Below are positions 1-64,000 of a DNA stretch of 64,000 nt, piece by piece. The stretch comes from Diadema setosum (Eukaryota > Echinodermata > Echinoidea > Diadematoida > Diadematidae), in NCBI RefSeq assembly GCF_964275005.1, contig NC_092690.1, positions 6,115,336 through 6,179,335 on the forward strand, in the 5' to 3' direction. The first letter of the stretch is position 1. The number at the start of each line of letters is the position of its first letter. A program made the position numbers and the translations under genes. The notes under the pieces are model-generated. The model did no database searches. It saw only the letters and a list, made by a program, of their open reading frames with translations, and had not been told where the DNA came from.

Positions 1-2076
1 AGTACTGCATACAAGTAAAGATATTCAATTTGAATCAACGGCTGATAGGTTACAATGATTCGGATAAGTGTGGACGTACAATGTTGGCATGTCGGGATGT
101 CATGAATGTATAATTCAGAAAGCTGGAGAGCAAGAAACTTTTGGTAAGAGGTAAAAAGGGCAGGCATGTAGTATACAGTCCAGGAGCCGCATTTCAGGAG
201 GGGCTCTTGAACCCTCGAAGGAACTCCAATCATTTCTGGCAGACTTGAAAATGAAGAATTTGTTCGCAAAAACCGATAAGTCCATATTTGCCAAATGGAC
301 ATATTTGCGATTAATAGATATTGCAATTACTTTTTTTTTTTGAAATTTCAGAATTTCAGAATCGATTCACTATTTTTCTTCTCTCGACCGATGCAAATCA
401 AGGTACCGCAATTATTGACGTATTTCTCCTATACAGACATATGAAATCACCAGATATCCGTGTCTGATTTGAAGTTTGAAGTATGAAGAAAGGCAGCCAA
501 ATGATTCAACTTTATAAATGTCAAAACGTGACCCGGTCCCAAAATAAACAAAGATAATTTCAATATAGTTTCCAAGGTTTTTGGTATCGTAGTGACTCAA
601 CGCTTTAAAAGCCAATAAGAACAAATATTAAAAATTGCCAATCATTGCGAAGTGTTTATTCATGATATTATTTAACTTAAAATTCGGAAAATTCTGCGTG
701 CTGGAAAATTCGTACTCGCAACAAGCCCGCGTAGCTTGCCCGGAAAGGTGTGACACGGCCTTTAATCTTACTGGTGGCCATGAGACTGTTGCACAATCGA
801 TCGCGGCATATAAATTACAGCGCTGCTTTGAACTACCCAGGGAGGTGCTAGAGAACGAGAGGCAACTAAAGCTCTCATTTGAAGTCATGCACGGCACCGC
901 CGAGAAGTTATGCGTTCAACTTCAGGTGTTACCCATGTGCTCTGACAAAAGAGAGCATCAATAATGGGGACTAGCGCTCTCACATCTAGAAATATTTGCT
1001 CCTACTGCAATTCGCTTTCTCTTTCAATGTGATGGCAACAATGAATTTTTGTACCTTGAATTGGAGCAGCGAATCAAAATGCAGTGTAAAACTCACAATT
1101 TTAACACCAGATAGTTTAAAAACACGCTGGAACACGCTTTCACGGAGTACTTTATTTGAGAGATCAAAATATCCCTTATTAAAAGATAGAAAATTTAACA
1201 TGCGGAATTGTGCGCATTATAAAACAAATTAGGTTTTTAAGAGGGCCTAATTTTCATTTCCTTTCGATTTGCGAATTACGAAGAAACTAGAAATACATGT
1301 TAATAATATTGAATTCTTTCCTAAACTATTCTAAATCAATTCGAGTACTTCATATAAAATTTTGCGGTGAAATAAAGCGTGTAATTCAACGAAATGTGAA
1401 ATGCGTTCTTCGTCTCCGAACTTCGTCTTGCAACTAGAGCGGTGCCGAGCATGACTTCAAAGCGTAATGGAATGCTAGACATCCCATTGTAACGCCTTGA
1501 ACCCAAACATGTGTTTGCATGAATTACGAAGAGTTGCCACTCCATCTCTGTATCACCTCCCTGAACTACCTTTGCAATCTTAATTTTAATGCGGTGTTCA
1601 ATTTCAATTCAATGGTTTATTGTTCAAATATAAAATAATGACCCTGCAGCTCGAAGGCTGGTGCGGTTGCTTTACATCGGACTCATAAATGAAATTGAAA
1701 TAACATTGATAATAATATAAGCATACTGTATATGACAATAAGATATGTGATATTTGTACACATCAGACCTGAGCATCAGCAATGGGATAGGTGAGGGTAT
1801 TGCACGACAGGAAATGAGATTTGTACGTATAAGACCGAGTATGGCAAGATGGAGAAGAGCGGGCAAGGAAGTAAAAATGGGCAAGGAATTAAAAATGTAG
1901 AAGTGGGGATTTTGTTGTTCAACATTCTTTATTATATCAATGTCAAAAACCATGAAAACTGGAAGTGAAGATTATGATATTGACGCAGCATGTATAATTG
2001 CAAGCGGAGATACATATCAGTTATCATACCAAGTCCGTAAATCATAAAACAGGGGATGGGAAAGGAAAATAAGTAT
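1..2076. other. Gene-free left flank
   Basis: No gene is supported here. Open frames are short, lie on both strands at once and match no family I recognise. A stretch rich in CpG and GC relative to its surroundings lies at 700-930. The sequence around 874-900 (TTTGAAGTCATG, then GGCACCGC) recurs in inverted orientation around 1434-1464, so this part is probably an old repeat. AT-rich sequence with a (T)10 tract fills the rest. Confidence 0.5.
251..316 (+). repeat. Terminal fragment of MITE family C
   Basis: About 66 bases read TGAAGAATTTGTTCGCAAAA followed by an ACCGATAAGTCC motif and a TATTTGCGATTA end. They match one terminus of the inverted-repeat element at 62789-63038, including the internal ATGGACATATTTGCG segment. 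No second terminus is seen nearby, so this is a solo or truncated end. Confidence 0.6.
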
Positions 2077-2204
2077 CTGAATATAAAAACGACCCAAGTC
2101 CATGGAAGACCATTTCGAGTAAATTAAAAAAAAAAAGACTTCATATTTTTTTTTTATTTGTCCAATAGTATTCTAATTAACAGTGATGGGAAGGCAACAT
2201 TGTA

Positions 2205-2448
2205 CACTCTTAAAACATCCGAGTCCGAACTGACCCGGAACTGGGTCCGTTGGGGTCACACACCGTTCCGGGTCAGAAATGACAAAGAATGGGGTCAGAT
2301 ATGACCCATTTCAGAGTCATGAATTGGGTCAGGGTCACTCCATTCGGGGTCTTCATGACCAAATTCCAAGTCATTTTTTACCCGGAACGGTGTGTGACCC
2401 CAACGGACCCAGTTCCGGGTCAGTTCTGACTCGGATGTTTTAAGAGTG
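2205..2448. mobile_element. Foldback MITE family D (copy 1)
   Basis: A 244-bp element with long inverted arms starts CACTCTTAAAACATCCGAGT and ends with the reverse complement. It is flanked by TA on both sides (2203-2204 and 2449-2450), which fits a Tc1/mariner-type TA duplication. The arms extend over roughly 68 bp with few mismatches. The body contains nine GGGTCA/TGACCC hexamers. It has no coding potential. A second, more diverged copy lies at 54939-55212. Confidence 0.85.
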
Positions 2449-2452
2449 TATA

Positions 2453-3139
2453 TGTGACCGTGCACCTCAAAACGAACATAAAGTCGCACTGATTTTGCAT
2501 GAGGACTGAAAATAAGTGAAATGGGTCAACCTAGCCGAACTTGACTTTTTCATATTTTCTGAAAGAGCGGGTCTTCTTTTACATAATACTAAAATTTGGT
2601 ATCATAAAACGGGCAGGAAAGTGTGTTTTTAGAGCAGTTTATCTCGAACATTTTTGGTAGAATAGTGTGATTAGGTGTGTCTTTAGAATCCCTTTTTCAT
2701 TTCTGAAAAACCTTGTCCACACTCTTCACACTCAACTCTAATAACTTTTGATAGGATAGTGCTACTGCTTTGAAAGTTGCCATTGATTATGGACAGAATG
2801 TGTTAATGAGGCATGCTCAATTTCAATTTAATCTGATAATCCCTTCATTGTTGTTACTCCGGTGGTTTACTTCCTGTTTTTTGTCCCATTCATCGCACAG
2901 CCAGCACTGTTTGGTAAGGATTATGCGCTTGAATAGACATTGTACTTCAGAGCCTCTTTTCTCAGTTCACACTTTTTTTGAGTTTGTGCTTTCTTTCCAA
3001 TATTTAGATAGGTTAGGAGAGTCCATTTGATTTGAGTTATACATCATTTTAAAGCTTAAGGTCTGCTCTTTCAGAATATGGTCTTAACTAAAAATTCATG
3101 TCTGGCGACTTTTTGTTTGTTTTGAGGTGCAGTGTCACA
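2453..3139 (+). mobile_element. MITE family B, copy 1
   Basis: A 687-bp element with inverted termini: it starts TGTGACCGTGCACCTC and ends with GAGGTGCAGTGTCACA, flanked by TA on both sides. It is the first of several copies in the window (33038, 36711, 40011, 44056 and 60878). The short open frame inside at 2770-3030 recurs only because the element recurs. Non-autonomous, probably Tc1/mariner-related from the TA flanks. Confidence 0.85.
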
Positions 3140-3436
3140 TATACAAATCAGAACATAATTATGACAATTAACATTTACATTAATTGTGGAGAGGCCATTC
3201 TTGTGTGATGGACTTGGGTCGTTCTTTGAATCGTATGGACCTGGGTCGTTCTTTGAATCATATACATGATGTTCTGCAATATGAGATGAGAGAATGATGA
3301 GAGAGGGCGCTTTAATATGAATGTAAAAATGACCCAAGTCCTTCCTTCTTATATTCATATAAGATTTAACTCATTCATTTCAGGCATTTCCGAGGGTAAT
3401 TAGGATTTATCATTTATACACAAGATGAGTCCATGC

Positions 3437-5011
3437 TGTCATGATATGACATATTTTGTATTTGTCACGTAATAATTTGTCTCATTGTACTACTGTTTAT
3501 TAGGTAGCTCATGTAAGAAATTGATGTTATCGCAATGGTTACAAAAGAAGTGCAGCTTTAAAGACAAAAGCTTGCATCAAAATAACCATATAAGGAGATG
3601 TTGCGATGCACAATCAAAGTAAAAGAGAGTGATTTGGAATTAAATGTTTTGGGGATGAGTAAACCCTACATGACGTCAAAATACGAGGAAAGGGTATCCC
3701 TGGTAGTATGCCTCATACTAACTGGTATGTGGACGTCATTCACGACGTCAAACACAAGTTTCTAGCTAGGTCAAAACAGGACCACTTCAAAGAATTTTGG
3801 TTTCCGTGGACAGGAAATGATGACGTCAGCAGAGGCTTGACCAATGCAAAATGAGATACTCAAGAAAGTTTTGACAGACAGAAAACGCCAACCAATAAGA
3901 AAAGGGGGCAGGACTTCTATGAAAACTTTCTAGGAAGTCACTTGACTTCATTTAATTAATTTTACAAGGAGACCTATGGTCCAACAAATGTATAAATATG
4001 CAGTGTTTGGGCATAAAATTCAGATGCCACATTATTTGCGGAACACTCAGGACCAGGCTACGTTACTTCGAGATTGCGAAGTTAGAGAGTAGCAGAGTGT
4101 TATTTGGAATCAGTGTGATTCAGGGATTGTTGCATTTCGGCTTGGACAGCCTGACCGTCCAGCAGAGAATCTAGGAGGATTCGAGTGTAAACACCAACAA
4201 CTGTTGTAAGTACACGATCATTTAATTGAAGTTGTTTATGCCTTGTAAGTTCCTATGTAATTCCCGATATTGCATTGTATGTGTGATGTTTGTATGTCAA
4301 ACCGAATTTTAATTGCATTATGAAAGGAATAGAGAATTAGAGCAACGCTTGGATTTTAATGGGCTGATTAATCACCCCTATTCAACATTGAAAGATAATG
4401 ATCCATGGTGAAACATTATTATGGAAATTATATGTGGCTAATCAATGTTAATATGATGGAATATACAATCATATGTTTTGTTGAAGTTATATGAATAGAA
4501 TCAGGAATAACCAAAGACCACAAATTATAAGGGAGGTATCATGTTATTAAATTAACAGGGTGTTTAGGGTTCCAGAGAGAGAGCCACCGTTTAGGGTTCC
4601 AGAGAGGACCAGAAGAAAGGGGAGACGACACGCTACCTCAGGCAGGGCATCGTCGACAACCTAGAGCAACCAAGCACGGGAGCTTCTAGAATAAACCAAC
4701 GAGCAGAGCAACCAAGCTCAAGACAAGTGGAATTGGATATCTGTATTCAAGTTTGTAATATGTTATTATTGTAAACGACCACAATTCGAGACCAGATAAT
4801 AAATCTTACTGATTGTTATATTGTAAGAACACTGTGTGATTGGCTACTTCTTTCGAGGCACTGTAGTTGCACAAGTCGAAAGAGTTGAATGAGTGAATGG
4901 TCTGCTAACAATCTGCTGCATTTAGAGAAAGTCAACCTTTGACTATAGAAAAGATCCCAGTCGCAGGGAGGACTTTCGTTCCCCACATTCAGAGGAAAGT
5001 CCCCTGTGACA
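3437..5011 (+). repeat. 5' LTR of the Gmr1-like element
   Basis: The LTR begins TGTCATGATATGACAT and ends CCCCTGTGACA, so it has TG...CA borders. A TATA-like TATAAATA lies near 3990 and an AATAAA polyadenylation signal near 4798, which gives a plausible U3-R-U5 layout. A GGGTTCCAGAGAG phrase is repeated near 4567-4603. At 1575 bp it is long for a gypsy LTR. Confidence 0.95.
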
Positions 5012-5032
5012 AGAATTGGTGGAGAACCCGGG
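5012..5032 (+). other. Primer-binding site
   Basis: Directly after the LTR the sequence reads AGAATTGGTGGAGAACCCGG. The TGGTGGAGAACCC part has the usual position and TGG start of a tRNA-primed minus-strand site. I cannot assign the primer tRNA without comparison. Confidence 0.6.
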
Positions 5033-5221
5033 CAGCAATTGTTAAAAGTTAATAACTAGACCAGTCAACTTATGTGCAACTGACAACTCGAAACAAGAAG
5101 CCAAAGGTTAGACCGCCAGTGGCCACTTGTCTGACCAGTGAGAGTTAGGCTCAAGGTCCAGTGTCTTAAGGTCAGATTACATTGAGTGATTGTTGCTATA
5201 GTAACGTGACTGTACATTGCA

Positions 5222-8200
5222 ATGGATGTGTATTCTCAACTCATAAAACTGGGGAAGGAGGCAGGGCTGACAGGCAAGGAATTGGTCGATTTTGCTAGGG
5301 ATGAAAAGGAGAAACTAGACTTGAAGGAAGAAAAGCTCAGAGAGGAGCAACAAAAGGAAAGAGAGGAACGACAAAAAGAAAGGGAACATTTGAAAGAAAT
5401 GAAAGAGCTGGAGCTGCAAATTGCAGCAGCCAGACCTAGGAATGATTCCCCTAGTAATGGCATGAAAAAGGTGAAATTACCTCTTTTCAATGAGAAGACA
5501 GATGACTTAGATTCCTATCTATGCAGATTTGAGAGATATGCGGAGAGCATGGGATGGGCCAGAACTCAGTGGGCCCTACCCCTCAGTACGCTGTTGACGG
5601 GCAAAGGCCTGGAAGTGTATTCCCGAATGCCGTCAGAACTTGCAAATGATTACGATGAATTAAAGGCCGCCTTACTCCAAAGGTATGAGTTGAACGAAGA
5701 GGGATTTAGAGCTAAATTCCGGAGCTCGCAGGTAGAGCCTGGCGAGACTCACAGTCAGTTAGCCGAGAGGCTGAAGCGCTATCTCTTGCGTTGGTTAGAG
5801 TTAGCTGGTTTTAGGGCTGAGTTTGATGACCTAATTCAACTGATGATAATGGATCAAATTTATGCCAGGAGCTCGAAAGAGCTAAAGCAGTTTGTCCGCG
5901 AGAGACATCCGGCAAACTTAAATGAAATGACGAAGCTAGCGGATCAATACAGTCAGGCCCATCCCCATAAGGAACAAAAGAACCACTCCTACAAAGACCA
6001 AAAGCGACCTGACAAGGGCCAAAATCAGGGTCATTTGGCTTCCAAATTCAGTGGCCCACAAGGAAATAAGGGATCAAGTGGTTGCTATGTTTGTGGGAAG
6101 GCAGGTCATTTGGCTCGAAACTGCCAGGCCAAAACGAATAGTCCGAGACCAAACCGGGCTGCTGCTTTGGATGAAATGAAGGGGTCTGAGGAGAAGACTA
6201 GTCAGGACCGAAAGGGGGCTGCCTGTATTGAGGCTAACACCGTTAGATATGAAACGGCAAGACAGCCGGGCTCGTATGTGAAGCTAGCTTCGGGGGATGA
6301 AATACCCCTTCTCGAGGCAGGATGCTCTTCGGGAGTCAGACCATCAGGTGTGAACATGCCTGTTCTTCAGGGAAAAGTAGGAGGGCATGTAGTGTCCGTT
6401 CTAAGGGACAGTGGCTGTAGTACAGCCGTGGTAAAGTCAGTGTTTGTTAGAACCCCTCAGATTGTTGCAGGGCAGAAGAAGAGGGTGGTTTTGATAGACG
6501 GGACTGTCAGAGAATTCCCCATTGCTAGGGTATGGGTAGACACGCCTTTCTACACTGGGGAAGTGGAAGCTCTGGTTATGGAAGACCCAATGTATGAGCT
6601 TATTTTGGGGAATATTCCCGGGGTCAGGGACCAAAATAATCCCGATCCACAGTGGTCACTTGATAGTGACGAGGTAGTGGTAAAGGAGGAAGAGATGGTT
6701 GAATCATCCGAGGGAGGGGCGGTAGAGACACGTGGCCAGAAAGCGCAAATTGCGAAACCCCTCAAACCACTGCCGACAGCAAGTGCACTCTCACTCGCGA
6801 CGAGTAAAGGTGAGTATGAAGCAGCGCAAAAGGCTGACCCGACGCTTGCGAAGGCTTGGCGAGCAGCAGAGAGTGGTCAGAAAACGACCACAAGCAAAGG
6901 AAATGAGAGCAAGTTTCTCGTGCATCGAGGCCTGCTCTATCGCGAATTCCAATCTACAAAATTGGAATATGGCAAGCCAGTTCGACAATTGGCCGTGCCG
7001 AGCGCATACCGTGATGGATTAATGGCGCTTGCCCATGATGGCATAATGTCTGGACACCTAAAAACACAGAAAACACTCGACCGATTACAGCAAAGCTTCT
7101 ATTGGCCAGGCATGGGAGATGACGTCCGGCGATATTGCATATCATGTGATATCTGTCAGCGCACCGTGAATAAGGGGAGCGTGGGTCGCGTGCCGCTCGC
7201 GAGCATGCCGCTCATTGATACTCCGTTCAAGCGCGTGGCGATTGACCTCGTAGGACCTTTTGACCCCAAGACCGATCGTGGGAATCGGTATGTTTTGACG
7301 CTGGTCGATTATGCAACTCGCTACCCAGAAGCAATTGCATTACCGAGCATTGAAACCGAGCGAGTGGCTGAGGCGCTTGTCGAGATGTTTAGCCGCCTAG
7401 GTTTGCCAGATGAGATTCTCTCTGATAGAGGGGCGCAGTTCACTTCTGAGCTAATGAGGGAGTTAGGGCGTTTGTTGTCCGTAAAGCAGCTTAACACAAC
7501 TCCGTACCATCCCATGTGCAATGGGTTGGTTGAGAGATTCAACGGAACTCTCAAAGCCATGCTGCGACGAATGAGTGCAGAGCGACCCAAAGATTGGGAC
7601 CGTTATTTACCGGCATTGTTGTTCGCGTATCGGGAGGTACCACAAGCTAGCCTTAGCTTTAGTCCGTTTGAGCTGCTGTATGGTAGGACTGTACGTGGAC
7701 CTCTCTCCTTGATTAAGACAATCTGGGAAGCGGAAACAGTCGACGAAGAGGTCAAAACAACATACGAGTATGTTGTGGACCTGCGAGCGAGACTCGAGGA
7801 GACTTGCAAAGTGGCGCATGAGGAGCTCAAGCGCGCATCGAAAAGATATGCCAAGTACTATGACGCAAAGGCGCGTGACAGGAAGTTTGAGGTTGGCGAT
7901 AAAGTGCTCATTATGAGGCCAACGAGCGCAAGCAAACTCCTGATGCAATGGCAGGGACCGTATACGGTCACAGGCACACTAGGGCGATGTGATGTGAGAG
8001 TGGAGGTCAATGGCAAGGTCAAGACCTACCATGTTAACCTCTTGAAGAAGTATGTTGACCGTGCGCGAAGTAGGGACAATGAAGTCCAAGCGAATGCCAT
8101 CTCCGTAGTCGAAGAAGAGGTCGAATCCGATCTCGATCGACCGTGCATAGGACTGCCCGCCTTAGCGCAGAATGAGAGCGTGGCCGACGTGGTGATAGAT

Positions 8201-9583
8201 GCGGAACTTACTGAGTCACAAGCAGCGCAGGTAGCCGATCTGCTAAATCAGTTCGATGCACAATTAACCGATGTACCAGGGCGAACAAACGCGATGGAAT
8301 GCTCAGTGACACTCACTACCGCTGACCCCGTGGTAAGCAAGCCGTATCCCCTACCACAATCTATGCAAGCTGCGGTAAAAGCAGAATTGAGCGAAATGCT
8401 AAATATGGGCGTGATAGAGAAATCACGATCCAAGTACGCGTCACCGATCGTACTAGTGAAAAGGAAGGACGGAAGTAACAGGTTTTGCGTCGACTACCGC
8501 AAATTGAATGCTATAACTGTGTTCGATCCAGAACCTATTCCGATTGCTGACACTCTCCTGGCGAAGCTGTCAAGAGGTAAGTACTTTTCGAAGTTCGACC
8601 TCAGCAAGGGGTATTGGCAGATACCCATGGCCGAGTCTGATAAGGAGAAAACAGCATTCGTCACCGCTGAAGGCCTGTTTCACTTCACCGTGCTGCCGTT
8701 TGGTATGGTGAATGCACCAGCTACCTTCTCACGGCTGATGCGAGAAGTGCTGTTTGGACTCGACAATGTAGTGAACTACATCGACGATATCCTTGTGTTC
8801 TCCGAGACTTGGGAAGAACACTTGGATTCCTTGCAAGCTGTACTCTCGAGGCTTGCAGATGCTGGGTTGACCGCGAAGCCAAGTAAATGTCATGTGGGCT
8901 TCAAGACTCTCGACTTTCTAGGGCATGTCGTAGGTGGCGGCACGCTGAAGCCTCACCCTGAGAAAGTAGAGCAGATCTTACAGGCGGAAGTGCCGCAAAC
9001 AAAGCGGGAGGTACGCGCGTTTCTAGGGCTAGCTGGGTATTACCGCAAGTTCATACCCAACTTTGCAGCTATCGCCGCACCACTGTCTGACTTGACTAAG
9101 AAAGACAGAGCCAACCGCGTAGACTGGGGACCCCTGGAAGAGCAGGCGTTCAACACGCTGAAGTCCCGACTGACTTCATCCCCCATACTCCATCTTCCAG
9201 ACCATGAATCCCCGTTCATACTGGCGACCGACGCGTCTGACGTAGGCATCGGCGCAGTACTGATGCAGCGCGTAGAGGGAGAGAAGTTCCCTATCGCATA
9301 CATCAGCCGGAAGTTGTCAGACACAGAGCGACGGTATGCCGTCATAGAGCGAGAGTGCCTCGCAATTGCATGGGCAGTAAAAAAGTTCGATGTTTACCTA
9401 TATGGGAGAGAGTTTGAACTTGAGGTGGATCATCGTCCCCTCATGTACATTGCCAAGGCTAAGTTGCAAAACAACCGAGTCTTGCGCTGGGCACTTGCCC
9501 TCCAATCCTACCGCTACCACGTGACCGCTGTCAAGGGAACAGATAACGTTGGGGCAGACTTCCTTAGCCGATGTCCAGAGTAA
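5222..9583 (+). CDS. Gag-Pol polyprotein (Gmr1 type)
   Basis: A single 1453-residue frame. The N-terminus has a charged Glu/Lys/Arg-rich coiled-coil-like stretch (about residues 25-65), followed by the Gag region and a CCHC zinc knuckle, CYVCGKAGHLARNC, near residue 287. The aspartic protease signature DSGCSTAVV lies near 396. The integrase follows: an HHCC domain at about 604-645 and the DDE core (AIDLVGPF near 672, SDRGAQF near 733, GLVERFNG near 768). After it come the RT, with FDLSKGYWQIP near 1125 and YIDDIL near 1186, and RNase H, with TDASDVGIG near 1335 and DHRPL near 1402. Integrase before RT is the copia-like order, yet the RT is of gypsy type. The start is the first Met after the primer site. 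Base composition is clearly more GC-rich than the host DNA around it. It encodes the machinery for reverse transcription and integration of the element. Confidence 0.95.
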   Translation: MDVYSQLIKLGKEAGLTGKELVDFARDEKEKLDLKEEKLREEQQKEREERQKEREHLKEMKELELQIAAARPRNDSPSNGMKKVKLPLFNEKTDDLDSYLCRFERYAESMGWARTQWALPLSTLLTGKGLEVYSRMPSELANDYDELKAALLQRYELNEEGFRAKFRSSQVEPGETHSQLAERLKRYLLRWLELAGFRAEFDDLIQLMIMDQIYARSSKELKQFVRERHPANLNEMTKLADQYSQAHPHKEQKNHSYKDQKRPDKGQNQGHLASKFSGPQGNKGSSGCYVCGKAGHLARNCQAKTNSPRPNRAAALDEMKGSEEKTSQDRKGAACIEANTVRYETARQPGSYVKLASGDEIPLLEAGCSSGVRPSGVNMPVLQGKVGGHVVSVLRDSGCSTAVVKSVFVRTPQIVAGQKKRVVLIDGTVREFPIARVWVDTPFYTGEVEALVMEDPMYELILGNIPGVRDQNNPDPQWSLDSDEVVVKEEEMVESSEGGAVETRGQKAQIAKPLKPLPTASALSLATSKGEYEAAQKADPTLAKAWRAAESGQKTTTSKGNESKFLVHRGLLYREFQSTKLEYGKPVRQLAVPSAYRDGLMALAHDGIMSGHLKTQKTLDRLQQSFYWPGMGDDVRRYCISCDICQRTVNKGSVGRVPLASMPLIDTPFKRVAIDLVGPFDPKTDRGNRYVLTLVDYATRYPEAIALPSIETERVAEALVEMFSRLGLPDEILSDRGAQFTSELMRELGRLLSVKQLNTTPYHPMCNGLVERFNGTLKAMLRRMSAERPKDWDRYLPALLFAYREVPQASLSFSPFELLYGRTVRGPLSLIKTIWEAETVDEEVKTTYEYVVDLRARLEETCKVAHEELKRASKRYAKYYDAKARDRKFEVGDKVLIMRPTSASKLLMQWQGPYTVTGTLGRCDVRVEVNGKVKTYHVNLLKKYVDRARSRDNEVQANAISVVEEEVESDLDRPCIGLPALAQNESVADVVIDAELTESQAAQVADLLNQFDAQLTDVPGRTNAMECSVTLTTADPVVSKPYPLPQSMQAAVKAELSEMLNMGVIEKSRSKYASPIVLVKRKDGSNRFCVDYRKLNAITVFDPEPIPIADTLLAKLSRGKYFSKFDLSKGYWQIPMAESDKEKTAFVTAEGLFHFTVLPFGMVNAPATFSRLMREVLFGLDNVVNYIDDILVFSETWEEHLDSLQAVLSRLADAGLTAKPSKCHVGFKTLDFLGHVVGGGTLKPHPEKVEQILQAEVPQTKREVRAFLGLAGYYRKFIPNFAAIAAPLSDLTKKDRANRVDWGPLEEQAFNTLKSRLTSSPILHLPDHESPFILATDASDVGIGAVLMQRVEGEKFPIAYISRKLSDTERRYAVIERECLAIAWAVKKFDVYLYGREFELEVDHRPLMYIAKAKLQNNRVLRWALALQSYRYHVTAVKGTDNVGADFLSRCPE

Positions 9584-9698
9584 GAGGGGCATGTTTACCC
9601 ATAGCGAGGGGATTATCGAATGTTGATATTGTCATGTGTATGTACGGACAAATTAGTTTCATACGTGAAAATACTATTGTAGATAGCAGTACTATCTT

Positions 9699-9709
9699 GA
9701 AATGGGGGG
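9699..9709 (+). other. Polypurine tract
   Basis: GAAATGGGGGG lies just upstream of the 3' LTR, three bases before its TG start. This is the expected position for plus-strand priming. Confidence 0.6.
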
Positions 9710-9712
9710 TCG

Positions 9713-11287
9713 TGTCATGATATGACATATTTTGTATTTGTCACGTAATAATTTGTCTCATTGTACTACTGTTTATTAGGTAGCTCATGTAAGAAATTGA
9801 TGTTATCGCAATGGTTACAAAAGAAGTGCAGCTTTAAAGACAAAAGCTTGCATCAAAATAACCATATAAGGAGATGTTGCGATGCACAATCAAAGTAAAA
9901 GAGAGTGATTTGGAATTAAATGTTTTGGGGATGAGTAAACCCTACATGACGTCAAAATACGAGGAAAGGGTATCCCTGGTAGTATGCCTCATACTAACTG
10001 GTATGTGGACGTCATTCACGACGTCAAACACAAGTTTCTAGCTAGGTCAAAACAGGACCACTTCAAAGAATTTTGGTTTCCGTGGACAGGAAATGATGAC
10101 GTCAGCAGAGGCTTGACCAATGCAAAATGAGATACTCAAGAAAGTTTTGACAGACAGAAAACGCCAACCAATAAGAAAAGGGGGCAGGACTTCTATGAAA
10201 ACTTTCTAGGAAGTCACTTGACTTCATTTAATTAATTTTACAAGGAGACCTATGGTCCAACAAATGTATAAATATGCAGTGTTTGGGCATAAAATTCAGA
10301 TGCCACATTATTTGCGGAACACTCAGGACCAGGCTACGTTACTTCGAGATTGCGAAGTTAGAGAGTAGCAGAGTGTTATTTGGAATCAGTGTGATTCAGG
10401 GATTGTTGCATTTCGGCTTGGACAGCCTGACCGTCCAGCAGAGAATCTAGGAGGATTCGAGTGTAAACACCAACAACTGTTGTAAGTACACGATCATTTA
10501 ATTGAAGTTGTTTATGCCTTGTAAGTTCCTATGTAATTCCCGATATTGCATTGTATGTGTGATGTTTGTATGTCAAACCGAATTTTAATTGCATTATGAA
10601 AGGAATAGAGAATTAGAGCAACGCTTGGATTTTAATGGGCTGATTAATCACCCCTATTCAACATTGAAAGATAATGATCCATGGTGAAACATTATTATGG
10701 AAATTATATGTGGCTAATCAATGTTAATATGATGGAATATACAATCATATGTTTTGTTGAAGTTATATGAATAGAATCAGGAATAACCAAAGACCACAAA
10801 TTATAAGGGAGGTATCATGTTATTAAATTAACAGGGTGTTTAGGGTTCCAGAGAGAGAGCCACCGTTTAGGGTTCCAGAGAGGACCAGAAGAAAGGGGAG
10901 ACGACACGCTACCTCAGGCAGGGCATCGTCGACAACCTAGAGCAACCAAGCACGGGAGCTTCTAGAATAAACCAACGAGCAGAGCAACCAAGCTCAAGAC
11001 AAGTGGAATTGGATATCTGTATTCAAGTTTGTAATATGTTATTATTGTAAACGACCACAATTCGAGACCAGATAATAAATCTTACTGATTGTTATATTGT
11101 AAGAACACTGTGTGATTGGCTACTTCTTTCGAGGCACTGTAGTTGCACAAGTCGAAAGAGTTGAATGAGTGAATGGTCTGCTAACAATCTGCTGCATTTA
11201 GAGAAAGTCAACCTTTGACTATAGAAAAGATCCCAGTCGCAGGGAGGACTTTCGTTCCCCACATTCAGAGGAAAGTCCCCTGTGACA
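9713..11287 (+). repeat. 3' LTR of the Gmr1-like element
   Basis: Same length (1575 bp) and, on reading, the same sequence as the 5' LTR. It ends CCCCTGTGACA and is followed by the CATGC target duplication and then the remaining family A sequence. Confidence 0.95.
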
Positions 11288-11361
11288 CATGCATTAGCAA
11301 CAATTTCCCTTGTCATACCGAATTTGGCCAAAAATTGGACTTGGGTCGTTTTTATATTCAG

Positions 11362-11930
11362 GTCTTCGAATGAATTCAAATAGTGGGAAAAGGAGGAGAC
11401 GGTAGTGTGATATGAGATTACTAGGAAAACCTAAAGATAATTGCCGGTTGAATTATACATAATCCAATACTATTCAACACGTAAAAAAACAACAACAGTA
11501 ATTGTTTATACCATTCAACACGTAAAAAAAACAACAATAAGAGATAAGGGAAGACAATGTGTTCTTACATTTAAGGCACTTCCCACAGCAAATGAGAGGG
11601 GATACAAATACCGAATGAGATTACACAAAATATGACAGGGGAACGAACAAACGGATACCGAATCATATCATAAAAATAGAAAAAAAAAATAGATAACACT
11701 TCACATTATATCATGTCTTTTTTTCTTACATATATATGTCTTCTTTTGACCTTATAAACATCAACTATTTATTTTGACCCTTATAAACCTCACTAGTTAA
11801 ACATTGCCCTCATCGCTATAAACTGTGCATGAAAACAACTCAAAATCTAAATAACCCTACATCTGAACCCTCTCAATGTAATATCCACAGACGGCGCCAC
11901 CAACCACAACTATATATATAAATATACATG

Positions 11931-11980
<50 letters not shown>

Positions 11981-12827
11981 CATCATAATTTCCCTCTGCA
12001 ATTTTATATAATTTAACATATCACTGTCATATTTAGCACATACAATATATCATAATATAACATCTTGAACTTCAAATGACCTTTTCATCGTACTTTCACT
12101 ATGGGGGTGCTATTCGTTATAACACACACAAACCTTTAAAAAAAACAACAACAACAATAAAAATAAACAACAAAACAACACAACACAAAGAACGATGCAT
12201 TAGAGCCATGCTATCTGACAAATAAATGATACCACGAGCAAAACTCCCATAGAAATACAATTTAACGGGTAATCTTTAAAAAAAAAATCGTTTCTTGATA
12301 TTATTTAATACCTGTGTTCTTTAAAAAAAGAGAACATAAAGAATGAGTAGAAAGAGGTTTCTTCAGGGAGTCAGGATTAAGGATCAGGGTTGTGTTGGAC
12401 TTTAAGTTTGGTTTGATGTGAGGATTAAAATGAGGGTTACGCCCGTGGGTAGACTTTATGTTTGGCCAGGAATGCATAATAACTGTTATATGACAGCAAT
12501 TTCAACAGAAGCAAATATGTAATCTAAGAAAAATAGAAATAAAAAAAATGAAAACCTTGAAAGTGGTCAGTACCTTCAGACAGACTCATTTAAACAGCGA
12601 CTAAGGACCGAGGGTGCAGCTCAATACAAACCACTTTGGCTCAAACCCCGAAAAAAAAAAAAAAAACCCAGACGAATACTGAGATAGACGTCATTGAAAT
12701 GTAGATTGGGACTTCACTTAGCTTCATGCCACATAAGTATTACACTTTTTTTTTTCATGGAAAGCAACACAGAGAGGTAGAACTATCGGTTTCTATCCAT
12801 TGAACTCGCATTTGTTTTCTTTTCAAT
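11362..12827. other. Gene-free spacer with microsatellite
   Basis: No gene is supported. The stretch is AT-rich with several A-rich runs and a (TA)n tract at about 11935-11976. Short frames such as 11441-11635 show no family features. Confidence 0.5.
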
Positions 12828-13270
12828 ACTAGGCTTGTTACCCTTACAAAAACATCTGACCACATTTCTTCTCCAGTTCTCCAATCCCTCCACTGGCTCC
12901 CCATTCATCAACGTATCACTTTTAAAATCCTCCTTATTGTTTACAAGATATGCAATAATCTTGCCCCATCTTATCGTAAAGACTCAATTTCTCTCCGCTC
13001 CTCCACTTCAACCCGTTCTCTCCGTTCTTCCTCCACTCTCCAATTATCACGTGGTCCCCGCACCTGTACACGTTATGGTTATAGGGCCTTTTCTGTTATT
13101 TCCCCACTTTTTTGGAATGAACTCCCTTTCTATATTCGTAACGCTGAAAATGTTGATAGGTTTAATTCATTGTCAAAATCTTATCTGTTTACACAACGTT
13201 AATTCTGCTGTTGATGTTGTTACTGTCGTTGTATCATAATATGTACATAATGCTGTATTTTATTTTTACG

Positions 13271-13316
<46 letters not shown>
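12828..13316 (+). mobile_element. 5'-truncated LINE, left portion
   Basis: This holds the last part of a non-LTR retrotransposon ORF2 and the start of its 3' UTR, which runs into a (TA)n tract at 13273-13316. The element resumes at 27005-27100 after the nested LTR element. The C-terminal RT extension is of the CR1/L2-like kind common in marine invertebrates. The assignment to a clade is inferred from the HWLP-type block and the tail. Confidence 0.75.
12831..13202 (+). pseudogene. LINE ORF2 C-terminal fragment
   Basis: The frame starting AGG at 12831 reads RLVTLTKTSDHISSPVLQSL and continues with HWLPIHQRITFKILLIVYK. Later come RGPRTCTRYGYRAFS, PLFWNELP and SYLFTQR, ending at a TAA at 13200. 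The LHWLPI...RI.FKILL..YK block is a hallmark of the region after the RT domain in CR1/L2-like LINEs. About 123 codons remain. Everything upstream (endonuclease and most of RT) is missing, as is usual for 5'-truncated LINE insertions. The open frame at 12835-13239 on the same strand is in a different register and is only a shadow. Confidence 0.75.
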
Positions 13317-13319
<3 letters not shown>

Positions 13320-14113
13320 AGCGTAGCCGGAGAGCGGTCCAAGAGCCTTAATTCTTGTGTCTACAGGTATAATGTGTACTATGTGTAGCAGCACATCAGC
13401 ACCTATTTCATATAGCTCTCATATGCAGCCTATCTCATACACCACGTCTATATACGTGCATTCGGACTCACTAGGCGCATTAGAAACCCAGGCATATCAT
13501 TCTCCCAATCAACCATACAGCAACCCATTTACAGGGTCTAGTATTACAGACTACCAGTTGCAAGAAGGAGGCTGGTGTGGAAACGACAGTCCGAAATACG
13601 GTTCAGTGCAGCATTGCTATATTATGTTTCCTGCTGTTACAACCGATGGTTTTCTCTGCTAAGCTCTGTGTGTTTCCCCATTAATTCTATAGTTTATTAC
13701 CAAAAAGGAGAGAGTGCTGTGGACCCGCACTTACCCCCCAACCCAACTGAAAAGTTGTGCAGTGAGCTCGCGGTATTTATACCCTCTCGAGCCATTGTCA
13801 CGTGACCAATCCTGTCTTATTAACCCATCATGTATCAAAATGTATTGGAGTACTATACAACCCTACTTCTATGCCTTAATAATTTCTGTGCCCTTTTCCC
13901 TAGGGCTTCTGGCCTTTTTCCCTACTTTGGACATCGTTAACCTTGGTTTCTGTACAGGGTGTTTCACAAAACTATAGGGTGTTCCAAAACCTTCTATACA
14001 ATTTCTCCATTGGAAATGCACGGGGGGCAAAGTCTATGGAATTTTTACACATGTTCAGAAATTAAGGGCATGAGCCGCATATTTTAAAGGTGCTCTATCG
14101 CATTTTCGCCACA
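13317..14113 (-). repeat. 3' LTR (797 bp) of the minus-strand gypsy element
   Basis: On the plus strand it begins TGTAGCGTAGCCGGAGAGCG and ends CATTTTCGCCACA, so TG...CA borders hold on either strand. The same sequence occurs at 18895-18953 and 26267-27004. Open frames inside it (13357-13977) recur in the second copy and are not genes. Confidence 0.9.
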
Positions 14114-15071
14114 CTACCCCCTCCTTAAAATGAAACCTACTCCTGGAGGTTGGTGTGGAATGTCTTGTCAGTACTCTCTTCATTATCAACTGTATCAAAA
14201 ATCAAACATATCAAGTCATATTATTCCCACTATCATCTTGTACTTCCCCTATGAGCTTTTGGGTGTCAACAGAGCTTGCAGATTACAAACTTGGAAATGT
14301 ATTTACAAAGTGTACATATATACATCCTGAATCATGGAGTTTGAATTTTGGTGGGACATTTCTCCCCATTCCCAGGCCGAAATGTTAGGACATAGTTGGG
14401 TTTTCCTGTAATTTGCTTCATCTACCAATTTCTCATTTGTATAAACCGGGAACAAAATCAAACTTTTCCAAACAATATAATTTGGGACCTCCATGATTCG
14501 GGCCTACAGGTTGAAAACAATCCACTTCAACAGTTAGACTTATGTCTATACTTTCTTCGTCTTCTTCTCTTCTTCATCTTCTTCGAGAACTTCAATTTCT
14601 TCTATGTCTCATTACATGCAGTATTTAACATCTTAGATTTTCTTCATTAATTCTTCTTCTCAAACGGGCACGGTAGTCACCGGGGTTTGTGTGGTCGATC
14701 ATCCTCAGCTGCAAAACCAGTGTGTGTGTCGTTGATCATCCTCTGCTGCATTTCCCAGGTTTGTGTCGTTGGTTCTTAGCAGCTAGCCAGGACGTGGGGC
14801 TAGCTTCGTTTTATAAAACAATCCAAAATGTTATTTTTTTTCTCTATTCTATTCATTCTTATTTAAACCAAAATTAGCCAAAATAAATCAAATTACAATT
14901 TCGGTTGGATGAGTGTGGACCAGTGTCTGCATGCTAAACCGCACACAGTGAAAGGTACTACCACTCCTCATCCGAATTTGGACAATGCTAACTACGTATT
15001 AACGACGGAGGACGACCAATGTCACAGTCTCGTCCATCAGACCCGTTGCATGTGATCCCAGTATGTCTCCA
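14114..15071 (-). other. Element interior without recognisable coding
   Basis: Between the last recognisable pol sequence and the 3' LTR nothing coding can be identified. A GTNGATCATCCTCNGCTGCA phrase occurs twice near 14694-14752, and a TTCTTC-rich stretch lies near 14555-14660. Confidence 0.5.
14115..14126 (-). other. Polypurine tract (minus strand)
   Basis: Read on the minus strand, AAGGAGGGGGTA precedes the 3' LTR. This is the expected position of a plus-strand primer for an element in this orientation. Confidence 0.6.
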
Positions 15072-17680
15072 TCAGATTCTGTGATCGTGAAGCTCCTTCA
15101 ATGCTTCTGCCTTTAGATTTTCAGGTACAACGAGTTGCCAGATGAGTTCGCTGTCATCTTCACTTCCCCATCTAAGGTAGAGCAGACCATTCCTCAGATG
15201 CAACCTGTTCCATTGCATCCAATATGCTTTGAGTTTTGGTCCTTCCAGTGGCACTTCTTTCCACGGTGGTCGATAATTTGCCTGTTTCCAAGCCATAACC
15301 ATCCGAAAAGACGCCTGTCTCTTCGTTGAGCATCGGCCACATGCCCAACTCACCAGCTCCCTATACCAGAGCACATCTGTTCTGAGCGTCCTCAGACAGA
15401 TCCGACTGTATCCCCACACTGTGAACCCGGACATCAGTCCCATGAGCTTCCTGCTCATCATCCGAAGCAAAACGCTTTGCCTCTTTCTGCTCACAATGCT
15501 TACAGTCCACGCATGGTCTACGTGAAAGTCCATCAGGGTTCCCATGCGAATTTCCTGCTCTATGCTGGATCCGAAAGTTATAAGTACCGAGGAGTTCAAG
15601 CCATCGTGCTACTTGCCCCTCCGGGTTTTTAAACCCCATCAACCACCGCAGTGCCCCATGATCAGTACGGATCAGGAATTCTGCTCCATAGATGTAAGGG
15701 TGAAAGTGTTTCACTCCCTGAACGAGTGCCAACAACCCCTTCTTAGTCACACAATACTGCCTTTCTGCTTTATTCAAGGCTGAAGTAAGCTACAACACGT
15801 TCCTGGCCATCTTGTACCTGTGAGAGTACTGCGCCGATTCCGTCATTGCTTGCGTCTGTGTCAATGATGAAGGGATCATCATCACGTGGGAATGCGAGGA
15901 TAGGTGACGATGTTAGGGCGCGCCTGAGTGTCTCGAAAGCTTGCTCGCAGTCTTGCGTCCATCTGAACGGAGCGCCTTTCTCCGTTAACTTGTGCAGGGG
16001 TCTGGCAATGCGTGCAAAGTCTTTCACAAAGCGCCGGTAGTAAGAACAAAAACCGAGGAAACTTCTGACTTTCTTCACTGTTTTTGGTCTCGGCCACTCA
16101 TTCACTGCAGTAATCTTGCTTGGGTCCGTTGCTATGCCATGTTCAGAAATAATATGCCCGAGGAATGGGACTTGGTGCCTGAAGAGAACACATTTCGAGG
16201 GGGATAGTTTCAAATGAGCATCACGCAGTCGTTGAAATACCTCTGTGAGTCGCTCTAGCTCTTGTTCAAATGTCTGTCCGAACACTATGATATCGTCTAA
16301 GTACACCAAACATGTCTGCCACTGTAGACCATGCAGCACTTGCTCCATCAATCGTTCGAACGTTGCTGGTGCATTGCAGAGTCCGAAAGGCATTACTTTG
16401 AATTGGAATAGCCCTCCCTCAGTTACGAATGCGGTCTTTTCCTTGTCATGCTCATCCATTTCAATTTGCCAATAGCCACTAGACAGATCTAAAGTCGAGA
16501 ACCATTTTGTTCCTCCGAGCCTATCGAGCGAGTCATCTATTCGTGACTGTGGGTAGCTGTCTTTCTTGGTTATGTCGTTGAGTTTGCGATAGTCTACACA
16601 GAATCTAGTTGATCCGTCTTTCTTTTTGACGAGCACCACTGGCGACGACCATGGGCTAGAGGAAGGTTCTATTATTTCTTCCTTCAGCATTGCGGAGACT
16701 TGTTCTTTTGCATCCTCCCTCTTGTGAATGGGCAGGCGCCTTGCGTGTTGTCGGATAGGTTCAGATTTTCCCGTGTTTATAGTGTGTCTCACAATTCCAG
16801 TTCTGCCTATATCGTTTTTGCCAGTGGAAAAAAAATGTCTTGGTAATTGTGAAGTAATGAGGCCACATCATCCCGTTGGCTAGCATTGAGTGTTTCTGTA
16901 CTTGCTTCCAATAATTCCTTCAGATATTCGGGGACATGCTCGCCTGTGTTGTCTTTGCTTGTTCTGATAGACTCTTCTGCAGTCTCGTCATTCACTAGCA
17001 CCTCATCTACTTCCTGACATGTTGCTACCTTAGTGTTCTTGTATTTCGTCTGTGTCTCTTCAGCGACGTTTGCTATCCTTATTGGGACTGTGTATCTCTG
17101 CCTGTGCCTATTAGTACTCTTGCTACTAATAGTGGGTATTTCTCCACGAACTTCTCATTCGGCTCCATAATCATACCATTCGGTAATGTGGTTGGTACCC
17201 CATCTAATCTCCCTGGGACAACGATCTCTTCTCCTGCCTTAATGCATATTGTCTCTGTTAAACGCACTGTGTAGACGGTTGGGTAGTCATGCTGCTCTGC
17301 ATCAATAATTTCATCTCCAACCCGAACCATATTCTGACTTGGTTCAATCGTACATTTGAAAAGCTTTAACAGATCCATCCCGATTATTGCTTGTGGCTCT
17401 AGTCAGCTATCCAAATGTCATGACGCAGGGTGACATTTCCAATTTTGATGCTCATTTTGCCCTTCCCTTGTATTGGTTTGGTTTCCCCATCTGCCATGGT
17501 CATGTCTACATCAGTCCACTGTAATTCAGGCTTTTGGTTTGGTTCAAATTTCTCAAACGTCTTTGTACTAAGTATTGTTGCATTTGCTCCCGTATCTACC
17601 AAAGAGTGAATTTCTTGCCCATTGAATTGTACAGGTATAATGATGCCGTCTGTTTCTCCACTGCAAAAGCGTGTAAACAC
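15072..17680 (-). pseudogene. Broken pol of the minus-strand gypsy element
   Basis: Domains are recognisable in order on the minus strand. An aspartic protease with LVDTGANATILS is near 17.58 kb. The RT at about 16.7-16.0 kb shows FCVDYRKLND, FSTLDLSSGYWQI, MPFGLCNAPATF and LVYLDDIIVF. RNase H at about 15.9-15.6 kb shows DTDASNDGIGAVLSQ and RTDHGALRWL. An integrase N-terminal region is near 15.1 kb. The order is the ordinary Ty3/gypsy one, unlike the element at 3437-11287. Broken; treated as a fossil. Confidence 0.9.
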
Positions 17681-17700
17681 TGTATAGGGCCGTGAGCTAT

Positions 17701-18810
17701 CTACTGTCGGTCCCCGACCCCTGGACTCGGCTGGGCTGAGTTTCCCTGTCTACTTTCTGTAGTTCCACCGTGTTGTGCATGCATTCTACCTCCAGGGCTC
17801 TGGCTCTTACAGTCTTTCTGCAAATGCCCAAGTCTTCCACATTTCCAGCATCTCGGCGAACCAGATGAACGCCCGCCCATTTGTGTGGGCTCAGAATCTC
17901 TGTGGAAGCCAGTCTTTTTCGTCACCCCTGCCTTTGACAGCTCTGCCATAACTGCAGCTACAATCTTCTCCACTGCATCTGAAGAAATGACTGCTCCATC
18001 ATCTTTTACATTGCCCATCTTATTCCCGACGTTAACGTTACGGACCTGTTTCCTTTGCGGGAAATTTCGCCTACGCTCTGCTATTTGGAAAGCCTCAACT
18101 TCTACAGCCGCCGCAATAGCCTCCGTAAGTGAAGTAGGATGAGCGTTATACACTCCGAATCGGATATCAGGGTCCTGAATCGCATCTATGAAATGGTCTT
18201 TAGCTAGAACATCTTGCAGCTCCGCCTTTGCTGTAGGATACGCCCTCCTAGTAAGGCGCCGCACCGCTTGCCCTAGCTCTGGTAAGGATTCATCCTTCCC
18301 CCTCCTCCTGTTTCTTAATTCTACGCGATGCATCTCGGTTTGGTTTTCGGGTTGAAACCTAGCCTTTAGGGCAGCCTCCAATGACTTGAAATCGTGCCTT
18401 TTCTCTGTTTCGAGATCGCTCAAGACGGCTCGAGCATCTCCCCTCAAACTGGCTGCTAGCTGCATTGATTTTGTCTTGTAACCCCATCCATTCAGTTCTG
18501 TAATAACATCAAACTGGACTGCAAAATCATCCCAAGCTGACGATCCGTCATAAGTGGGAGCCTTAGCTGTGTTACTGCGTTTGTTTTTGGGAGGTTTGTT
18601 CTGCTTTAAAAGCCTGCCAAGCATTGTAGCCAAATCCTCATTTTCCTCCCTGTCAGACACATCTGTTTCCGATGAATCTCTGGCTTCATTACCCTCATCT
18701 TGCCTGCCTTGTGGTTGAAAAATAATTTCATCGCTTTCCATGCCTGGGCTGCCAACTAGATTCTCCATTGTGATAGTATGGGCTCGTATCACTGGATCTT
18801 GGGATTTCAA
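17701..18810 (-). pseudogene. gag of the minus-strand gypsy element
   Basis: A 369-residue frame encodes a Gag-like protein. An acidic N-terminus is followed by a capsid-like region (YDGSSAWDDFAVQFDVI; AASLRGDARAVLSDLE; KARFQPENQTEMHRVEL) and a CCHC zinc knuckle, CWKCGRLGHLQKDC, near residue 325. It lies just inside the split 5' LTR, with the primer site between them. The frame is open, but it belongs to a broken element. Confidence 0.85.
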
Positions 18811-18872
18811 AACGCTTTTCTCAACGTATATCCCTGTATACTACAATTGCCTGTTTCAAAATTTTCCCAAAA

Positions 18873-18890
18873 TCCCACCACTGCCACCAA
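18873..18890 (-). other. Primer-binding site (minus strand)
   Basis: On the minus strand TTGGTGGCAGTGGTGGGA lies four bases inside the 5' LTR. The TGG start and the position fit a tRNA-primed site. Confidence 0.65.
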
Positions 18891-18894
18891 TTTT

Positions 18895-18953
18895 TGTAAC
18901 GTAGCCGGGGAGCGGTCCAAGAGCCTTAATTCTTGTGTCTACAGGTATAATGT
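18895..18953 (-). repeat. 5' LTR of the minus-strand gypsy element, outer piece
   Basis: These 59 bases match the first 59 bases of the LTR at 13317, with two differences that I can see. The match stops at ATGT, where a DNA transposon begins, and resumes at 26267. Together the pieces (59 + 738) give 797 bp, exactly the length of the other LTR. Confidence 0.9.
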
Positions 18954-18985
18954 CGTCGGTGTTACCACGAACCGACGCTATTTCG
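18954..18985 (+). repeat. Left terminal inverted repeat of the 7.3-kb transposon
   Basis: 32 bp starting CGTCGGTGTTACCACG and ending GACGCTATTTCG. It pairs with 26231-26262 with four mismatches and contains one copy of the subterminal motif (18967-18977). Confidence 0.85.
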
Positions 18986-19347
18986 TTTTTGAGCGAAAAT
19001 GCAATTCTGAGAAAATCGCGTTTAAAGATCTCACAAGTTCTAGACAACGTTTTCAATGACTTTTCCTGTCTTGTGTGTGAAAATTTTGACAGGGTGATGA
19101 GAGTGGAAGTTGTTCTTCCTATCCATAGTGTAATTTTAGTGTGAATTCAAAAGAATTACGATATTTCTGTCTTCAAACTCACTGCGTCGGTTCGTAAATC
19201 CATCGTTTCTTGCGCGCACCATAGGTTATGTACTTAAGCGCGGGTCTCACGAACCGACGTAAGTTGTATTACTCCGGTTCGTGAGACCCGCGCTGTAGGG
19301 CCTGCACAATAGGTAACGTGCAATACGCGTGTATTTACGAACCGTCG
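18967..19347. repeat. Left subterminal motif cluster
   Basis: Copies of ACGAACCGACG or its complement lie at 18967-18977, 19185-19195 (reverse), 19249-19259, 19275-19282 (reverse, shorter) and 19337-19347. The last repeats the longer context ACGAACCGtCGCTATTTC of the terminus. Such arrays often serve as transposase-binding sites; that role is inferred here. Confidence 0.75.
19238..19293. repeat. Perfect 19-bp-arm hairpin, left subterminal
   Basis: GCGCGGGTCTCACGAACCG at 19238-19256 is followed after 18 bases by its exact reverse complement at 19275-19293. The arms contain the subterminal motif. An analogous hairpin lies near the other end (25981-26035). Confidence 0.9.
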
Positions 19348-21571
19348 CTATTTCATTTTCGTATGTGTTTACATACAAATACTATTAGGGCTATACCTGC
19401 TTATCAACAATAACCTTATTAATTGAAATTAATTGTCATGTAATGATTATTGTGATGATTATAATACATTAGGTGATAATTAAGATGATAATATACGCCA
19501 GTTTCTCTTAATTGTTCTAAAAAGCGTGTTGTCCTTGTTTTCATCTTCATTTAGCATTGTTATTAGAGCTGTCGTTGATCGCTCCAAAGATTTCTTTGCC
19601 CTCCCCCCTCCTTTTTTGTGTGGATATATTATTCAACACTTTTGCACGTGGACATTTATCATTTGGTAATTAATATGTACTCGGTATACTGTGTTTCATA
19701 TTTTTTTACTTTTTACTGTTTTATTTTTTTACTTTTTTAACTTACTTTCTTTATTTTTCACATAATTTTTAATTCAAATTCAGTTCACTTCTTTCATAAT
19801 AATTATGAATGTTTGTTCTAAGATGAAGGATACCGCTAAATATAGGGAAAAAGATGTGCCAGTCAGTAATGATTACTTGCATTTACTCATCTTTCATACT
19901 CATGCACTCTGTTATTTCTTTCTCTGAAATAATCTATCAATTTCTTTATTTCTTATTATTCCACATTATTTGTGACTTTTACTTTGTCACAATTTTTATC
20001 GGTGTCATTATTGTCATTTGGCTTGCATGCGAATTCACTCATAATTCCTCATTTTCCATCTTTCTCTTTCCTGCTCAACAGATTCTTTGATAGCTGCACT
20101 TGATCATATAAAAACATAAAACTCATCCTGCATGCACTCTTCGAAACTGATAAACTCCTAAAAATACATAAATATCAAAATTATCAGAATTTCAAGCTTC
20201 ATCTTAAATATATAACAATGGTCATGTTTTATTATGCCTTTTGCAGCAATATATTGAAGAGGTACATTATGTAATCGAAGAAACATAGGTTCTCAATAAA
20301 GTATCAAATTTGAATTATTCAGAGATGAGTAATGACAATGGGAAGGATAACAATTGTGGAAGAGCTCCATAAATCAATAAATATCTAATGGCAAATGGAG
20401 ATGGAATCAATATTAAAGAATATGCGTAATTCAAGTTCATTATTACATCAGTTCTTGTGTGTTCACAAAAAGAGAAACACAGTTCGAACATGCGCACCAA
20501 ATCTTACAATTTACATTTACATCTATAGAGTGCGGACGGAACATATACAAAAGAAAGAATAACATTCTCAAATTAATATATCAAGCATAATTATGTATAT
20601 GAACATAAAAAGATGTTGCTGCATATGCATGAAGCTTGTGAGTGCTGCAACACACATTATGCTCAGATGGAAACTTGATGTATATCATACAAAAGAGAAG
20701 AGGTACTGCATGTACATGTAGTTACACTATTCACAGTGCAGTAGAGAAAAAGCAAGAGAGAGAGAAGGAAATGGGTGTCTAAAATAGGTCGATGTAAGGA
20801 GTGCCAAGCCAATTAAGTCTCTAATAGTTATACATATATGAAAAGGAAACAAATTAATCGCAACATAAATGATCGTGCTCATATTAACCAATAATTAGCA
20901 TCTAAAAATGTGTGTAGAAAGCCCATAATATCAGCCTTTCGCCCCGTAGGCTTGTTACATATGAGAAAAGAGAAATTTTGGCCGACCCCCCCCCCTCCGA
21001 ATCCTTAATCCACCAGTACTATAAACACATGTGCTAGCAAATTCACAAGAGGGGTGGGGAAATTCGGCCAAAATTGTGTGTGGTTAAGATAATTAAAAAG
21101 AAAGGTCATCGGCAAAACTACGGGGTGGATGCAGACGAATTTTCATGTGATGACTAAAAAAAAAAAATGCAGCCAAAGGGGGGGGGGGGAAGGACGGTGG
21201 AGAGGGGCCAAGGCTAATTTGACTCCCCTCCCCCCCCCCCCCAAAAAAAAAAAAAAAAAAACACGCCACTGTTTTACAGCACCTTTAAAGGACTCTTAAT
21301 TTTCTTTTGTAAAAAACAAACGTCTCGAAGGAAAAAATTCCATATTGTAGGCGAAATGTAGACCGATACAGTGTATGAAGTGTACATCCCAAGCTATTAA
21401 AGAACAAAAAAACAGATTATGAATATTATTTAAAGTAAGAATTTCAGTGCGTTTAATCATCTTTAGTCGAGTTGCAAATGACATGTGCATATTTAATAAG
21501 AGCAGTTAACTTCGAAGCGCCCCCAAGCCCTTCTATATTTAATCATTCATGTCTAAAGGTAGTGCTAGGGC

Positions 21572-21643
21572 ATCCCGGTGGTCTAGTGGTTATGGCGCTG
21601 GTCTAGTAATCCGGAGGTCGTGGGTTCGAATCCCGCTTGGGCT
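21572..21643 (+). tRNA. tRNA-Thr(AGU)-like sequence, probably pseudo or SINE head
   Basis: A 72-nt cloverleaf-like sequence with B-box GGTTCGAATCC, an anticodon loop CTAGTAA (anticodon AGT) and a T-arm GTGGG/CCCGC. The acceptor stem has one mismatch and two G-T pairs, and the anticodon stem ends in a T-T mismatch. A long T run follows, starting at about 21652. It lies inside a transposon, so a tRNA-derived SINE head or pseudogene is more likely than a working gene. Confidence 0.5.
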
Positions 21644-22907
21644 GCCTGTGATTTTTTTTTTTTTTTTCACAGCAGCCCACAAACTGCACACTGCAGTTGC
21701 ATGTGTTACTACGGATGGAGACAAATGAATAATCTATTTCAATATACAATGTTTGACATCCTTTTTGTAATCACTTTCTTTAATTGTACATTTAGAGACA
21801 TAATGAATTATTATTAAAAGAAATCATATTTCTGTATTTTGTTGTGAGTTTGCATGGGAGCATACACGTATCATAATTTACAATTTTAGTTAAATAAAGA
21901 ACATCTCATAACAGAACTGTCTAGTGATGGTTGAATGATTATGTCAATTTGTTATAAGTCCTATCAGTTATATGGAGTGCATTTCCCATGTTTATAAGAA
22001 TCATACGTAACACATTCAAAGTGGGTTGAAGACAACAAAATAATAAATAAAAGAATAAAGGAGAATAGAATGAATTACAGTTTGATGTGAGTTTGGCATG
22101 TCATTAACTGGATTAATATTATCATCTAGCAGAGATGCATATTTGATTATTTGTTGCATTAACTTCATAAAAATACATACATGTATAACATGTCTCAATC
22201 AACATTCAGAATGTTTGCAAAATGTAGATGAACATGTATCATGAACATGGTTGAAGATGAAGCTGGAACTTTTTGTTAATGGGTCTAAGCTACCATTTGT
22301 GACTCTCATAAATCTGTTTTCTGTGAAAATTCGTACAGCGAGCGAAAAGTTTCTGATATACACATTTTGACAGTGTGACACATTTGGTTATGCCCCCGAC
22401 AATTTAGATTGACTCTCGCAATTATCACCGTTTACGAAAAATTAATCAGTGAAGGGCATGTTAATCCTCAGTCGATAACTATTACAACTATGCAATGATT
22501 ATTCAACCATCTAACTTCATCTGATTACAGCATCATCTGAATATTGCCAATGTGCACTTAGAAATTTATCAAGATGTATCACAAGGTTATGATTACCACA
22601 CAAAACCTTCAAGATTTATTATCATGAAATACATACCAATGAACACTTAAAGAAAATCTAACATTCCATATCCACATGAAGCTTGCCTTGATATAAATGT
22701 CTCTCAGTAGTGTTATTAAAGTGTAGCAAAATTGTAATTACGACATCACAGAATGGAATGCATGTTTTCACCTTCAATCTTAGAATCTTCTTTCATGTTT
22801 CCACTTTACAATCAAATTTTTAATGTAGATACACCGTCCTTATGTTGTCGCCCTTCATCCCAAGTTCTCCCTTCTATCCTATCTGTAGATTGTCTTCTTT
22901 CCTAAGC

Positions 22908-23990
22908 CATTGTATTCACATTCCTTGATGATAAGCACGATGCTGTACTTTTTTTCTTCTCTGAAACAGTCCAGCTCTTCGCTACTGCATGGCATCAGTC
23001 ATGTGAAAGAAAAGACAGAAATTAAGAACTTTCGATTAAAATCAAACATCATGATACAAGATACAACTTTCATTTTGAGAAAAAGAAATCAGCCAACTAA
23101 GCTGTAGTTGAAATCATTTTGCTCTATTTATATTAAACATAAAACAAAATGGTATACAGGATCAAAGAATGTCAAAAAATACTGCTGTTCGTCTTTGATG
23201 CATATTCAAATTGTCTCGCCTTTTACATATTTTAATGATGCAAGATCTTATGTCTAGCACTTAGTAAGTCTCATGTAGAAATTAAATTATCATTTACATG
23301 AATAAATCTACATGCCCTTGTAAATAAGGCATTGCTTTGAAAAAGCTGAATTTTACTAACTGCATTTGGGAAACAGTCTACGACAATCAAACTTCTTTAT
23401 TATCAGAGACTTTAACATCTTGATTAGACCTAGACTCTAATTACCATTGTATTCACATCCGTTGATGATGTACACGACCCTGTATTTTTTCTTTTCTTTT
23501 CTGAGACAGTCCAGTTCTTCGCTACTACATGGCACCAGTCATCTGAAAGAAAAGAAAGAAATTAAGAACTTTTGATTAAAATCAAACATCATGGTACAAG
23601 ATACAACTTTAATTTTGAGAAGAAAAAAAAATCAGCCAACAAAACTGAAGTTGAAATTATTTTGCTCTATTTATATTAAACATAAAACAGAATGGTAGGC
23701 CTATGCAGGATCAAAGAATGTCAAAATATACTGCTGTTCGTCTTTGATCCATATTCAAATTGTCTCGTCATTTACACATTTTAATGATGCAAGATCTTAT
23801 GTCTAGCACTTAGTAAGTCTCATGTAGAAATTGAATTATCATTCACATGAATATAAATCTACATGTACTTGTAAACAAGGCATTGCATTGAAGTAGCTGA
23901 ATATTACTAACTGCATTTGGGAAACAGTCTACGACAATCAAACCTGTTTCTTATCAGAGACTGTATCATCTTAATTAGACCTAGACTCTA
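22908..23990. repeat. Two-unit tandem duplication (536-bp offset)
   Basis: The segment starting CCATTGTATTCACAT at 22908 is repeated from 23444 with scattered substitutions and small indels (CAGTCCAGCTCTTCGCTACT against CAGTCCAGTTCTTCGCTACT, for example). Both units end in GACCTAGACTCTA. It is non-coding. Confidence 0.85.
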
Positions 23991-25977
23991 CATTATCATT
24001 CAGCTTTTAAAGGTATTAACCATTCACCTATAAAACAGTGGCATTGTCATGTGCATCATATTTCTTTGATACTGCACATATTTTCATGAAGTCTGTGCAA
24101 GAATGCAAATGAAACACGTCTGCTGTTTGGTATTTATCAAAAAAAAAAAAAAAATCACTAACCCGAAAGTCCTTGGCCTTAGGAATAACACGTGGCGAGT
24201 TAGCAGGAATAGACATTAAAATAGAATAAGAATAGATCTACTAAATAGGCCTTTGCCTCATGAATATCTGGTCTAATTATAGACTAAGTGAAGTCTAGAC
24301 CTTTCACTTTTAAGTTACACAGATTTCATATTACTTAGATCTAGACTACATCTAAATCTAGACATCTAATACTATTAGATCTTGGCAACTTGTGTCTTTG
24401 TGACACGAAATTAACACGTCACGGATGATATTTCGGCGATGTCCAACAGGATGACAGTACCACTATTACTAAATCAGTAAGTTGACATAGATAACTAACA
24501 TCAACTTGTTAAAGTACGTTAGAGATGGCACCATATACAATAACCGGTGACACTGACACTGACAGATCTAGCGACTACGTTTAGACTAACGTTAAAGAGT
24601 GAGACTCGCCATCTCAGTAAGTCGGCCAAAGACAAAGTCAATACAGGGCTAAGTCAGTGTTACTGTTATGTTAGGCCTAACAAACGTTAACGGTTACTCG
24701 GTAAGGTTAGGTTTACCAGGACTCAAGAGTCCTGGTTAAATCAGTCGAGGGACATTTCTTAGGAAGTCCTTCGATTCCAAGAATAAAAAGAGTGAAAGAA
24801 CAAAGGGAAAAAAGGAAAGAAGAAAGGACAAAAGATTATGTTTGGCTGCTGTGGAAATCGACAGCGCCACTGTATCACTATCAATCAAGCGTAAATATAT
24901 AAACGCCATTTGATTGGGCCACATTCACAAGTTTTAGGGGGAAAAAGCCCCACCGCTGTGCTTAGGTACTCCACTCGAACTAACGTTAGACATACACTAC
25001 ACACAGTACGGTACTAGGGCTGAATTCACAAGTATACTTTAACACTGCACTGTACAGGAAAGCCACCTAACCTGTAGAGTACTCGTAGTGTTTAGGTAGT
25101 ATCACTAGACCACATACTGTCATAGATGACATCTACACCAACGCTGCACACTGGCACTGGTCCGACGGTCCCTGACCAGGAAAAATCACTGTTGGACACT
25201 GACCAGTAACTTTTTCAGGAATGGACCAGTAAAGATTGGGGGAAAAAATGGGTGGACTATACCTACTATTACCACTAGTCTAGATGTAGAGCTAGAGCTA
25301 GACTACCGGTACGGCTCTGAACTGTGCTAATTTGACTTGGTCTTAGACTTCAGCTGATCTTAGTTTTAGTAACTGGTATTACAAGTCTTAACTTAGACTT
25401 AATAGTTAGACTTGAAAGTAAAAGTCTAACATGTCTAACTTTATTCTTTACTCTTCCTTTGAGTTTTACTGTTAGACTTTTTTATTTTTTTTTGTTTAGT
25501 ACGCCTACTTTGTCAATCTCATGATTTCATTTTCAACTCAAAAGTCAAGGCTTTTAGTGTCTTCGAGACTTTGAAATCTTGCAATCTGCATGTCTTGCAC
25601 ACAGACGTTACGACTACAGTACTCAGTAGTCTCAGAAGTAACGACATAAGTTGAAAAGAAACAATAAATAATATGATTTGGGATCTAATTTGAAATTGGA
25701 TGGCGTTTACAGACTAGGCTTCATAAGCATCACGCGATTGAATACATGGGACTACACACTACCGCAATTAATGGTTATGGTAGTCCAACTGAAACTGTTA
25801 TTTTGAGCATGATTTTAATAGGATTATAGCTTACCATTCACTTCACTCGTGGACAGTGGGCTGGCTTAGGCCGTCATTCATCTTTCAGAAGGTTTGGTTC
25901 TCACTCTGAGATCTGGATTAGGGCCAAAACCTAATTCTAGGCCAGTAAGTTGAACAAAGCTCAAAGTAATGCAACTG

Positions 25978-26249
25978 CGACGGTTCGTAAAACCCGCAAT
26001 GCTCTTCACCGTAGCAATTCGGGTTTTACGAACCGGCGTATCTTTCGTGCGTCGGTTCGTGAAACTCCTTTTTCTCAATTTCTCGATATTTCGAGTACCG
26101 TCGTTTTTTTCTTTCTTTGATAAAATTAAGAATAATTAATTTTGTGATCTAAAATTTTGGGATTTGGTAGAGTTTTGAAAGCACTTTCATTTGGCACCAA
26201 TATCTCGATTTTGAAAATTTTGACCAAAATCGAAATAGCGTCAGTTCGT
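25978..26249. repeat. Right subterminal motif cluster
   Basis: Motif copies lie at 25978-25988 (reverse), 26028-26038, 26050-26060 (reverse) and 26239-26249 (reverse, in the terminal repeat). They mirror the left cluster. Confidence 0.75.
25981..26035. repeat. 16-bp-arm hairpin, right subterminal
   Basis: CGGTTCGTAAAACCCG at 25981-25996 pairs exactly with CGGGTTTTACGAACCG at 26020-26035. It shares the CGGTTCGT core with the left hairpin, but the inner sequence differs. Confidence 0.9.
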
Positions 26250-26262
26250 GAAAACGCCGACG
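26231..26262 (-). repeat. Right terminal inverted repeat of the 7.3-kb transposon
   Basis: 32 bp ending AAAACGCCGACG, the reverse complement of the left terminus with four mismatches. It is followed directly by the ATGT duplication. Confidence 0.85.
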
Positions 26263-26266
26263 ATGT

Positions 26267-27004
26267 GTACTATGTGTAGCAGCACATCAGCACCTATTTC
26301 ATATAGCTCTCATATGCAGCCTATCTCATACACCACGTCTATATACGTGCATTCGGACTCACTAGGCGCATTAGAAACCCAGGCATATCATTCTCCCAAT
26401 CAACCATACAGCAACCCATTTGCAGGGTCTAGTATTACAGACTACCAGTTGCAAGAAGGAGGCTGGTGTGGAAACGACAGTCCGAAATACGGTTCAGTGC
26501 AGCATTGCTATATTATGTTTCCTGCTGTTACAACCGATGGTTTTCTCTGCTAAGCTCTGTGTGTTTCCCCATTAATTCTATAGTTTATTACCAAAAAGGA
26601 GAGAGTGCTGTGGACCCGCACTTACCCCCCAACCCAACTGAAAAGTTGTGCAGTGAGCTCGCGGTATTTATACCCTCTCGAGCCATTGTCACGTGACCAA
26701 TCCTGTCTTATTAACCCATCATGTATCAAAATGTATTGGAGTACTATACAACCCTACTTCTATGCCTTAATAATTTCTGTGCCCTTTTCCCTAGGGCTTC
26801 TGGCCTTTTTCCCTACTTTGGACATCGTTAACCTTGGTTTCTGTACAGGGTGTTTCACAAAACTATAGGGTGTTCCAAAACCTTCTATACAATTTCTCCA
26901 TTGGAAATGCACGGGGGGCAAAGTCTATGGAATTTTTACACATGTTCAGAAATTAAGGGCATGAGCCGCATATTTTAAAGGTGCTCTATCGCATTTTCGC
27001 CACA
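26267..27004 (-). repeat. 5' LTR of the minus-strand gypsy element, inner piece
   Basis: 738 bases matching 13376-14113 with about one visible difference (GCAGGGTC for ACAGGGTC). It ends CGCCACA and is followed by ATATAT of the interrupted LINE 3' UTR. Confidence 0.9.
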
Positions 27005-27100
27005 ATATATATATATATTCCCCCGGATTGATGCGCTTAGAAACATCAGTATTAAGCGCTATATAAATGTTATTCATTATCGTTATCATTATAAATAAAA
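27005..27100 (+). mobile_element. LINE 3' tail, right portion
   Basis: After the LTR the (TA)n resumes, followed by CCCCCGGATTGATGCGCTTA and a TTAAGCGCTATATAAATG segment. The GCGCTATATAAATG ending is typical of CR1/L2-type LINE tails. It continues the truncated LINE at 12828-13316. Confidence 0.7.
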
Positions 27101-27132
27101 TCGGCATATTTGATACAAACACACATAGAAAT

Positions 27133-27230
27133 AAAGAGAGAGAAAGAGAGAGAGAGAGGGAGAAAGAGAGAGAGAGGGAGAGAGAGGGGAGAGAGAGAGA
27201 GAGAGAGAGAGGTGGGGGGGGGGGGGAGGG
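27133..27230. repeat. (GA)n / G-rich tract
   Basis: An imperfect (GA)n microsatellite ends in GGTGGGGGGGGGGGGAGGG. It lies about 600 bp upstream of the first exon of the LRR gene. Frames through it are composition artefacts. Confidence 0.9.
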
Positions 27231-27813
27231 ATGCCCGAGTCAAAGAAACATCTCAACAGCCATTTTTTTGGCCTCTGCGGTGTTTCATTGACTCTTTTAT
27301 TGACATCAATATATATTACACACCGACGCTCAACTTTCACGCTTTTGTATGCAGACATATTATGACTTATGCACAGTGCGATTGCTGCTCTATCAAGTGA
27401 TTTAATCCTTTCTCTACCAGTGAGTCAAATACGCCCAAGTTCCACACACAACCCTATGGGCATGGTATCGTGTGGCATGTGCACGCTTAAACTGCACTAC
27501 TTTTTTTTTTAGAATATTTGTTGTGTGTGTGTATGTCATGTACTTGTGTCATAATACATGTACATACGTGTAGGACAGAGAACCACCACCAAAAAAAAAA
27601 AAAAAAAAAAAAAAGACGCTTGCATGCAGTATTCTCTTTGCTTGGGGGAAATCGGAAACTTGCGGGCAGAAAACGTGAATTACCGCGACCAAGTTTTCAG
27701 GGACAAGTTCGATGAAAATACTTCATATTCCATTCGATCGTATAGGAGATAGGTTGCTGGTACATGTGTGTTACTATTTCCATGTGTACGTGTGGTTGTG
27801 TGTATCCGGGAAC

Positions 27814-27886
27814 ATGGGCTGTGCATGGCTCTTTGGATTGCTGGTAGCCGTGGGCTTGGTGCATGCTTGTCTCTCTTCTTTGCCAG
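27814..27886 (+). CDS. LRR gene exon 1: signal peptide
   Basis: ATG at 27814 opens MGCAWLFGLLVAVGLVHA followed by CLSSLP, a short N-region, a hydrophobic core and a small-residue cleavage site (after VHA). The donor is CCAG|GTGAGT. The exon ends in phase 1. An in-frame ATG upstream at 27712 would add 34 residues and bury the signal peptide, so the later Met is preferred. Confidence 0.8.
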
Positions 27887-27943
27887 GTGAGTTAGCTTTG
27901 ATGCTTATAACGTCCTTATCGTGTATTTTTATGTGTTATTTTC

Positions 27944-27997
<54 letters not shown>

Positions 27998-28163
27998 GAA
28001 ACAAAGAGAGGGAAAACTGACAAGAAACAAATGATAAATAGTGAAAATTTTGAGCAAAGAAATTGGGTTTTCATCGGGATGAAAATCCATTTTATTTGCT
28101 CAAAGTTTTCACTATACATATATACATATTCTTATACATTTATACAATAATAAATGTATATAA

Positions 28164-28205
<42 letters not shown>

Positions 28206-30165
28206 CACATATGTGTTTGTGAGTGTTTCTCTTAGCATTTTTATGAACAGTATATAATGGAGGCTTGTGCCGAAAGGGTGGGTTGGGTGGTGGCGCGTCG
28301 CGTTAATGGGAACACCACCCTTCGTCCAAAGCCCCCCCCCCCCCCCCTCCCTCCGGTTTTGCCGAAAGGGTGCGTTGGTACTTTTTCTCAAGCAATATTA
28401 AAAGACGAGTTTTGAATTTATAATTAACCTTCAAACAACCATTTCAAAGAGGCTATGATCCGGATCGGTTTACACTCTATTACCACTTGGTCTACAGCCA
28501 TTTGGTCTAATAGACTGTTTAATATCAGTTGGTCTAGTAACCAGCGTTGGTCTAGTCATCATTTCGTCCAATTACTGTTTGGTCTAATTTATTACAAGCC
28601 TATAATGGATGACAAAAAGTTTCTTTCCACGATAGCAAACACCAGCATTTGCAAGTTTTCTGTTAACGATTTAATTTAAAGTCAAACAAGTCATACCCTT
28701 CTTGTCTCCAACAAAGTGGAATAAAGTGGGTAAGTAGCGATATGAAGTTTAATTCAGCTGGGTGAATTGGGAGAGCAGTATAAAATGGGCAACAATAGTA
28801 ATTCTTTCTTAATCCAACTCCCACATAAAATGTATGTTAGAAATGACATTCAACACGAAAAACAACATTGTATAATCACACAATACATTGCAGATATATT
28901 TTACTGAAGTCTTAAATACGTGAGGGAACTCGTATATTTAAAGCAAAACATGCTAAATAAATTGAAAAGAAATGTGTTTTGGTTGTGTAAACCTCTTAAT
29001 CAATAACTTGCAAATTCAACATCCAAAACGCGAGACAGAGGTTTAAACTCTCTCCTCCCAGCTGTGGTTTGCTATTGTTGTGTTAGGATCTTGTCGCTTG
29101 CAGTCAAGACATCACTCCATTAGCCTTTCACTCGGAACTTTGGCTCTCACCAATAAACGCCGACAAAGGGGGAATGGAAAAAAAGTAGGGAAGATAACCA
29201 ATTAATTTCTCACAAATAGTTAAAAAATGAATATGATTTGTTTAAAGAATTATTTGCATTTTGTTTCTGTTCTTTTTAAGCGAATCATCCTCACCGGCGA
29301 ACCCCCTGAGAACTCTAAAATCCTAAATAATGGTTACGGGCCGGAAAAAATAATAATTATGCGAAGAACATCACACCTTCATGGTTTTCTCTTAGCGAAA
29401 TCCAATATTCCTCTTGTAGCTTACATGGTTATCTCTTCGTTATCCCGACATAACAAAGCCACGAAATGGTACCCGCAGAACAGGGAAGTGACCGTAGGGC
29501 CTATGTAGAAAAGAAGGTACTGTGTTTAATAATGTCTTTTGTAAAAGGTCCTCGCCCTATGATAATTAAACAGATTTTTGTAACGTTAGACAAATTCAGA
29601 GTATCAGCCGACAACAATACCCGGCCAAACAGTCAGGGGACGAACGTCAAACGTCTCCATTAAGATCATAGAGAGTTATAACCGCTCAAAAAATAGGCCT
29701 AATTTTACGATACTGCTTCTTTGTTTTGCTGGTGTGATGTTAATGTTTTCAGGAACATAATTTCATACAGATTTGATGCCCTTGTCGGAACCCTTAGGTT
29801 GAAATTTGTTTTGGTAAATCAAAGGTTTACATATCGATAGCAGTGCTAAAGTTGCTTGAAATGTGTGCTCGTTAAAACTGCAACAATTGCTCCGTGATCA
29901 ACAAAACCAACTCTTTACAATGGTGTACCCAAGTATCACGTGCTTTAATTCCTGTGTTTACATATTTCATAATGCAGATGACCGTTTGCGACAAACGAAG
30001 AGGGGGGGGGGGTCTGTTTGTTTGTTTCTTTCTTTCTTTCTTTTTGCTGTCTCACCATATTCGGTCCGTCGTCGATGAGAACCACTCATCTCTATAGGTG
30101 TATCTAGACATCTGAAGCTATTAAATTGCTTGGAAGTCACCCAGCCGCCATCTTACCTTGCACCT

Positions 30166-30204
<39 letters not shown>

Positions 30205-30300
30205 CTGAGCTCACAATATCACTTCGTGACAATCGCTGTTGTAAATGCCTGCAAATTCCCATAGAATGACCTTGGTAAGATGACGTCGCGGCGGCTTCAT

Positions 30301-30343
<43 letters not shown>

Positions 30344-33300
30344 TTTTTTTTTTTTTGCATAGCATGGTTGGGCCAACCTATGTACTTCCTAGATAGAGAT
30401 CAGTGGTGTGAACCCACTTATAGATGTATAGACTGGAGGTGGTACGAACGAAATGTAAATGCGGAAGTATAACGTAAATATATCCAACTGATACATTCAT
30501 AAATATCTTTCTGTTTGTGTACTGGTTTGGTTGTCAGTCAGGCCCAGGCGCAGAAAACTGCGCCTGTCGAAAAGCGCCGAATTCTGCTATCATGACTATT
30601 ATAATGACAATACCCATCATGCAACGCGATGCTCGTAGTGTAAAAGGCATGGAGAAAATTTTGGTGATGAAGACACCAAATCGATATTAATTTTGTAGGA
30701 AAATTTGAACCCTGACACTTTTCTGATTTCTCATCTGTAGTAAGCCAAATAGCTAATCTTGCACAATAATCCTTTTCTAGGGAGAAAAAACCATGACATC
30801 TGGCGTAATTCTGGTCGGAATACGTAATTAGGTTAATGTTTTTTGAATGACCAACGGTTTGCTTTCTTTTTTAGCCTCTCGCAACAGGCGTCGAAAAGTG
30901 TAAGACAGAAATGTTATCTTTAACAACTGGCAGGGACACTCTTTCCCTTTCTCTCCCCCAGCACAGCCACCTCCCATGTCTTAACACATCATCTCTTTCC
31001 CCCTCTCTCTTCGGTCTAGTACTCTCCCTGGCAGGTTGGGTTCTTATCGGTATTATGTAAACATAGGGCAGCAGTCTAAAACAAAGAACTTTTTGTGAAA
31101 GTGCCAGCCTCATCTCTGTAGGGCCTATACCTCCCTAACCATGGGCAAAGCACAGAGGCAGGGACTATGCAATGGGTATGAAAGGCTCTTACACTGCAGT
31201 TTTAGATGAGATTCCAGAGAGACAGAGTTATACCAGAGAGCCCATAATATACCAGAGTTATCAGAGTTATTTGCAGATGATTCTGTGATTGAGGCAAATC
31301 CAGCAAGGTAATCACAATTAATCCTACTTTTCATTCTTACTAGCCTATTTCTTGATGTATCAATGAGCTAAGTATGGTCAGTGGTGTGAGGAGAGCTATA
31401 TTCTGTGCATGGCGATGGCGTTTGTTTGTGAGAGCGTGTGGCTCTGTGATGTGCCTGATACATGCCGTATTTCGGTAGACATGGTGATACAATGTAGTAT
31501 ACATACTATCATGTTTGTTCTAAAGGACGTTTAACACTTGTCACCGACTGTCTTGCATACAGGAGTGCACTGCACATCAGTGGAACAGGCTGGGAGGGTT
31601 GGGGAGGCATAGAGGGGAGGGAGAGAGATGTAGAAAAGCAGTAACGAGCGCCTGGTATACAGACGGTATCAATGGAACCGACTGTTCGCAGAAACTACGA
31701 GAATCGATTGTAGCGGGCACACTTGCTTGTAGTCTAGCGGGCGACGTATTTTTAGCCTGAATCAGTCCTTGATTGGCAGTCAATAGAGGGCGCGACAATG
31801 TGGAAGTCAAGTTGACTAAAAATACGTATTTTTAGTCAACTTGACTTCCACATCGTCGCGCCCTCTATTGACTGCCAATCAAGGACTGATTCAGGCTAAA
31901 AATACGTCGCCCGCTAGACTAACTTGCTTGTCGCTCGGGCGGATAACCCCAAAGTAAACTGCGCCTGGTGGGAGGCGCAGTTTTCTGCGCCTGTGCCTGA
32001 CTGGTTGTGTTGTTTGTTATTGTTTAATTCAGACTGTACAATTGAAAATCGTTTGTACTATTGTATATCTGTCGTTTTTTATGTTTCATTTCATACACAA
32101 TACACCATTAGCAGTAGTAACTATAATGTATCAAAACACACATAATGTGACGACTTGATAAATGACTCAGTCCATCAGTACAATAAGAAAGCTGTACTCT
32201 TCATGACTCCTCATGCACAGATCAGTGTCTTGATGGGCAGCCACAGCCAGACAGTGAGAAATTCAACTGCACGTGAGTATTCAATTATCAAAGTAATTGA
32301 TTGCTTGTATTTCATTCATGAACTCTTTATTTGATATAGTGGAAACCCCCTGTGTGCCACGTTATTCTGAGACACGAAGGTATATAGTCATGCTTTGAGA
32401 AAGAATTCTGTTTTTCCAATCAATAAATTTCAAATTTCTGTTACGCTGGACATAATAGTAAGCAAAGTTGAAGAGGAATGCCAAGTTTTGCTTTGATATA
32501 AATTGTATGACAAATCTATTTCTATTCAATTTTTCAATGACCAGTTGCTACATTACTGTAAAGGCATGACTTTTGCACATGAAACCGTGAGAGGAACTTA
32601 GAATTTACATGCAGATTTAGTTGGGAACACCGTTTGAGAAAAGCTTTCATTGTACCGCGGGATTAGGCGATTTATCGATCGGATAAGTGCGTTTGAGGGG
32701 AATATGCAAAGTTGGCACGCCGTCGACTGAGTGAGACGTGTGATCATGGCACATACCTATTTCATTTCTGTATATTTTGGTTTCAATATTCTTTTTTATT
32801 GCCCGTCTGTAATCGAATGCCATTTTTTTTCTAGAGTTATGTAGTAATGAGAAGGAAATGTTATCGGATTCATTTCTCCTTTACAAGTAGTCAGTGCATG
32901 GCAGTTGATTTTTTTTAGGTAAGTCGGAAATATGGCAGAGCATATAATAATTCACAGAGAAATTGAAAGTTTATTCGAAGAAAATTATTGGTTTTGAAAA
33001 AGCTCAGGTATCTATTAACAAAGAGATACTAATAAAATGTGACCGTGCACCTCAAAACGAACATAAAGTCGCAAACACTGATTTTGCGTGAGGACTGAAA
33101 ATAAGTGAAATGGGTCAACCTAGCCGAACTTGACTTTTTCATATTTTCTGAAAGAGCAGGTCTTCTTTTTACATTATGGTAAAATTTGGTATCATAAAAC
33201 GGGCAGGAAAGTGTGTTTTTTAGCAGTTTATCTCGAACATTTTTAATAGAACAGTGTGATTAGGTGTGTCTTTAGAATCCTTTTCTCATTTCTAAAAACC

Positions 33301-36235
33301 CTTGTCCACACTCTTCACTTTCAAGTCTAATAACTTTTGAAAGGATAGTGCTACTGCTTTGAAAGTTGACATTAATTATGGACAGAATGTGTTAATGAGG
33401 CATGCTTAATTTCATTTTAATCTAATAATCCCTTCATTGTTGTTACTCTGGTGGTTTACTTCCTGTTTTTTGTCCCATTCATCGCACAGCCAGCACGGTT
33501 TGGTAAAGATTAAGAGCTTGAATAGACACTGTACTTCAGAGCCTCTTTTCTCAGTTCACACTTTTCCTGAGTTTGTGCTTTCTTTCCAATATTTAGTTAG
33601 GAGAGTCCATTTGATTTGAGTTATACATCATTTTAAAGTTTAAAGTCTGGTCTTTCAAAATATGGCCTTCACTGAAAATTCATGACTGGCGACTTTTTGT
33701 TTGTTTTGAGGTGCAGGGTCACAAATGTGGGACCACTTAATCTCACTTTTCGGGGGATATCTCCAAAATTTCACCACTGATTTCTTTCAAATAAATTTTG
33801 AATTCCTTGTATGCTGTTTCAGAATTTATTTAAATGTTTCTAGTTACCTCGAAAAAATTTTGAAATCTAAATAATGATGATAATAATACTCAAATAATAG
33901 TAATAATAATGATTGATGATAATAGCTATAATAATCATACTTATAGAATTTCTACGGGACTATCGATCAAGTTCCCATATTCTTAGGCGCAGAAGAACAT
34001 ATAAAGGTAATAACATCCACTCAGCAATTCAACATTTTTTTTTTTTGTGGATATAGTACCAAATCAAGATGCGAACATCTTTGACTTCAGATGCTTTTTA
34101 AACTGATCAAATCTTCAGTTGAAGAGCATTCTAAAGAGATGGGGGTACAGAAATAAAAGCTTTTTGTTTTTCTCCGAGAATTGAGATTGTTCTTGCCACT
34201 GTTGATCTTACTATTATTTATTCAAGCGCTTTATCTTTACCAAGCCGTGCAAGCTGTTCGAAGAATGGAACAAAAAAAAATAATAACAACAGAACGGAAA
34301 CCAACGAAACATCATTAGTTTTATCTTACATACAATCCTTGCTGTTTTGGCGTATAATACTTACCGTAGTGGTCGATTGTCGTATCAAAGAGTATCGATT
34401 TCAAAATGTATTGACATGCCACACATCAACTGGGTCGTTTGCTGATATTTGCGGGTATTGTCATCATGCTTTAATATGACACACACATGAGACACAAGCG
34501 CACTGCTTTGACTAATAACTCCTTTTTGCTGTTGTTGTTGTTTTGATACAGCGGCAGCTTGAACGCCAGCGTCTCCACAATTGTCCGAGGTGCATTTCTT
34601 GAACACAACCGTTTGAAATCTATGTAAGTTCAAATTGTTCAGCTGTACATAACTTAATGTGCGCGGTGTTCTCACCTTTGCCGCTTTGGTTTGCTACGTG
34701 ACTTCACTTTCATGCTTGATTTTATTTCACCTTTTTAATCCAGACGAAGCCGATCATGAGATATACATCATCTGTTGCCCGTTTGCCTTTAGACCTATAC
34801 CGTTTATAAAATGTTTCTGTATTCTGGTATGATCTTGTCATTTCTATTTTTTTATGTATTTTTTTTATTATTAGATATATAATAAAATTTCCAGTCCACG
34901 ATTTTTTTCCTCTCACGTCTTTGACTTAATTGAGTATCTGAATATAAGAACGACCCAAGTCCATGGAAGACCATTTCGAGTAAACTTAAAAAAGAAAAAA
35001 AAAACAAACTTCATGTTTTTGTTATTTGTCCAACAATATTCTATTTAACAGTGATGGGAAGGCAACATTGTATATACAAATTACAACATAATAACAATCA
35101 AAATTTACATTAATTGTGGAGAGGCCATTTTGTGTGATGGACTTGGGTCGTTCTTTGAATCATATGGACCGTGAGTCGTTCTTTGAATCATGTACATGAT
35201 AGTCTGCTATAGGAGATGAGAGAGGGCGCTATAATGAATGTAAGAATGACCCAAGTTCTTCAGTCTTACATTCATGTCAGATTTAAATCATTCATTTCAG
35301 GCACTATCGGGGTAATTAGGATTTAGCATCTATCCACAGGATGAGTCCATGCATAAGCTACAATTTCCCATGTCAAACTGAATTTGGCCAAAGATTGGAC
35401 TTGGGTCGTTCTTATATTCAGGTCTTCAATTTATTTCCACATATTGCTACGCATTCCTCAGTGAAATAGTGTATAACGTACATAAGGAAACTAAAACAGT
35501 TGTCTATGGTAAAGATGACATAATCGGTAATGTTAGTTTCTTATTGTGAGCGAATTAAGTCAGTCAACTAAAATGCAGGATTTAGCGATTCACTTTCATT
35601 CTACACCTAATAAGAGTTGCTCAGCAGACATACAGAAACCATTTGTGAAATACAGAGTCTCTCCTAACATAATACTGCTGTAGCATTTCCACATATTTGT
35701 TTTTCAATTATCGTCAATAATGCACTTATTGTGACAACATTGTATTCATCTCAGAAACATGAATCTCAGATTTTTGTTCTCTTTTTTTTTTTTGTGGAGG
35801 GAGGGAATCGGATGGATATTGAGATATCCGAAGAAATTTGTGTCGGTGCGTGTGTGTTTGTATGTGCGTGTGCGTTTTTTTTTTTTTTTATTGTTTTCCT
35901 GTTTTCGTTTGATATAAATTGCTACAGCTTATTAATCGCATTATAATCTTCGGAAGCCAGCAGGTTTGGTGGTTATACGGTAAAAAAATATTGATGTTCT
36001 ATGTCTTATTTAGAAAGTGACCACTATTAAAATGAGATATCTAAGTATCTCTGCAATTCGTTGGCAATTTTCACAAAGCTGATGCTTTCTTTGGTCCTTA
36101 TATCACAAGCTATCTCAGGAAGAATAAAATTACACTTATCGAAGAAGGCGCATTTGAAGGATTGGGAAACAGTCTCTTAGCATTGTGAGTATATCGAAAT
36201 AGTGTCTTTGATATTTGTATTGTACATATTATTAT

Positions 36236-36308
<73 letters not shown>

Positions 36309-39300
36309 ATATTAGTATTATTATTGAAATAAATTTATTTGTTCAGCTTAAACAAAAACAACAGAGACAGACATTGTTGAACAATCATGACAGACACAGA
36401 GTAGAAACAGAACTTTGGAATACATGAAGCTGAAGGGAAGCAGGAAACCAGGAATCAGAATCTTTCCTTAAGATCTTGCCGACCCAGATAATCAATTAAA
36501 AGAAAATGCATTGGTGGTTAATTATTTCATATAAAAAAAAAAAAAGAGAGATGAACAAATGTGACCGTTGCAACTGATTGACAAATTGCCCTACATCGAC
36601 GTAAATAAGCACTGAATTGATCAGTGTTTTAGTAGTAGCCAAGATAAAAAATCATGGGCGTACATACTCGAGCAGGATTCGAACCTACGACCTCCTGATC
36701 ACCGGACAGGCGTGCACCTCAAAACGAACATAAAGTCGCACACACTGATTTTGCGTGAGGACTGAAAATAAGTGAAATGGGTCAACCTAGCCGAACTTGA
36801 CTTTTTCATGTTTTCTGAAAAAGCGGGTCTTCTTTTACATTATGCTAAAATTTGGTATCATAAATCGGGCAGGACAATGTGATTTTTAGCAGTTTATCTC
36901 GAACATTTTTGGTAGAATATTGTGATTAGGTGTGTCTTTAGAATCCCATTTTCATTTCTGAAAAACCATGTACACACTCTTCACTTTCAACTCTAGTAAC
37001 TTTTGAAAGGATAGTGCTACTCCTTTGAAAGTTGGCATTAATTACGGGCAGAATGTGTTAATGGGGCATGTTTAATTTTAGTTTAATCTGATAATCTCTT
37101 CATTGTTGTTACTGTGGTGATTTACTTCCTGTTTTTTGTCCCATTCATCGCACAGCCAGCACGGTTTGGTAAAGATTAAGCGCTTGAATATACATTGTAT
37201 TTCAGAGCCTCTTTTCTCAGTTCACACTTTTCCTGAGTTTGTGCTTTCTTTCCAATATTTAGATAGGTTAGGAGAGTCCATTTGATTTGAGTTATACATC
37301 ATTTTAAAGCTTAAAGTCTGCTCTTTTAGAATATGGTCTTAACTTCAAATTCATGTCTGGCGACTTTTTGTTTGTTTTGAGGTGCAGGGTCACAAAGGAA
37401 AAAAAAACAACGAAATGAACAAAATACATATTTTACTGAATTAAAAGTTTGCTTTCGAAAGGCATCATATATCTTTATATGTATGTGAAAGAGGAGATAT
37501 CAAGCCAATTGCAAATAATTATTTTGATTTGTTGAGAAGAGGAGAAATGCTCGAGAAGAGGAGAAATGCTCGTGGCAACAGTCGAAGCTTTCCTTTTTTA
37601 GCGGAAGAAGAAAATAGGAATTTACTAATGACGAAAATCGTTTTTGTATTTCTGTTTTGGACTTGTAACAACGAGACGTATTCATAATCACAACCATCCA
37701 TGGGTTTGATGGCTATATAACGGTTCTAGGTTTCGCGTATTATGTGACAGCTTGCTAATACTTCTACCTCTTCTACAATTCTAGCTTGTTTTCTTCGCTG
37801 ATGTTTTTAGTTTGATTGTTGCACGCAATTGATTACTTATAGATTGATTGACCTATTTTCAATTTTGTCTTCTTATGAAATAATCAAGTAATTCATTAAT
37901 TATTATTTAACCAAAAAGTATTCATGCATGTCTATTTTACACACTATACCACCATGTCATTGAATGCATAAAATGACAGGCCTTTTCCTTTACATCTTAT
38001 TGCTCTTAAGGGATTTGTCAACGAATGACATCCAGATGATAAGACGAAATACTTTCAGAGGCCTCCATAAACTCTTGTGGTTGTGAGTATTATATTGCCG
38101 CAGATACTTTGCCATTACTTAAGTCATTTGACGCTATACCGTATGCCACCCCCTCCCCCCGAAAATTCAACGGGACCATCCGTAATGATATCTAAAAAAA
38201 AAAAAAAGTCCTAATACAAATTCAGGGTACGAAACTATAACTCGTTGCCCACATCTTACAGAAAACTCCATTCGATTTGCTTCAATGGTCAAAGAGAAAT
38301 AAGGGATTTTGTTATAGAATGCCAAGAATTTCTTCCCTCCAAGTCCTGTCTATTGTAGTCACACACAGAAGCATCGAAGTGCTACACTTGGAAGAATCAG
38401 ACTCATGACATGCTACATTTCTCTGTCACCGCTGAACAAAATGGAATGGAGTTTTCTGCAAAGTAGAGCTAAGGCATTATATTTCAAGAGCCTGCAGTAG
38501 CATTTTGACAATTTATTCATTGTATGTGGTGTATATCAATGGATTGTATTTTTTTTTTTTGGGGGGGGGGAGTTGTGTAGGGAGAAGTGTTGTTTTAATT
38601 TTTTTTAGATATATCAGCCAGTTCAAAACCAAATCTCATCAAACAAACTTTGCATTCAGCTTAGAATTGTATGCTCGTTCATATTTCACAAGCGGTCTAA
38701 AACTATCAAGCAAAAAGCCAAAAGCTGAATCCCCTCTTAACCATAATTATATAGCATCCCTTTAATGTAAGCACGTTTCACCATTTAACCTTTACGATTG
38801 AAGAAGCACATCTTGATTATTAACTCCTTTGAACGATTTGTGTATATAATCATAAATTCAATTTTAACCGTTCTTAAGCCTTGAGAAAAAAATAAAAAGA
38901 CGGAATTTCATATTATTTTCATGATCTATGCACAAACGTTTTAATAATCATTGTTATTAACGTTGTTGCTGACAGAGGGACACAGGGATGAAGAACTTTT
39001 ATGAATTATTTGATGCACGCGATTGGCCTTGAGTAATTTATCTTATTGTTTAGGTTTTGCGATATTCTTCAAACGGGCTGCACTTGTATTCATCCGACGA
39101 TAGTACGCAATGAGCAATGTTCCAAGGTCAAAAGTTAATTCTATACATATAGTGAATGGTCGCGAGTTCGATGGTACAAGAAGTCACGCCAGGTGAAAGG
39201 TAGAGGCAAAGCCGAGTTGAATAGTGCGCCTCATCTTTCACCGAACGAGTAAAGACCATGCACTATTTTTTTTTTTTTTTGCAATACGTCTGACGTAATA

Positions 39301-41510
39301 TGCATTCCCCATAGATCTTGTTCCATTGTACGAGGAAAGACCACGCACTATTTTCTTTTTTTTTTTTTGTGGCTGATCCAGAGAGGGTGCAACCGGCGCA
39401 AGTCCCCCCCCCCCCTTTATTTTTCCTTAAAAACAAAAGAAATGAAAAAAAAAATGAAATGAAACCCGGAGTGCCACCAGCAATATTAGTCACGCCCCAC
39501 CCCCCCCCCCTTTAATTCCTGGATCCGCCCCTGGAGTTTGCTATAAAAATTTGAAATACATTAAGTTATTTTATAGTTTGCATTCCAGACATTCGCACGA
39601 GCCGAGATTGCTTAATTAAAAACACAATAAAGCAAGCTTGCCGTGTGAATGGAAAGTGGATTCGCGAAGGGTGATTTGAAATTTCATTACAGTTGAGTTG
39701 TAAAAATAACCCAAACTGTCCGGAGGTGTATTTATTTTTCAATCGCGTTTCGCTGGAATAAAGCAAGGAAACTAGACGTGTAAACATAATTTAATAACTC
39801 CAGGCGTGTTTTCGGGGAGTAGATTATTGTGACCTTCCAATCATCCCGGAAAAATGAAGGCTCAAGAATGATTGATGAGAACTTTGCAAGAAGCCAAACC
39901 TCCCTTTCCAATTATCGGTCTGAAATTAAAAATAACACAATGCGTGAAGTAACAGCTACCGCGTGAATTGAACGATGATTTGAATCGTTATTGCAATCGT
40001 GTTTGTAATATGTGACGGTGCACCTCAAAACGAACTTAAAGTCGCACACACTGATTTGCGTGAGGACTGAAAATAAGTGAAATGGGTCAACCTAGCCAAA
40101 CTTGACTTTTTCATATTTTCTGAAAGAGCGCGTCTTCTTTTACATTATGCTAAAATTTGGGATCAAAAAAACTGGCAGGAAAGTGTATTTTTTTTTTAGC
40201 AGTTTATCTCGAACATTTTTGAATAAAGTGCGTGCTCTAGTTTCTACCAGGGCGAGGCGTGCCGTGCAGCTGAGGGTTTACGACGTAACAAAGGATTCTA
40301 CATTAGGGAATCGGGCGACTTCAAGCACACAATGCTACATGTATAACTACGTATGGCTAAAAATCACTGATATCTCTGTGGAAGAACAAGATCAATGATG
40401 GAAATGAGCTGCATACGTGTCAGAGGTCTGCGCTCTCAGAGTGCTTCTCTATAGTTTATATTTGTATTTTAATATACTTGTTTCTTTGCTCAAACAAACT
40501 TACACGGTTGACAGTAGCAGTGTGCAAGGGAACTTTTAACTACACGTTACATGTGAACAATTGACCAATTGGATAATTGCATCCTTTTCAGGTGCTGTAT
40601 ATTACAGTTTTTAATGGCTCAAATCAACGCCTTCGTATAGTGGGTAGAATACACGTCTTCGTCTACATTTTATACATGTCACTTCTTTTGTCTGACCCAA
40701 GGACTCTATCCAACAATCGTATCACGGAAATTGAAGATCACGCTTTCAACGGCTTGGAACTCCTGGTTTTGTAAGTAATACAGCTCTTATTATGGCAATT
40801 CAAAGGAATTTGAAATTATGGGTGTGTGCGTCTTAGATTGCAGGGTGTGTACATGTGAAATACTTTACTATGTTGCCGTAAAATTTACATGGATGAAAAA
40901 CGTACAGTTACCCGGTCATATGTCATAATTCTCTTTTATTTGGCATTACTATGATTCTCACATCACCGTACTTTTCAAACAACAAAAAAGAAAAAAAAAA
41001 AGAATAAAAAAGACAACCGTCCACGTTAATCAATCAACGGGGGGGGGGTGATGGAAGCGTCATTGATCTCTTGAATATGAATTCGCATGACAAAAAACTT
41101 GCAAATCAGTTGAAATATTGATTTGAGCATTTCGAAGTTACTGTAATTGAATAGGAAGGACTAATAATACAATGTTTTTATATCAAAGTCGTCGTTTATA
41201 ATTTGGTATAGTTTAAATCAGTTGTTTAATACCTACGAAATTTGCAGAGGTGGGTACTTGAGTTGTTTTTGTTGTTGTTTTTTAAAAGGGAACGTGGTGG
41301 TTGACAGAGGGCAAGGTGTATCCCCCTCTCTTTATTTTTGCAATAGCATTAAAGATAATAAAAATATAATGTATACGTTTTTCTCTCTTTTCAGGGACCT
41401 CTCTGATAATTACATAATATCAATTAGTTCGGGGGAATTTTCTGGTGTCAAGATCACGTGGTTGTAAGTATAATCAACTCAAACACGGTACACACTTAAA
41501 CACACTCATA

Positions 41511-41560
<50 letters not shown>

Positions 41561-41827
41561 GAGACAATGTAGATAACAGAAGATGTCGCATGAAACCGGC
41601 AGAGTTGTGAAGCTTTCGACCGTGGTCTTCCTCAGCTTTAATGTCTGCTAAGCAGACATCCAGGCAACGCAAACGTCTGCTTAGCAGACATTAAAGCTGA
41701 GGAAGACCACGGTCGAAAGCTTCACAACTCTGCCGGTTTCATGCGACATCTTCTGTTATCTACATTGTCTCAACTATAATTTCACTTAAGATGACAGAGG
41801 CGTGCGGTAGGAATATCAGCATCATCA

Positions 41828-41903
<76 letters not shown>

Positions 41904-42042
41904 CACGTGGTGATTCTATCCTTCTATGAAGAGTGCTCGATATGCTCAAAGGAAGAGCTTTAGACAGAAGTATTGGAACAGGTTCACGCGGTTGACTGCA
42001 GGTTCATACGGATGAACCTGCAGTCAACCGCGCGAACTTGTT

Positions 42043-42090
<48 letters not shown>

Positions 42091-43451
42091 TCATCCTATC
42101 TGGAGGAAACATGTAAGGAATGCTCTCCTCACAAAGAAGAGAAAGAAATAATTCCTTTTTTTTATATGGAAGGAAAGCCCACGCTCTGGTAAAGTTATTA
42201 CATAGATAAGATGTTTTGAGGTAGGCTAATGCTTTCTATCGAGTGCTTTGATGACCTAAGCTGTGTTCTGTACGACGTACATAAGAAAAAAACAACAACG
42301 TAAAACTCCAGGGCAACTGAAATTAATATGTTATCAAGTTAAACTGAAATTTTGCACGCTATACCAACATATTCTGTTTACAACCCTATTAACTTTTAAA
42401 GCAGTAGTATTATCTTTCCAAAAGTAATAGACTTGAAAGTGATGACGGTTTAAAGGGTTTCTAAAAAATATATTACAGGCCAGTGAAACATATCTTATCA
42501 CACTTGAAAAAAAAAAAATCTCTTCAGGAGAAAAACAAAATGCAAAAACACACCTTCCTATTTCTTTTCTGATCCAAACCCACACGTCGTGTGAAAGAAG
42601 GATTGCTCTTATATAACTCGTATTACCAAATTTCCAAATAATTATCTGAGAAATTATGAGAAGACGGACTGCCACTATATTAAGCAAAAGCTTGAGCACG
42701 TGGCAGCCCAGGGACCTATCTAGATAATACACAAAAAAGACATATTGTTTGCGGAATGGAGAAATATTACAAAATATAAGACACTGTAAATACATTACGT
42801 TTTTATATTCCTAGTGCATAGATACGAATAAAAGTAAAGTGAAATATGATGATTATGATGTGTGATGATGTTGACAGGGTAATGATGAGGAACAATTTGA
42901 TAATGAATATGAAAGTTGAAAAAATTCAGGAAACACAACCAGTCTCCATAAAGCAGGATCCCCATTTATGTGTTTTTACATTAGTAAATTTAATTTTAAT
43001 ATACTAAGAGCAGTAAACCTTGCTTAAAGTCTTATTGCAATTGGCCCATCAAAATGATACTAATTTGCATAAGGGGTTAATCATTTTTGTCATAAATGTA
43101 CATCTATTGTTTTACTGCAAGTTTGCATTCCTTGACATCTTAACTCGGTATGCATTGTACCATGAAACATGTGTACTTTTTTAAGCTTGGTTCTGCTAGT
43201 TCTTTACCTCTTCCAATTTGTAAATAATGAAAATGATTACCTAATTGAACGATTTGAATACTGGCTATGGCCAAATGGCAATAAAGAATCAAGTTATGAG
43301 GAAGAGACATAAACTTTTTTTTTTCTTTTTTAATAAGTTAATACGTATTGTATTGTTTCTTGTGACAATAGGTTCCTTCTCGGAAATGAGATCACAACAC
43401 TGAACTTCAGCTCATATGGTGGTCTTTCTGTAGAACTGTTGTAAGTATGAA

Positions 43452-43500
<49 letters not shown>

Positions 43501-44773
43501 CGTGTATATAATATTCTAAAGATATAACTTATCAATTAACGCGGTTATTAAACGATTCTTCTCTTAAAGAAATTAGATATGTTCCCTCTTTATTTCTTTT
43601 CTTTACAAGAGAACACAACAAACACGTGTTCTTTCGTAAGCTATTGCACAGTATGTAAAAAAAAAAAGAAACATAAAAACAACATTGCCGTTCTTCGGCC
43701 TAAGCACAAGCTCATTAAGGAAGAGACCGTCGCCAAGTTCTGTTTCATTCCTTAATACGAAAAAAAAAAGTCTTCCTTGGGCTCAATTCTTCTGCTTGCC
43801 TTTATCAAGCATTTTTTTTTTTCGGTTCAACAATAGTTCCTTCGAAAAACTGTTGGTAATTGGATTAAGGAAGATTTTGATTGTATAATGTATTTGGAAT
43901 GTGCATTGGATTCGTTTTCTGAGTATACACATTGCATTTGACGTGTAACTGTAGAATCAATGTATATAATCCTTTACGACAGATCTATCATGCACCATCA
44001 AAATTCAGAATTTATTTTTCCTTGGATCAAAGGGACCTTACGCTGTATGTATATATGTGACCGTGCACCTCAAAACGAACATAAAGTCGCACACACTGAT
44101 TTTGCGTGAGGACTGAATATAAGTGAAATGGGTCAACCTTGCTGAACTTGACTTTTTCATATTTTCTGAAAGAGCGGGTCTTCTTTTACATTATGCTAAA
44201 ATTTTGTATCATAAAACGGGCAGGAAAATGTGTTTTTTTAGCAGTTTATCTCGAACAATTTTGATAGAATAGTGTGATTAGGTGTGTCTTTAGAATCCCT
44301 TTTTCATTTCTGAAAAACCTTGTCCACACTCTTCACTTTCAACTCTAATAACTTTTGAAAGGATAGTGCTACTGCCTTGAAAGTTGGCATTAATTTTGGA
44401 CAGAATGTGTTAATGAGGCATGCTTAATTTCAGTTTAATCTGATAATCCCTTCATTGTTGTTACTCTGGTGGTTTACTTCCTGTTTTTTGTCCCATTCAT
44501 CGCACAGCCAGCACGGTTTGGTAGAGATTAAGCGCTTGAATAGACACTGTACTTCAGAGCCTCTTTTCTCAGTTCACACTTTTCCTGAGTTTGTGCTTTC
44601 TTTCCAATATTTAGATAGGTTAGGAGAGTCCATTTGATTTGAGTTATACATCATTTTAAAGCTTAAAGTCTGCTCTCTCAGAATATGGTCTTAACTAAAA
44701 ATTCATGTCTGGCGACTTTTTGTTTGTTTTGAGGTGCAGGGTCACATATATTATTTTATATTATATGCGTATG

Positions 44774-44822
<49 letters not shown>

Positions 44823-46626
44823 GAAAGAGTCTCAAGTACGCCATGGATATAACGATTACACAAAAATTTAATTACAAAATTTTCGGTCTGCCTCAGACCT
44901 TCGTCAGTGCAAAGACAATGATGTCCATCATTGTCTTTGCACTGACGAAGGTCTGAGGCAGACCGAAAATGTTGTAATTAAATTTTTGTGTAATCGTTGG
45001 ATCCATGGCGTACTTGAGACTCTTTCTTCTAATAATTACAACATTCGAAGTCCAACACGTGGAAAATTCCAAGATGAACATATATATATATATATATACA
45101 TAAAATACTCACCCAAAGATATGTATCTTTGATTCTATTCAAACGTAGGGATCTCTCTAGGAATCGCATTGGATCTCTACGGAGAGGAGAATTCGATGGA
45201 CTAGAAAGTGCTCTTGCAATGTAAGTGGGTCTACTTGTTTGAATGATATCACACATACACATACAAACAAACACACATACGCCCATACACAAACACGCAC
45301 AAAGTAAATTGTAACACACTTTGTACACTTTGCACTAACATTTTGTTACAGTCTGTATATGCACACAGAGAGGTGCTTTTCAAATGGTGCTTAATCCATA
45401 TCTGATCAGATTGGATTTTTTTTTTTATAGAAATGTATTCATTCCAAGGGTGTCAAGTTTGCATTACAAAACAAACAAGTAAAATAGCCAGATATAATTT
45501 TTTGGTTTTAAGGGCAGGTACTGGAAGAGCAGACTCTAAACTTAAGAAACGATGTGTAACTGTGCAACACAAATGGACTAATATAACCTATCTAAATAAT
45601 GAAAAGAAAGCATACACTGTGAAAAAGTGTGATGTGAGAAAAGAGGTTCTGAAGTACAGGGCCTGTTCCAGTGTTTAATCTTTACCTAGCCGTGATAGCT
45701 GTGTGATTAAAAGAACAGAATACGAACTGTATGTAGCCACAGGAGCAACAGCATTGAAGGTTTTGGCAGACTGGGCTGAAATTGGGCATGCTCTATTAAC
45801 ACACACTCTGTCCATGAATAATATGAACATCAAAGCAGTGGCATTATCTATTCAAAAGTTATTAGACTTGAAAAAGACGAGTGTGCAAACGATTTCAATA
45901 ATTGGAAAGGGGCCTCCTTTAGATGTTTTACCTATTAAATCATCCTACTCTCCCCCAAAGGGTTGGAGGAAAAAATACGGTAAACGCACTCTCCCATTCA
46001 TGTAGTTATCCCGAGGTAAAGAATAATGTTGAAGAAGAATAGTTCTTTCAGAAAATATGATAAATCAACATTGACTCTGTTGATCGGTTCCATCTTTTTT
46101 GAGTTCTCACGTAAAAGTGAGGGCTGCTACTTTTCATTTGTTTTTTTTTTATGGTTGTTTGGATATGAATTGTAATGCGGCAACGTCGAAGACAGAAGTA
46201 ACCATAGTATATTAAAAACCCTACTGATAACATTGTTCTTTTTTCCCTACACAGTTTCCTTGCACAGAATTACATAACAGAAATCGAAGTGGGAGCATTC
46301 GATGGGCTGAGTAGACTTCTAATCCTGTATGTATCCTTTGCGAGAGCAAACTTTTATTCAGTTATTTATTTTGCCATCTTTTATGACAATTGTCATATCT
46401 TTCATCTTTTATTTTTCATTAACAAAACATGAAAAAAAAAAATGTTTCACCTATTGATCAACTGCAAATCTGCCCAGAGATCTAAACTCGAGATTTACTA
46501 ACGTAATACTATATGTTTTAAAGGCTTGTCCAATGACAGGTTTTATAAACTGCTTCTTCAATATAGACAATTTGTTTTGATAGTGGAGACTTTGCCATGT
46601 GTGTATGTTAATGTGTGTGTGCGTGT

Positions 46627-46673
<47 letters not shown>

Positions 46674-48192
46674 TAATATATATTTGTGTGTGTGTGTGTG
46701 TGTGTGTGTAAATGTTTGTTTGTTGTACAGGTGTATCACATGGGGACACTTGTCATATTAACATAGAGAAATTCATTATGAGACCTGTGATAAAATGTTT
46801 GAGAATGGAACACGCATACATTGTAATTATCAAATTTTCATGGAAATTCGAGTTTGCAGATTGATAGTATGATAAGCTAATTATTTTACAACCATAATTT
46901 GATTGAAGGAATGAAAATAATATAACATTGTTTAAATAAACCATTGCTTTTTTTTTTCAATATACATATTGTTTTATGCCTTTTCACATACAAAGGATAT
47001 AACAGGAAAACATTTCAAGATCATAATTACTTAACAAATTACTTCTTCAGCAAATTTCAGCAAAGAAACGCGAATCCTATACTCTTTAAGTTTAAAAAAA
47101 AAGGGCCTAACATGTTTGTCAGTTTATGGTTGCCTTGGCAACTAGTAGTATGAAATATTCCTTTATTTTATTTTATTTCATTTCATTTCATTTCACTTCA
47201 ATTCAATTCAATTCAATTCAAGCCATATCCAAATAATACAAATTTATTGCTACGAAGAATTAACAGTTTCTTAGAGGAGGGTGAGAGTGTCATAAAGCAA
47301 ACACAGACAAAAGTAGAAAAAAGAGAGTATAATACATACACACCTGCAGCAACTACGAGAACATTCCCATTATGAACCTACGTATTACTTAAATAATTTG
47401 GTTTTCATGAAATTGAAATAGCACTAGCTTTAGTAAGGAATGTGGAGGGAATTTGCATAAGAAGTAAAAATGACACACACAGACAAACACACACACACAC
47501 ACACGCGCGCGCGCATTTAAACAAATGCACGTTAACACAGAAACATCCACGCAAACCCGAACAAATAAACAACACAGGCCTAAGGGTCATGAGAAGATGA
47601 CAACGCGCATTCAGCATGTCAGTATAGCTCGTATAATAAGATAAGATCCGCATAAAGACAACCACTGACTTGAGAGCAAGGCTATCTGTTGTATCAAGTT
47701 TCAGTAACGACCAGATATTTCTTAAAGTTGATTTTTTAATGTGCCAATATTGATTGAACTTTTCATGTAAGTAGGAAATATCCTTTATTAAGTAAATTAG
47801 TTATTGTTAAAAAAAATAGGAAAAGTCGCCAAATTTAGTTGAAATTTGTATGAGGGCGTAGGAGTGGCAAATGACAATGTGTTAGGGAGCACAATAAGTC
47901 CCCCCTTCCCCTTGGACTTGATATCGTTGAAACACGTCTCGGTCACTGGTCAATTTCACCCTTTAATAGTAATCGAACAAGGCATTGTTGTTGTTGTTGT
48001 TGTTTTTTTTTTTTTTTTGTTTCAGTGATATTGCGGACAACAATCTACTGGAAATTCACAGTGGCCTTTTTGATCCTTTCACTAATCTACTGATGTTGTA
48101 AGTGTTCCCTCGGATTGCATGTACGCTCTCAGTTTGTGACTACCTAGGACAAAGCCAAATGAATATGTATATATGATGTATGTATCTCTATG

Positions 48193-48238
<46 letters not shown>

Positions 48239-48572
48239 GTTCAAATTATATTACAAAAAGCTGCATCGCTTCGGCGATCCCTCGCATTTATTCCAAAGTT
48301 GATTTACATCCTTTGGGTTTATGTCAGGTTAATGTGTGTGTGTATGTGGCACACATACACACACTATAGCTTCTGATCACACGAACAAAGAGAGTTAAGG
48401 GTTTGGGACGAACACCGATCTAGGGCTTTCAATATATAGCTCAGTCGGTAGAGCACCGGTCTAGTAATCCGGAGGTCTCGGGTTCGAATCCCGATGAAAA
48501 CCCATTTTCTTTGCTCAAAGTTCTCACTATTTATTATTATTTGTTTCTGGTCAGTTTTCCCTCACATGTTTC

Positions 48573-48623
<51 letters not shown>

Positions 48624-50146
48624 TGTATATATGTATTTGTAGTAAACTGTTAACTTTAAAGAAATGTATAACACTTGCTTTTCAACCATTCTAAACCATT
48701 TAAAAGTGTTTGAAATGAGCATTTAAGGATGTGTAGTTCATAAAAAAAAAAATGAGTAGTTAAAACAGCTGTCTCCTAGGCGTGCTGTACATGAAGATAA
48801 ATAGAAGATGTGCTACTTCCTTGTATACTAGAAACAACTGTACAACCCTGGACCACACTGTTGTCATCATATATTTTATTTTGAGCTAAGCAATCAAACT
48901 TTGACTGTTCGTAGAAACAAGGATGCTCTGCATGAATGTAATAATTTGAGCAAATTGAGCTACTGAACTAATTATAATATTATGTTGGTCCATTACAGGT
49001 AATTTTTATCCGTTATTTTTGTGGGATTTCAGCTGTTTCAGAGTAGTGGAATGCATGTAGTTATCTTATTTTGCAGGCAATTAATTTATCTTTTGTTGAA
49101 AGACCCCCAAAATATGGCTTCCTTGGAACATTACTTGAAGAAAAGCAGTGATCATTTAAAGCATCGTTGTTCTACTTTGTAAGCTGACATTTGTCATTAA
49201 TACAAATATATTAATTGAACAATTCTATCTTTATAATATCAATAATAATACCTTCATTTTCGTTGCTATGGAATGTCACTCTCTCAGTACATATTTTGCC
49301 AAAGTTTGTGTTTTCTTTAAAATACTTACATAGTTTTAGAAACTACATTTGAGTCGAGTAATACATCGTTCTAAACTTAAAGTCTCCTCTTTCACTCTGT
49401 GCTAGAAATATATTTCTTGCGACTTATTGTTGGTTTTGTGGTGCAGAGTAAAAAAAAATAAAAAATATCGTTGTAATAAAGAAATTTCATGAAAGGGAGT
49501 TCCGTTCATTATTATTTTGTTTCTTTTATCCTATCACGTGATAATTCCTCACGTTATACTACAGTTAGAAGCATAACTCCTATATCTGGTTCTTTCACAC
49601 CCGCCTAACTATGTGTATAAAAATATAATTGGAACAGGCATTTTTTCCCCTTTTTTGAAGGCATACATACCTCATTCCCATCCCCTCCCCCCTAACAAAG
49701 AAACAAAAAAAAAAAAAAAAACGTGTAGTTAATGAATTGTAGGGGTATTAAAGGCTTATATATTTATGTCATGTATGAGTTCTTTTTTGTTCATATTTTC
49801 TGAGGAAGCAAGACTTCGTTTCTTTAATGTTAAAAGTTGGAATAATAAAATGAAACCTTTTTTACTCTTCTTTTTTCTCGTACACTATTTCGGAGAATAG
49901 TGTGATTATGAGTGTTGTATAGAATACCATTTTTGTTTAAAAAAATGCCTGTACACACTTTTCACTTTCTACTCTGATAACTGTAGAAAGGATACTGCTA
50001 CTCTCCAAATATTGACACTTATCATGAATGAAATATGTGTTGATATAGCATGCTCTATTTCAGTTTAATTTGACAACCCCTTCGTTGTTGTTGCTGCGGC
50101 AAATTACATCTTGTTTTTTTTTTCTCCATTCATAGCACATCTTACT

Positions 50147-50193
<47 letters not shown>

Positions 50194-53100
50194 GTATGTA
50201 TATGTATATACATACATAATATTGTTTGATGCAAGGCCACATAATATGAATGAATAATTAAGAGAGAGAGGAAAAACAAAGTGAAGCAACAAATGTTTGG
50301 GTAATTATTTTCACTGTCTGATGTCGATTGGAACTTGATACATCTGGATATGAACTGACTTTATTTGTAACAGAAAGCGAAAATGCTGTATAATTTTATG
50401 TTTCGTAATCTGTTCTCAATTGAACAATTGCTGTCTTGAGACATTTCGCTCGTTGTGTTACGCAGACTGATGTTTGAGCTTTTTTCTATATCATCAAAAT
50501 GTATAACGAAAAAGGAAATACACTCTTGTTTATGTCTGACAGGGTGCACTTTAGCTTTGAATAGAAAATCGCGCTAAAAGTCATTCGAAAAGTCAAATTC
50601 CCTTTGAAGATTGGATTTAGTACAGTACATGGAATTGCTTTGCATTTTTTTTTTCATTTACATACTGCAGAAATATCTCGAACAACAACAATGCAGTGAT
50701 AAAAGGAAATTCATTCGACAACGTGGCAAGTCTACTGCTTTTGTAAGTATAACTGAGTCTATGCCCATCAATATCAAATTTGTGACAAAAACTTTACAAA
50801 ATGTTCGGTAAACAGAGGCAAAAGATTTTACAATAGGACATTATCATAAATAGAACACTGTCAGCGACTGGATTAAGCTCTTGGTTAACCTGATATAGTA
50901 CACAACTTTCTATGTGATTACCATTTCTTTTCTTTTAAATTCCAGAGGGTGATTACCACAATTTCGCTTTTTTGAATATGCTACATAAATATAGTGTATT
51001 TATTGCATTACATGCTCTCCCTTGAGATGCAGTGTGATTCTTAAGTGTGTGTGAATGTTTATGAGTGTGAATGTATAGGAATTCCAATGTCTACAATATC
51101 CATACTGCATGATGTTTATAACTCGACAAAATGAAAGAAGCAAAAGTTGATCTGCTGTTGATTCGAGCTGCTGCATCATTTGCAAATTATGTGTAAACAT
51201 GAAAGTCATGTGGCAAACACAATTTTGGTATTGAACATGCGCATTTTAATATTGCTTTTGTTATTTTTGCCATGTTTCCTCATCCTAAATTCCCTTTTGC
51301 AGAGATATTTGGAATATCGACCTTAAGGAAGTAGAGAGAGGAGCATTTGAGAGTCTCACGAGTCTGTTTTATCTGTAAGTGTATTTTCCTTCTGTTTAAC
51401 TCACTATTAAAATCTTATTATTGACATGACCTTTACCTGTCCCACCCCCCCCCCCCCCCCAAAAAAAGAGGGTGATTGACTCATAATTGTCCAATATTCT
51501 ACATTCAGGCTACATTTTCATGAGGACAAACAAATTAATATTCTTTTTCGTTTACATCAAAAAGTGATTATCTAAAAAGAAAGACCTCCGTACAATCCAC
51601 TACGAGTTGTCCCTATGATTGAAATAATCATTTGAATATGCAATTAAAAACAGTATTTCTTCAAAGACTATGTATGCTCATATCTAAAACATGTAGTGAA
51701 GCAGGATACCTCACATAACGACTTATTTGAAATACAGTCATATTTGTAATGACACTTAGGAGGTACTTCAAAAAGTCACAGTCAATCTATTGATAAAAGG
51801 ATAAGAGCATATCTTATACTAACTTGTTTCATCACTTGACTTTAACATCGACAGGTACCATGAGGAAAACGCAGGAAACTTGGAAGAGGAACGTGAATTC
51901 GTGAGCTTCACTGTCAATGCCAGGCTGTAAGTGAAGGAGCTAATAACCCATTTTTTTTTTCTCTGTTCAGTAATTAACACAATTGGTACGTCATGGAGAA
52001 ATTGAAATAAACGAATTTACTTAAAATGAGCAGAGGAAACAATAGAGAAAGAATCGATGGAAACCAGACGTATCCTGATATCATTTAACCTGTCGGTCCT
52101 GAGGGGAATGCGATTTCGTAGGGCATGTTTCGTTGAATACACAATGATATTACAACTATACAAATATAAACCAAAACGTAACTAATATTCACTGTTCACT
52201 TTTATCCTCTTTATTTTAATTGGATTGAATAGACTCATTGTGCATTGTTTTAGTTTAATCTATTCATTTGTTTACCTTATTTATTTCATATTGTCTAGAG
52301 GAACAACAAAAACAAAACGTATACATTTTTGCGAAGATTTTCAAGAAAGATTTGTGACACGTTTTTATTTTGTTCTTATTTTGTTTATTACATTGGCAAT
52401 TTCTTAGAGACTTATGGAGAGGTGATCTTCCTGACATAAAAAGAGATGCTGTTGATAGCCAGAACAGCTTGCTTCAGTGGTGAGCATCATTTAAGTAGAT
52501 GCACTGGTTTCTGTATCATCGCTTTAAATCTACTAACTTTCTTAATGACATACATACATTTTATTCATTCCATTCCATTAGATTTCATTTTTTTTTTCAT
52601 TTCCATTCTATTAACTACCCCCAAAATGTTTAAAACAGCGTAATATTTCTTTGTATACAAAATCAAAGAGGCTAAACAAAAAAAAAAACAGTAATGAAAT
52701 AAAATAGCATAATTATGAACTGTGAAATGTGCGCTATGAAAGAAAATTATGGGGAAATAGAGGGGAGACGACAGGTAAAAACTAGGCTTGTAATTCATAG
52801 TTCTTTCTAGAACAGCATGTAATGACAATTATTTATGTACTGCGCTATTAGACTGAAGCAGTTTACCTAATTTTATCATAATGTATACATATATATATAT
52901 ATATATATATATGTCCTTTCTGGCATGGACAAAATTTTCAATGCGTATAAAAATAGTAATCACACTTTCAAGAGCTACAACGATATCATTATTGTCACTA
53001 TGGAGAGGACACAACGTTAGCTGCGAGGAAATTATATCTCTACTTTTTTTTTTCTATTGGTACCCTCTTCTCTTGACAAGGTCATTCTTGACTGAGCACA

Positions 53101-53652
53101 TTATCTAAGAAAACAACGACAAGTTGTATTTTTCCCCCAAGTTTGAGTGGTATCATGAAAGAACATTCCATGTCCACTGAAATGGCTGAGATCTGTCAAT
53201 GAAAGTGGTCAAATCAAAAGGCCAGCCTGCAAGGACTGCAATTTTATGTTTAGGAATTCCTCTGTTTTTTGTTAATGGTGCATAACATTCAAGACGTCAC
53301 ATGACCAACAACGTGTTCATTCCTACTCGGGCCAACCCACACTGTCTATTCTCTCTCTTTTCACATTCAATACAATCATGGTCTGCGAGCTATGTGTGTG
53401 ATGAAATGCTAGGTACTCCTGTGGCGGGTATTTGTAATATTGGTGTTTCTATTAACGCTGAAAGGGTTCATATCAACGTTATTTTTTAATCCCCAATCAC
53501 AGGTTTCTCTTGACCGCTGCAAGCCAGAATTATGATTTTGAATTACGCACACTTATAAGACTGATCTCCGTTTCTTTATTGTAAGTATATTACCACAGAA
53601 GAATGTGTTATATTGTAGTTTTAAACAATATACTCTTTGGTTTTCTAGATAC

Positions 53653-53728
<76 letters not shown>

Positions 53729-55104
53729 ATGTGTGTCTGTGTGTGCCTGTGTCTGTGTGTGTTTGTGTGCAATCACAAAACCAACAAAACGTCGACACAC
53801 ATGGATTTTTAGTTAAGGGCATATAATCATTCTGAAAGAACAAACTTAAAGCTTTTATAATTACATAGTCTATTTGAGTGCTTTATCTTACCAAGCCGTG
53901 TTAGCTGTGCAATGAATGTGAAGAAAAACAAGATGTAAAACACCATAGCAACAACAATCACACCTAACAATATTCACTCTTATACAATATGCGATATCAA
54001 ATTAACCCGAAACTGAGCATACTGAAACAAAACGTTCTATCCATAACTAATACCAACTTTTGAATCAGTAGTGTCATCCTTTCATAAGTAATTAGAGATG
54101 AAAGTGAAGACTATGTAAAACTTATTTTTTAAAGAATGAACAGGGTCTTCACGATATACTAACCCTATACTCTTCTACAAAAATAGTATTGTACAAAAAC
54201 TCCTAAAGACATGATTTCCGATTCTTACTATGATCACAAACTTCAGAATGATGTACCAAAGAAACTGCGTTTGCTTTTACGTAAAGTCAGGACATGCGAC
54301 TTTTTGTATGTCACTTTTGTCATACAAGGTCACATGATAAAATCATACATTGTATTTTAATGTTCACCAGCTGTATCCATAGGCACCTGATATAAATATG
54401 GTTACTGCTTGGGGTCAATCAGTCACGGCTTTGCAGTGCATAAGACGTAAATTAAATTCGTTTCCGAAAAATACAATGAATGCTAAAAAAAAAAAAGAAG
54501 AAAAGTCGGTATTAATTTTTATGATGGAGCTAGCTGAATATACTACAAGTATAAGTCTACAATAAACGTGCATTTTATTTTTTTCTGTCTCTTTTTCGCC
54601 TTTGTCGTGTGACAGAAGTCAATCTTATGGTAACAACCGGACCAGTGAAACCGACGTCAATAGTCTCAACAAGATTGTTCGATCGTACGTACCCTTCAAC
54701 TACTTTAGCTTCATATTGATAACCCCCGTACTTACAGCATTACCCTCAAGTGAAACCACAACTAGTGTATTTAATACTATGATAAGATTAAGTAGACACG
54801 TTGAGAGATCTCGAAGAAATGTAGATAATATGTGGGATTTACAATATAAGACTTACGAGGGCAATTTAGTATGATCGCTAAACTTAACTCAGGCTTCATA
54901 CAATTTCATTCTACCCAGGTACAATATCTATGAGTGCACACTCTTAAAACATCTGAATCACAACTGATCTGAAACTGGGTCCGTTGGAGTCACACACCGT
55001 TCCGGGTCAGAGATTACAAGGAATGGGGTCAGATATGACCCATTCAGAGTCATAAATTGGGTCAGGGTGACCCCATTCGGGGTCTTCATGACCAAATTTC
55101 AAGT

Positions 55105-55157
<53 letters not shown>

Positions 55158-55451
55158 GGACCATGTGTGACCCCAGTTCCAGGTCAGTTCTGACTCGGAT
55201 GTTTTAATAGTGTGACGTTTTTTCATGTCTTAATCCTTATGGCACTGTTGTTGTTGTTGTTGTTTTTAGATATTCTCATGAAACAATATCAGTGATATCG
55301 CTGACACCTTTATTTTTTCCCCTATTTGAAATGATCTATCCGTTATATTGAAACTCATATGAAGCGCCCGTAATGATCACACACGAATAGATATCGCATT
55401 ACCGGCGATCTAGAAACGAGCGGTCAGTAAGTAAGAGCACATAGTGTACAT

Positions 55452-55499
<48 letters not shown>

Positions 55500-55797
55500 T
55501 TTTTGGAATAAACAATAAAGAAAGTAATCTCATTAACTGCAATTGACTATATATCATTCTATTGCCCTAAATATTCATTCTAATGGCTATCTTTTTTTTT
55601 CTTTGATCAGGACCATTACAAGGCAGGGCATATCTGAAATTACGCGAGACGGACGTATTAACTTACTTCGCCTTTTCCCGGTGATACCCTTCTTGTAAGT
55701 AGGTTCTGTGTTTAAATGACTACTAGTAGTTAAGGCTTCCTATTTGTCACCACCTTGGAATTGGGAACAAATAGGTGTACATCTTATACCTGCGTAT

Positions 55798-55838
<41 letters not shown>

Positions 55839-56588
55839 TGTGTGTGTGTGTGTGCGTGTGTGTGTGTGTGTGTTCCACTCATTTTTTAATGTATTTATGT
55901 GTAATAATGCTATTATTTAATAATTTATGTTACTGAACCAGTAAACAGTGTATAAATAAGATGTGACCCTTCATCACAAAGCCAAAAACGAGCACGTTTT
56001 GAAAGACCGGAATTTATTAATGCAATTCAAATGGATCATCCTAACTTTCTAATATTAGAAAGAAAGCCCACACTCTGGATAGTGTGAACTCAGAAAAGAG
56101 GCTCTGAAGCACTGGGTCTATTCAAGCGCTTAATCTTAACCAAGCCGTGCTAGCTAATCAAATTAATCATGATGTGTGATTAATGGACAATATACAGGAT
56201 GTAAACAACCAGGACAACAACAATAAAAAGTTTATTAGATTAAGGTGAATTGCGCGTGCTTTATAAACACATTGTGTAGGTTGTTAATGCCAACTTGTAG
56301 TAGCGTCAATGTTCTTTCAGTGTTGGTAGTACAGTTGTAACATCATGATTTTTCCCAATCAAATCGCAGGTAGCACGGTTTAGTAAAGACGGCTTAGTAA
56401 AGATTAAGCACTTGGATAGACCCTGTATTTCAGAGCCTCTTTTCTTAGTTCACACTTTCCAGTGTGTGTCATCTCTTTCCAGTATTTATAAAGGTTAGGA
56501 GAACCCATTTGAATTGAGTAATACATAAAAGCTTAGAGTCTGCTCTTTCAGAATCTGCCCTTAACTAAAAATCCATATCCGGCGTTTG

Positions 56589-56652
<64 letters not shown>

Positions 56653-58573
56653 GTTTGTGGTGCAGGGTCACATATTTTACACTTTACAGTTATGGCCATG
56701 GATCACAAAACCAACAAAGTCGAATGCACTGAATTTGTGTAGGCATTGAACATTGTTATTACGTGAAACTGTTCGACCCTCCCAATCTTGAGGTTTTTTA
56801 GTAGCGTCATCTTTTCCAAGTTTTTATAGTTGAAAGTGAAGAGTATGGACAGGGTTTATAGGGAAATAGGAAGAAAAGTTAAGAGACATCACACTATGAC
56901 TACCAAAAAGTGTTGAAGAAAAAACTGCTTAGAACACAATTTCATGTTCGTTTTCTTTTATCCCGAATGTCAGCATGATGTAGAAGAAGACTGGCTTGCT
57001 CTTTCAGGAGAAGAAGAAGAAATAAACAGAAATAGATTTGTCATAAAATCTATATGAAAGCAAAGCTTGGCAGTCCTCTTCAACTTTGCTCACTATTATG
57101 TCCAGCTCAACATAAGTTTTTAGAAGTTGTATCGATTGGAAAAACAGAATTCTTTCTCAAAGCATGACTACCTTCATGCCTCAGAATAACGTGGCACACA
57201 GGGGGTTTCCACCCTGGCAAATAAAGAGTTAATGTAAATGCAAGATATAATTAAGGCCCATTTTGAAAAAAAAAAAAAAAAAAAACATCCGTCTTAGATT
57301 TGGGTGCATGTTATTACTTTCATAGTTTTTTTTTTCTTTTTCTTTAAAAACCCAGGGACCTTTCGGGTCTGAATATAACAGCAATCGAACCGCAAGTATT
57401 TGAAGACTTTCCCACTGTTTTCTCCATGTAAGTATTGCAGAAAACGAATTTTTCATTATTGATGTATGCATGGTATGATTGAAAGACATACAAATTCAAT
57501 TAATATCAGTATTTTTTAGCTTCAGATGGTGTAAAAAAAGATTAAGAATATTTCCCTTTGTCAGAATAAGACTGGGGATTGATCGCTGTATGAGTACAAA
57601 GAGTTAAACGCTTGTAATGTATTTTTTGATGTCGATTTCTTTACAAGAAGAATGCTATAAAAAGGTTTTTTTTTTTCATTTCATCTGATCTCCTTTTCAC
57701 TTCACAACGTTGCCAACATCTTGCGGTTGTTATGTGCCTAACCCACTGATGACACAAACGTAATCCAGTGTTTTCTTTGTTGCAAAATTGCAACGGTATA
57801 AACAAACAGAGGTATGTGTTACCACTATCTGGTAAATGGAAAGTACACGTTCTTTTTCTTCTATTCAGTTTCCCTGTCTTTGCTTTTATTATTGTATCTT
57901 TCCCATACAGGGGTGCGTCTGGAAACGATATGAGGGTGATCGAGACAGATACATTCTTTGGTCTGGATAAATTGTCAATCTTGTAAGTCTATGACATTTC
58001 CTTATTCTTTCCGAAATATTCCAAAGTTTTTGAACAAAAAGTAGAGTTAATATAATTATAAGCGGCATAGCGCATTAGAGAGAGTGAGAGAGTGAAAGGG
58101 AGAGAGAAAAATTGATAGCTATCAATGCATCCAATGATGTCCAACCCAAAACGCCAGAATATCATGTCTATGCGAAATACTGGAAGCGATATATTTATAT
58201 GCATAACATTAATTGAAGCGTGGAGACGTTTTGTGGAAAAAAAAAATATAATTGCACACTTCAATATACGATTCAGAATACTTCCTAACATGTGTATAAT
58301 ATAAATTTGCATTAATATGTCGCAATTTGCATTAATTTTCACGTGTCTTACGTTGTCGTTTAGATGTATTTTATCGCCTCGTCAGATACACTTTGCATTA
58401 TGTTGACATATTTGATGCAAGGATTTGTTTTGATAACTCTATCTTATCTAAATTATTTTGTCTGGTGATCGAATCAGAAATCTTTCCAATAGCAACATTA
58501 AGGTTCTTGAAGTGAACGCGTTCAATGGTCTGGACAACCTAACCAACTTGTAAGTATACTTATGTTTGTGTAT

Positions 58574-58606
<33 letters not shown>

Positions 58607-60129
58607 TGTGTGTCTGTTTGTTTGTCTTTGAGCGCACAGCATGATGTAGGACTATCATGTCTTGTGTACCAATTGTATATTCCACAACGTCACACAGTTT
58701 TGATGAAGCACAGAACAAAATCATTAAAAATGTGTGTTATTATTTCTAATTGCAAATTCGCTGGAGGGTTTGTCTCCGATGTGAGTGTGTTATGAACGCG
58801 CAACGATGTTCCTACATATCGCTAAATCTCCAGGAAGCTTTTTTCCTTTATTAAATGTTCGATATACATCTTTGCAACCTTTCTCCCGAAATGGTAGAGA
58901 CCTTTCAAACAACGGCATACGACACATCGAAAGATACGTCTTTGCTGATCCCATCGCGCTGTTGGAATTGTGAGTACACAAAGGCGAAAATGGCGATTAC
59001 AGATCTATATGGCTTTATTTTTAGTATTTTTTCTCCATTTTGTTATATTTGTGTGACATCGTTATTAATGATACAGATTATGGACTCAATGTAGATCCAG
59101 TGATATTTTTTACCCGTTAGTAATTACATTAAAGGTGTCATAAATCAAAGGATGTAACTGGAGTTGAGTGTCATGGTTGCTAATATTGCAATAAACCAGC
59201 TACATGACGAGGGTTACATTTACTTACCAATTGAAACAAGTGACGCAATATAACTATAGACAATTTTTGTAAAGGAGAAAAACAAAACAAAACTACAAGC
59301 AAGACATGCAGAAAGAAAAAGAGTAATAAAAGCAAACCAAGTGTGTTCAAATAAAATTGCATGCACAATATACGATGATTGTCAAGAAATTTGTATTTAC
59401 TGCATATGTGAATTATAATCGCATGCTAAATGATTCTATTGAAAATTTTTCTTGCTTTTCTAATTTCTGTTCTTGAAAAATGATCTTCCACACATGCATT
59501 AAAGGGATTTATCAGGAAATAACATCACAAGGATCGACGGACCAGTTTTTGAAAGGCTCCAAAGTCTTGTAAGATTGTAAGTGCATAAAAATTTCTCTCC
59601 GTACTTGACACGAAAACTTCTCCCTTTTATATCTACATTTTTTCCTTCAAGTTGACATGTAAGTATAATGGTGTTGTTGCTATGTGCCCCTGCACCACCA
59701 CTCTCTGCCCTCCCCCCTTAAAAAAGAAGACAAAATGAATAAACAGTTAAAAGTCGCACGCAACAATTTTATTTACGTGGGGACCAGAAAATAGGTAAAT
59801 TAATGATTCAAGTGCTGTAAGTCTTTAATTGTTCATACTTTTTGAAAGAGCAATGTAATCTTTTTTTTTCTACATTATTCGAAAGTTTAGAATCATAAAA
59901 CAAATGGGAAAGTGTGTTTTAACTGTTTTTCCTTGATCAATATTCCTTGGTAGAATAGGTGTGATGACGTGTATCCTTTCGGTTCATAAGAAACAACACT
60001 TTTAACTACAATAACGGTTAAAACGGTTGAAATGATAACGGCGTTGAAAGTGTGTTATTCATGGATAGAATTTGTTTCCAAGGCAACAGCTTAAGATGAC
60101 TTTATCTTCAGTTTTGTTGCTGGGGAGTG

Positions 60130-60181
<52 letters not shown>

Positions 60182-60248
60182 TTTTGGTCTCATTTGTTGG
60201 ACAAAGGTTAGTCAAGATTAGGCATATGAGCCCCCTCCTACTTTTTTT

Positions 60249-60285
<37 letters not shown>

Positions 60286-63200
60286 GTTCTCAGTGCACAC
60301 TTTCCTCATGCAGGATGGGTGTGTACTCTTTGTATTTATGCAACATCATAAAAGTTAGAGTCTGCTCTTTCAGAATCTGCCCGTAAACTAAAAAAAAAGA
60401 AATAATAATATGTGGCGATTATTTTATTGGGGTGTTATGATGCAAGATCATATCCATATTTGTATCGTAAATAGCCTAAGTTTGTGCCTGTACATTATAT
60501 AATAGTTTGCAGCATAATAAACGAAGTGTGTGAGTTGTTGACCTTATTGAATATAAGTCTGTATACGTCTATCCAGGGACGAATTGCCAAATATAAGCTA
60601 CAGACAAAAAGGACGACAAATGGCATATTTAGGACATAGACTCAGTCCAGTAAAAGGATATTTGTAATTAGTGTGCGTTGATAAATTTCAAAATGGTACT
60701 GTCTGGTTGTATCAATAGAGTACCCACGTTATTACTTCATTATCTTTGTGTACTTATGTTTTAATAAATATAAATGTCTCGTTTACACCTGGAACTGTAA
60801 ATGAATATGTACTTTTTGTATACTCACAAACACACGCTGATACACACGCACAAACCCTCATATATACATACTGTATATGTGACCCTGCACCTCAAAACAA
60901 AAAGTCGCCAGACACGAATTTTTAGTTAAGACCATATTCTGAAAGAGCAGACTTTAAGCTTTAAAATGATCCATAACTCAAATCAAATGGACTCTCCTAA
61001 CCTATCTAAATATTGGAAAGAAAGCACAAACTCAGGAAAAGTGTGAACTGAGAAAAGAGGCTCTCAAGTACAGTGTCCATTCAAGCGCTTAATCTTTACC
61101 AAACCGTTCTGGCTGTGCGATGAATGGGACAAAAAACAGGAAGTAAACCACCAGAGTAACAACAATGAAGGGATCATTAGATTAAACTGAAATTAGGCAT
61201 GCCTCATTAACACATTCTGTCCATAAGAAATGCCAACTTTCAAAGCAGTAGCACTATCTCTTTAAAAGTTAAAAAAAAGTGAAAAAAGTGAAGAGTGTGG
61301 ACAAGGTTTTTCAGAAATGAAAAGGGGATTCTAAAGACACACCTTATCACACTATTCTACCAAAAATGTTCGAGATAAACTGCTAAAAAAACACACTTTC
61401 CTGCCCGTTTTATGATACTTAATTTTAGCATAATGTAAAAGAAGACCCGCTCTTCCAGAAAATATGAAAAAAGTCAAGTTCGGCTAGGTTGACCCATTTC
61501 ACTTATTTGCAGTCCTCACGCAAAATCAGCGTGTGCGACTTTATGTTCGTTTTGAGGTGCACGGTCATATATATATATATATATATAATGCTTATCAAAG
61601 TATATTAATATTGTAAATGAACATTCACTGAATGGTAAATGGTCTTTAAATTGCTTTGAATGCTATGAACGATGCGTTCTTCATAATTGAATTACACACG
61701 GTTCCTCGACATTACTGCAACTTTACTACAACCACCGTATTGTCATTTTTTATTGTATTAACAATATTGTGTATACAATTATTTATTGTTATTGTCATTA
61801 TTCTTATAAACCTTTTTACAGAGATCTTTCAAGCAATCACATTACCGAAATAAATGGAGAACTATTAGTTGGTCTACAAAGCCTAACTTTCTTGTAAGTG
61901 TACTTGAACCTTGAACACGTCTCAAATATTTTGTTTTCTTTGCCTTTCTTTTTTTTTTTTGCACAAGTAGCCTATATATTAGGACTATGTACAATTTATT
62001 ACTCAGATTTTTTTTTTTTTTTTTTTTGCGGCGTGCTGCCGATTGTCTATGTTTAGTATATCTGTCTTTTTGTATGGTGTACGAATACTTAAATAGACAC
62101 ATTACTCTTTTCAGCTGCTGCTTCTGTGTCATTCATTTAACATGGATTGAACTCCTTTTTTGATGGTTCACAGACTGCTTTGCTCTATGTTCTATTGTTC
62201 CCTTTGTTAATATCGTACTGTCATTTTAGCAAAGAAGAAACAGTTACTATATGCTACTCACACTTTACTACTATTTTTTTTTTCACTTTTTCACGGAGGA
62301 AAAGTGGTTTTAACGGAGATAATGCCTTGGACCAATCTTTTAAGTGCGAGATACATGTCATGTATAAAGAACACTTTGATGCTCTTGCAGTTTTCTGTTC
62401 TACAAATCACATTTTGATCTCAATTTGAATTAATTAACGAATTCTTTCGCAGAGTTATTTGTATTGCTAGTGATTGACAAATTCGATTTTAGTAGCAGCA
62501 ATTATAGAAATCATTTTCAAAATTGTAATAACAACTACTATTGAACTGACCATGACATATTCATTTCTTTGTGTCGAGGAAATAGTGATTTGACTGAAAA
62601 CGCTGTTGCGAGAATCGATGGCAGAGCTTTCAACGGTCAAGACAGCATTATACGATTGTAAGTATGTTGTCTACAGGATGAAGAAATAGAAAGACAAAAA
62701 TGACTCTCTGGCAACATCAGGTCCAAAATAAATCTTCCAATGTGTATAATATATGTGTATGTGTGTTTTTGTGTGCATATTACATAAATGAAGGGTTTGT
62801 TTGCAAAAACCTATACGTCCATTTTTGAAGATTTTGAAGTACGATCTCTGTCATAAAGTACAAAATAATACCTTTTAAATGATATATTGGTCACTACATA
62901 AAAAAGGTATATTTTTAAAGTTATGGTCAAAAGAAGCAGAAATTTTCTTATTATTCTCTTTATTTTTCTTGACCTTTAATCGCAAATATCTCCATTTGAC
63001 AAATATGGACTTATCGGTTTTTGCAAACAAACTCTTCAAATATACATAAACATAATGATCTTGTTTGCACAATATAGTCGTATTTATTTTTTTTTCTGCC
63101 TGTTTCTTCTTTCTTGCGTGTTTTAGAAATTACATCATGTGATTGTAAAAGCCATTCCATTTCAATAAAAATACTTTCAGGGATGTTTTATCATTTATCC

Positions 63201-63916
63201 ACAATGCGTAACGGTTCTTTTCTCATCATTCAGTTTATTCTGTTTCTAATGTAGAATGAAAATAAGCCGAATTATTCCCATTGATATCAACTGTTAGAAG
63301 ACCACATTTTCAGAAATGTATATCTAATCTAGAAACTACAGTTCTTAATATCAAATTTGGAAATATTACCTTCATCGTTTTATCGCTGTTGATGTTGTTG
63401 TTGTTTAATGTACCGCAGGTACCTTTGGAACAATGACATTTCTAGGCTTGAAAATGACACTTTTAGGGACCTTGAGAGATCACGGTGGCTGTAAGTATAT
63501 CTATCTGTATGACTTGCTTTCCATAAAAAAGAATACTCTACTAAATCCGGTCGTACATTTTTAATTATTTAATAATTCATACTCATTTACAATTAGTATT
63601 GCTGACATTATTACTATCGCTAATGATTATTGTTATTGGACAACTGCATTCAACGGTACATATGTATATTGGACAACTGCATTCAACGGTACACATGTAC
63701 GATCCCATTATAGATTCATTTTCTATGTTTCAAATCATTAGCTGATCATTATAATCTGTCTCTTTTTCCACACTTTTAGTCTGTCTTTCTTCTTGTATAC
63801 ATTGACTTAAATGAATACACGCATACATTGTTGTACCTGGACAGGTATCTTTCAAACAACAACATATCGTTCATCGAGGCTGGGGCTTTTAATGGTTTAA
63901 TCAACGTTTGGTGGTT
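27814..63916 (+). CDS. Multi-exon leucine-rich-repeat ectodomain gene, 3' end outside window
   Basis: At least 27 exons can be placed: a signal-peptide exon, a short Cys-containing exon and 25 exons each encoding one LRR of 23-28 residues. Joined, they encode about 644 residues with no stop and consistent phases (exon 1 ends in phase 1, all later introns are phase 2). The LRRs fit the form DLSxNxIxxIxxxAFxGLxxLxxL, the typical extracellular ~24-residue class. The product is therefore predicted to be secreted or a cell-surface receptor ectodomain. One-LRR-per-exon with phase 2 introns is known from LGR/glycoprotein-hormone and relaxin-type receptors and some other LRR receptors. The repeat number here is larger than in LGRs, and no transmembrane, Ig or GPCR exon is reached, so no name is given. 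Introns average over 1 kb and are rich in transposons. Exons between those listed could have been missed. Confidence 0.88.
27996..28115. repeat. Inverted SINE-tail module between (TA)n tracts
   Basis: A segment reading GAGCAAAGAAATTGGGTTTT at 28052 is followed, around the centre CGGG at 28077, by its near reverse complement (ATGAAAATCCATTTTATTTG). It matches the tail of the tRNA-derived SINE at 48423-48580 in opposite orientations. (TA)n lies on the left (about 27950-27995) and again at about 28165-28200. Confidence 0.75.
28484..28590. repeat. Degenerate TTGGTCTA minisatellite
   Basis: TTGGTCTA recurs about five times with spacing of roughly 20 bases, with drifted copies such as TTCGTCCA between them. 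It lies in intron 1 of the LRR gene. Confidence 0.7.
28600..30534. other. Intron 1, sequence with no recognised element
   Basis: No exon or known element could be recognised. A (TG)n tract lies at 30170-30202 and a (TTTA)n tract at 30297-30345, followed by a T run. Confidence 0.5.
30535..32003. mobile_element. Candidate 1.47-kb inverted-repeat DNA element
   Basis: The 31-bp left end (CAGTCAGGCCCAGGCGCAGA...) and the right end at 31973-32003 are inverted repeats with one mismatch. GTTGT directly flanks both ends, a possible 5-bp target duplication. The inner part of each terminus is itself a palindrome, AGGCGCAG-AAAA-CTGCGCCT. The interior has no long frame and carries a nested palindromic insertion (31730-31921). 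Superfamily not assigned. Confidence 0.65.
31730..31921. mobile_element. Near-perfect 192-bp palindromic MITE with 9-bp target duplication
   Basis: Two 96-bp arms are almost exact reverse complements (one visible mismatch, ACAATGTGG against CCACATCGT). The termini are TAGTCTAGCGGGCGACG. ACTTGCTTG is duplicated at 31721-31729 and 31922-31930. A 9-bp duplication fits Mutator-like elements, and the foldback form resembles MULE-derived MITEs; that family call is inferred. Confidence 0.85.
32221..32272 (+). CDS. LRR gene exon 2: Cys-containing N-cap
   Basis: The acceptor is ATGCACAG|ATCAG and the donor AC|GTGAGT. It reads QCLDGQPQPDSEKFNC with two cysteines, plus one at the mature N-terminus from exon 1. 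Entry is phase 1 and exit phase 2, so it links the signal exon to the LRR series. It is a likely LRR N-terminal cap, though shorter than a standard LRRNT. Confidence 0.7.
33038..33723 (+). mobile_element. MITE family B, copy 2
   Basis: Full-length plus-orientation copy (686 bp), TGTGACCGTGCACCTC to GAGGTGCAGGGTCACA, lying between Cys exon 2 and LRR exon 1. Few differences from the 44056 copy. Confidence 0.85.
34215..34270 (-). repeat. MITE family B, short relic
   Basis: TTCAAGCGCTTTATCTTTAC followed by CAAGCCGTGCAAGCTGT matches the middle of family B in reverse orientation. Confidence 0.5.
34552..34623 (+). CDS. LRR exon 1
   Basis: 72 nt, phase 2-2. Reads GSLNASVSTIVRGAFLEHN then LKS, with the GAF of the LRR core. 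N-glycosylation sequon NAS. Acceptor GATACAG, donor GTAAGT. Confidence 0.75.
34938..35421. mobile_element. Inverted-repeat element family A, uninterrupted copy
   Basis: 484 bp with CTGAATATAAGAACGACCCA at the left and its reverse complement at the right. It is the uninterrupted reference for the copy at 2077-11361. Internal GACTTGGGTCGTTCTTTGAA phrases repeat as in the other copy. Confidence 0.85.
36110..36184 (+). CDS. LRR exon 2
   Basis: 75 nt, phase 2-2. Reads YLRKNKITLIEEGAFEGLGN then LLAL. The acceptor is TATCACAAG|C. A second AG nine bases downstream (TCTCAG) would also keep the frame but would remove the start of the repeat. Confidence 0.85.
36239..36305. repeat. (TA)n microsatellite
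   Basis: A 67-bp TA tract with one TGTA interruption, 55 bp after LRR exon 2. Confidence 0.95.
36655..36710 (-). repeat. tRNA-derived SINE fragment
   Basis: On the minus strand, AGGAGGTCGTAGGTTCGAAT followed by CCTGCTCGAG contains a B-box-like GGTTCGAATCC preceded by an anticodon-arm-like CCGGTGATCAGG. It abuts the left end of MITE B copy 3, whose first bases are missing. Confidence 0.55.
36711..37394 (+). mobile_element. MITE family B, copy 3
   Basis: Plus orientation, CGTGCACCTC to GCAGGGTCACA. The outermost TGTGAC is replaced by SINE-like sequence. Confidence 0.82.
38011..38082 (+). CDS. LRR exon 3
   Basis: 72 nt, phase 2-2. Reads DLSTNDIQMIRR then TFRGLHKLLWL. Acceptor GCTCTTAAG, donor GTGAGT. 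Confidence 0.9.
39519..39535. repeat. Possible hAT-type terminus
   Basis: CCTGGATCCGCCCCTGG next to a C-rich tract resembles the CAGGGGCGGATCCAGG end seen in some hAT elements. No opposite end is convincing. Confidence 0.3.
40011..40221 (+). mobile_element. MITE family B, truncated copy 4
   Basis: The first ~210 bp only (TGTGACGGTGCACCTC to CGAACATTTTTG), then unrelated sequence. Confidence 0.8.
40702..40770 (+). CDS. LRR exon 4
   Basis: 69 nt, phase 2-2. Reads TLSNNRITEIEDHAFNGLE then LVL, one residue shorter than most. Acceptor TGACCCAAG, donor GTAAGT. Confidence 0.85.
41395..41463 (+). CDS. LRR exon 5
   Basis: 69 nt, phase 2-2. Reads DLSDNYIISISSGEFSGV then TWL. Acceptor CTTTTCAG, donor GTAAGT. 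Confidence 0.9.
41515..41557. repeat. (TA)n microsatellite
   Basis: Directly borders the left arm of the palindrome at 41558-41774. Confidence 0.95.
41558..41774. repeat. 217-bp palindrome, 100-bp arms, hammerhead-like core
   Basis: Arms 41558-41657 and 41675-41774 are essentially exact reverse complements with a 17-bp spacer. Each arm carries CTGAGGA, a short GACC/GGTC stem and GAAA (right arm 41697-41719 plus; left arm 41613-41635 minus). It has (TA)n on the left and, 56 bp further on, a second (TA)n. Confidence 0.85.
41831..41898. repeat. (TA)n microsatellite
   Basis: A 68-bp tract between two inverted repeats. Confidence 0.95.
41969..42050. repeat. 82-bp inverted repeat
   Basis: The arms pair around ATACGGAT; the inner 17 bp (GTTGACTGCAGGTTCAT and its complement) match exactly and the outer part is looser. 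A (CT)n/(TA)n tract follows to 42090. Confidence 0.75.
42333..42500 (-). repeat. Degenerate MITE family B relic
   Basis: AACTGAAATTTTGCACGC, then AACTTTTAAAGCAGTAGTA and a CTTATCACACTTG segment match family B in reverse order and orientation, with many differences. Confidence 0.55.
43372..43440 (+). CDS. LRR exon 6
   Basis: 69 nt, phase 2-2. Reads FLLGNEITTLNFSSYGGLS then ELL. It contains the sequon NFS. Acceptor GACAATAG, donor GTAAGT. Confidence 0.8.
43454..43497. repeat. (TA)n microsatellite
   Basis: Begins 14 bp after LRR exon 6. Confidence 0.95.
44056..44746 (+). mobile_element. MITE family B, copy 5
   Basis: A 691-bp full copy with clean ends, TGTGACCGTGCACCTC and GAGGTGCAGGGTCACA, flanked by TA on each side. 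It is the best reference copy here. Confidence 0.88.
44778..44818. repeat. (TA)n microsatellite
   Basis: Directly borders the palindrome at 44819-45030. A shorter TA tract lies at 45079-45099 on its other side. Confidence 0.95.
44819..45030. repeat. 212-bp palindrome, 106-bp arms, hammerhead-like core
   Basis: Arms meet at 44924/44925 with almost no spacer and a few mismatches. Each arm carries CTGACGA, a GGTCTG/CAGACC stem with an AGG loop, and GAAA (right arm 44942-44968 plus; left arm 44881-44907 minus). Confidence 0.85.
45149..45220 (+). CDS. LRR exon 7
   Basis: 72 nt, phase 2-2. Reads DLSRNRIGSLRRGEFDGLES then LA. Acceptor AAACGTAG, donor GTAAGT. It lies just downstream of a (TA)n-flanked palindrome. 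Confidence 0.88.
45440..45990 (-). repeat. Degenerate MITE family B copy
   Basis: Landmarks such as GAAAAGAGGTTCTGAAGTA, TAATCTTTACCTAGCCGTG and AACACACTCTGTCCATGA follow the reverse-complement order of family B. The 100-codon frame at 45703-46005 falls within it and is not a gene. Confidence 0.65.
46255..46326 (+). CDS. LRR exon 8
   Basis: 72 nt, phase 2-2. Reads FLAQNYITEIEVGAFDGL then RLLIL. Acceptor CTACACAG, donor GTATGT. Confidence 0.88.
46628..46709. repeat. (TA)n then (TG)n microsatellite
   Basis: TA at about 46628-46666, an irregular linker, then TG at about 46684-46709. Confidence 0.9.
47160..47221. repeat. Pentanucleotide tract
   Basis: TTTTA, TTTCA and TTCAA pentamers follow one another, showing stepwise drift of one array. 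Confidence 0.85.
48027..48098 (+). CDS. LRR exon 9
   Basis: 72 nt, phase 2-2. Reads DIADNNLLEIHSGLFDPF then LLML. Acceptor GTTTCAG after a long T run, donor GTAAGT. Confidence 0.88.
48193..48236. repeat. (TA)n microsatellite
   Basis: A TA tract about 95 bp after LRR exon 9. Confidence 0.95.
48423..48580 (+). mobile_element. tRNA-derived SINE
   Basis: The head contains an A-box-like TAGCTCAGTCGGTAGAGC, an anticodon loop CTAGTAA (AGT, Thr-like) and a B-box GGTTCGAATCC, with an imperfect acceptor stem. The tail, GATGAAAACCCATTTTCTTT and onward, is not tRNA sequence and recurs inverted at 27996-28115. A (TA)n tract follows. Confidence 0.7.
48577..48620. repeat. (TA)n microsatellite
   Basis: Directly downstream of the SINE tail. 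Confidence 0.95.
49255..49450 (+). repeat. Degenerate MITE family B, 3' part
   Basis: AAGTTTGTGTTTTCTTTAAA, CGAGTAATACATCG and TTGTGGTGCAGAGT follow the family B order. Confidence 0.6.
49766..50130 (+). repeat. Degenerate MITE family B, 5' and middle part
   Basis: TTCATATTTTCTGAGGAAGC, GAATAGTGTGATTATGAGTG and TTTCAGTTTAATTTGACAAC follow the family B order. Confidence 0.6.
50154..50218. repeat. (TA)n/(TATG)n microsatellite
   Basis: An interrupted TA tract within the relic above. Confidence 0.9.
50671..50742 (+). CDS. LRR exon 10
   Basis: 72 nt, phase 2-2. Reads NISNNNNAVIKGNSFDNVA then LLLL. It contains the sequon NIS. Acceptor ATACTGCAG, donor GTAAGT. Confidence 0.85.
51303..51374 (+). 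CDS. LRR exon 11
   Basis: 72 nt, phase 2-2. Reads DIWNIDLKEVERGAFESL then LFYL. It is the last repeat with a clear GAF core before a divergent block. Acceptor TTTTGCAG, donor GTAAGT. Confidence 0.85.
51855..51926 (+). CDS. LRR-series exon 12, divergent
   Basis: 72 nt, phase 2-2. Reads YHEENAGNLEEEREFVSF then ARL. It is highly acidic and lacks the N-x-I and GAF positions, but length, phase and splice sites are kept (acceptor ATCGACAG, donor GTAAGT). Confidence 0.7.
52408..52479 (+). CDS. LRR-series exon 13, divergent
   Basis: 72 nt, phase 2-2. Reads DLWRGDLPDIKRDAVDSQ then LLQ. The DL start and LL near the end survive. Acceptor TTTCTTAG, donor TG|GTGAGC. Confidence 0.7.
52887..52912. repeat. 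(TA)n microsatellite
   Basis: A short TA tract in the intron between exons 13 and 14 of the LRR series. Confidence 0.9.
53503..53580 (+). CDS. LRR-series exon 14, divergent
   Basis: 78 nt (26 residues), phase 2-2. Reads FLLTAASQNYDFELRTLIRL then VSLL. No clear LRR core remains. Acceptor AATCACAG, donor GTAAGT. Confidence 0.65.
53657..53765. repeat. (TA)n then (TG)n microsatellite
   Basis: TA at about 53657-53698, then TG with interruptions. Confidence 0.95.
53860..54345 (-). repeat. Degenerate MITE family B copy
   Basis: TTATCTTACCAAGCCGTGTT, AACCCGAAACTGAGCAT and CATACAAGGTCACAT match family B reversed. Confidence 0.6.
54616..54684 (+). CDS. LRR-series exon 15, divergent
   Basis: 69 nt, phase 2-2. 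Reads SQSYGNNRTSETDVNSLNK then VR, polar with the sequon NRT. Acceptor GTGTGACAG, donor ATC|GTACGT. The open frame continues into the intron, so the splice call rests on the pattern. Confidence 0.6.
54939..55212. mobile_element. Foldback MITE family D, copy 2
   Basis: Begins CACTCTTAAAACATCTGA and ends GACTCGGATGTTTTAATAGTG. It is diverged from the 2205 copy, with weakened arms. A 47-base T run (55107-55153) sits where the other copy has six T. Confidence 0.8.
55459..55504. repeat. (TA)n then (T)n
   Basis: TA tract running into a T run, about 110 bp upstream of exon 16 of the LRR series. Confidence 0.9.
55611..55694 (+). CDS. LRR-series exon 16, divergent and long
   Basis: 84 nt (28 residues), phase 2-2. 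Reads TITRQGISEITRDGRINLL then PVIPFL. The GISEI part resembles NxIxxI. Acceptor TTGATCAG, donor GTAAGT. Confidence 0.68.
55800..55873. repeat. (TG)n microsatellite
   Basis: Interrupted TG tract, about 74 bp. Confidence 0.95.
55965..56670. repeat. Compound of degenerate MITE B pieces
   Basis: A reversed piece (ATGTGACCCTTCATCACAAA to about 56330) is followed by a plus-oriented piece (AGCACGGTTTAGTAAAGA to GGTGCAGGGTCACAT). A (TG)n tract at 56588-56655 has expanded within the second. The order suggests two insertions or an inverted rearrangement. Confidence 0.6.
56690..57060 (+). repeat. Degenerate MITE family B, 5' part
   Basis: CACAAAACCAACAAAGTCGA and onward follows the start of family B. 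From about 56810 reversed landmarks appear (AGTTGAAAGTGAAGAGTATG; CATCACACTATGACTACC), so it is rearranged. Confidence 0.45.
57356..57427 (+). CDS. LRR exon 17
   Basis: 72 nt, phase 2-2. Reads DLSGLNITAIEPQVFEDF then VFS. The canonical pattern returns here. It contains the sequon NIT. Acceptor AAACCCAG, donor GTAAGT. Confidence 0.85.
57911..57982 (+). CDS. LRR exon 18
   Basis: 72 nt, phase 2-2. Reads GASGNDMRVIETDTFFGL then LSIL. Acceptor CCATACAG, donor GTAAGT. Confidence 0.87.
58478..58549 (+). CDS. LRR exon 19
   Basis: 72 nt, phase 2-2. Reads NLSNSNIKVLEVNAFNGLD then LTNL. Acceptor CGAATCAG, donor GTAAGT. Confidence 0.9.
58575..58608. repeat. (GT)n microsatellite
   Basis: A GT tract 25 bp after LRR exon 19. 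Confidence 0.95.
58898..58969 (+). CDS. LRR exon 20
   Basis: 72 nt, phase 2-2. Reads DLSNNGIRHIERYVFADPI then LLEL. Acceptor AATGGTAG, donor GTGAGT. Confidence 0.9.
59505..59576 (+). CDS. LRR exon 21
   Basis: 72 nt, phase 2-2. Reads DLSGNNITRIDGPVFERLQ then LVRL. It contains the sequon NIT. Acceptor GCATTAAAG, donor GTAAGT. Confidence 0.9.
59745..60440 (+). repeat. Degenerate MITE family B copy
   Basis: AAAAGTCGCACGCAACAATT, TAGAATAGGTGTGATGACGT and AGAGTCTGCTCTTTCAGAAT follow the family order. Two (TA)n tracts (60131-60173 and 60252-60281) lie inside it. Confidence 0.65.
60878..61568 (-). mobile_element. MITE family B, copy 6 (inverted)
   Basis: Full-length reverse-orientation copy (691 bp): TGTGACCCTGCACCTC at the left, GAGGTGCACGGTCATA at the right, TA-rich flanks and (TA)n directly after. 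Confidence 0.87.
61822..61893 (+). CDS. LRR exon 22
   Basis: 72 nt, phase 2-2. Reads DLSSNHITEINGELLVGLQ then LTFL. Acceptor TTTTACAG, donor GTAAGT. Confidence 0.9.
62586..62657 (+). CDS. LRR exon 23
   Basis: 72 nt, phase 2-2. Reads DLTENAVARIDGRAFNGQD then IIRL. Acceptor GGAAATAG, donor GTAAGT. Confidence 0.88.
62789..63038. mobile_element. MITE family C
   Basis: 250 bp. The left end TGAAGGGTTTGTTTGCAAAA and the right end are inverted repeats over about 30 bp. No coding potential. A solo end of the same family lies at 251-316. Confidence 0.7.
63419..63490 (+). CDS. LRR exon 24
   Basis: 72 nt, phase 2-2. Reads YLWNNDISRLENDTFRDLE then RWL. It contains the sequon NDT. Acceptor TACCGCAG, donor GTAAGT. 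Confidence 0.9.
63635..63700. repeat. 33-bp tandem duplication
   Basis: ATTGGACAACTGCATTCAAC with following GGTACATATGTAT is repeated once, with one or two differences, in the last intron of the window. Confidence 0.9.
63845..63916 (+). CDS. LRR exon 25 (last in window)
   Basis: 72 nt, phase 2-2. Reads YLSNNNISFIEAGAFNGLI then WWL. It contains the sequon NIS. The donor GTAAGT shows that the gene continues beyond the window. Confidence 0.9.
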
Positions 63917-64000
63917 GTAAGTATTCTACGTCCAAGTCTCATTGTTAACACGTGACCAGACAGATATTCAAACTGTTGCTATGATTCCCTTTAAGCTAAC

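Follow-up and report, generated by a model that had tools for sequence, protein, structure and literature searches.

Insertion into the LTR and its borders

The window, the whole 64,000-nucleotide stretch that was analysed, contains a gypsy-type element with a clean insert of 7309 bp (18954..26262, no strand assigned) in one of its LTRs. From its ends, its empty site and other genomic copies, the insert was recognised as one copy of a family of non-autonomous DNA transposons. The interrupted LTR (minus strand; left piece 18894..18953, right piece 26263-27007) was aligned to its intact sister (13316..14116, minus strand), which represents the empty site: 13316-13375 aligns to 18894-18953 and 13372-14116 to 26263-27007, and the two alignments overlap in ATGT at 13372-13375. 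This tetranucleotide is the target-site duplication, read directly in the window on the left at 18950..18953 and on the right at 26263..26266 (neither with a strand) and placed by the empty site. After removal of the insert, the joined flanks differed from the sister LTR by 4 mismatches and no gap over 801 bp, as expected from the earlier note, which had described a 7.3-kb insert with 32-bp inverted ends whose removal restores the LTR.

The same note held the borders to be proven unusually well. They were placed correctly, but the window alone could not prove them, because ends of TCGTCGG...CCGACGA with a 2-bp TG duplication leave an identical empty site and fit the window equally well. Other copies decided the matter: their perfect 4-bp duplications GAAT, GTAT and AATA are incompatible with the 2-bp reading, which is refuted beyond practical doubt.

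Termini and subterminal motifs

The left 32-bp terminal inverted repeat (18954..18985, plus strand) begins with CGTCGG and itself folds into a hairpin with a 7-bp stem (CGTCGGT/ACCGACG). It is identical at 28 of 32 bp to the right repeat (26231..26262, minus strand), a match that was reached anywhere between the terminal 500-bp stretches by 0 of 200 dinucleotide shuffles. Inward of both termini, an 11-mer motif, CGTCGGTTCGT, recurs. On the left it was located at 18967..18977 (minus strand, 13 bp from the end), 19185..19195 (plus strand) and 19337..19347 (minus strand, 1 mismatch), and within a folded palindrome at 19237..19294 (no strand) whose 26-bp arms are 92% complementary and contain motifs at 19249 (minus strand) and 19272 (plus strand, 2 mismatches). 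The right end mirrors this arrangement with a palindrome at 25978..26038 (also folded; no strand; 26-bp arms 88% complementary; motifs at 25978, plus strand, and 26028, minus strand, 1 mismatch each) and with motifs at 26050..26060 (plus strand) and 26239..26249 (plus strand, 1 mismatch, 13 bp from the end). At no more than 1 mismatch, the motif occurs 8 times in 64 kb, always inside the element ends and 4 times in each, against a mean of 0.285 and a maximum of 2 in 200 mononucleotide shuffles; at no more than 2 mismatches, 6 sites also lie outside the element and one in the tRNA-like sequence inside it.

Interior and coding content

No coding capacity was detected in the element. A Pfam search of its six frames gave no match at E≤1, and comparison of the six frames with PDB sequences gave three weak matches, all from one frame (E 0.028, 0.24 and 0.24). 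In the consensus of 17 copies the longest stop-free frame was 85 aa, against an average of 102 (75-132) in shuffled sequences, and no frame exceeded chance. The absence of a transposase-sized frame reported in the earlier note was thus borne out. The interior contains a tRNA-like sequence (21572..21646, plus strand; called by ARAGORN as Thr, agt), which may be the head of a SINE-type element, and a tandem pair of ~545-bp units (22907-23448 and 23444-24000, together 22907..24000, no strand) that are 89% identical, are without coding evidence and are also present in most fetched copies reaching that region.

The interior might be host DNA that was captured between the ends of a transposon, as in a Pack-TIR, and would then include a host exon in two copies. 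Pack-TIRs occur in animals, according to the available part of PMC8277862, and each tandem unit has an exon-like frame when read by eye. The CpG observed/expected ratio is 0.58 in the interior, nearer to the surrounding genome (0.75 in 28000-64000) than to the element ends (1.7 and 2.2). However, the exon-like peptide had no match in PDB or in 220-700-aa proteins sharing three words, the two exon-like copies are less alike (81% over 54 nt) than the sequence next to them (91-95%), and the frames of the family consensus are no longer than chance. The captured exon found no support in these comparisons, and the capture reading as a whole is considered unlikely. The described animal Pack-TIRs are alike in having transposon ends around non-transposase DNA; they differ in that multicopy ones are rare in the survey, as far as the accessible text of PMC8277862 goes, whereas many near-identical copies are present here.

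Copy number and divergence

When the termini were searched in the host genome at no more than 2 mismatches, 159 left and 175 right matches were obtained, with 0 in reversed controls; these matches take in a second size class. Among 77 exact left ends, 60 could be paired with a listed and correctly oriented right end at a distance of 1-25 kb, and the spacing was 7200-7400 bp in 44 of these 60 pairs. The 7.3-kb family occupies more than 100 places in the host genome, probably that of a sea urchin, and much of its spread is recent. Fully read copies diverged from the consensus by 0.29-0.75%, values that are biased low, above all at the left end, because full sequences were fetched for those copies that matched the left 401 bp best; two older copies met by pattern (L067 and L068) had 93-97% identity. 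Internal probes of twenty further copies showed this non-coding interior in every one, in 18 at once and in 2 after re-examination, so that an autonomous partner, if present, is rare.

Target-site duplications

Both ends were seen in 17 copies, namely the window copy and 16 of 19 usable fetched genomic stretches. All 17 have a perfect 4-bp duplication, and none has one of 3 bp. The earlier reading turned on the existence of further copies and on a single duplication length, and both were found. Together with the inverted repeats and the empty site, the fixed duplication length in independent copies supports a DNA transposon. The duplication has the form A..T in 14 of the 17 copies (chance 4e-12 at window base frequencies) and is strictly AWWT in 7 (ATAT 3, AAAT 2, AATT 1, ATTT 1); TTAA was seen in 0 of 17. 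The preceding base is Y in 14 and the following base R in all 17, giving a target preference of YAWWTR of which the inner four bases are duplicated.

This pattern bears on two superfamily assignments. The leading guess, put forward tentatively and at less than even likelihood, is that the element is non-autonomous and belongs to Sola2, whose transposase would move it. In the portion of PMC3627910 at hand, the Sola2 elements of two amoebae are described with duplications of AWWT, or ATAT, AAAT and ATTT, and in that of PMC10741241 Sola termini are given as very variable, with inverted repeats of 11-1124 bp and sizes mostly of 2-9 kb. The likeness lies in the 4-bp AT-rich duplications (14 of 17 A..T, 7 of 17 strictly AWWT), the variable termini and the size range, the features on which the comparison was based; against it, 10 of 17 duplications are not strictly AWWT, and no transposase was linked to the ends of the element. 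A more doubtful alternative is a superfamily other than Sola whose duplications measure 3-4 bp, for example AcademX or a relative of PHIS. The available text of PMC10045372 gives duplications of 3 or 4 bp for AcademX and of none or 1-4 bp for PHIS, and the AcademX length fits the element, Academ being compared by duplication length alone. The uniform 4 bp in 17 of 17 copies, with 3 bp in none, speaks against this assignment.

Related elements and candidate partner loci

A pattern for sister ends gave 204 genomic matches and 2 in the reversed control. One sister family has an ATAT/ATAT duplication and a motif spacing similar to that of the 7.3-kb family, and no frame over 121 aa was found in its element of 3894 bp. 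The search with the ends for longer, transposase-bearing relatives, as proposed in the earlier note, yielded a relative of 12,402 bp (C3:15612497-15624898) with terminal repeats identical at 32 of 32 bp, the best lead to a putative autonomous partner. Its duplication length is unreadable because its flanks are (AT)n. Three 191-bp probes were taken from it: the one 3.1 kb from the right end matches the 7.3-kb family at 94%, and those 3.0 and 6.1 kb from the left end had no match to the family. At C6:17987908 the ends are 14.4 kb apart, and the extra DNA contains a 969-aa frame, open at the edge of the stretch, which by eye resembles a LINE-type reverse transcriptase; given this frame, the spacing is probably due to a nested insertion.

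At C7:12084170, a sister end is followed, 6-8 kb further inward, by a broken gene that was judged by eye to be similar to a DDE transposase. The gene pieces gave no Pfam match above curated cut-offs, and a second end was not found within 17.6 kb. An intact relative of this gene, 47% identical and matching Pfam DUF7869, is located at C10:4755726, where neither CGTCGG nor CCGACG occurs in 9.5 kb, and none of 42 matches to the broken gene lies inside the 12.4-kb relative. With no second end, and with an intact relative without such ends, the broken gene was not accepted as the transposase for CGTCGG ends. Neither inside the element nor at these two loci could an autonomous partner or a transposase be connected with the ends. 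The end pattern, scanned in viral contigs only, gave 0 matches; with shorter motif patterns, 12 viral contigs and 4 bacterial records had one match each, and these were taken as chance.

Interpretation and comparison with known systems

The insert is very probably a copy of a recently amplified, long non-coding family of cut-and-paste DNA transposons that is moved in trans. We infer that a DDE-type transposase encoded elsewhere would bind the CGTCGGTTCGT arrays in the outermost ~400 bp on the left and ~300 bp on the right and cut at the CGTCGG ends, and that the element would then be joined to staggered 4-bp AT-rich YAWWTR targets, with duplication of the inner four bases. Non-autonomous elements with such a copy number are usually shorter than 7.3 kb, and this was counted against the explanation. 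The family shows that dozens of full-length, nearly identical copies can arise from an element of 7.3 kb in which no gene is detectable. Because it is young and combines precise ends and uniform duplications with a defined target preference and a natural empty site, it is well suited to the identification and testing of an unassigned transposase.

A further reading, conceivable but distinctly unlikely, takes several families together as a CGTCGG clan, marked by ends of quasi-palindromic form (CGTCGG-N6-CACGAACCGACG), by subterminal motif palindromes that mirror each other and by targets of the type YAWWTR. What is seen of this clan would then belong to a superfamily not yet described. Its autonomous members would be rare, the 12.4-kb relative perhaps among them, and would encode an unfamiliar transposase and mobilise the 7.3-kb element as a non-coding parasite.

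The EnSpm/CACTA-Mirage-Chapaev-Transib group resembles the non-coding family in its 2-5 bp duplications and in its subterminal motif arrays. Its termini are 5'-CA..TG-3' in most cases, with exceptions allowed, in the part of PMC12730594 available; the element ends in CG..CG. Ginger1 and Ginger2 are alike in 4-bp duplications and inverted repeats, but their ends are TGTNR and their targets CCGG/CCGT or RTATAY in the available part of PMC2836005, as against CGTCGG ends and YAWWTR targets here. Kolobok and piggyBac also have 4-bp duplications. In the accessible portions of the sources, Kolobok has a TTAA target and RR..YY ends, with duplications varying from 3-5 bp in the KolobokP branch (PMC9587614), and piggyBac has CC..GG ends (PMC10045372) and a TTAA target (PMC9587614); the CG..CG ends and the lack of TTAA among the 17 copies differ from both. 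The ends remain unfamiliar and no superfamily is obvious, as first noted: they depart from the Chapaev-type and Ginger signatures, while the length of the duplication and the AT-richness of the targets would be compatible with Sola. On the best reading, the family is new and of a kind already known, and it is set apart from Ginger, Kolobok, piggyBac and CACTA/Chapaev-type elements by their published signatures.

Borders of the element and its empty site

The element at 18954-26262 of the window (7309 bp) carries inverted ends identical at 28 of 32 bases, a match that none of 200 dinucleotide-shuffled versions of the element reached at any position in their outermost 500-bp stretches, and is adjoined by ATGT on each side. 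It interrupts one LTR of a gypsy-type retrotransposon, and the uninterrupted site is kept in the sister LTR (13316-14116). The split LTR aligns to this sister in two pieces, which share exactly ATGT (13372-13375). After joining of the split-LTR flanks at a single ATGT, 801 bp were aligned with the sister LTR with 4 mismatches. Given this empty site, the insertion cannot predate the host LTR element, which is young. The earlier note had taken the borders as proven by the sister LTR; the empty site upholds them, but the window by itself fits two readings, ATGT with CGTCGG ends or TG with TCGTCGG ends, and the latter was rejected only through other copies of the family.

Target duplications, length and age of the copies

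Twenty stretches were taken from the genome assembly, of which one was misplaced (L039) and 19 were usable. A right end was called only where its final 60 bp held at most 8 mismatches. Both ends were visible in 16 of the 19, each with a perfect 4-bp duplication, and in the remaining three copies the right end lay outside the stretch, at 8575, 8595 and 14415 bp. Including the window copy, the proposed 4-bp target duplication is thus perfect in all 17 copies with both ends seen: ATGT and ATAT (three each), ATCT and AAAT (two each), and GAAT, AATT, GTAT, ACAT, ATTT, AATA and AGAT (one each). The first base is A in 15/17 and the final base T in 16/17, Y precedes the duplication in 14/17 and R follows it in 17/17, and the target is a palindromic YAWWTR. 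Duplications of the form A..T (14/17) have a chance of 4e-12 at window base frequencies.

Copy lengths (n = 16) were 7274-7353 bp, except for 5920 and 6517 bp in copies with internal deletions. Divergence from the consensus was 0.29-0.75% among the copies read; at the left end the values are very low, owing at least in part to the choice of copies by that end, and the last 59 bp, outside this selection save for the mismatch limit used to call the end, diverged by 0.10%. Two older copies found by pattern (L067 and L068) were 93-97% identical to the window copy.

Copy number and size classes

The assembly (912.7 Mb, 102 contigs; window at C6:6115336-6179335) was searched with the left 401 bp and the right 295 bp, giving 214 first-look and 190 candidates, respectively; 40 of each were scored, and all were 99-100% identical, over the full length for the left query. 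Other copies with the same ends, anticipated in the earlier note, were abundant: the left and right 32-mers had 159 and 175 matches at ≤2 mismatches (full counts), with 0 for each reversed control. Among the matches listed, which stop at about 100 places, 77 left and 90 right ends were exact. For 60 of these 77, a correctly oriented right end was listed at a distance of 1-25 kb, with a spacing of 7200-7400 bp in 44 of the 60 pairs; pairs over 13 kb are possibly false, and right ends partnering the other 17 may fall outside the matches listed. A second size class, defined here by end pairing and included in the 159, has left ends beginning CGTCGGCATT, 7 of 8 being paired among the matches listed (six at 6896-6940 bp, one at 9534 bp). 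Twenty more copies (10 unread, unpaired left ends from the 401-bp search and 10 of 18 unpaired right ends) were probed with 251-bp segments lying some 3 kb from one end; 18 matched the family interior, and the remaining 2 matched it in the neighbouring 2.2 kb.

Terminal motifs and composition

At ≤1 mismatch, CGTCGGTTCGT has 8 sites in the 64-kb window, four per element end and none elsewhere (mononucleotide shuffles: mean 0.285, maximum 2). At ≤2 mismatches there are 16 sites, with 6 outside the element and 2 extra inside it, at 19272 and in a tRNA-like sequence. Distances are 13, 231, 295, 318 (weaker site) and 383 from the left end and 13, 202, 224 and 274 from the right end, with one strong palindrome among the sites on each side. 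These are putative transposase-binding sites. The element ends have CpG o/e values of 1.7 and 2.2, the interior 0.58 and the region 28000-64000 0.75.

Coding capacity and mechanism

The element was described as non-coding, and this is borne out: its six frames gave no Pfam match at E ≤ 1, and stop-free frames in the consensus reach 85 aa at most, within the range of shuffles (75-132, mean 102). Against PDB sequences, three weak matches were obtained (E 0.028 at best), all within a single one of the six frames. Both units of the tandem repeat at 22907-24000 hold an exon-like frame, which was rejected: no relative was found among PDB sequences or among proteins of 220-700 aa sharing three words with it, the units are less similar there than in the adjoining sequence, and the family carries no coding signal.

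Exact ends, a fixed 4-bp duplication, recent spread and no detected coding capacity were observed for the family, and the best-supported reading is a non-autonomous cut-and-paste transposon moved in trans. A transposase supplied in trans would bind the terminal motifs and would act by DDE chemistry.

Relatives of the family

The pattern CGTCGG-N6-CRCGAACNGACG, built with two excluding positions to leave the family out, had 204 genome matches at ≤1 mismatch (reversed control, 2). Those listed (about 100 of 204) comprise several sister families and a few divergent family copies (L067, L068). Sister family A is represented by a 3894-bp element at C3:15555118-15559011. ATAT flanks it on each side, its motifs (≤2 mismatches) lie at 13, 222, 272 and 335 from one end and 13 and 194 from the other, and it has no frame >121 aa. 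Family B ends, CGTCGCCGGTCACACGAACCGACG, form the majority of the sister-pattern matches listed; one convergent pair (C2:40623849-40624527) has ends 679 bp apart, a MITE-like size.

A 12,402-bp relative (C3:15612497-15624898) has TIRs identical at 32/32 bases, inward of which the sequence resembles the left and right ends of the family. Its flanks are (AT)n, in which the duplication length is unreadable, and 1 of 3 interior probes matches the family. It may be the autonomous partner; alternatively, it may be a family copy enlarged by a nested insert.

An intact 1412-aa frame was also seen (L070, 1095-5330; L065/L069). It contains DUF7869 and a stretch that looks DDE-like by eye. A relative of it has 42 genome matches. 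The frame represents a possible transposase type; ends belonging to it were not found.

Other repeats in the window

The LTR retrotransposon at 3437-11287 (LTRs 3437-5011 and 9713-11287, 1575 bp, 100% identical) is very recent. Its intact 1457-aa frame has a SCAN domain and integrase before reverse transcriptase, a Gmr1-like order; the best named relative of the frame is from Lytechinus variegatus (70%), which makes a sea urchin the probable host. A repeat of about 700 bp occurs in at least 5 copies in 64 kb with 91-95% identity (2446-3143, 33037-33726, 36711-37394, 44049-44750 and 60874-61579). The segments 31730-31921, 41554-41778 and 44818-45031 (192-225 bp) match their own reverse complements at 94-99% and are thus long, foldback-like palindromes. 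The tRNA-like sequences at 21572-21646 (inside the element), 48435-48496 and about 36679 have a common stretch of 32-36 bp and are perhaps SINE heads.

Comparison with known superfamilies

Comparisons with published descriptions agree with the earlier view that no superfamily is obvious. The TGTNR ends of Ginger (PMC2836005), the TTAA target and RR..YY ends of Kolobok (PMC9587614), the CC..GG ends of piggyBac (PMC10045372) and the CA..TG ends of CACTA/Chapaev-type elements, a rule published for most cases (PMC12730594), are not those of the family. The 3-4 bp duplication of AcademX (PMC10045372) fits, by duplication length only, and Sola is compatible; the family is therefore filed under no superfamily. 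Sola is described with variable termini (PMC10741241), compatible with the family ends, and Sola2 with AT-rich 4-bp duplications (PMC3627910), compatible with those of the family, 7/17 of which are strictly AWWT.
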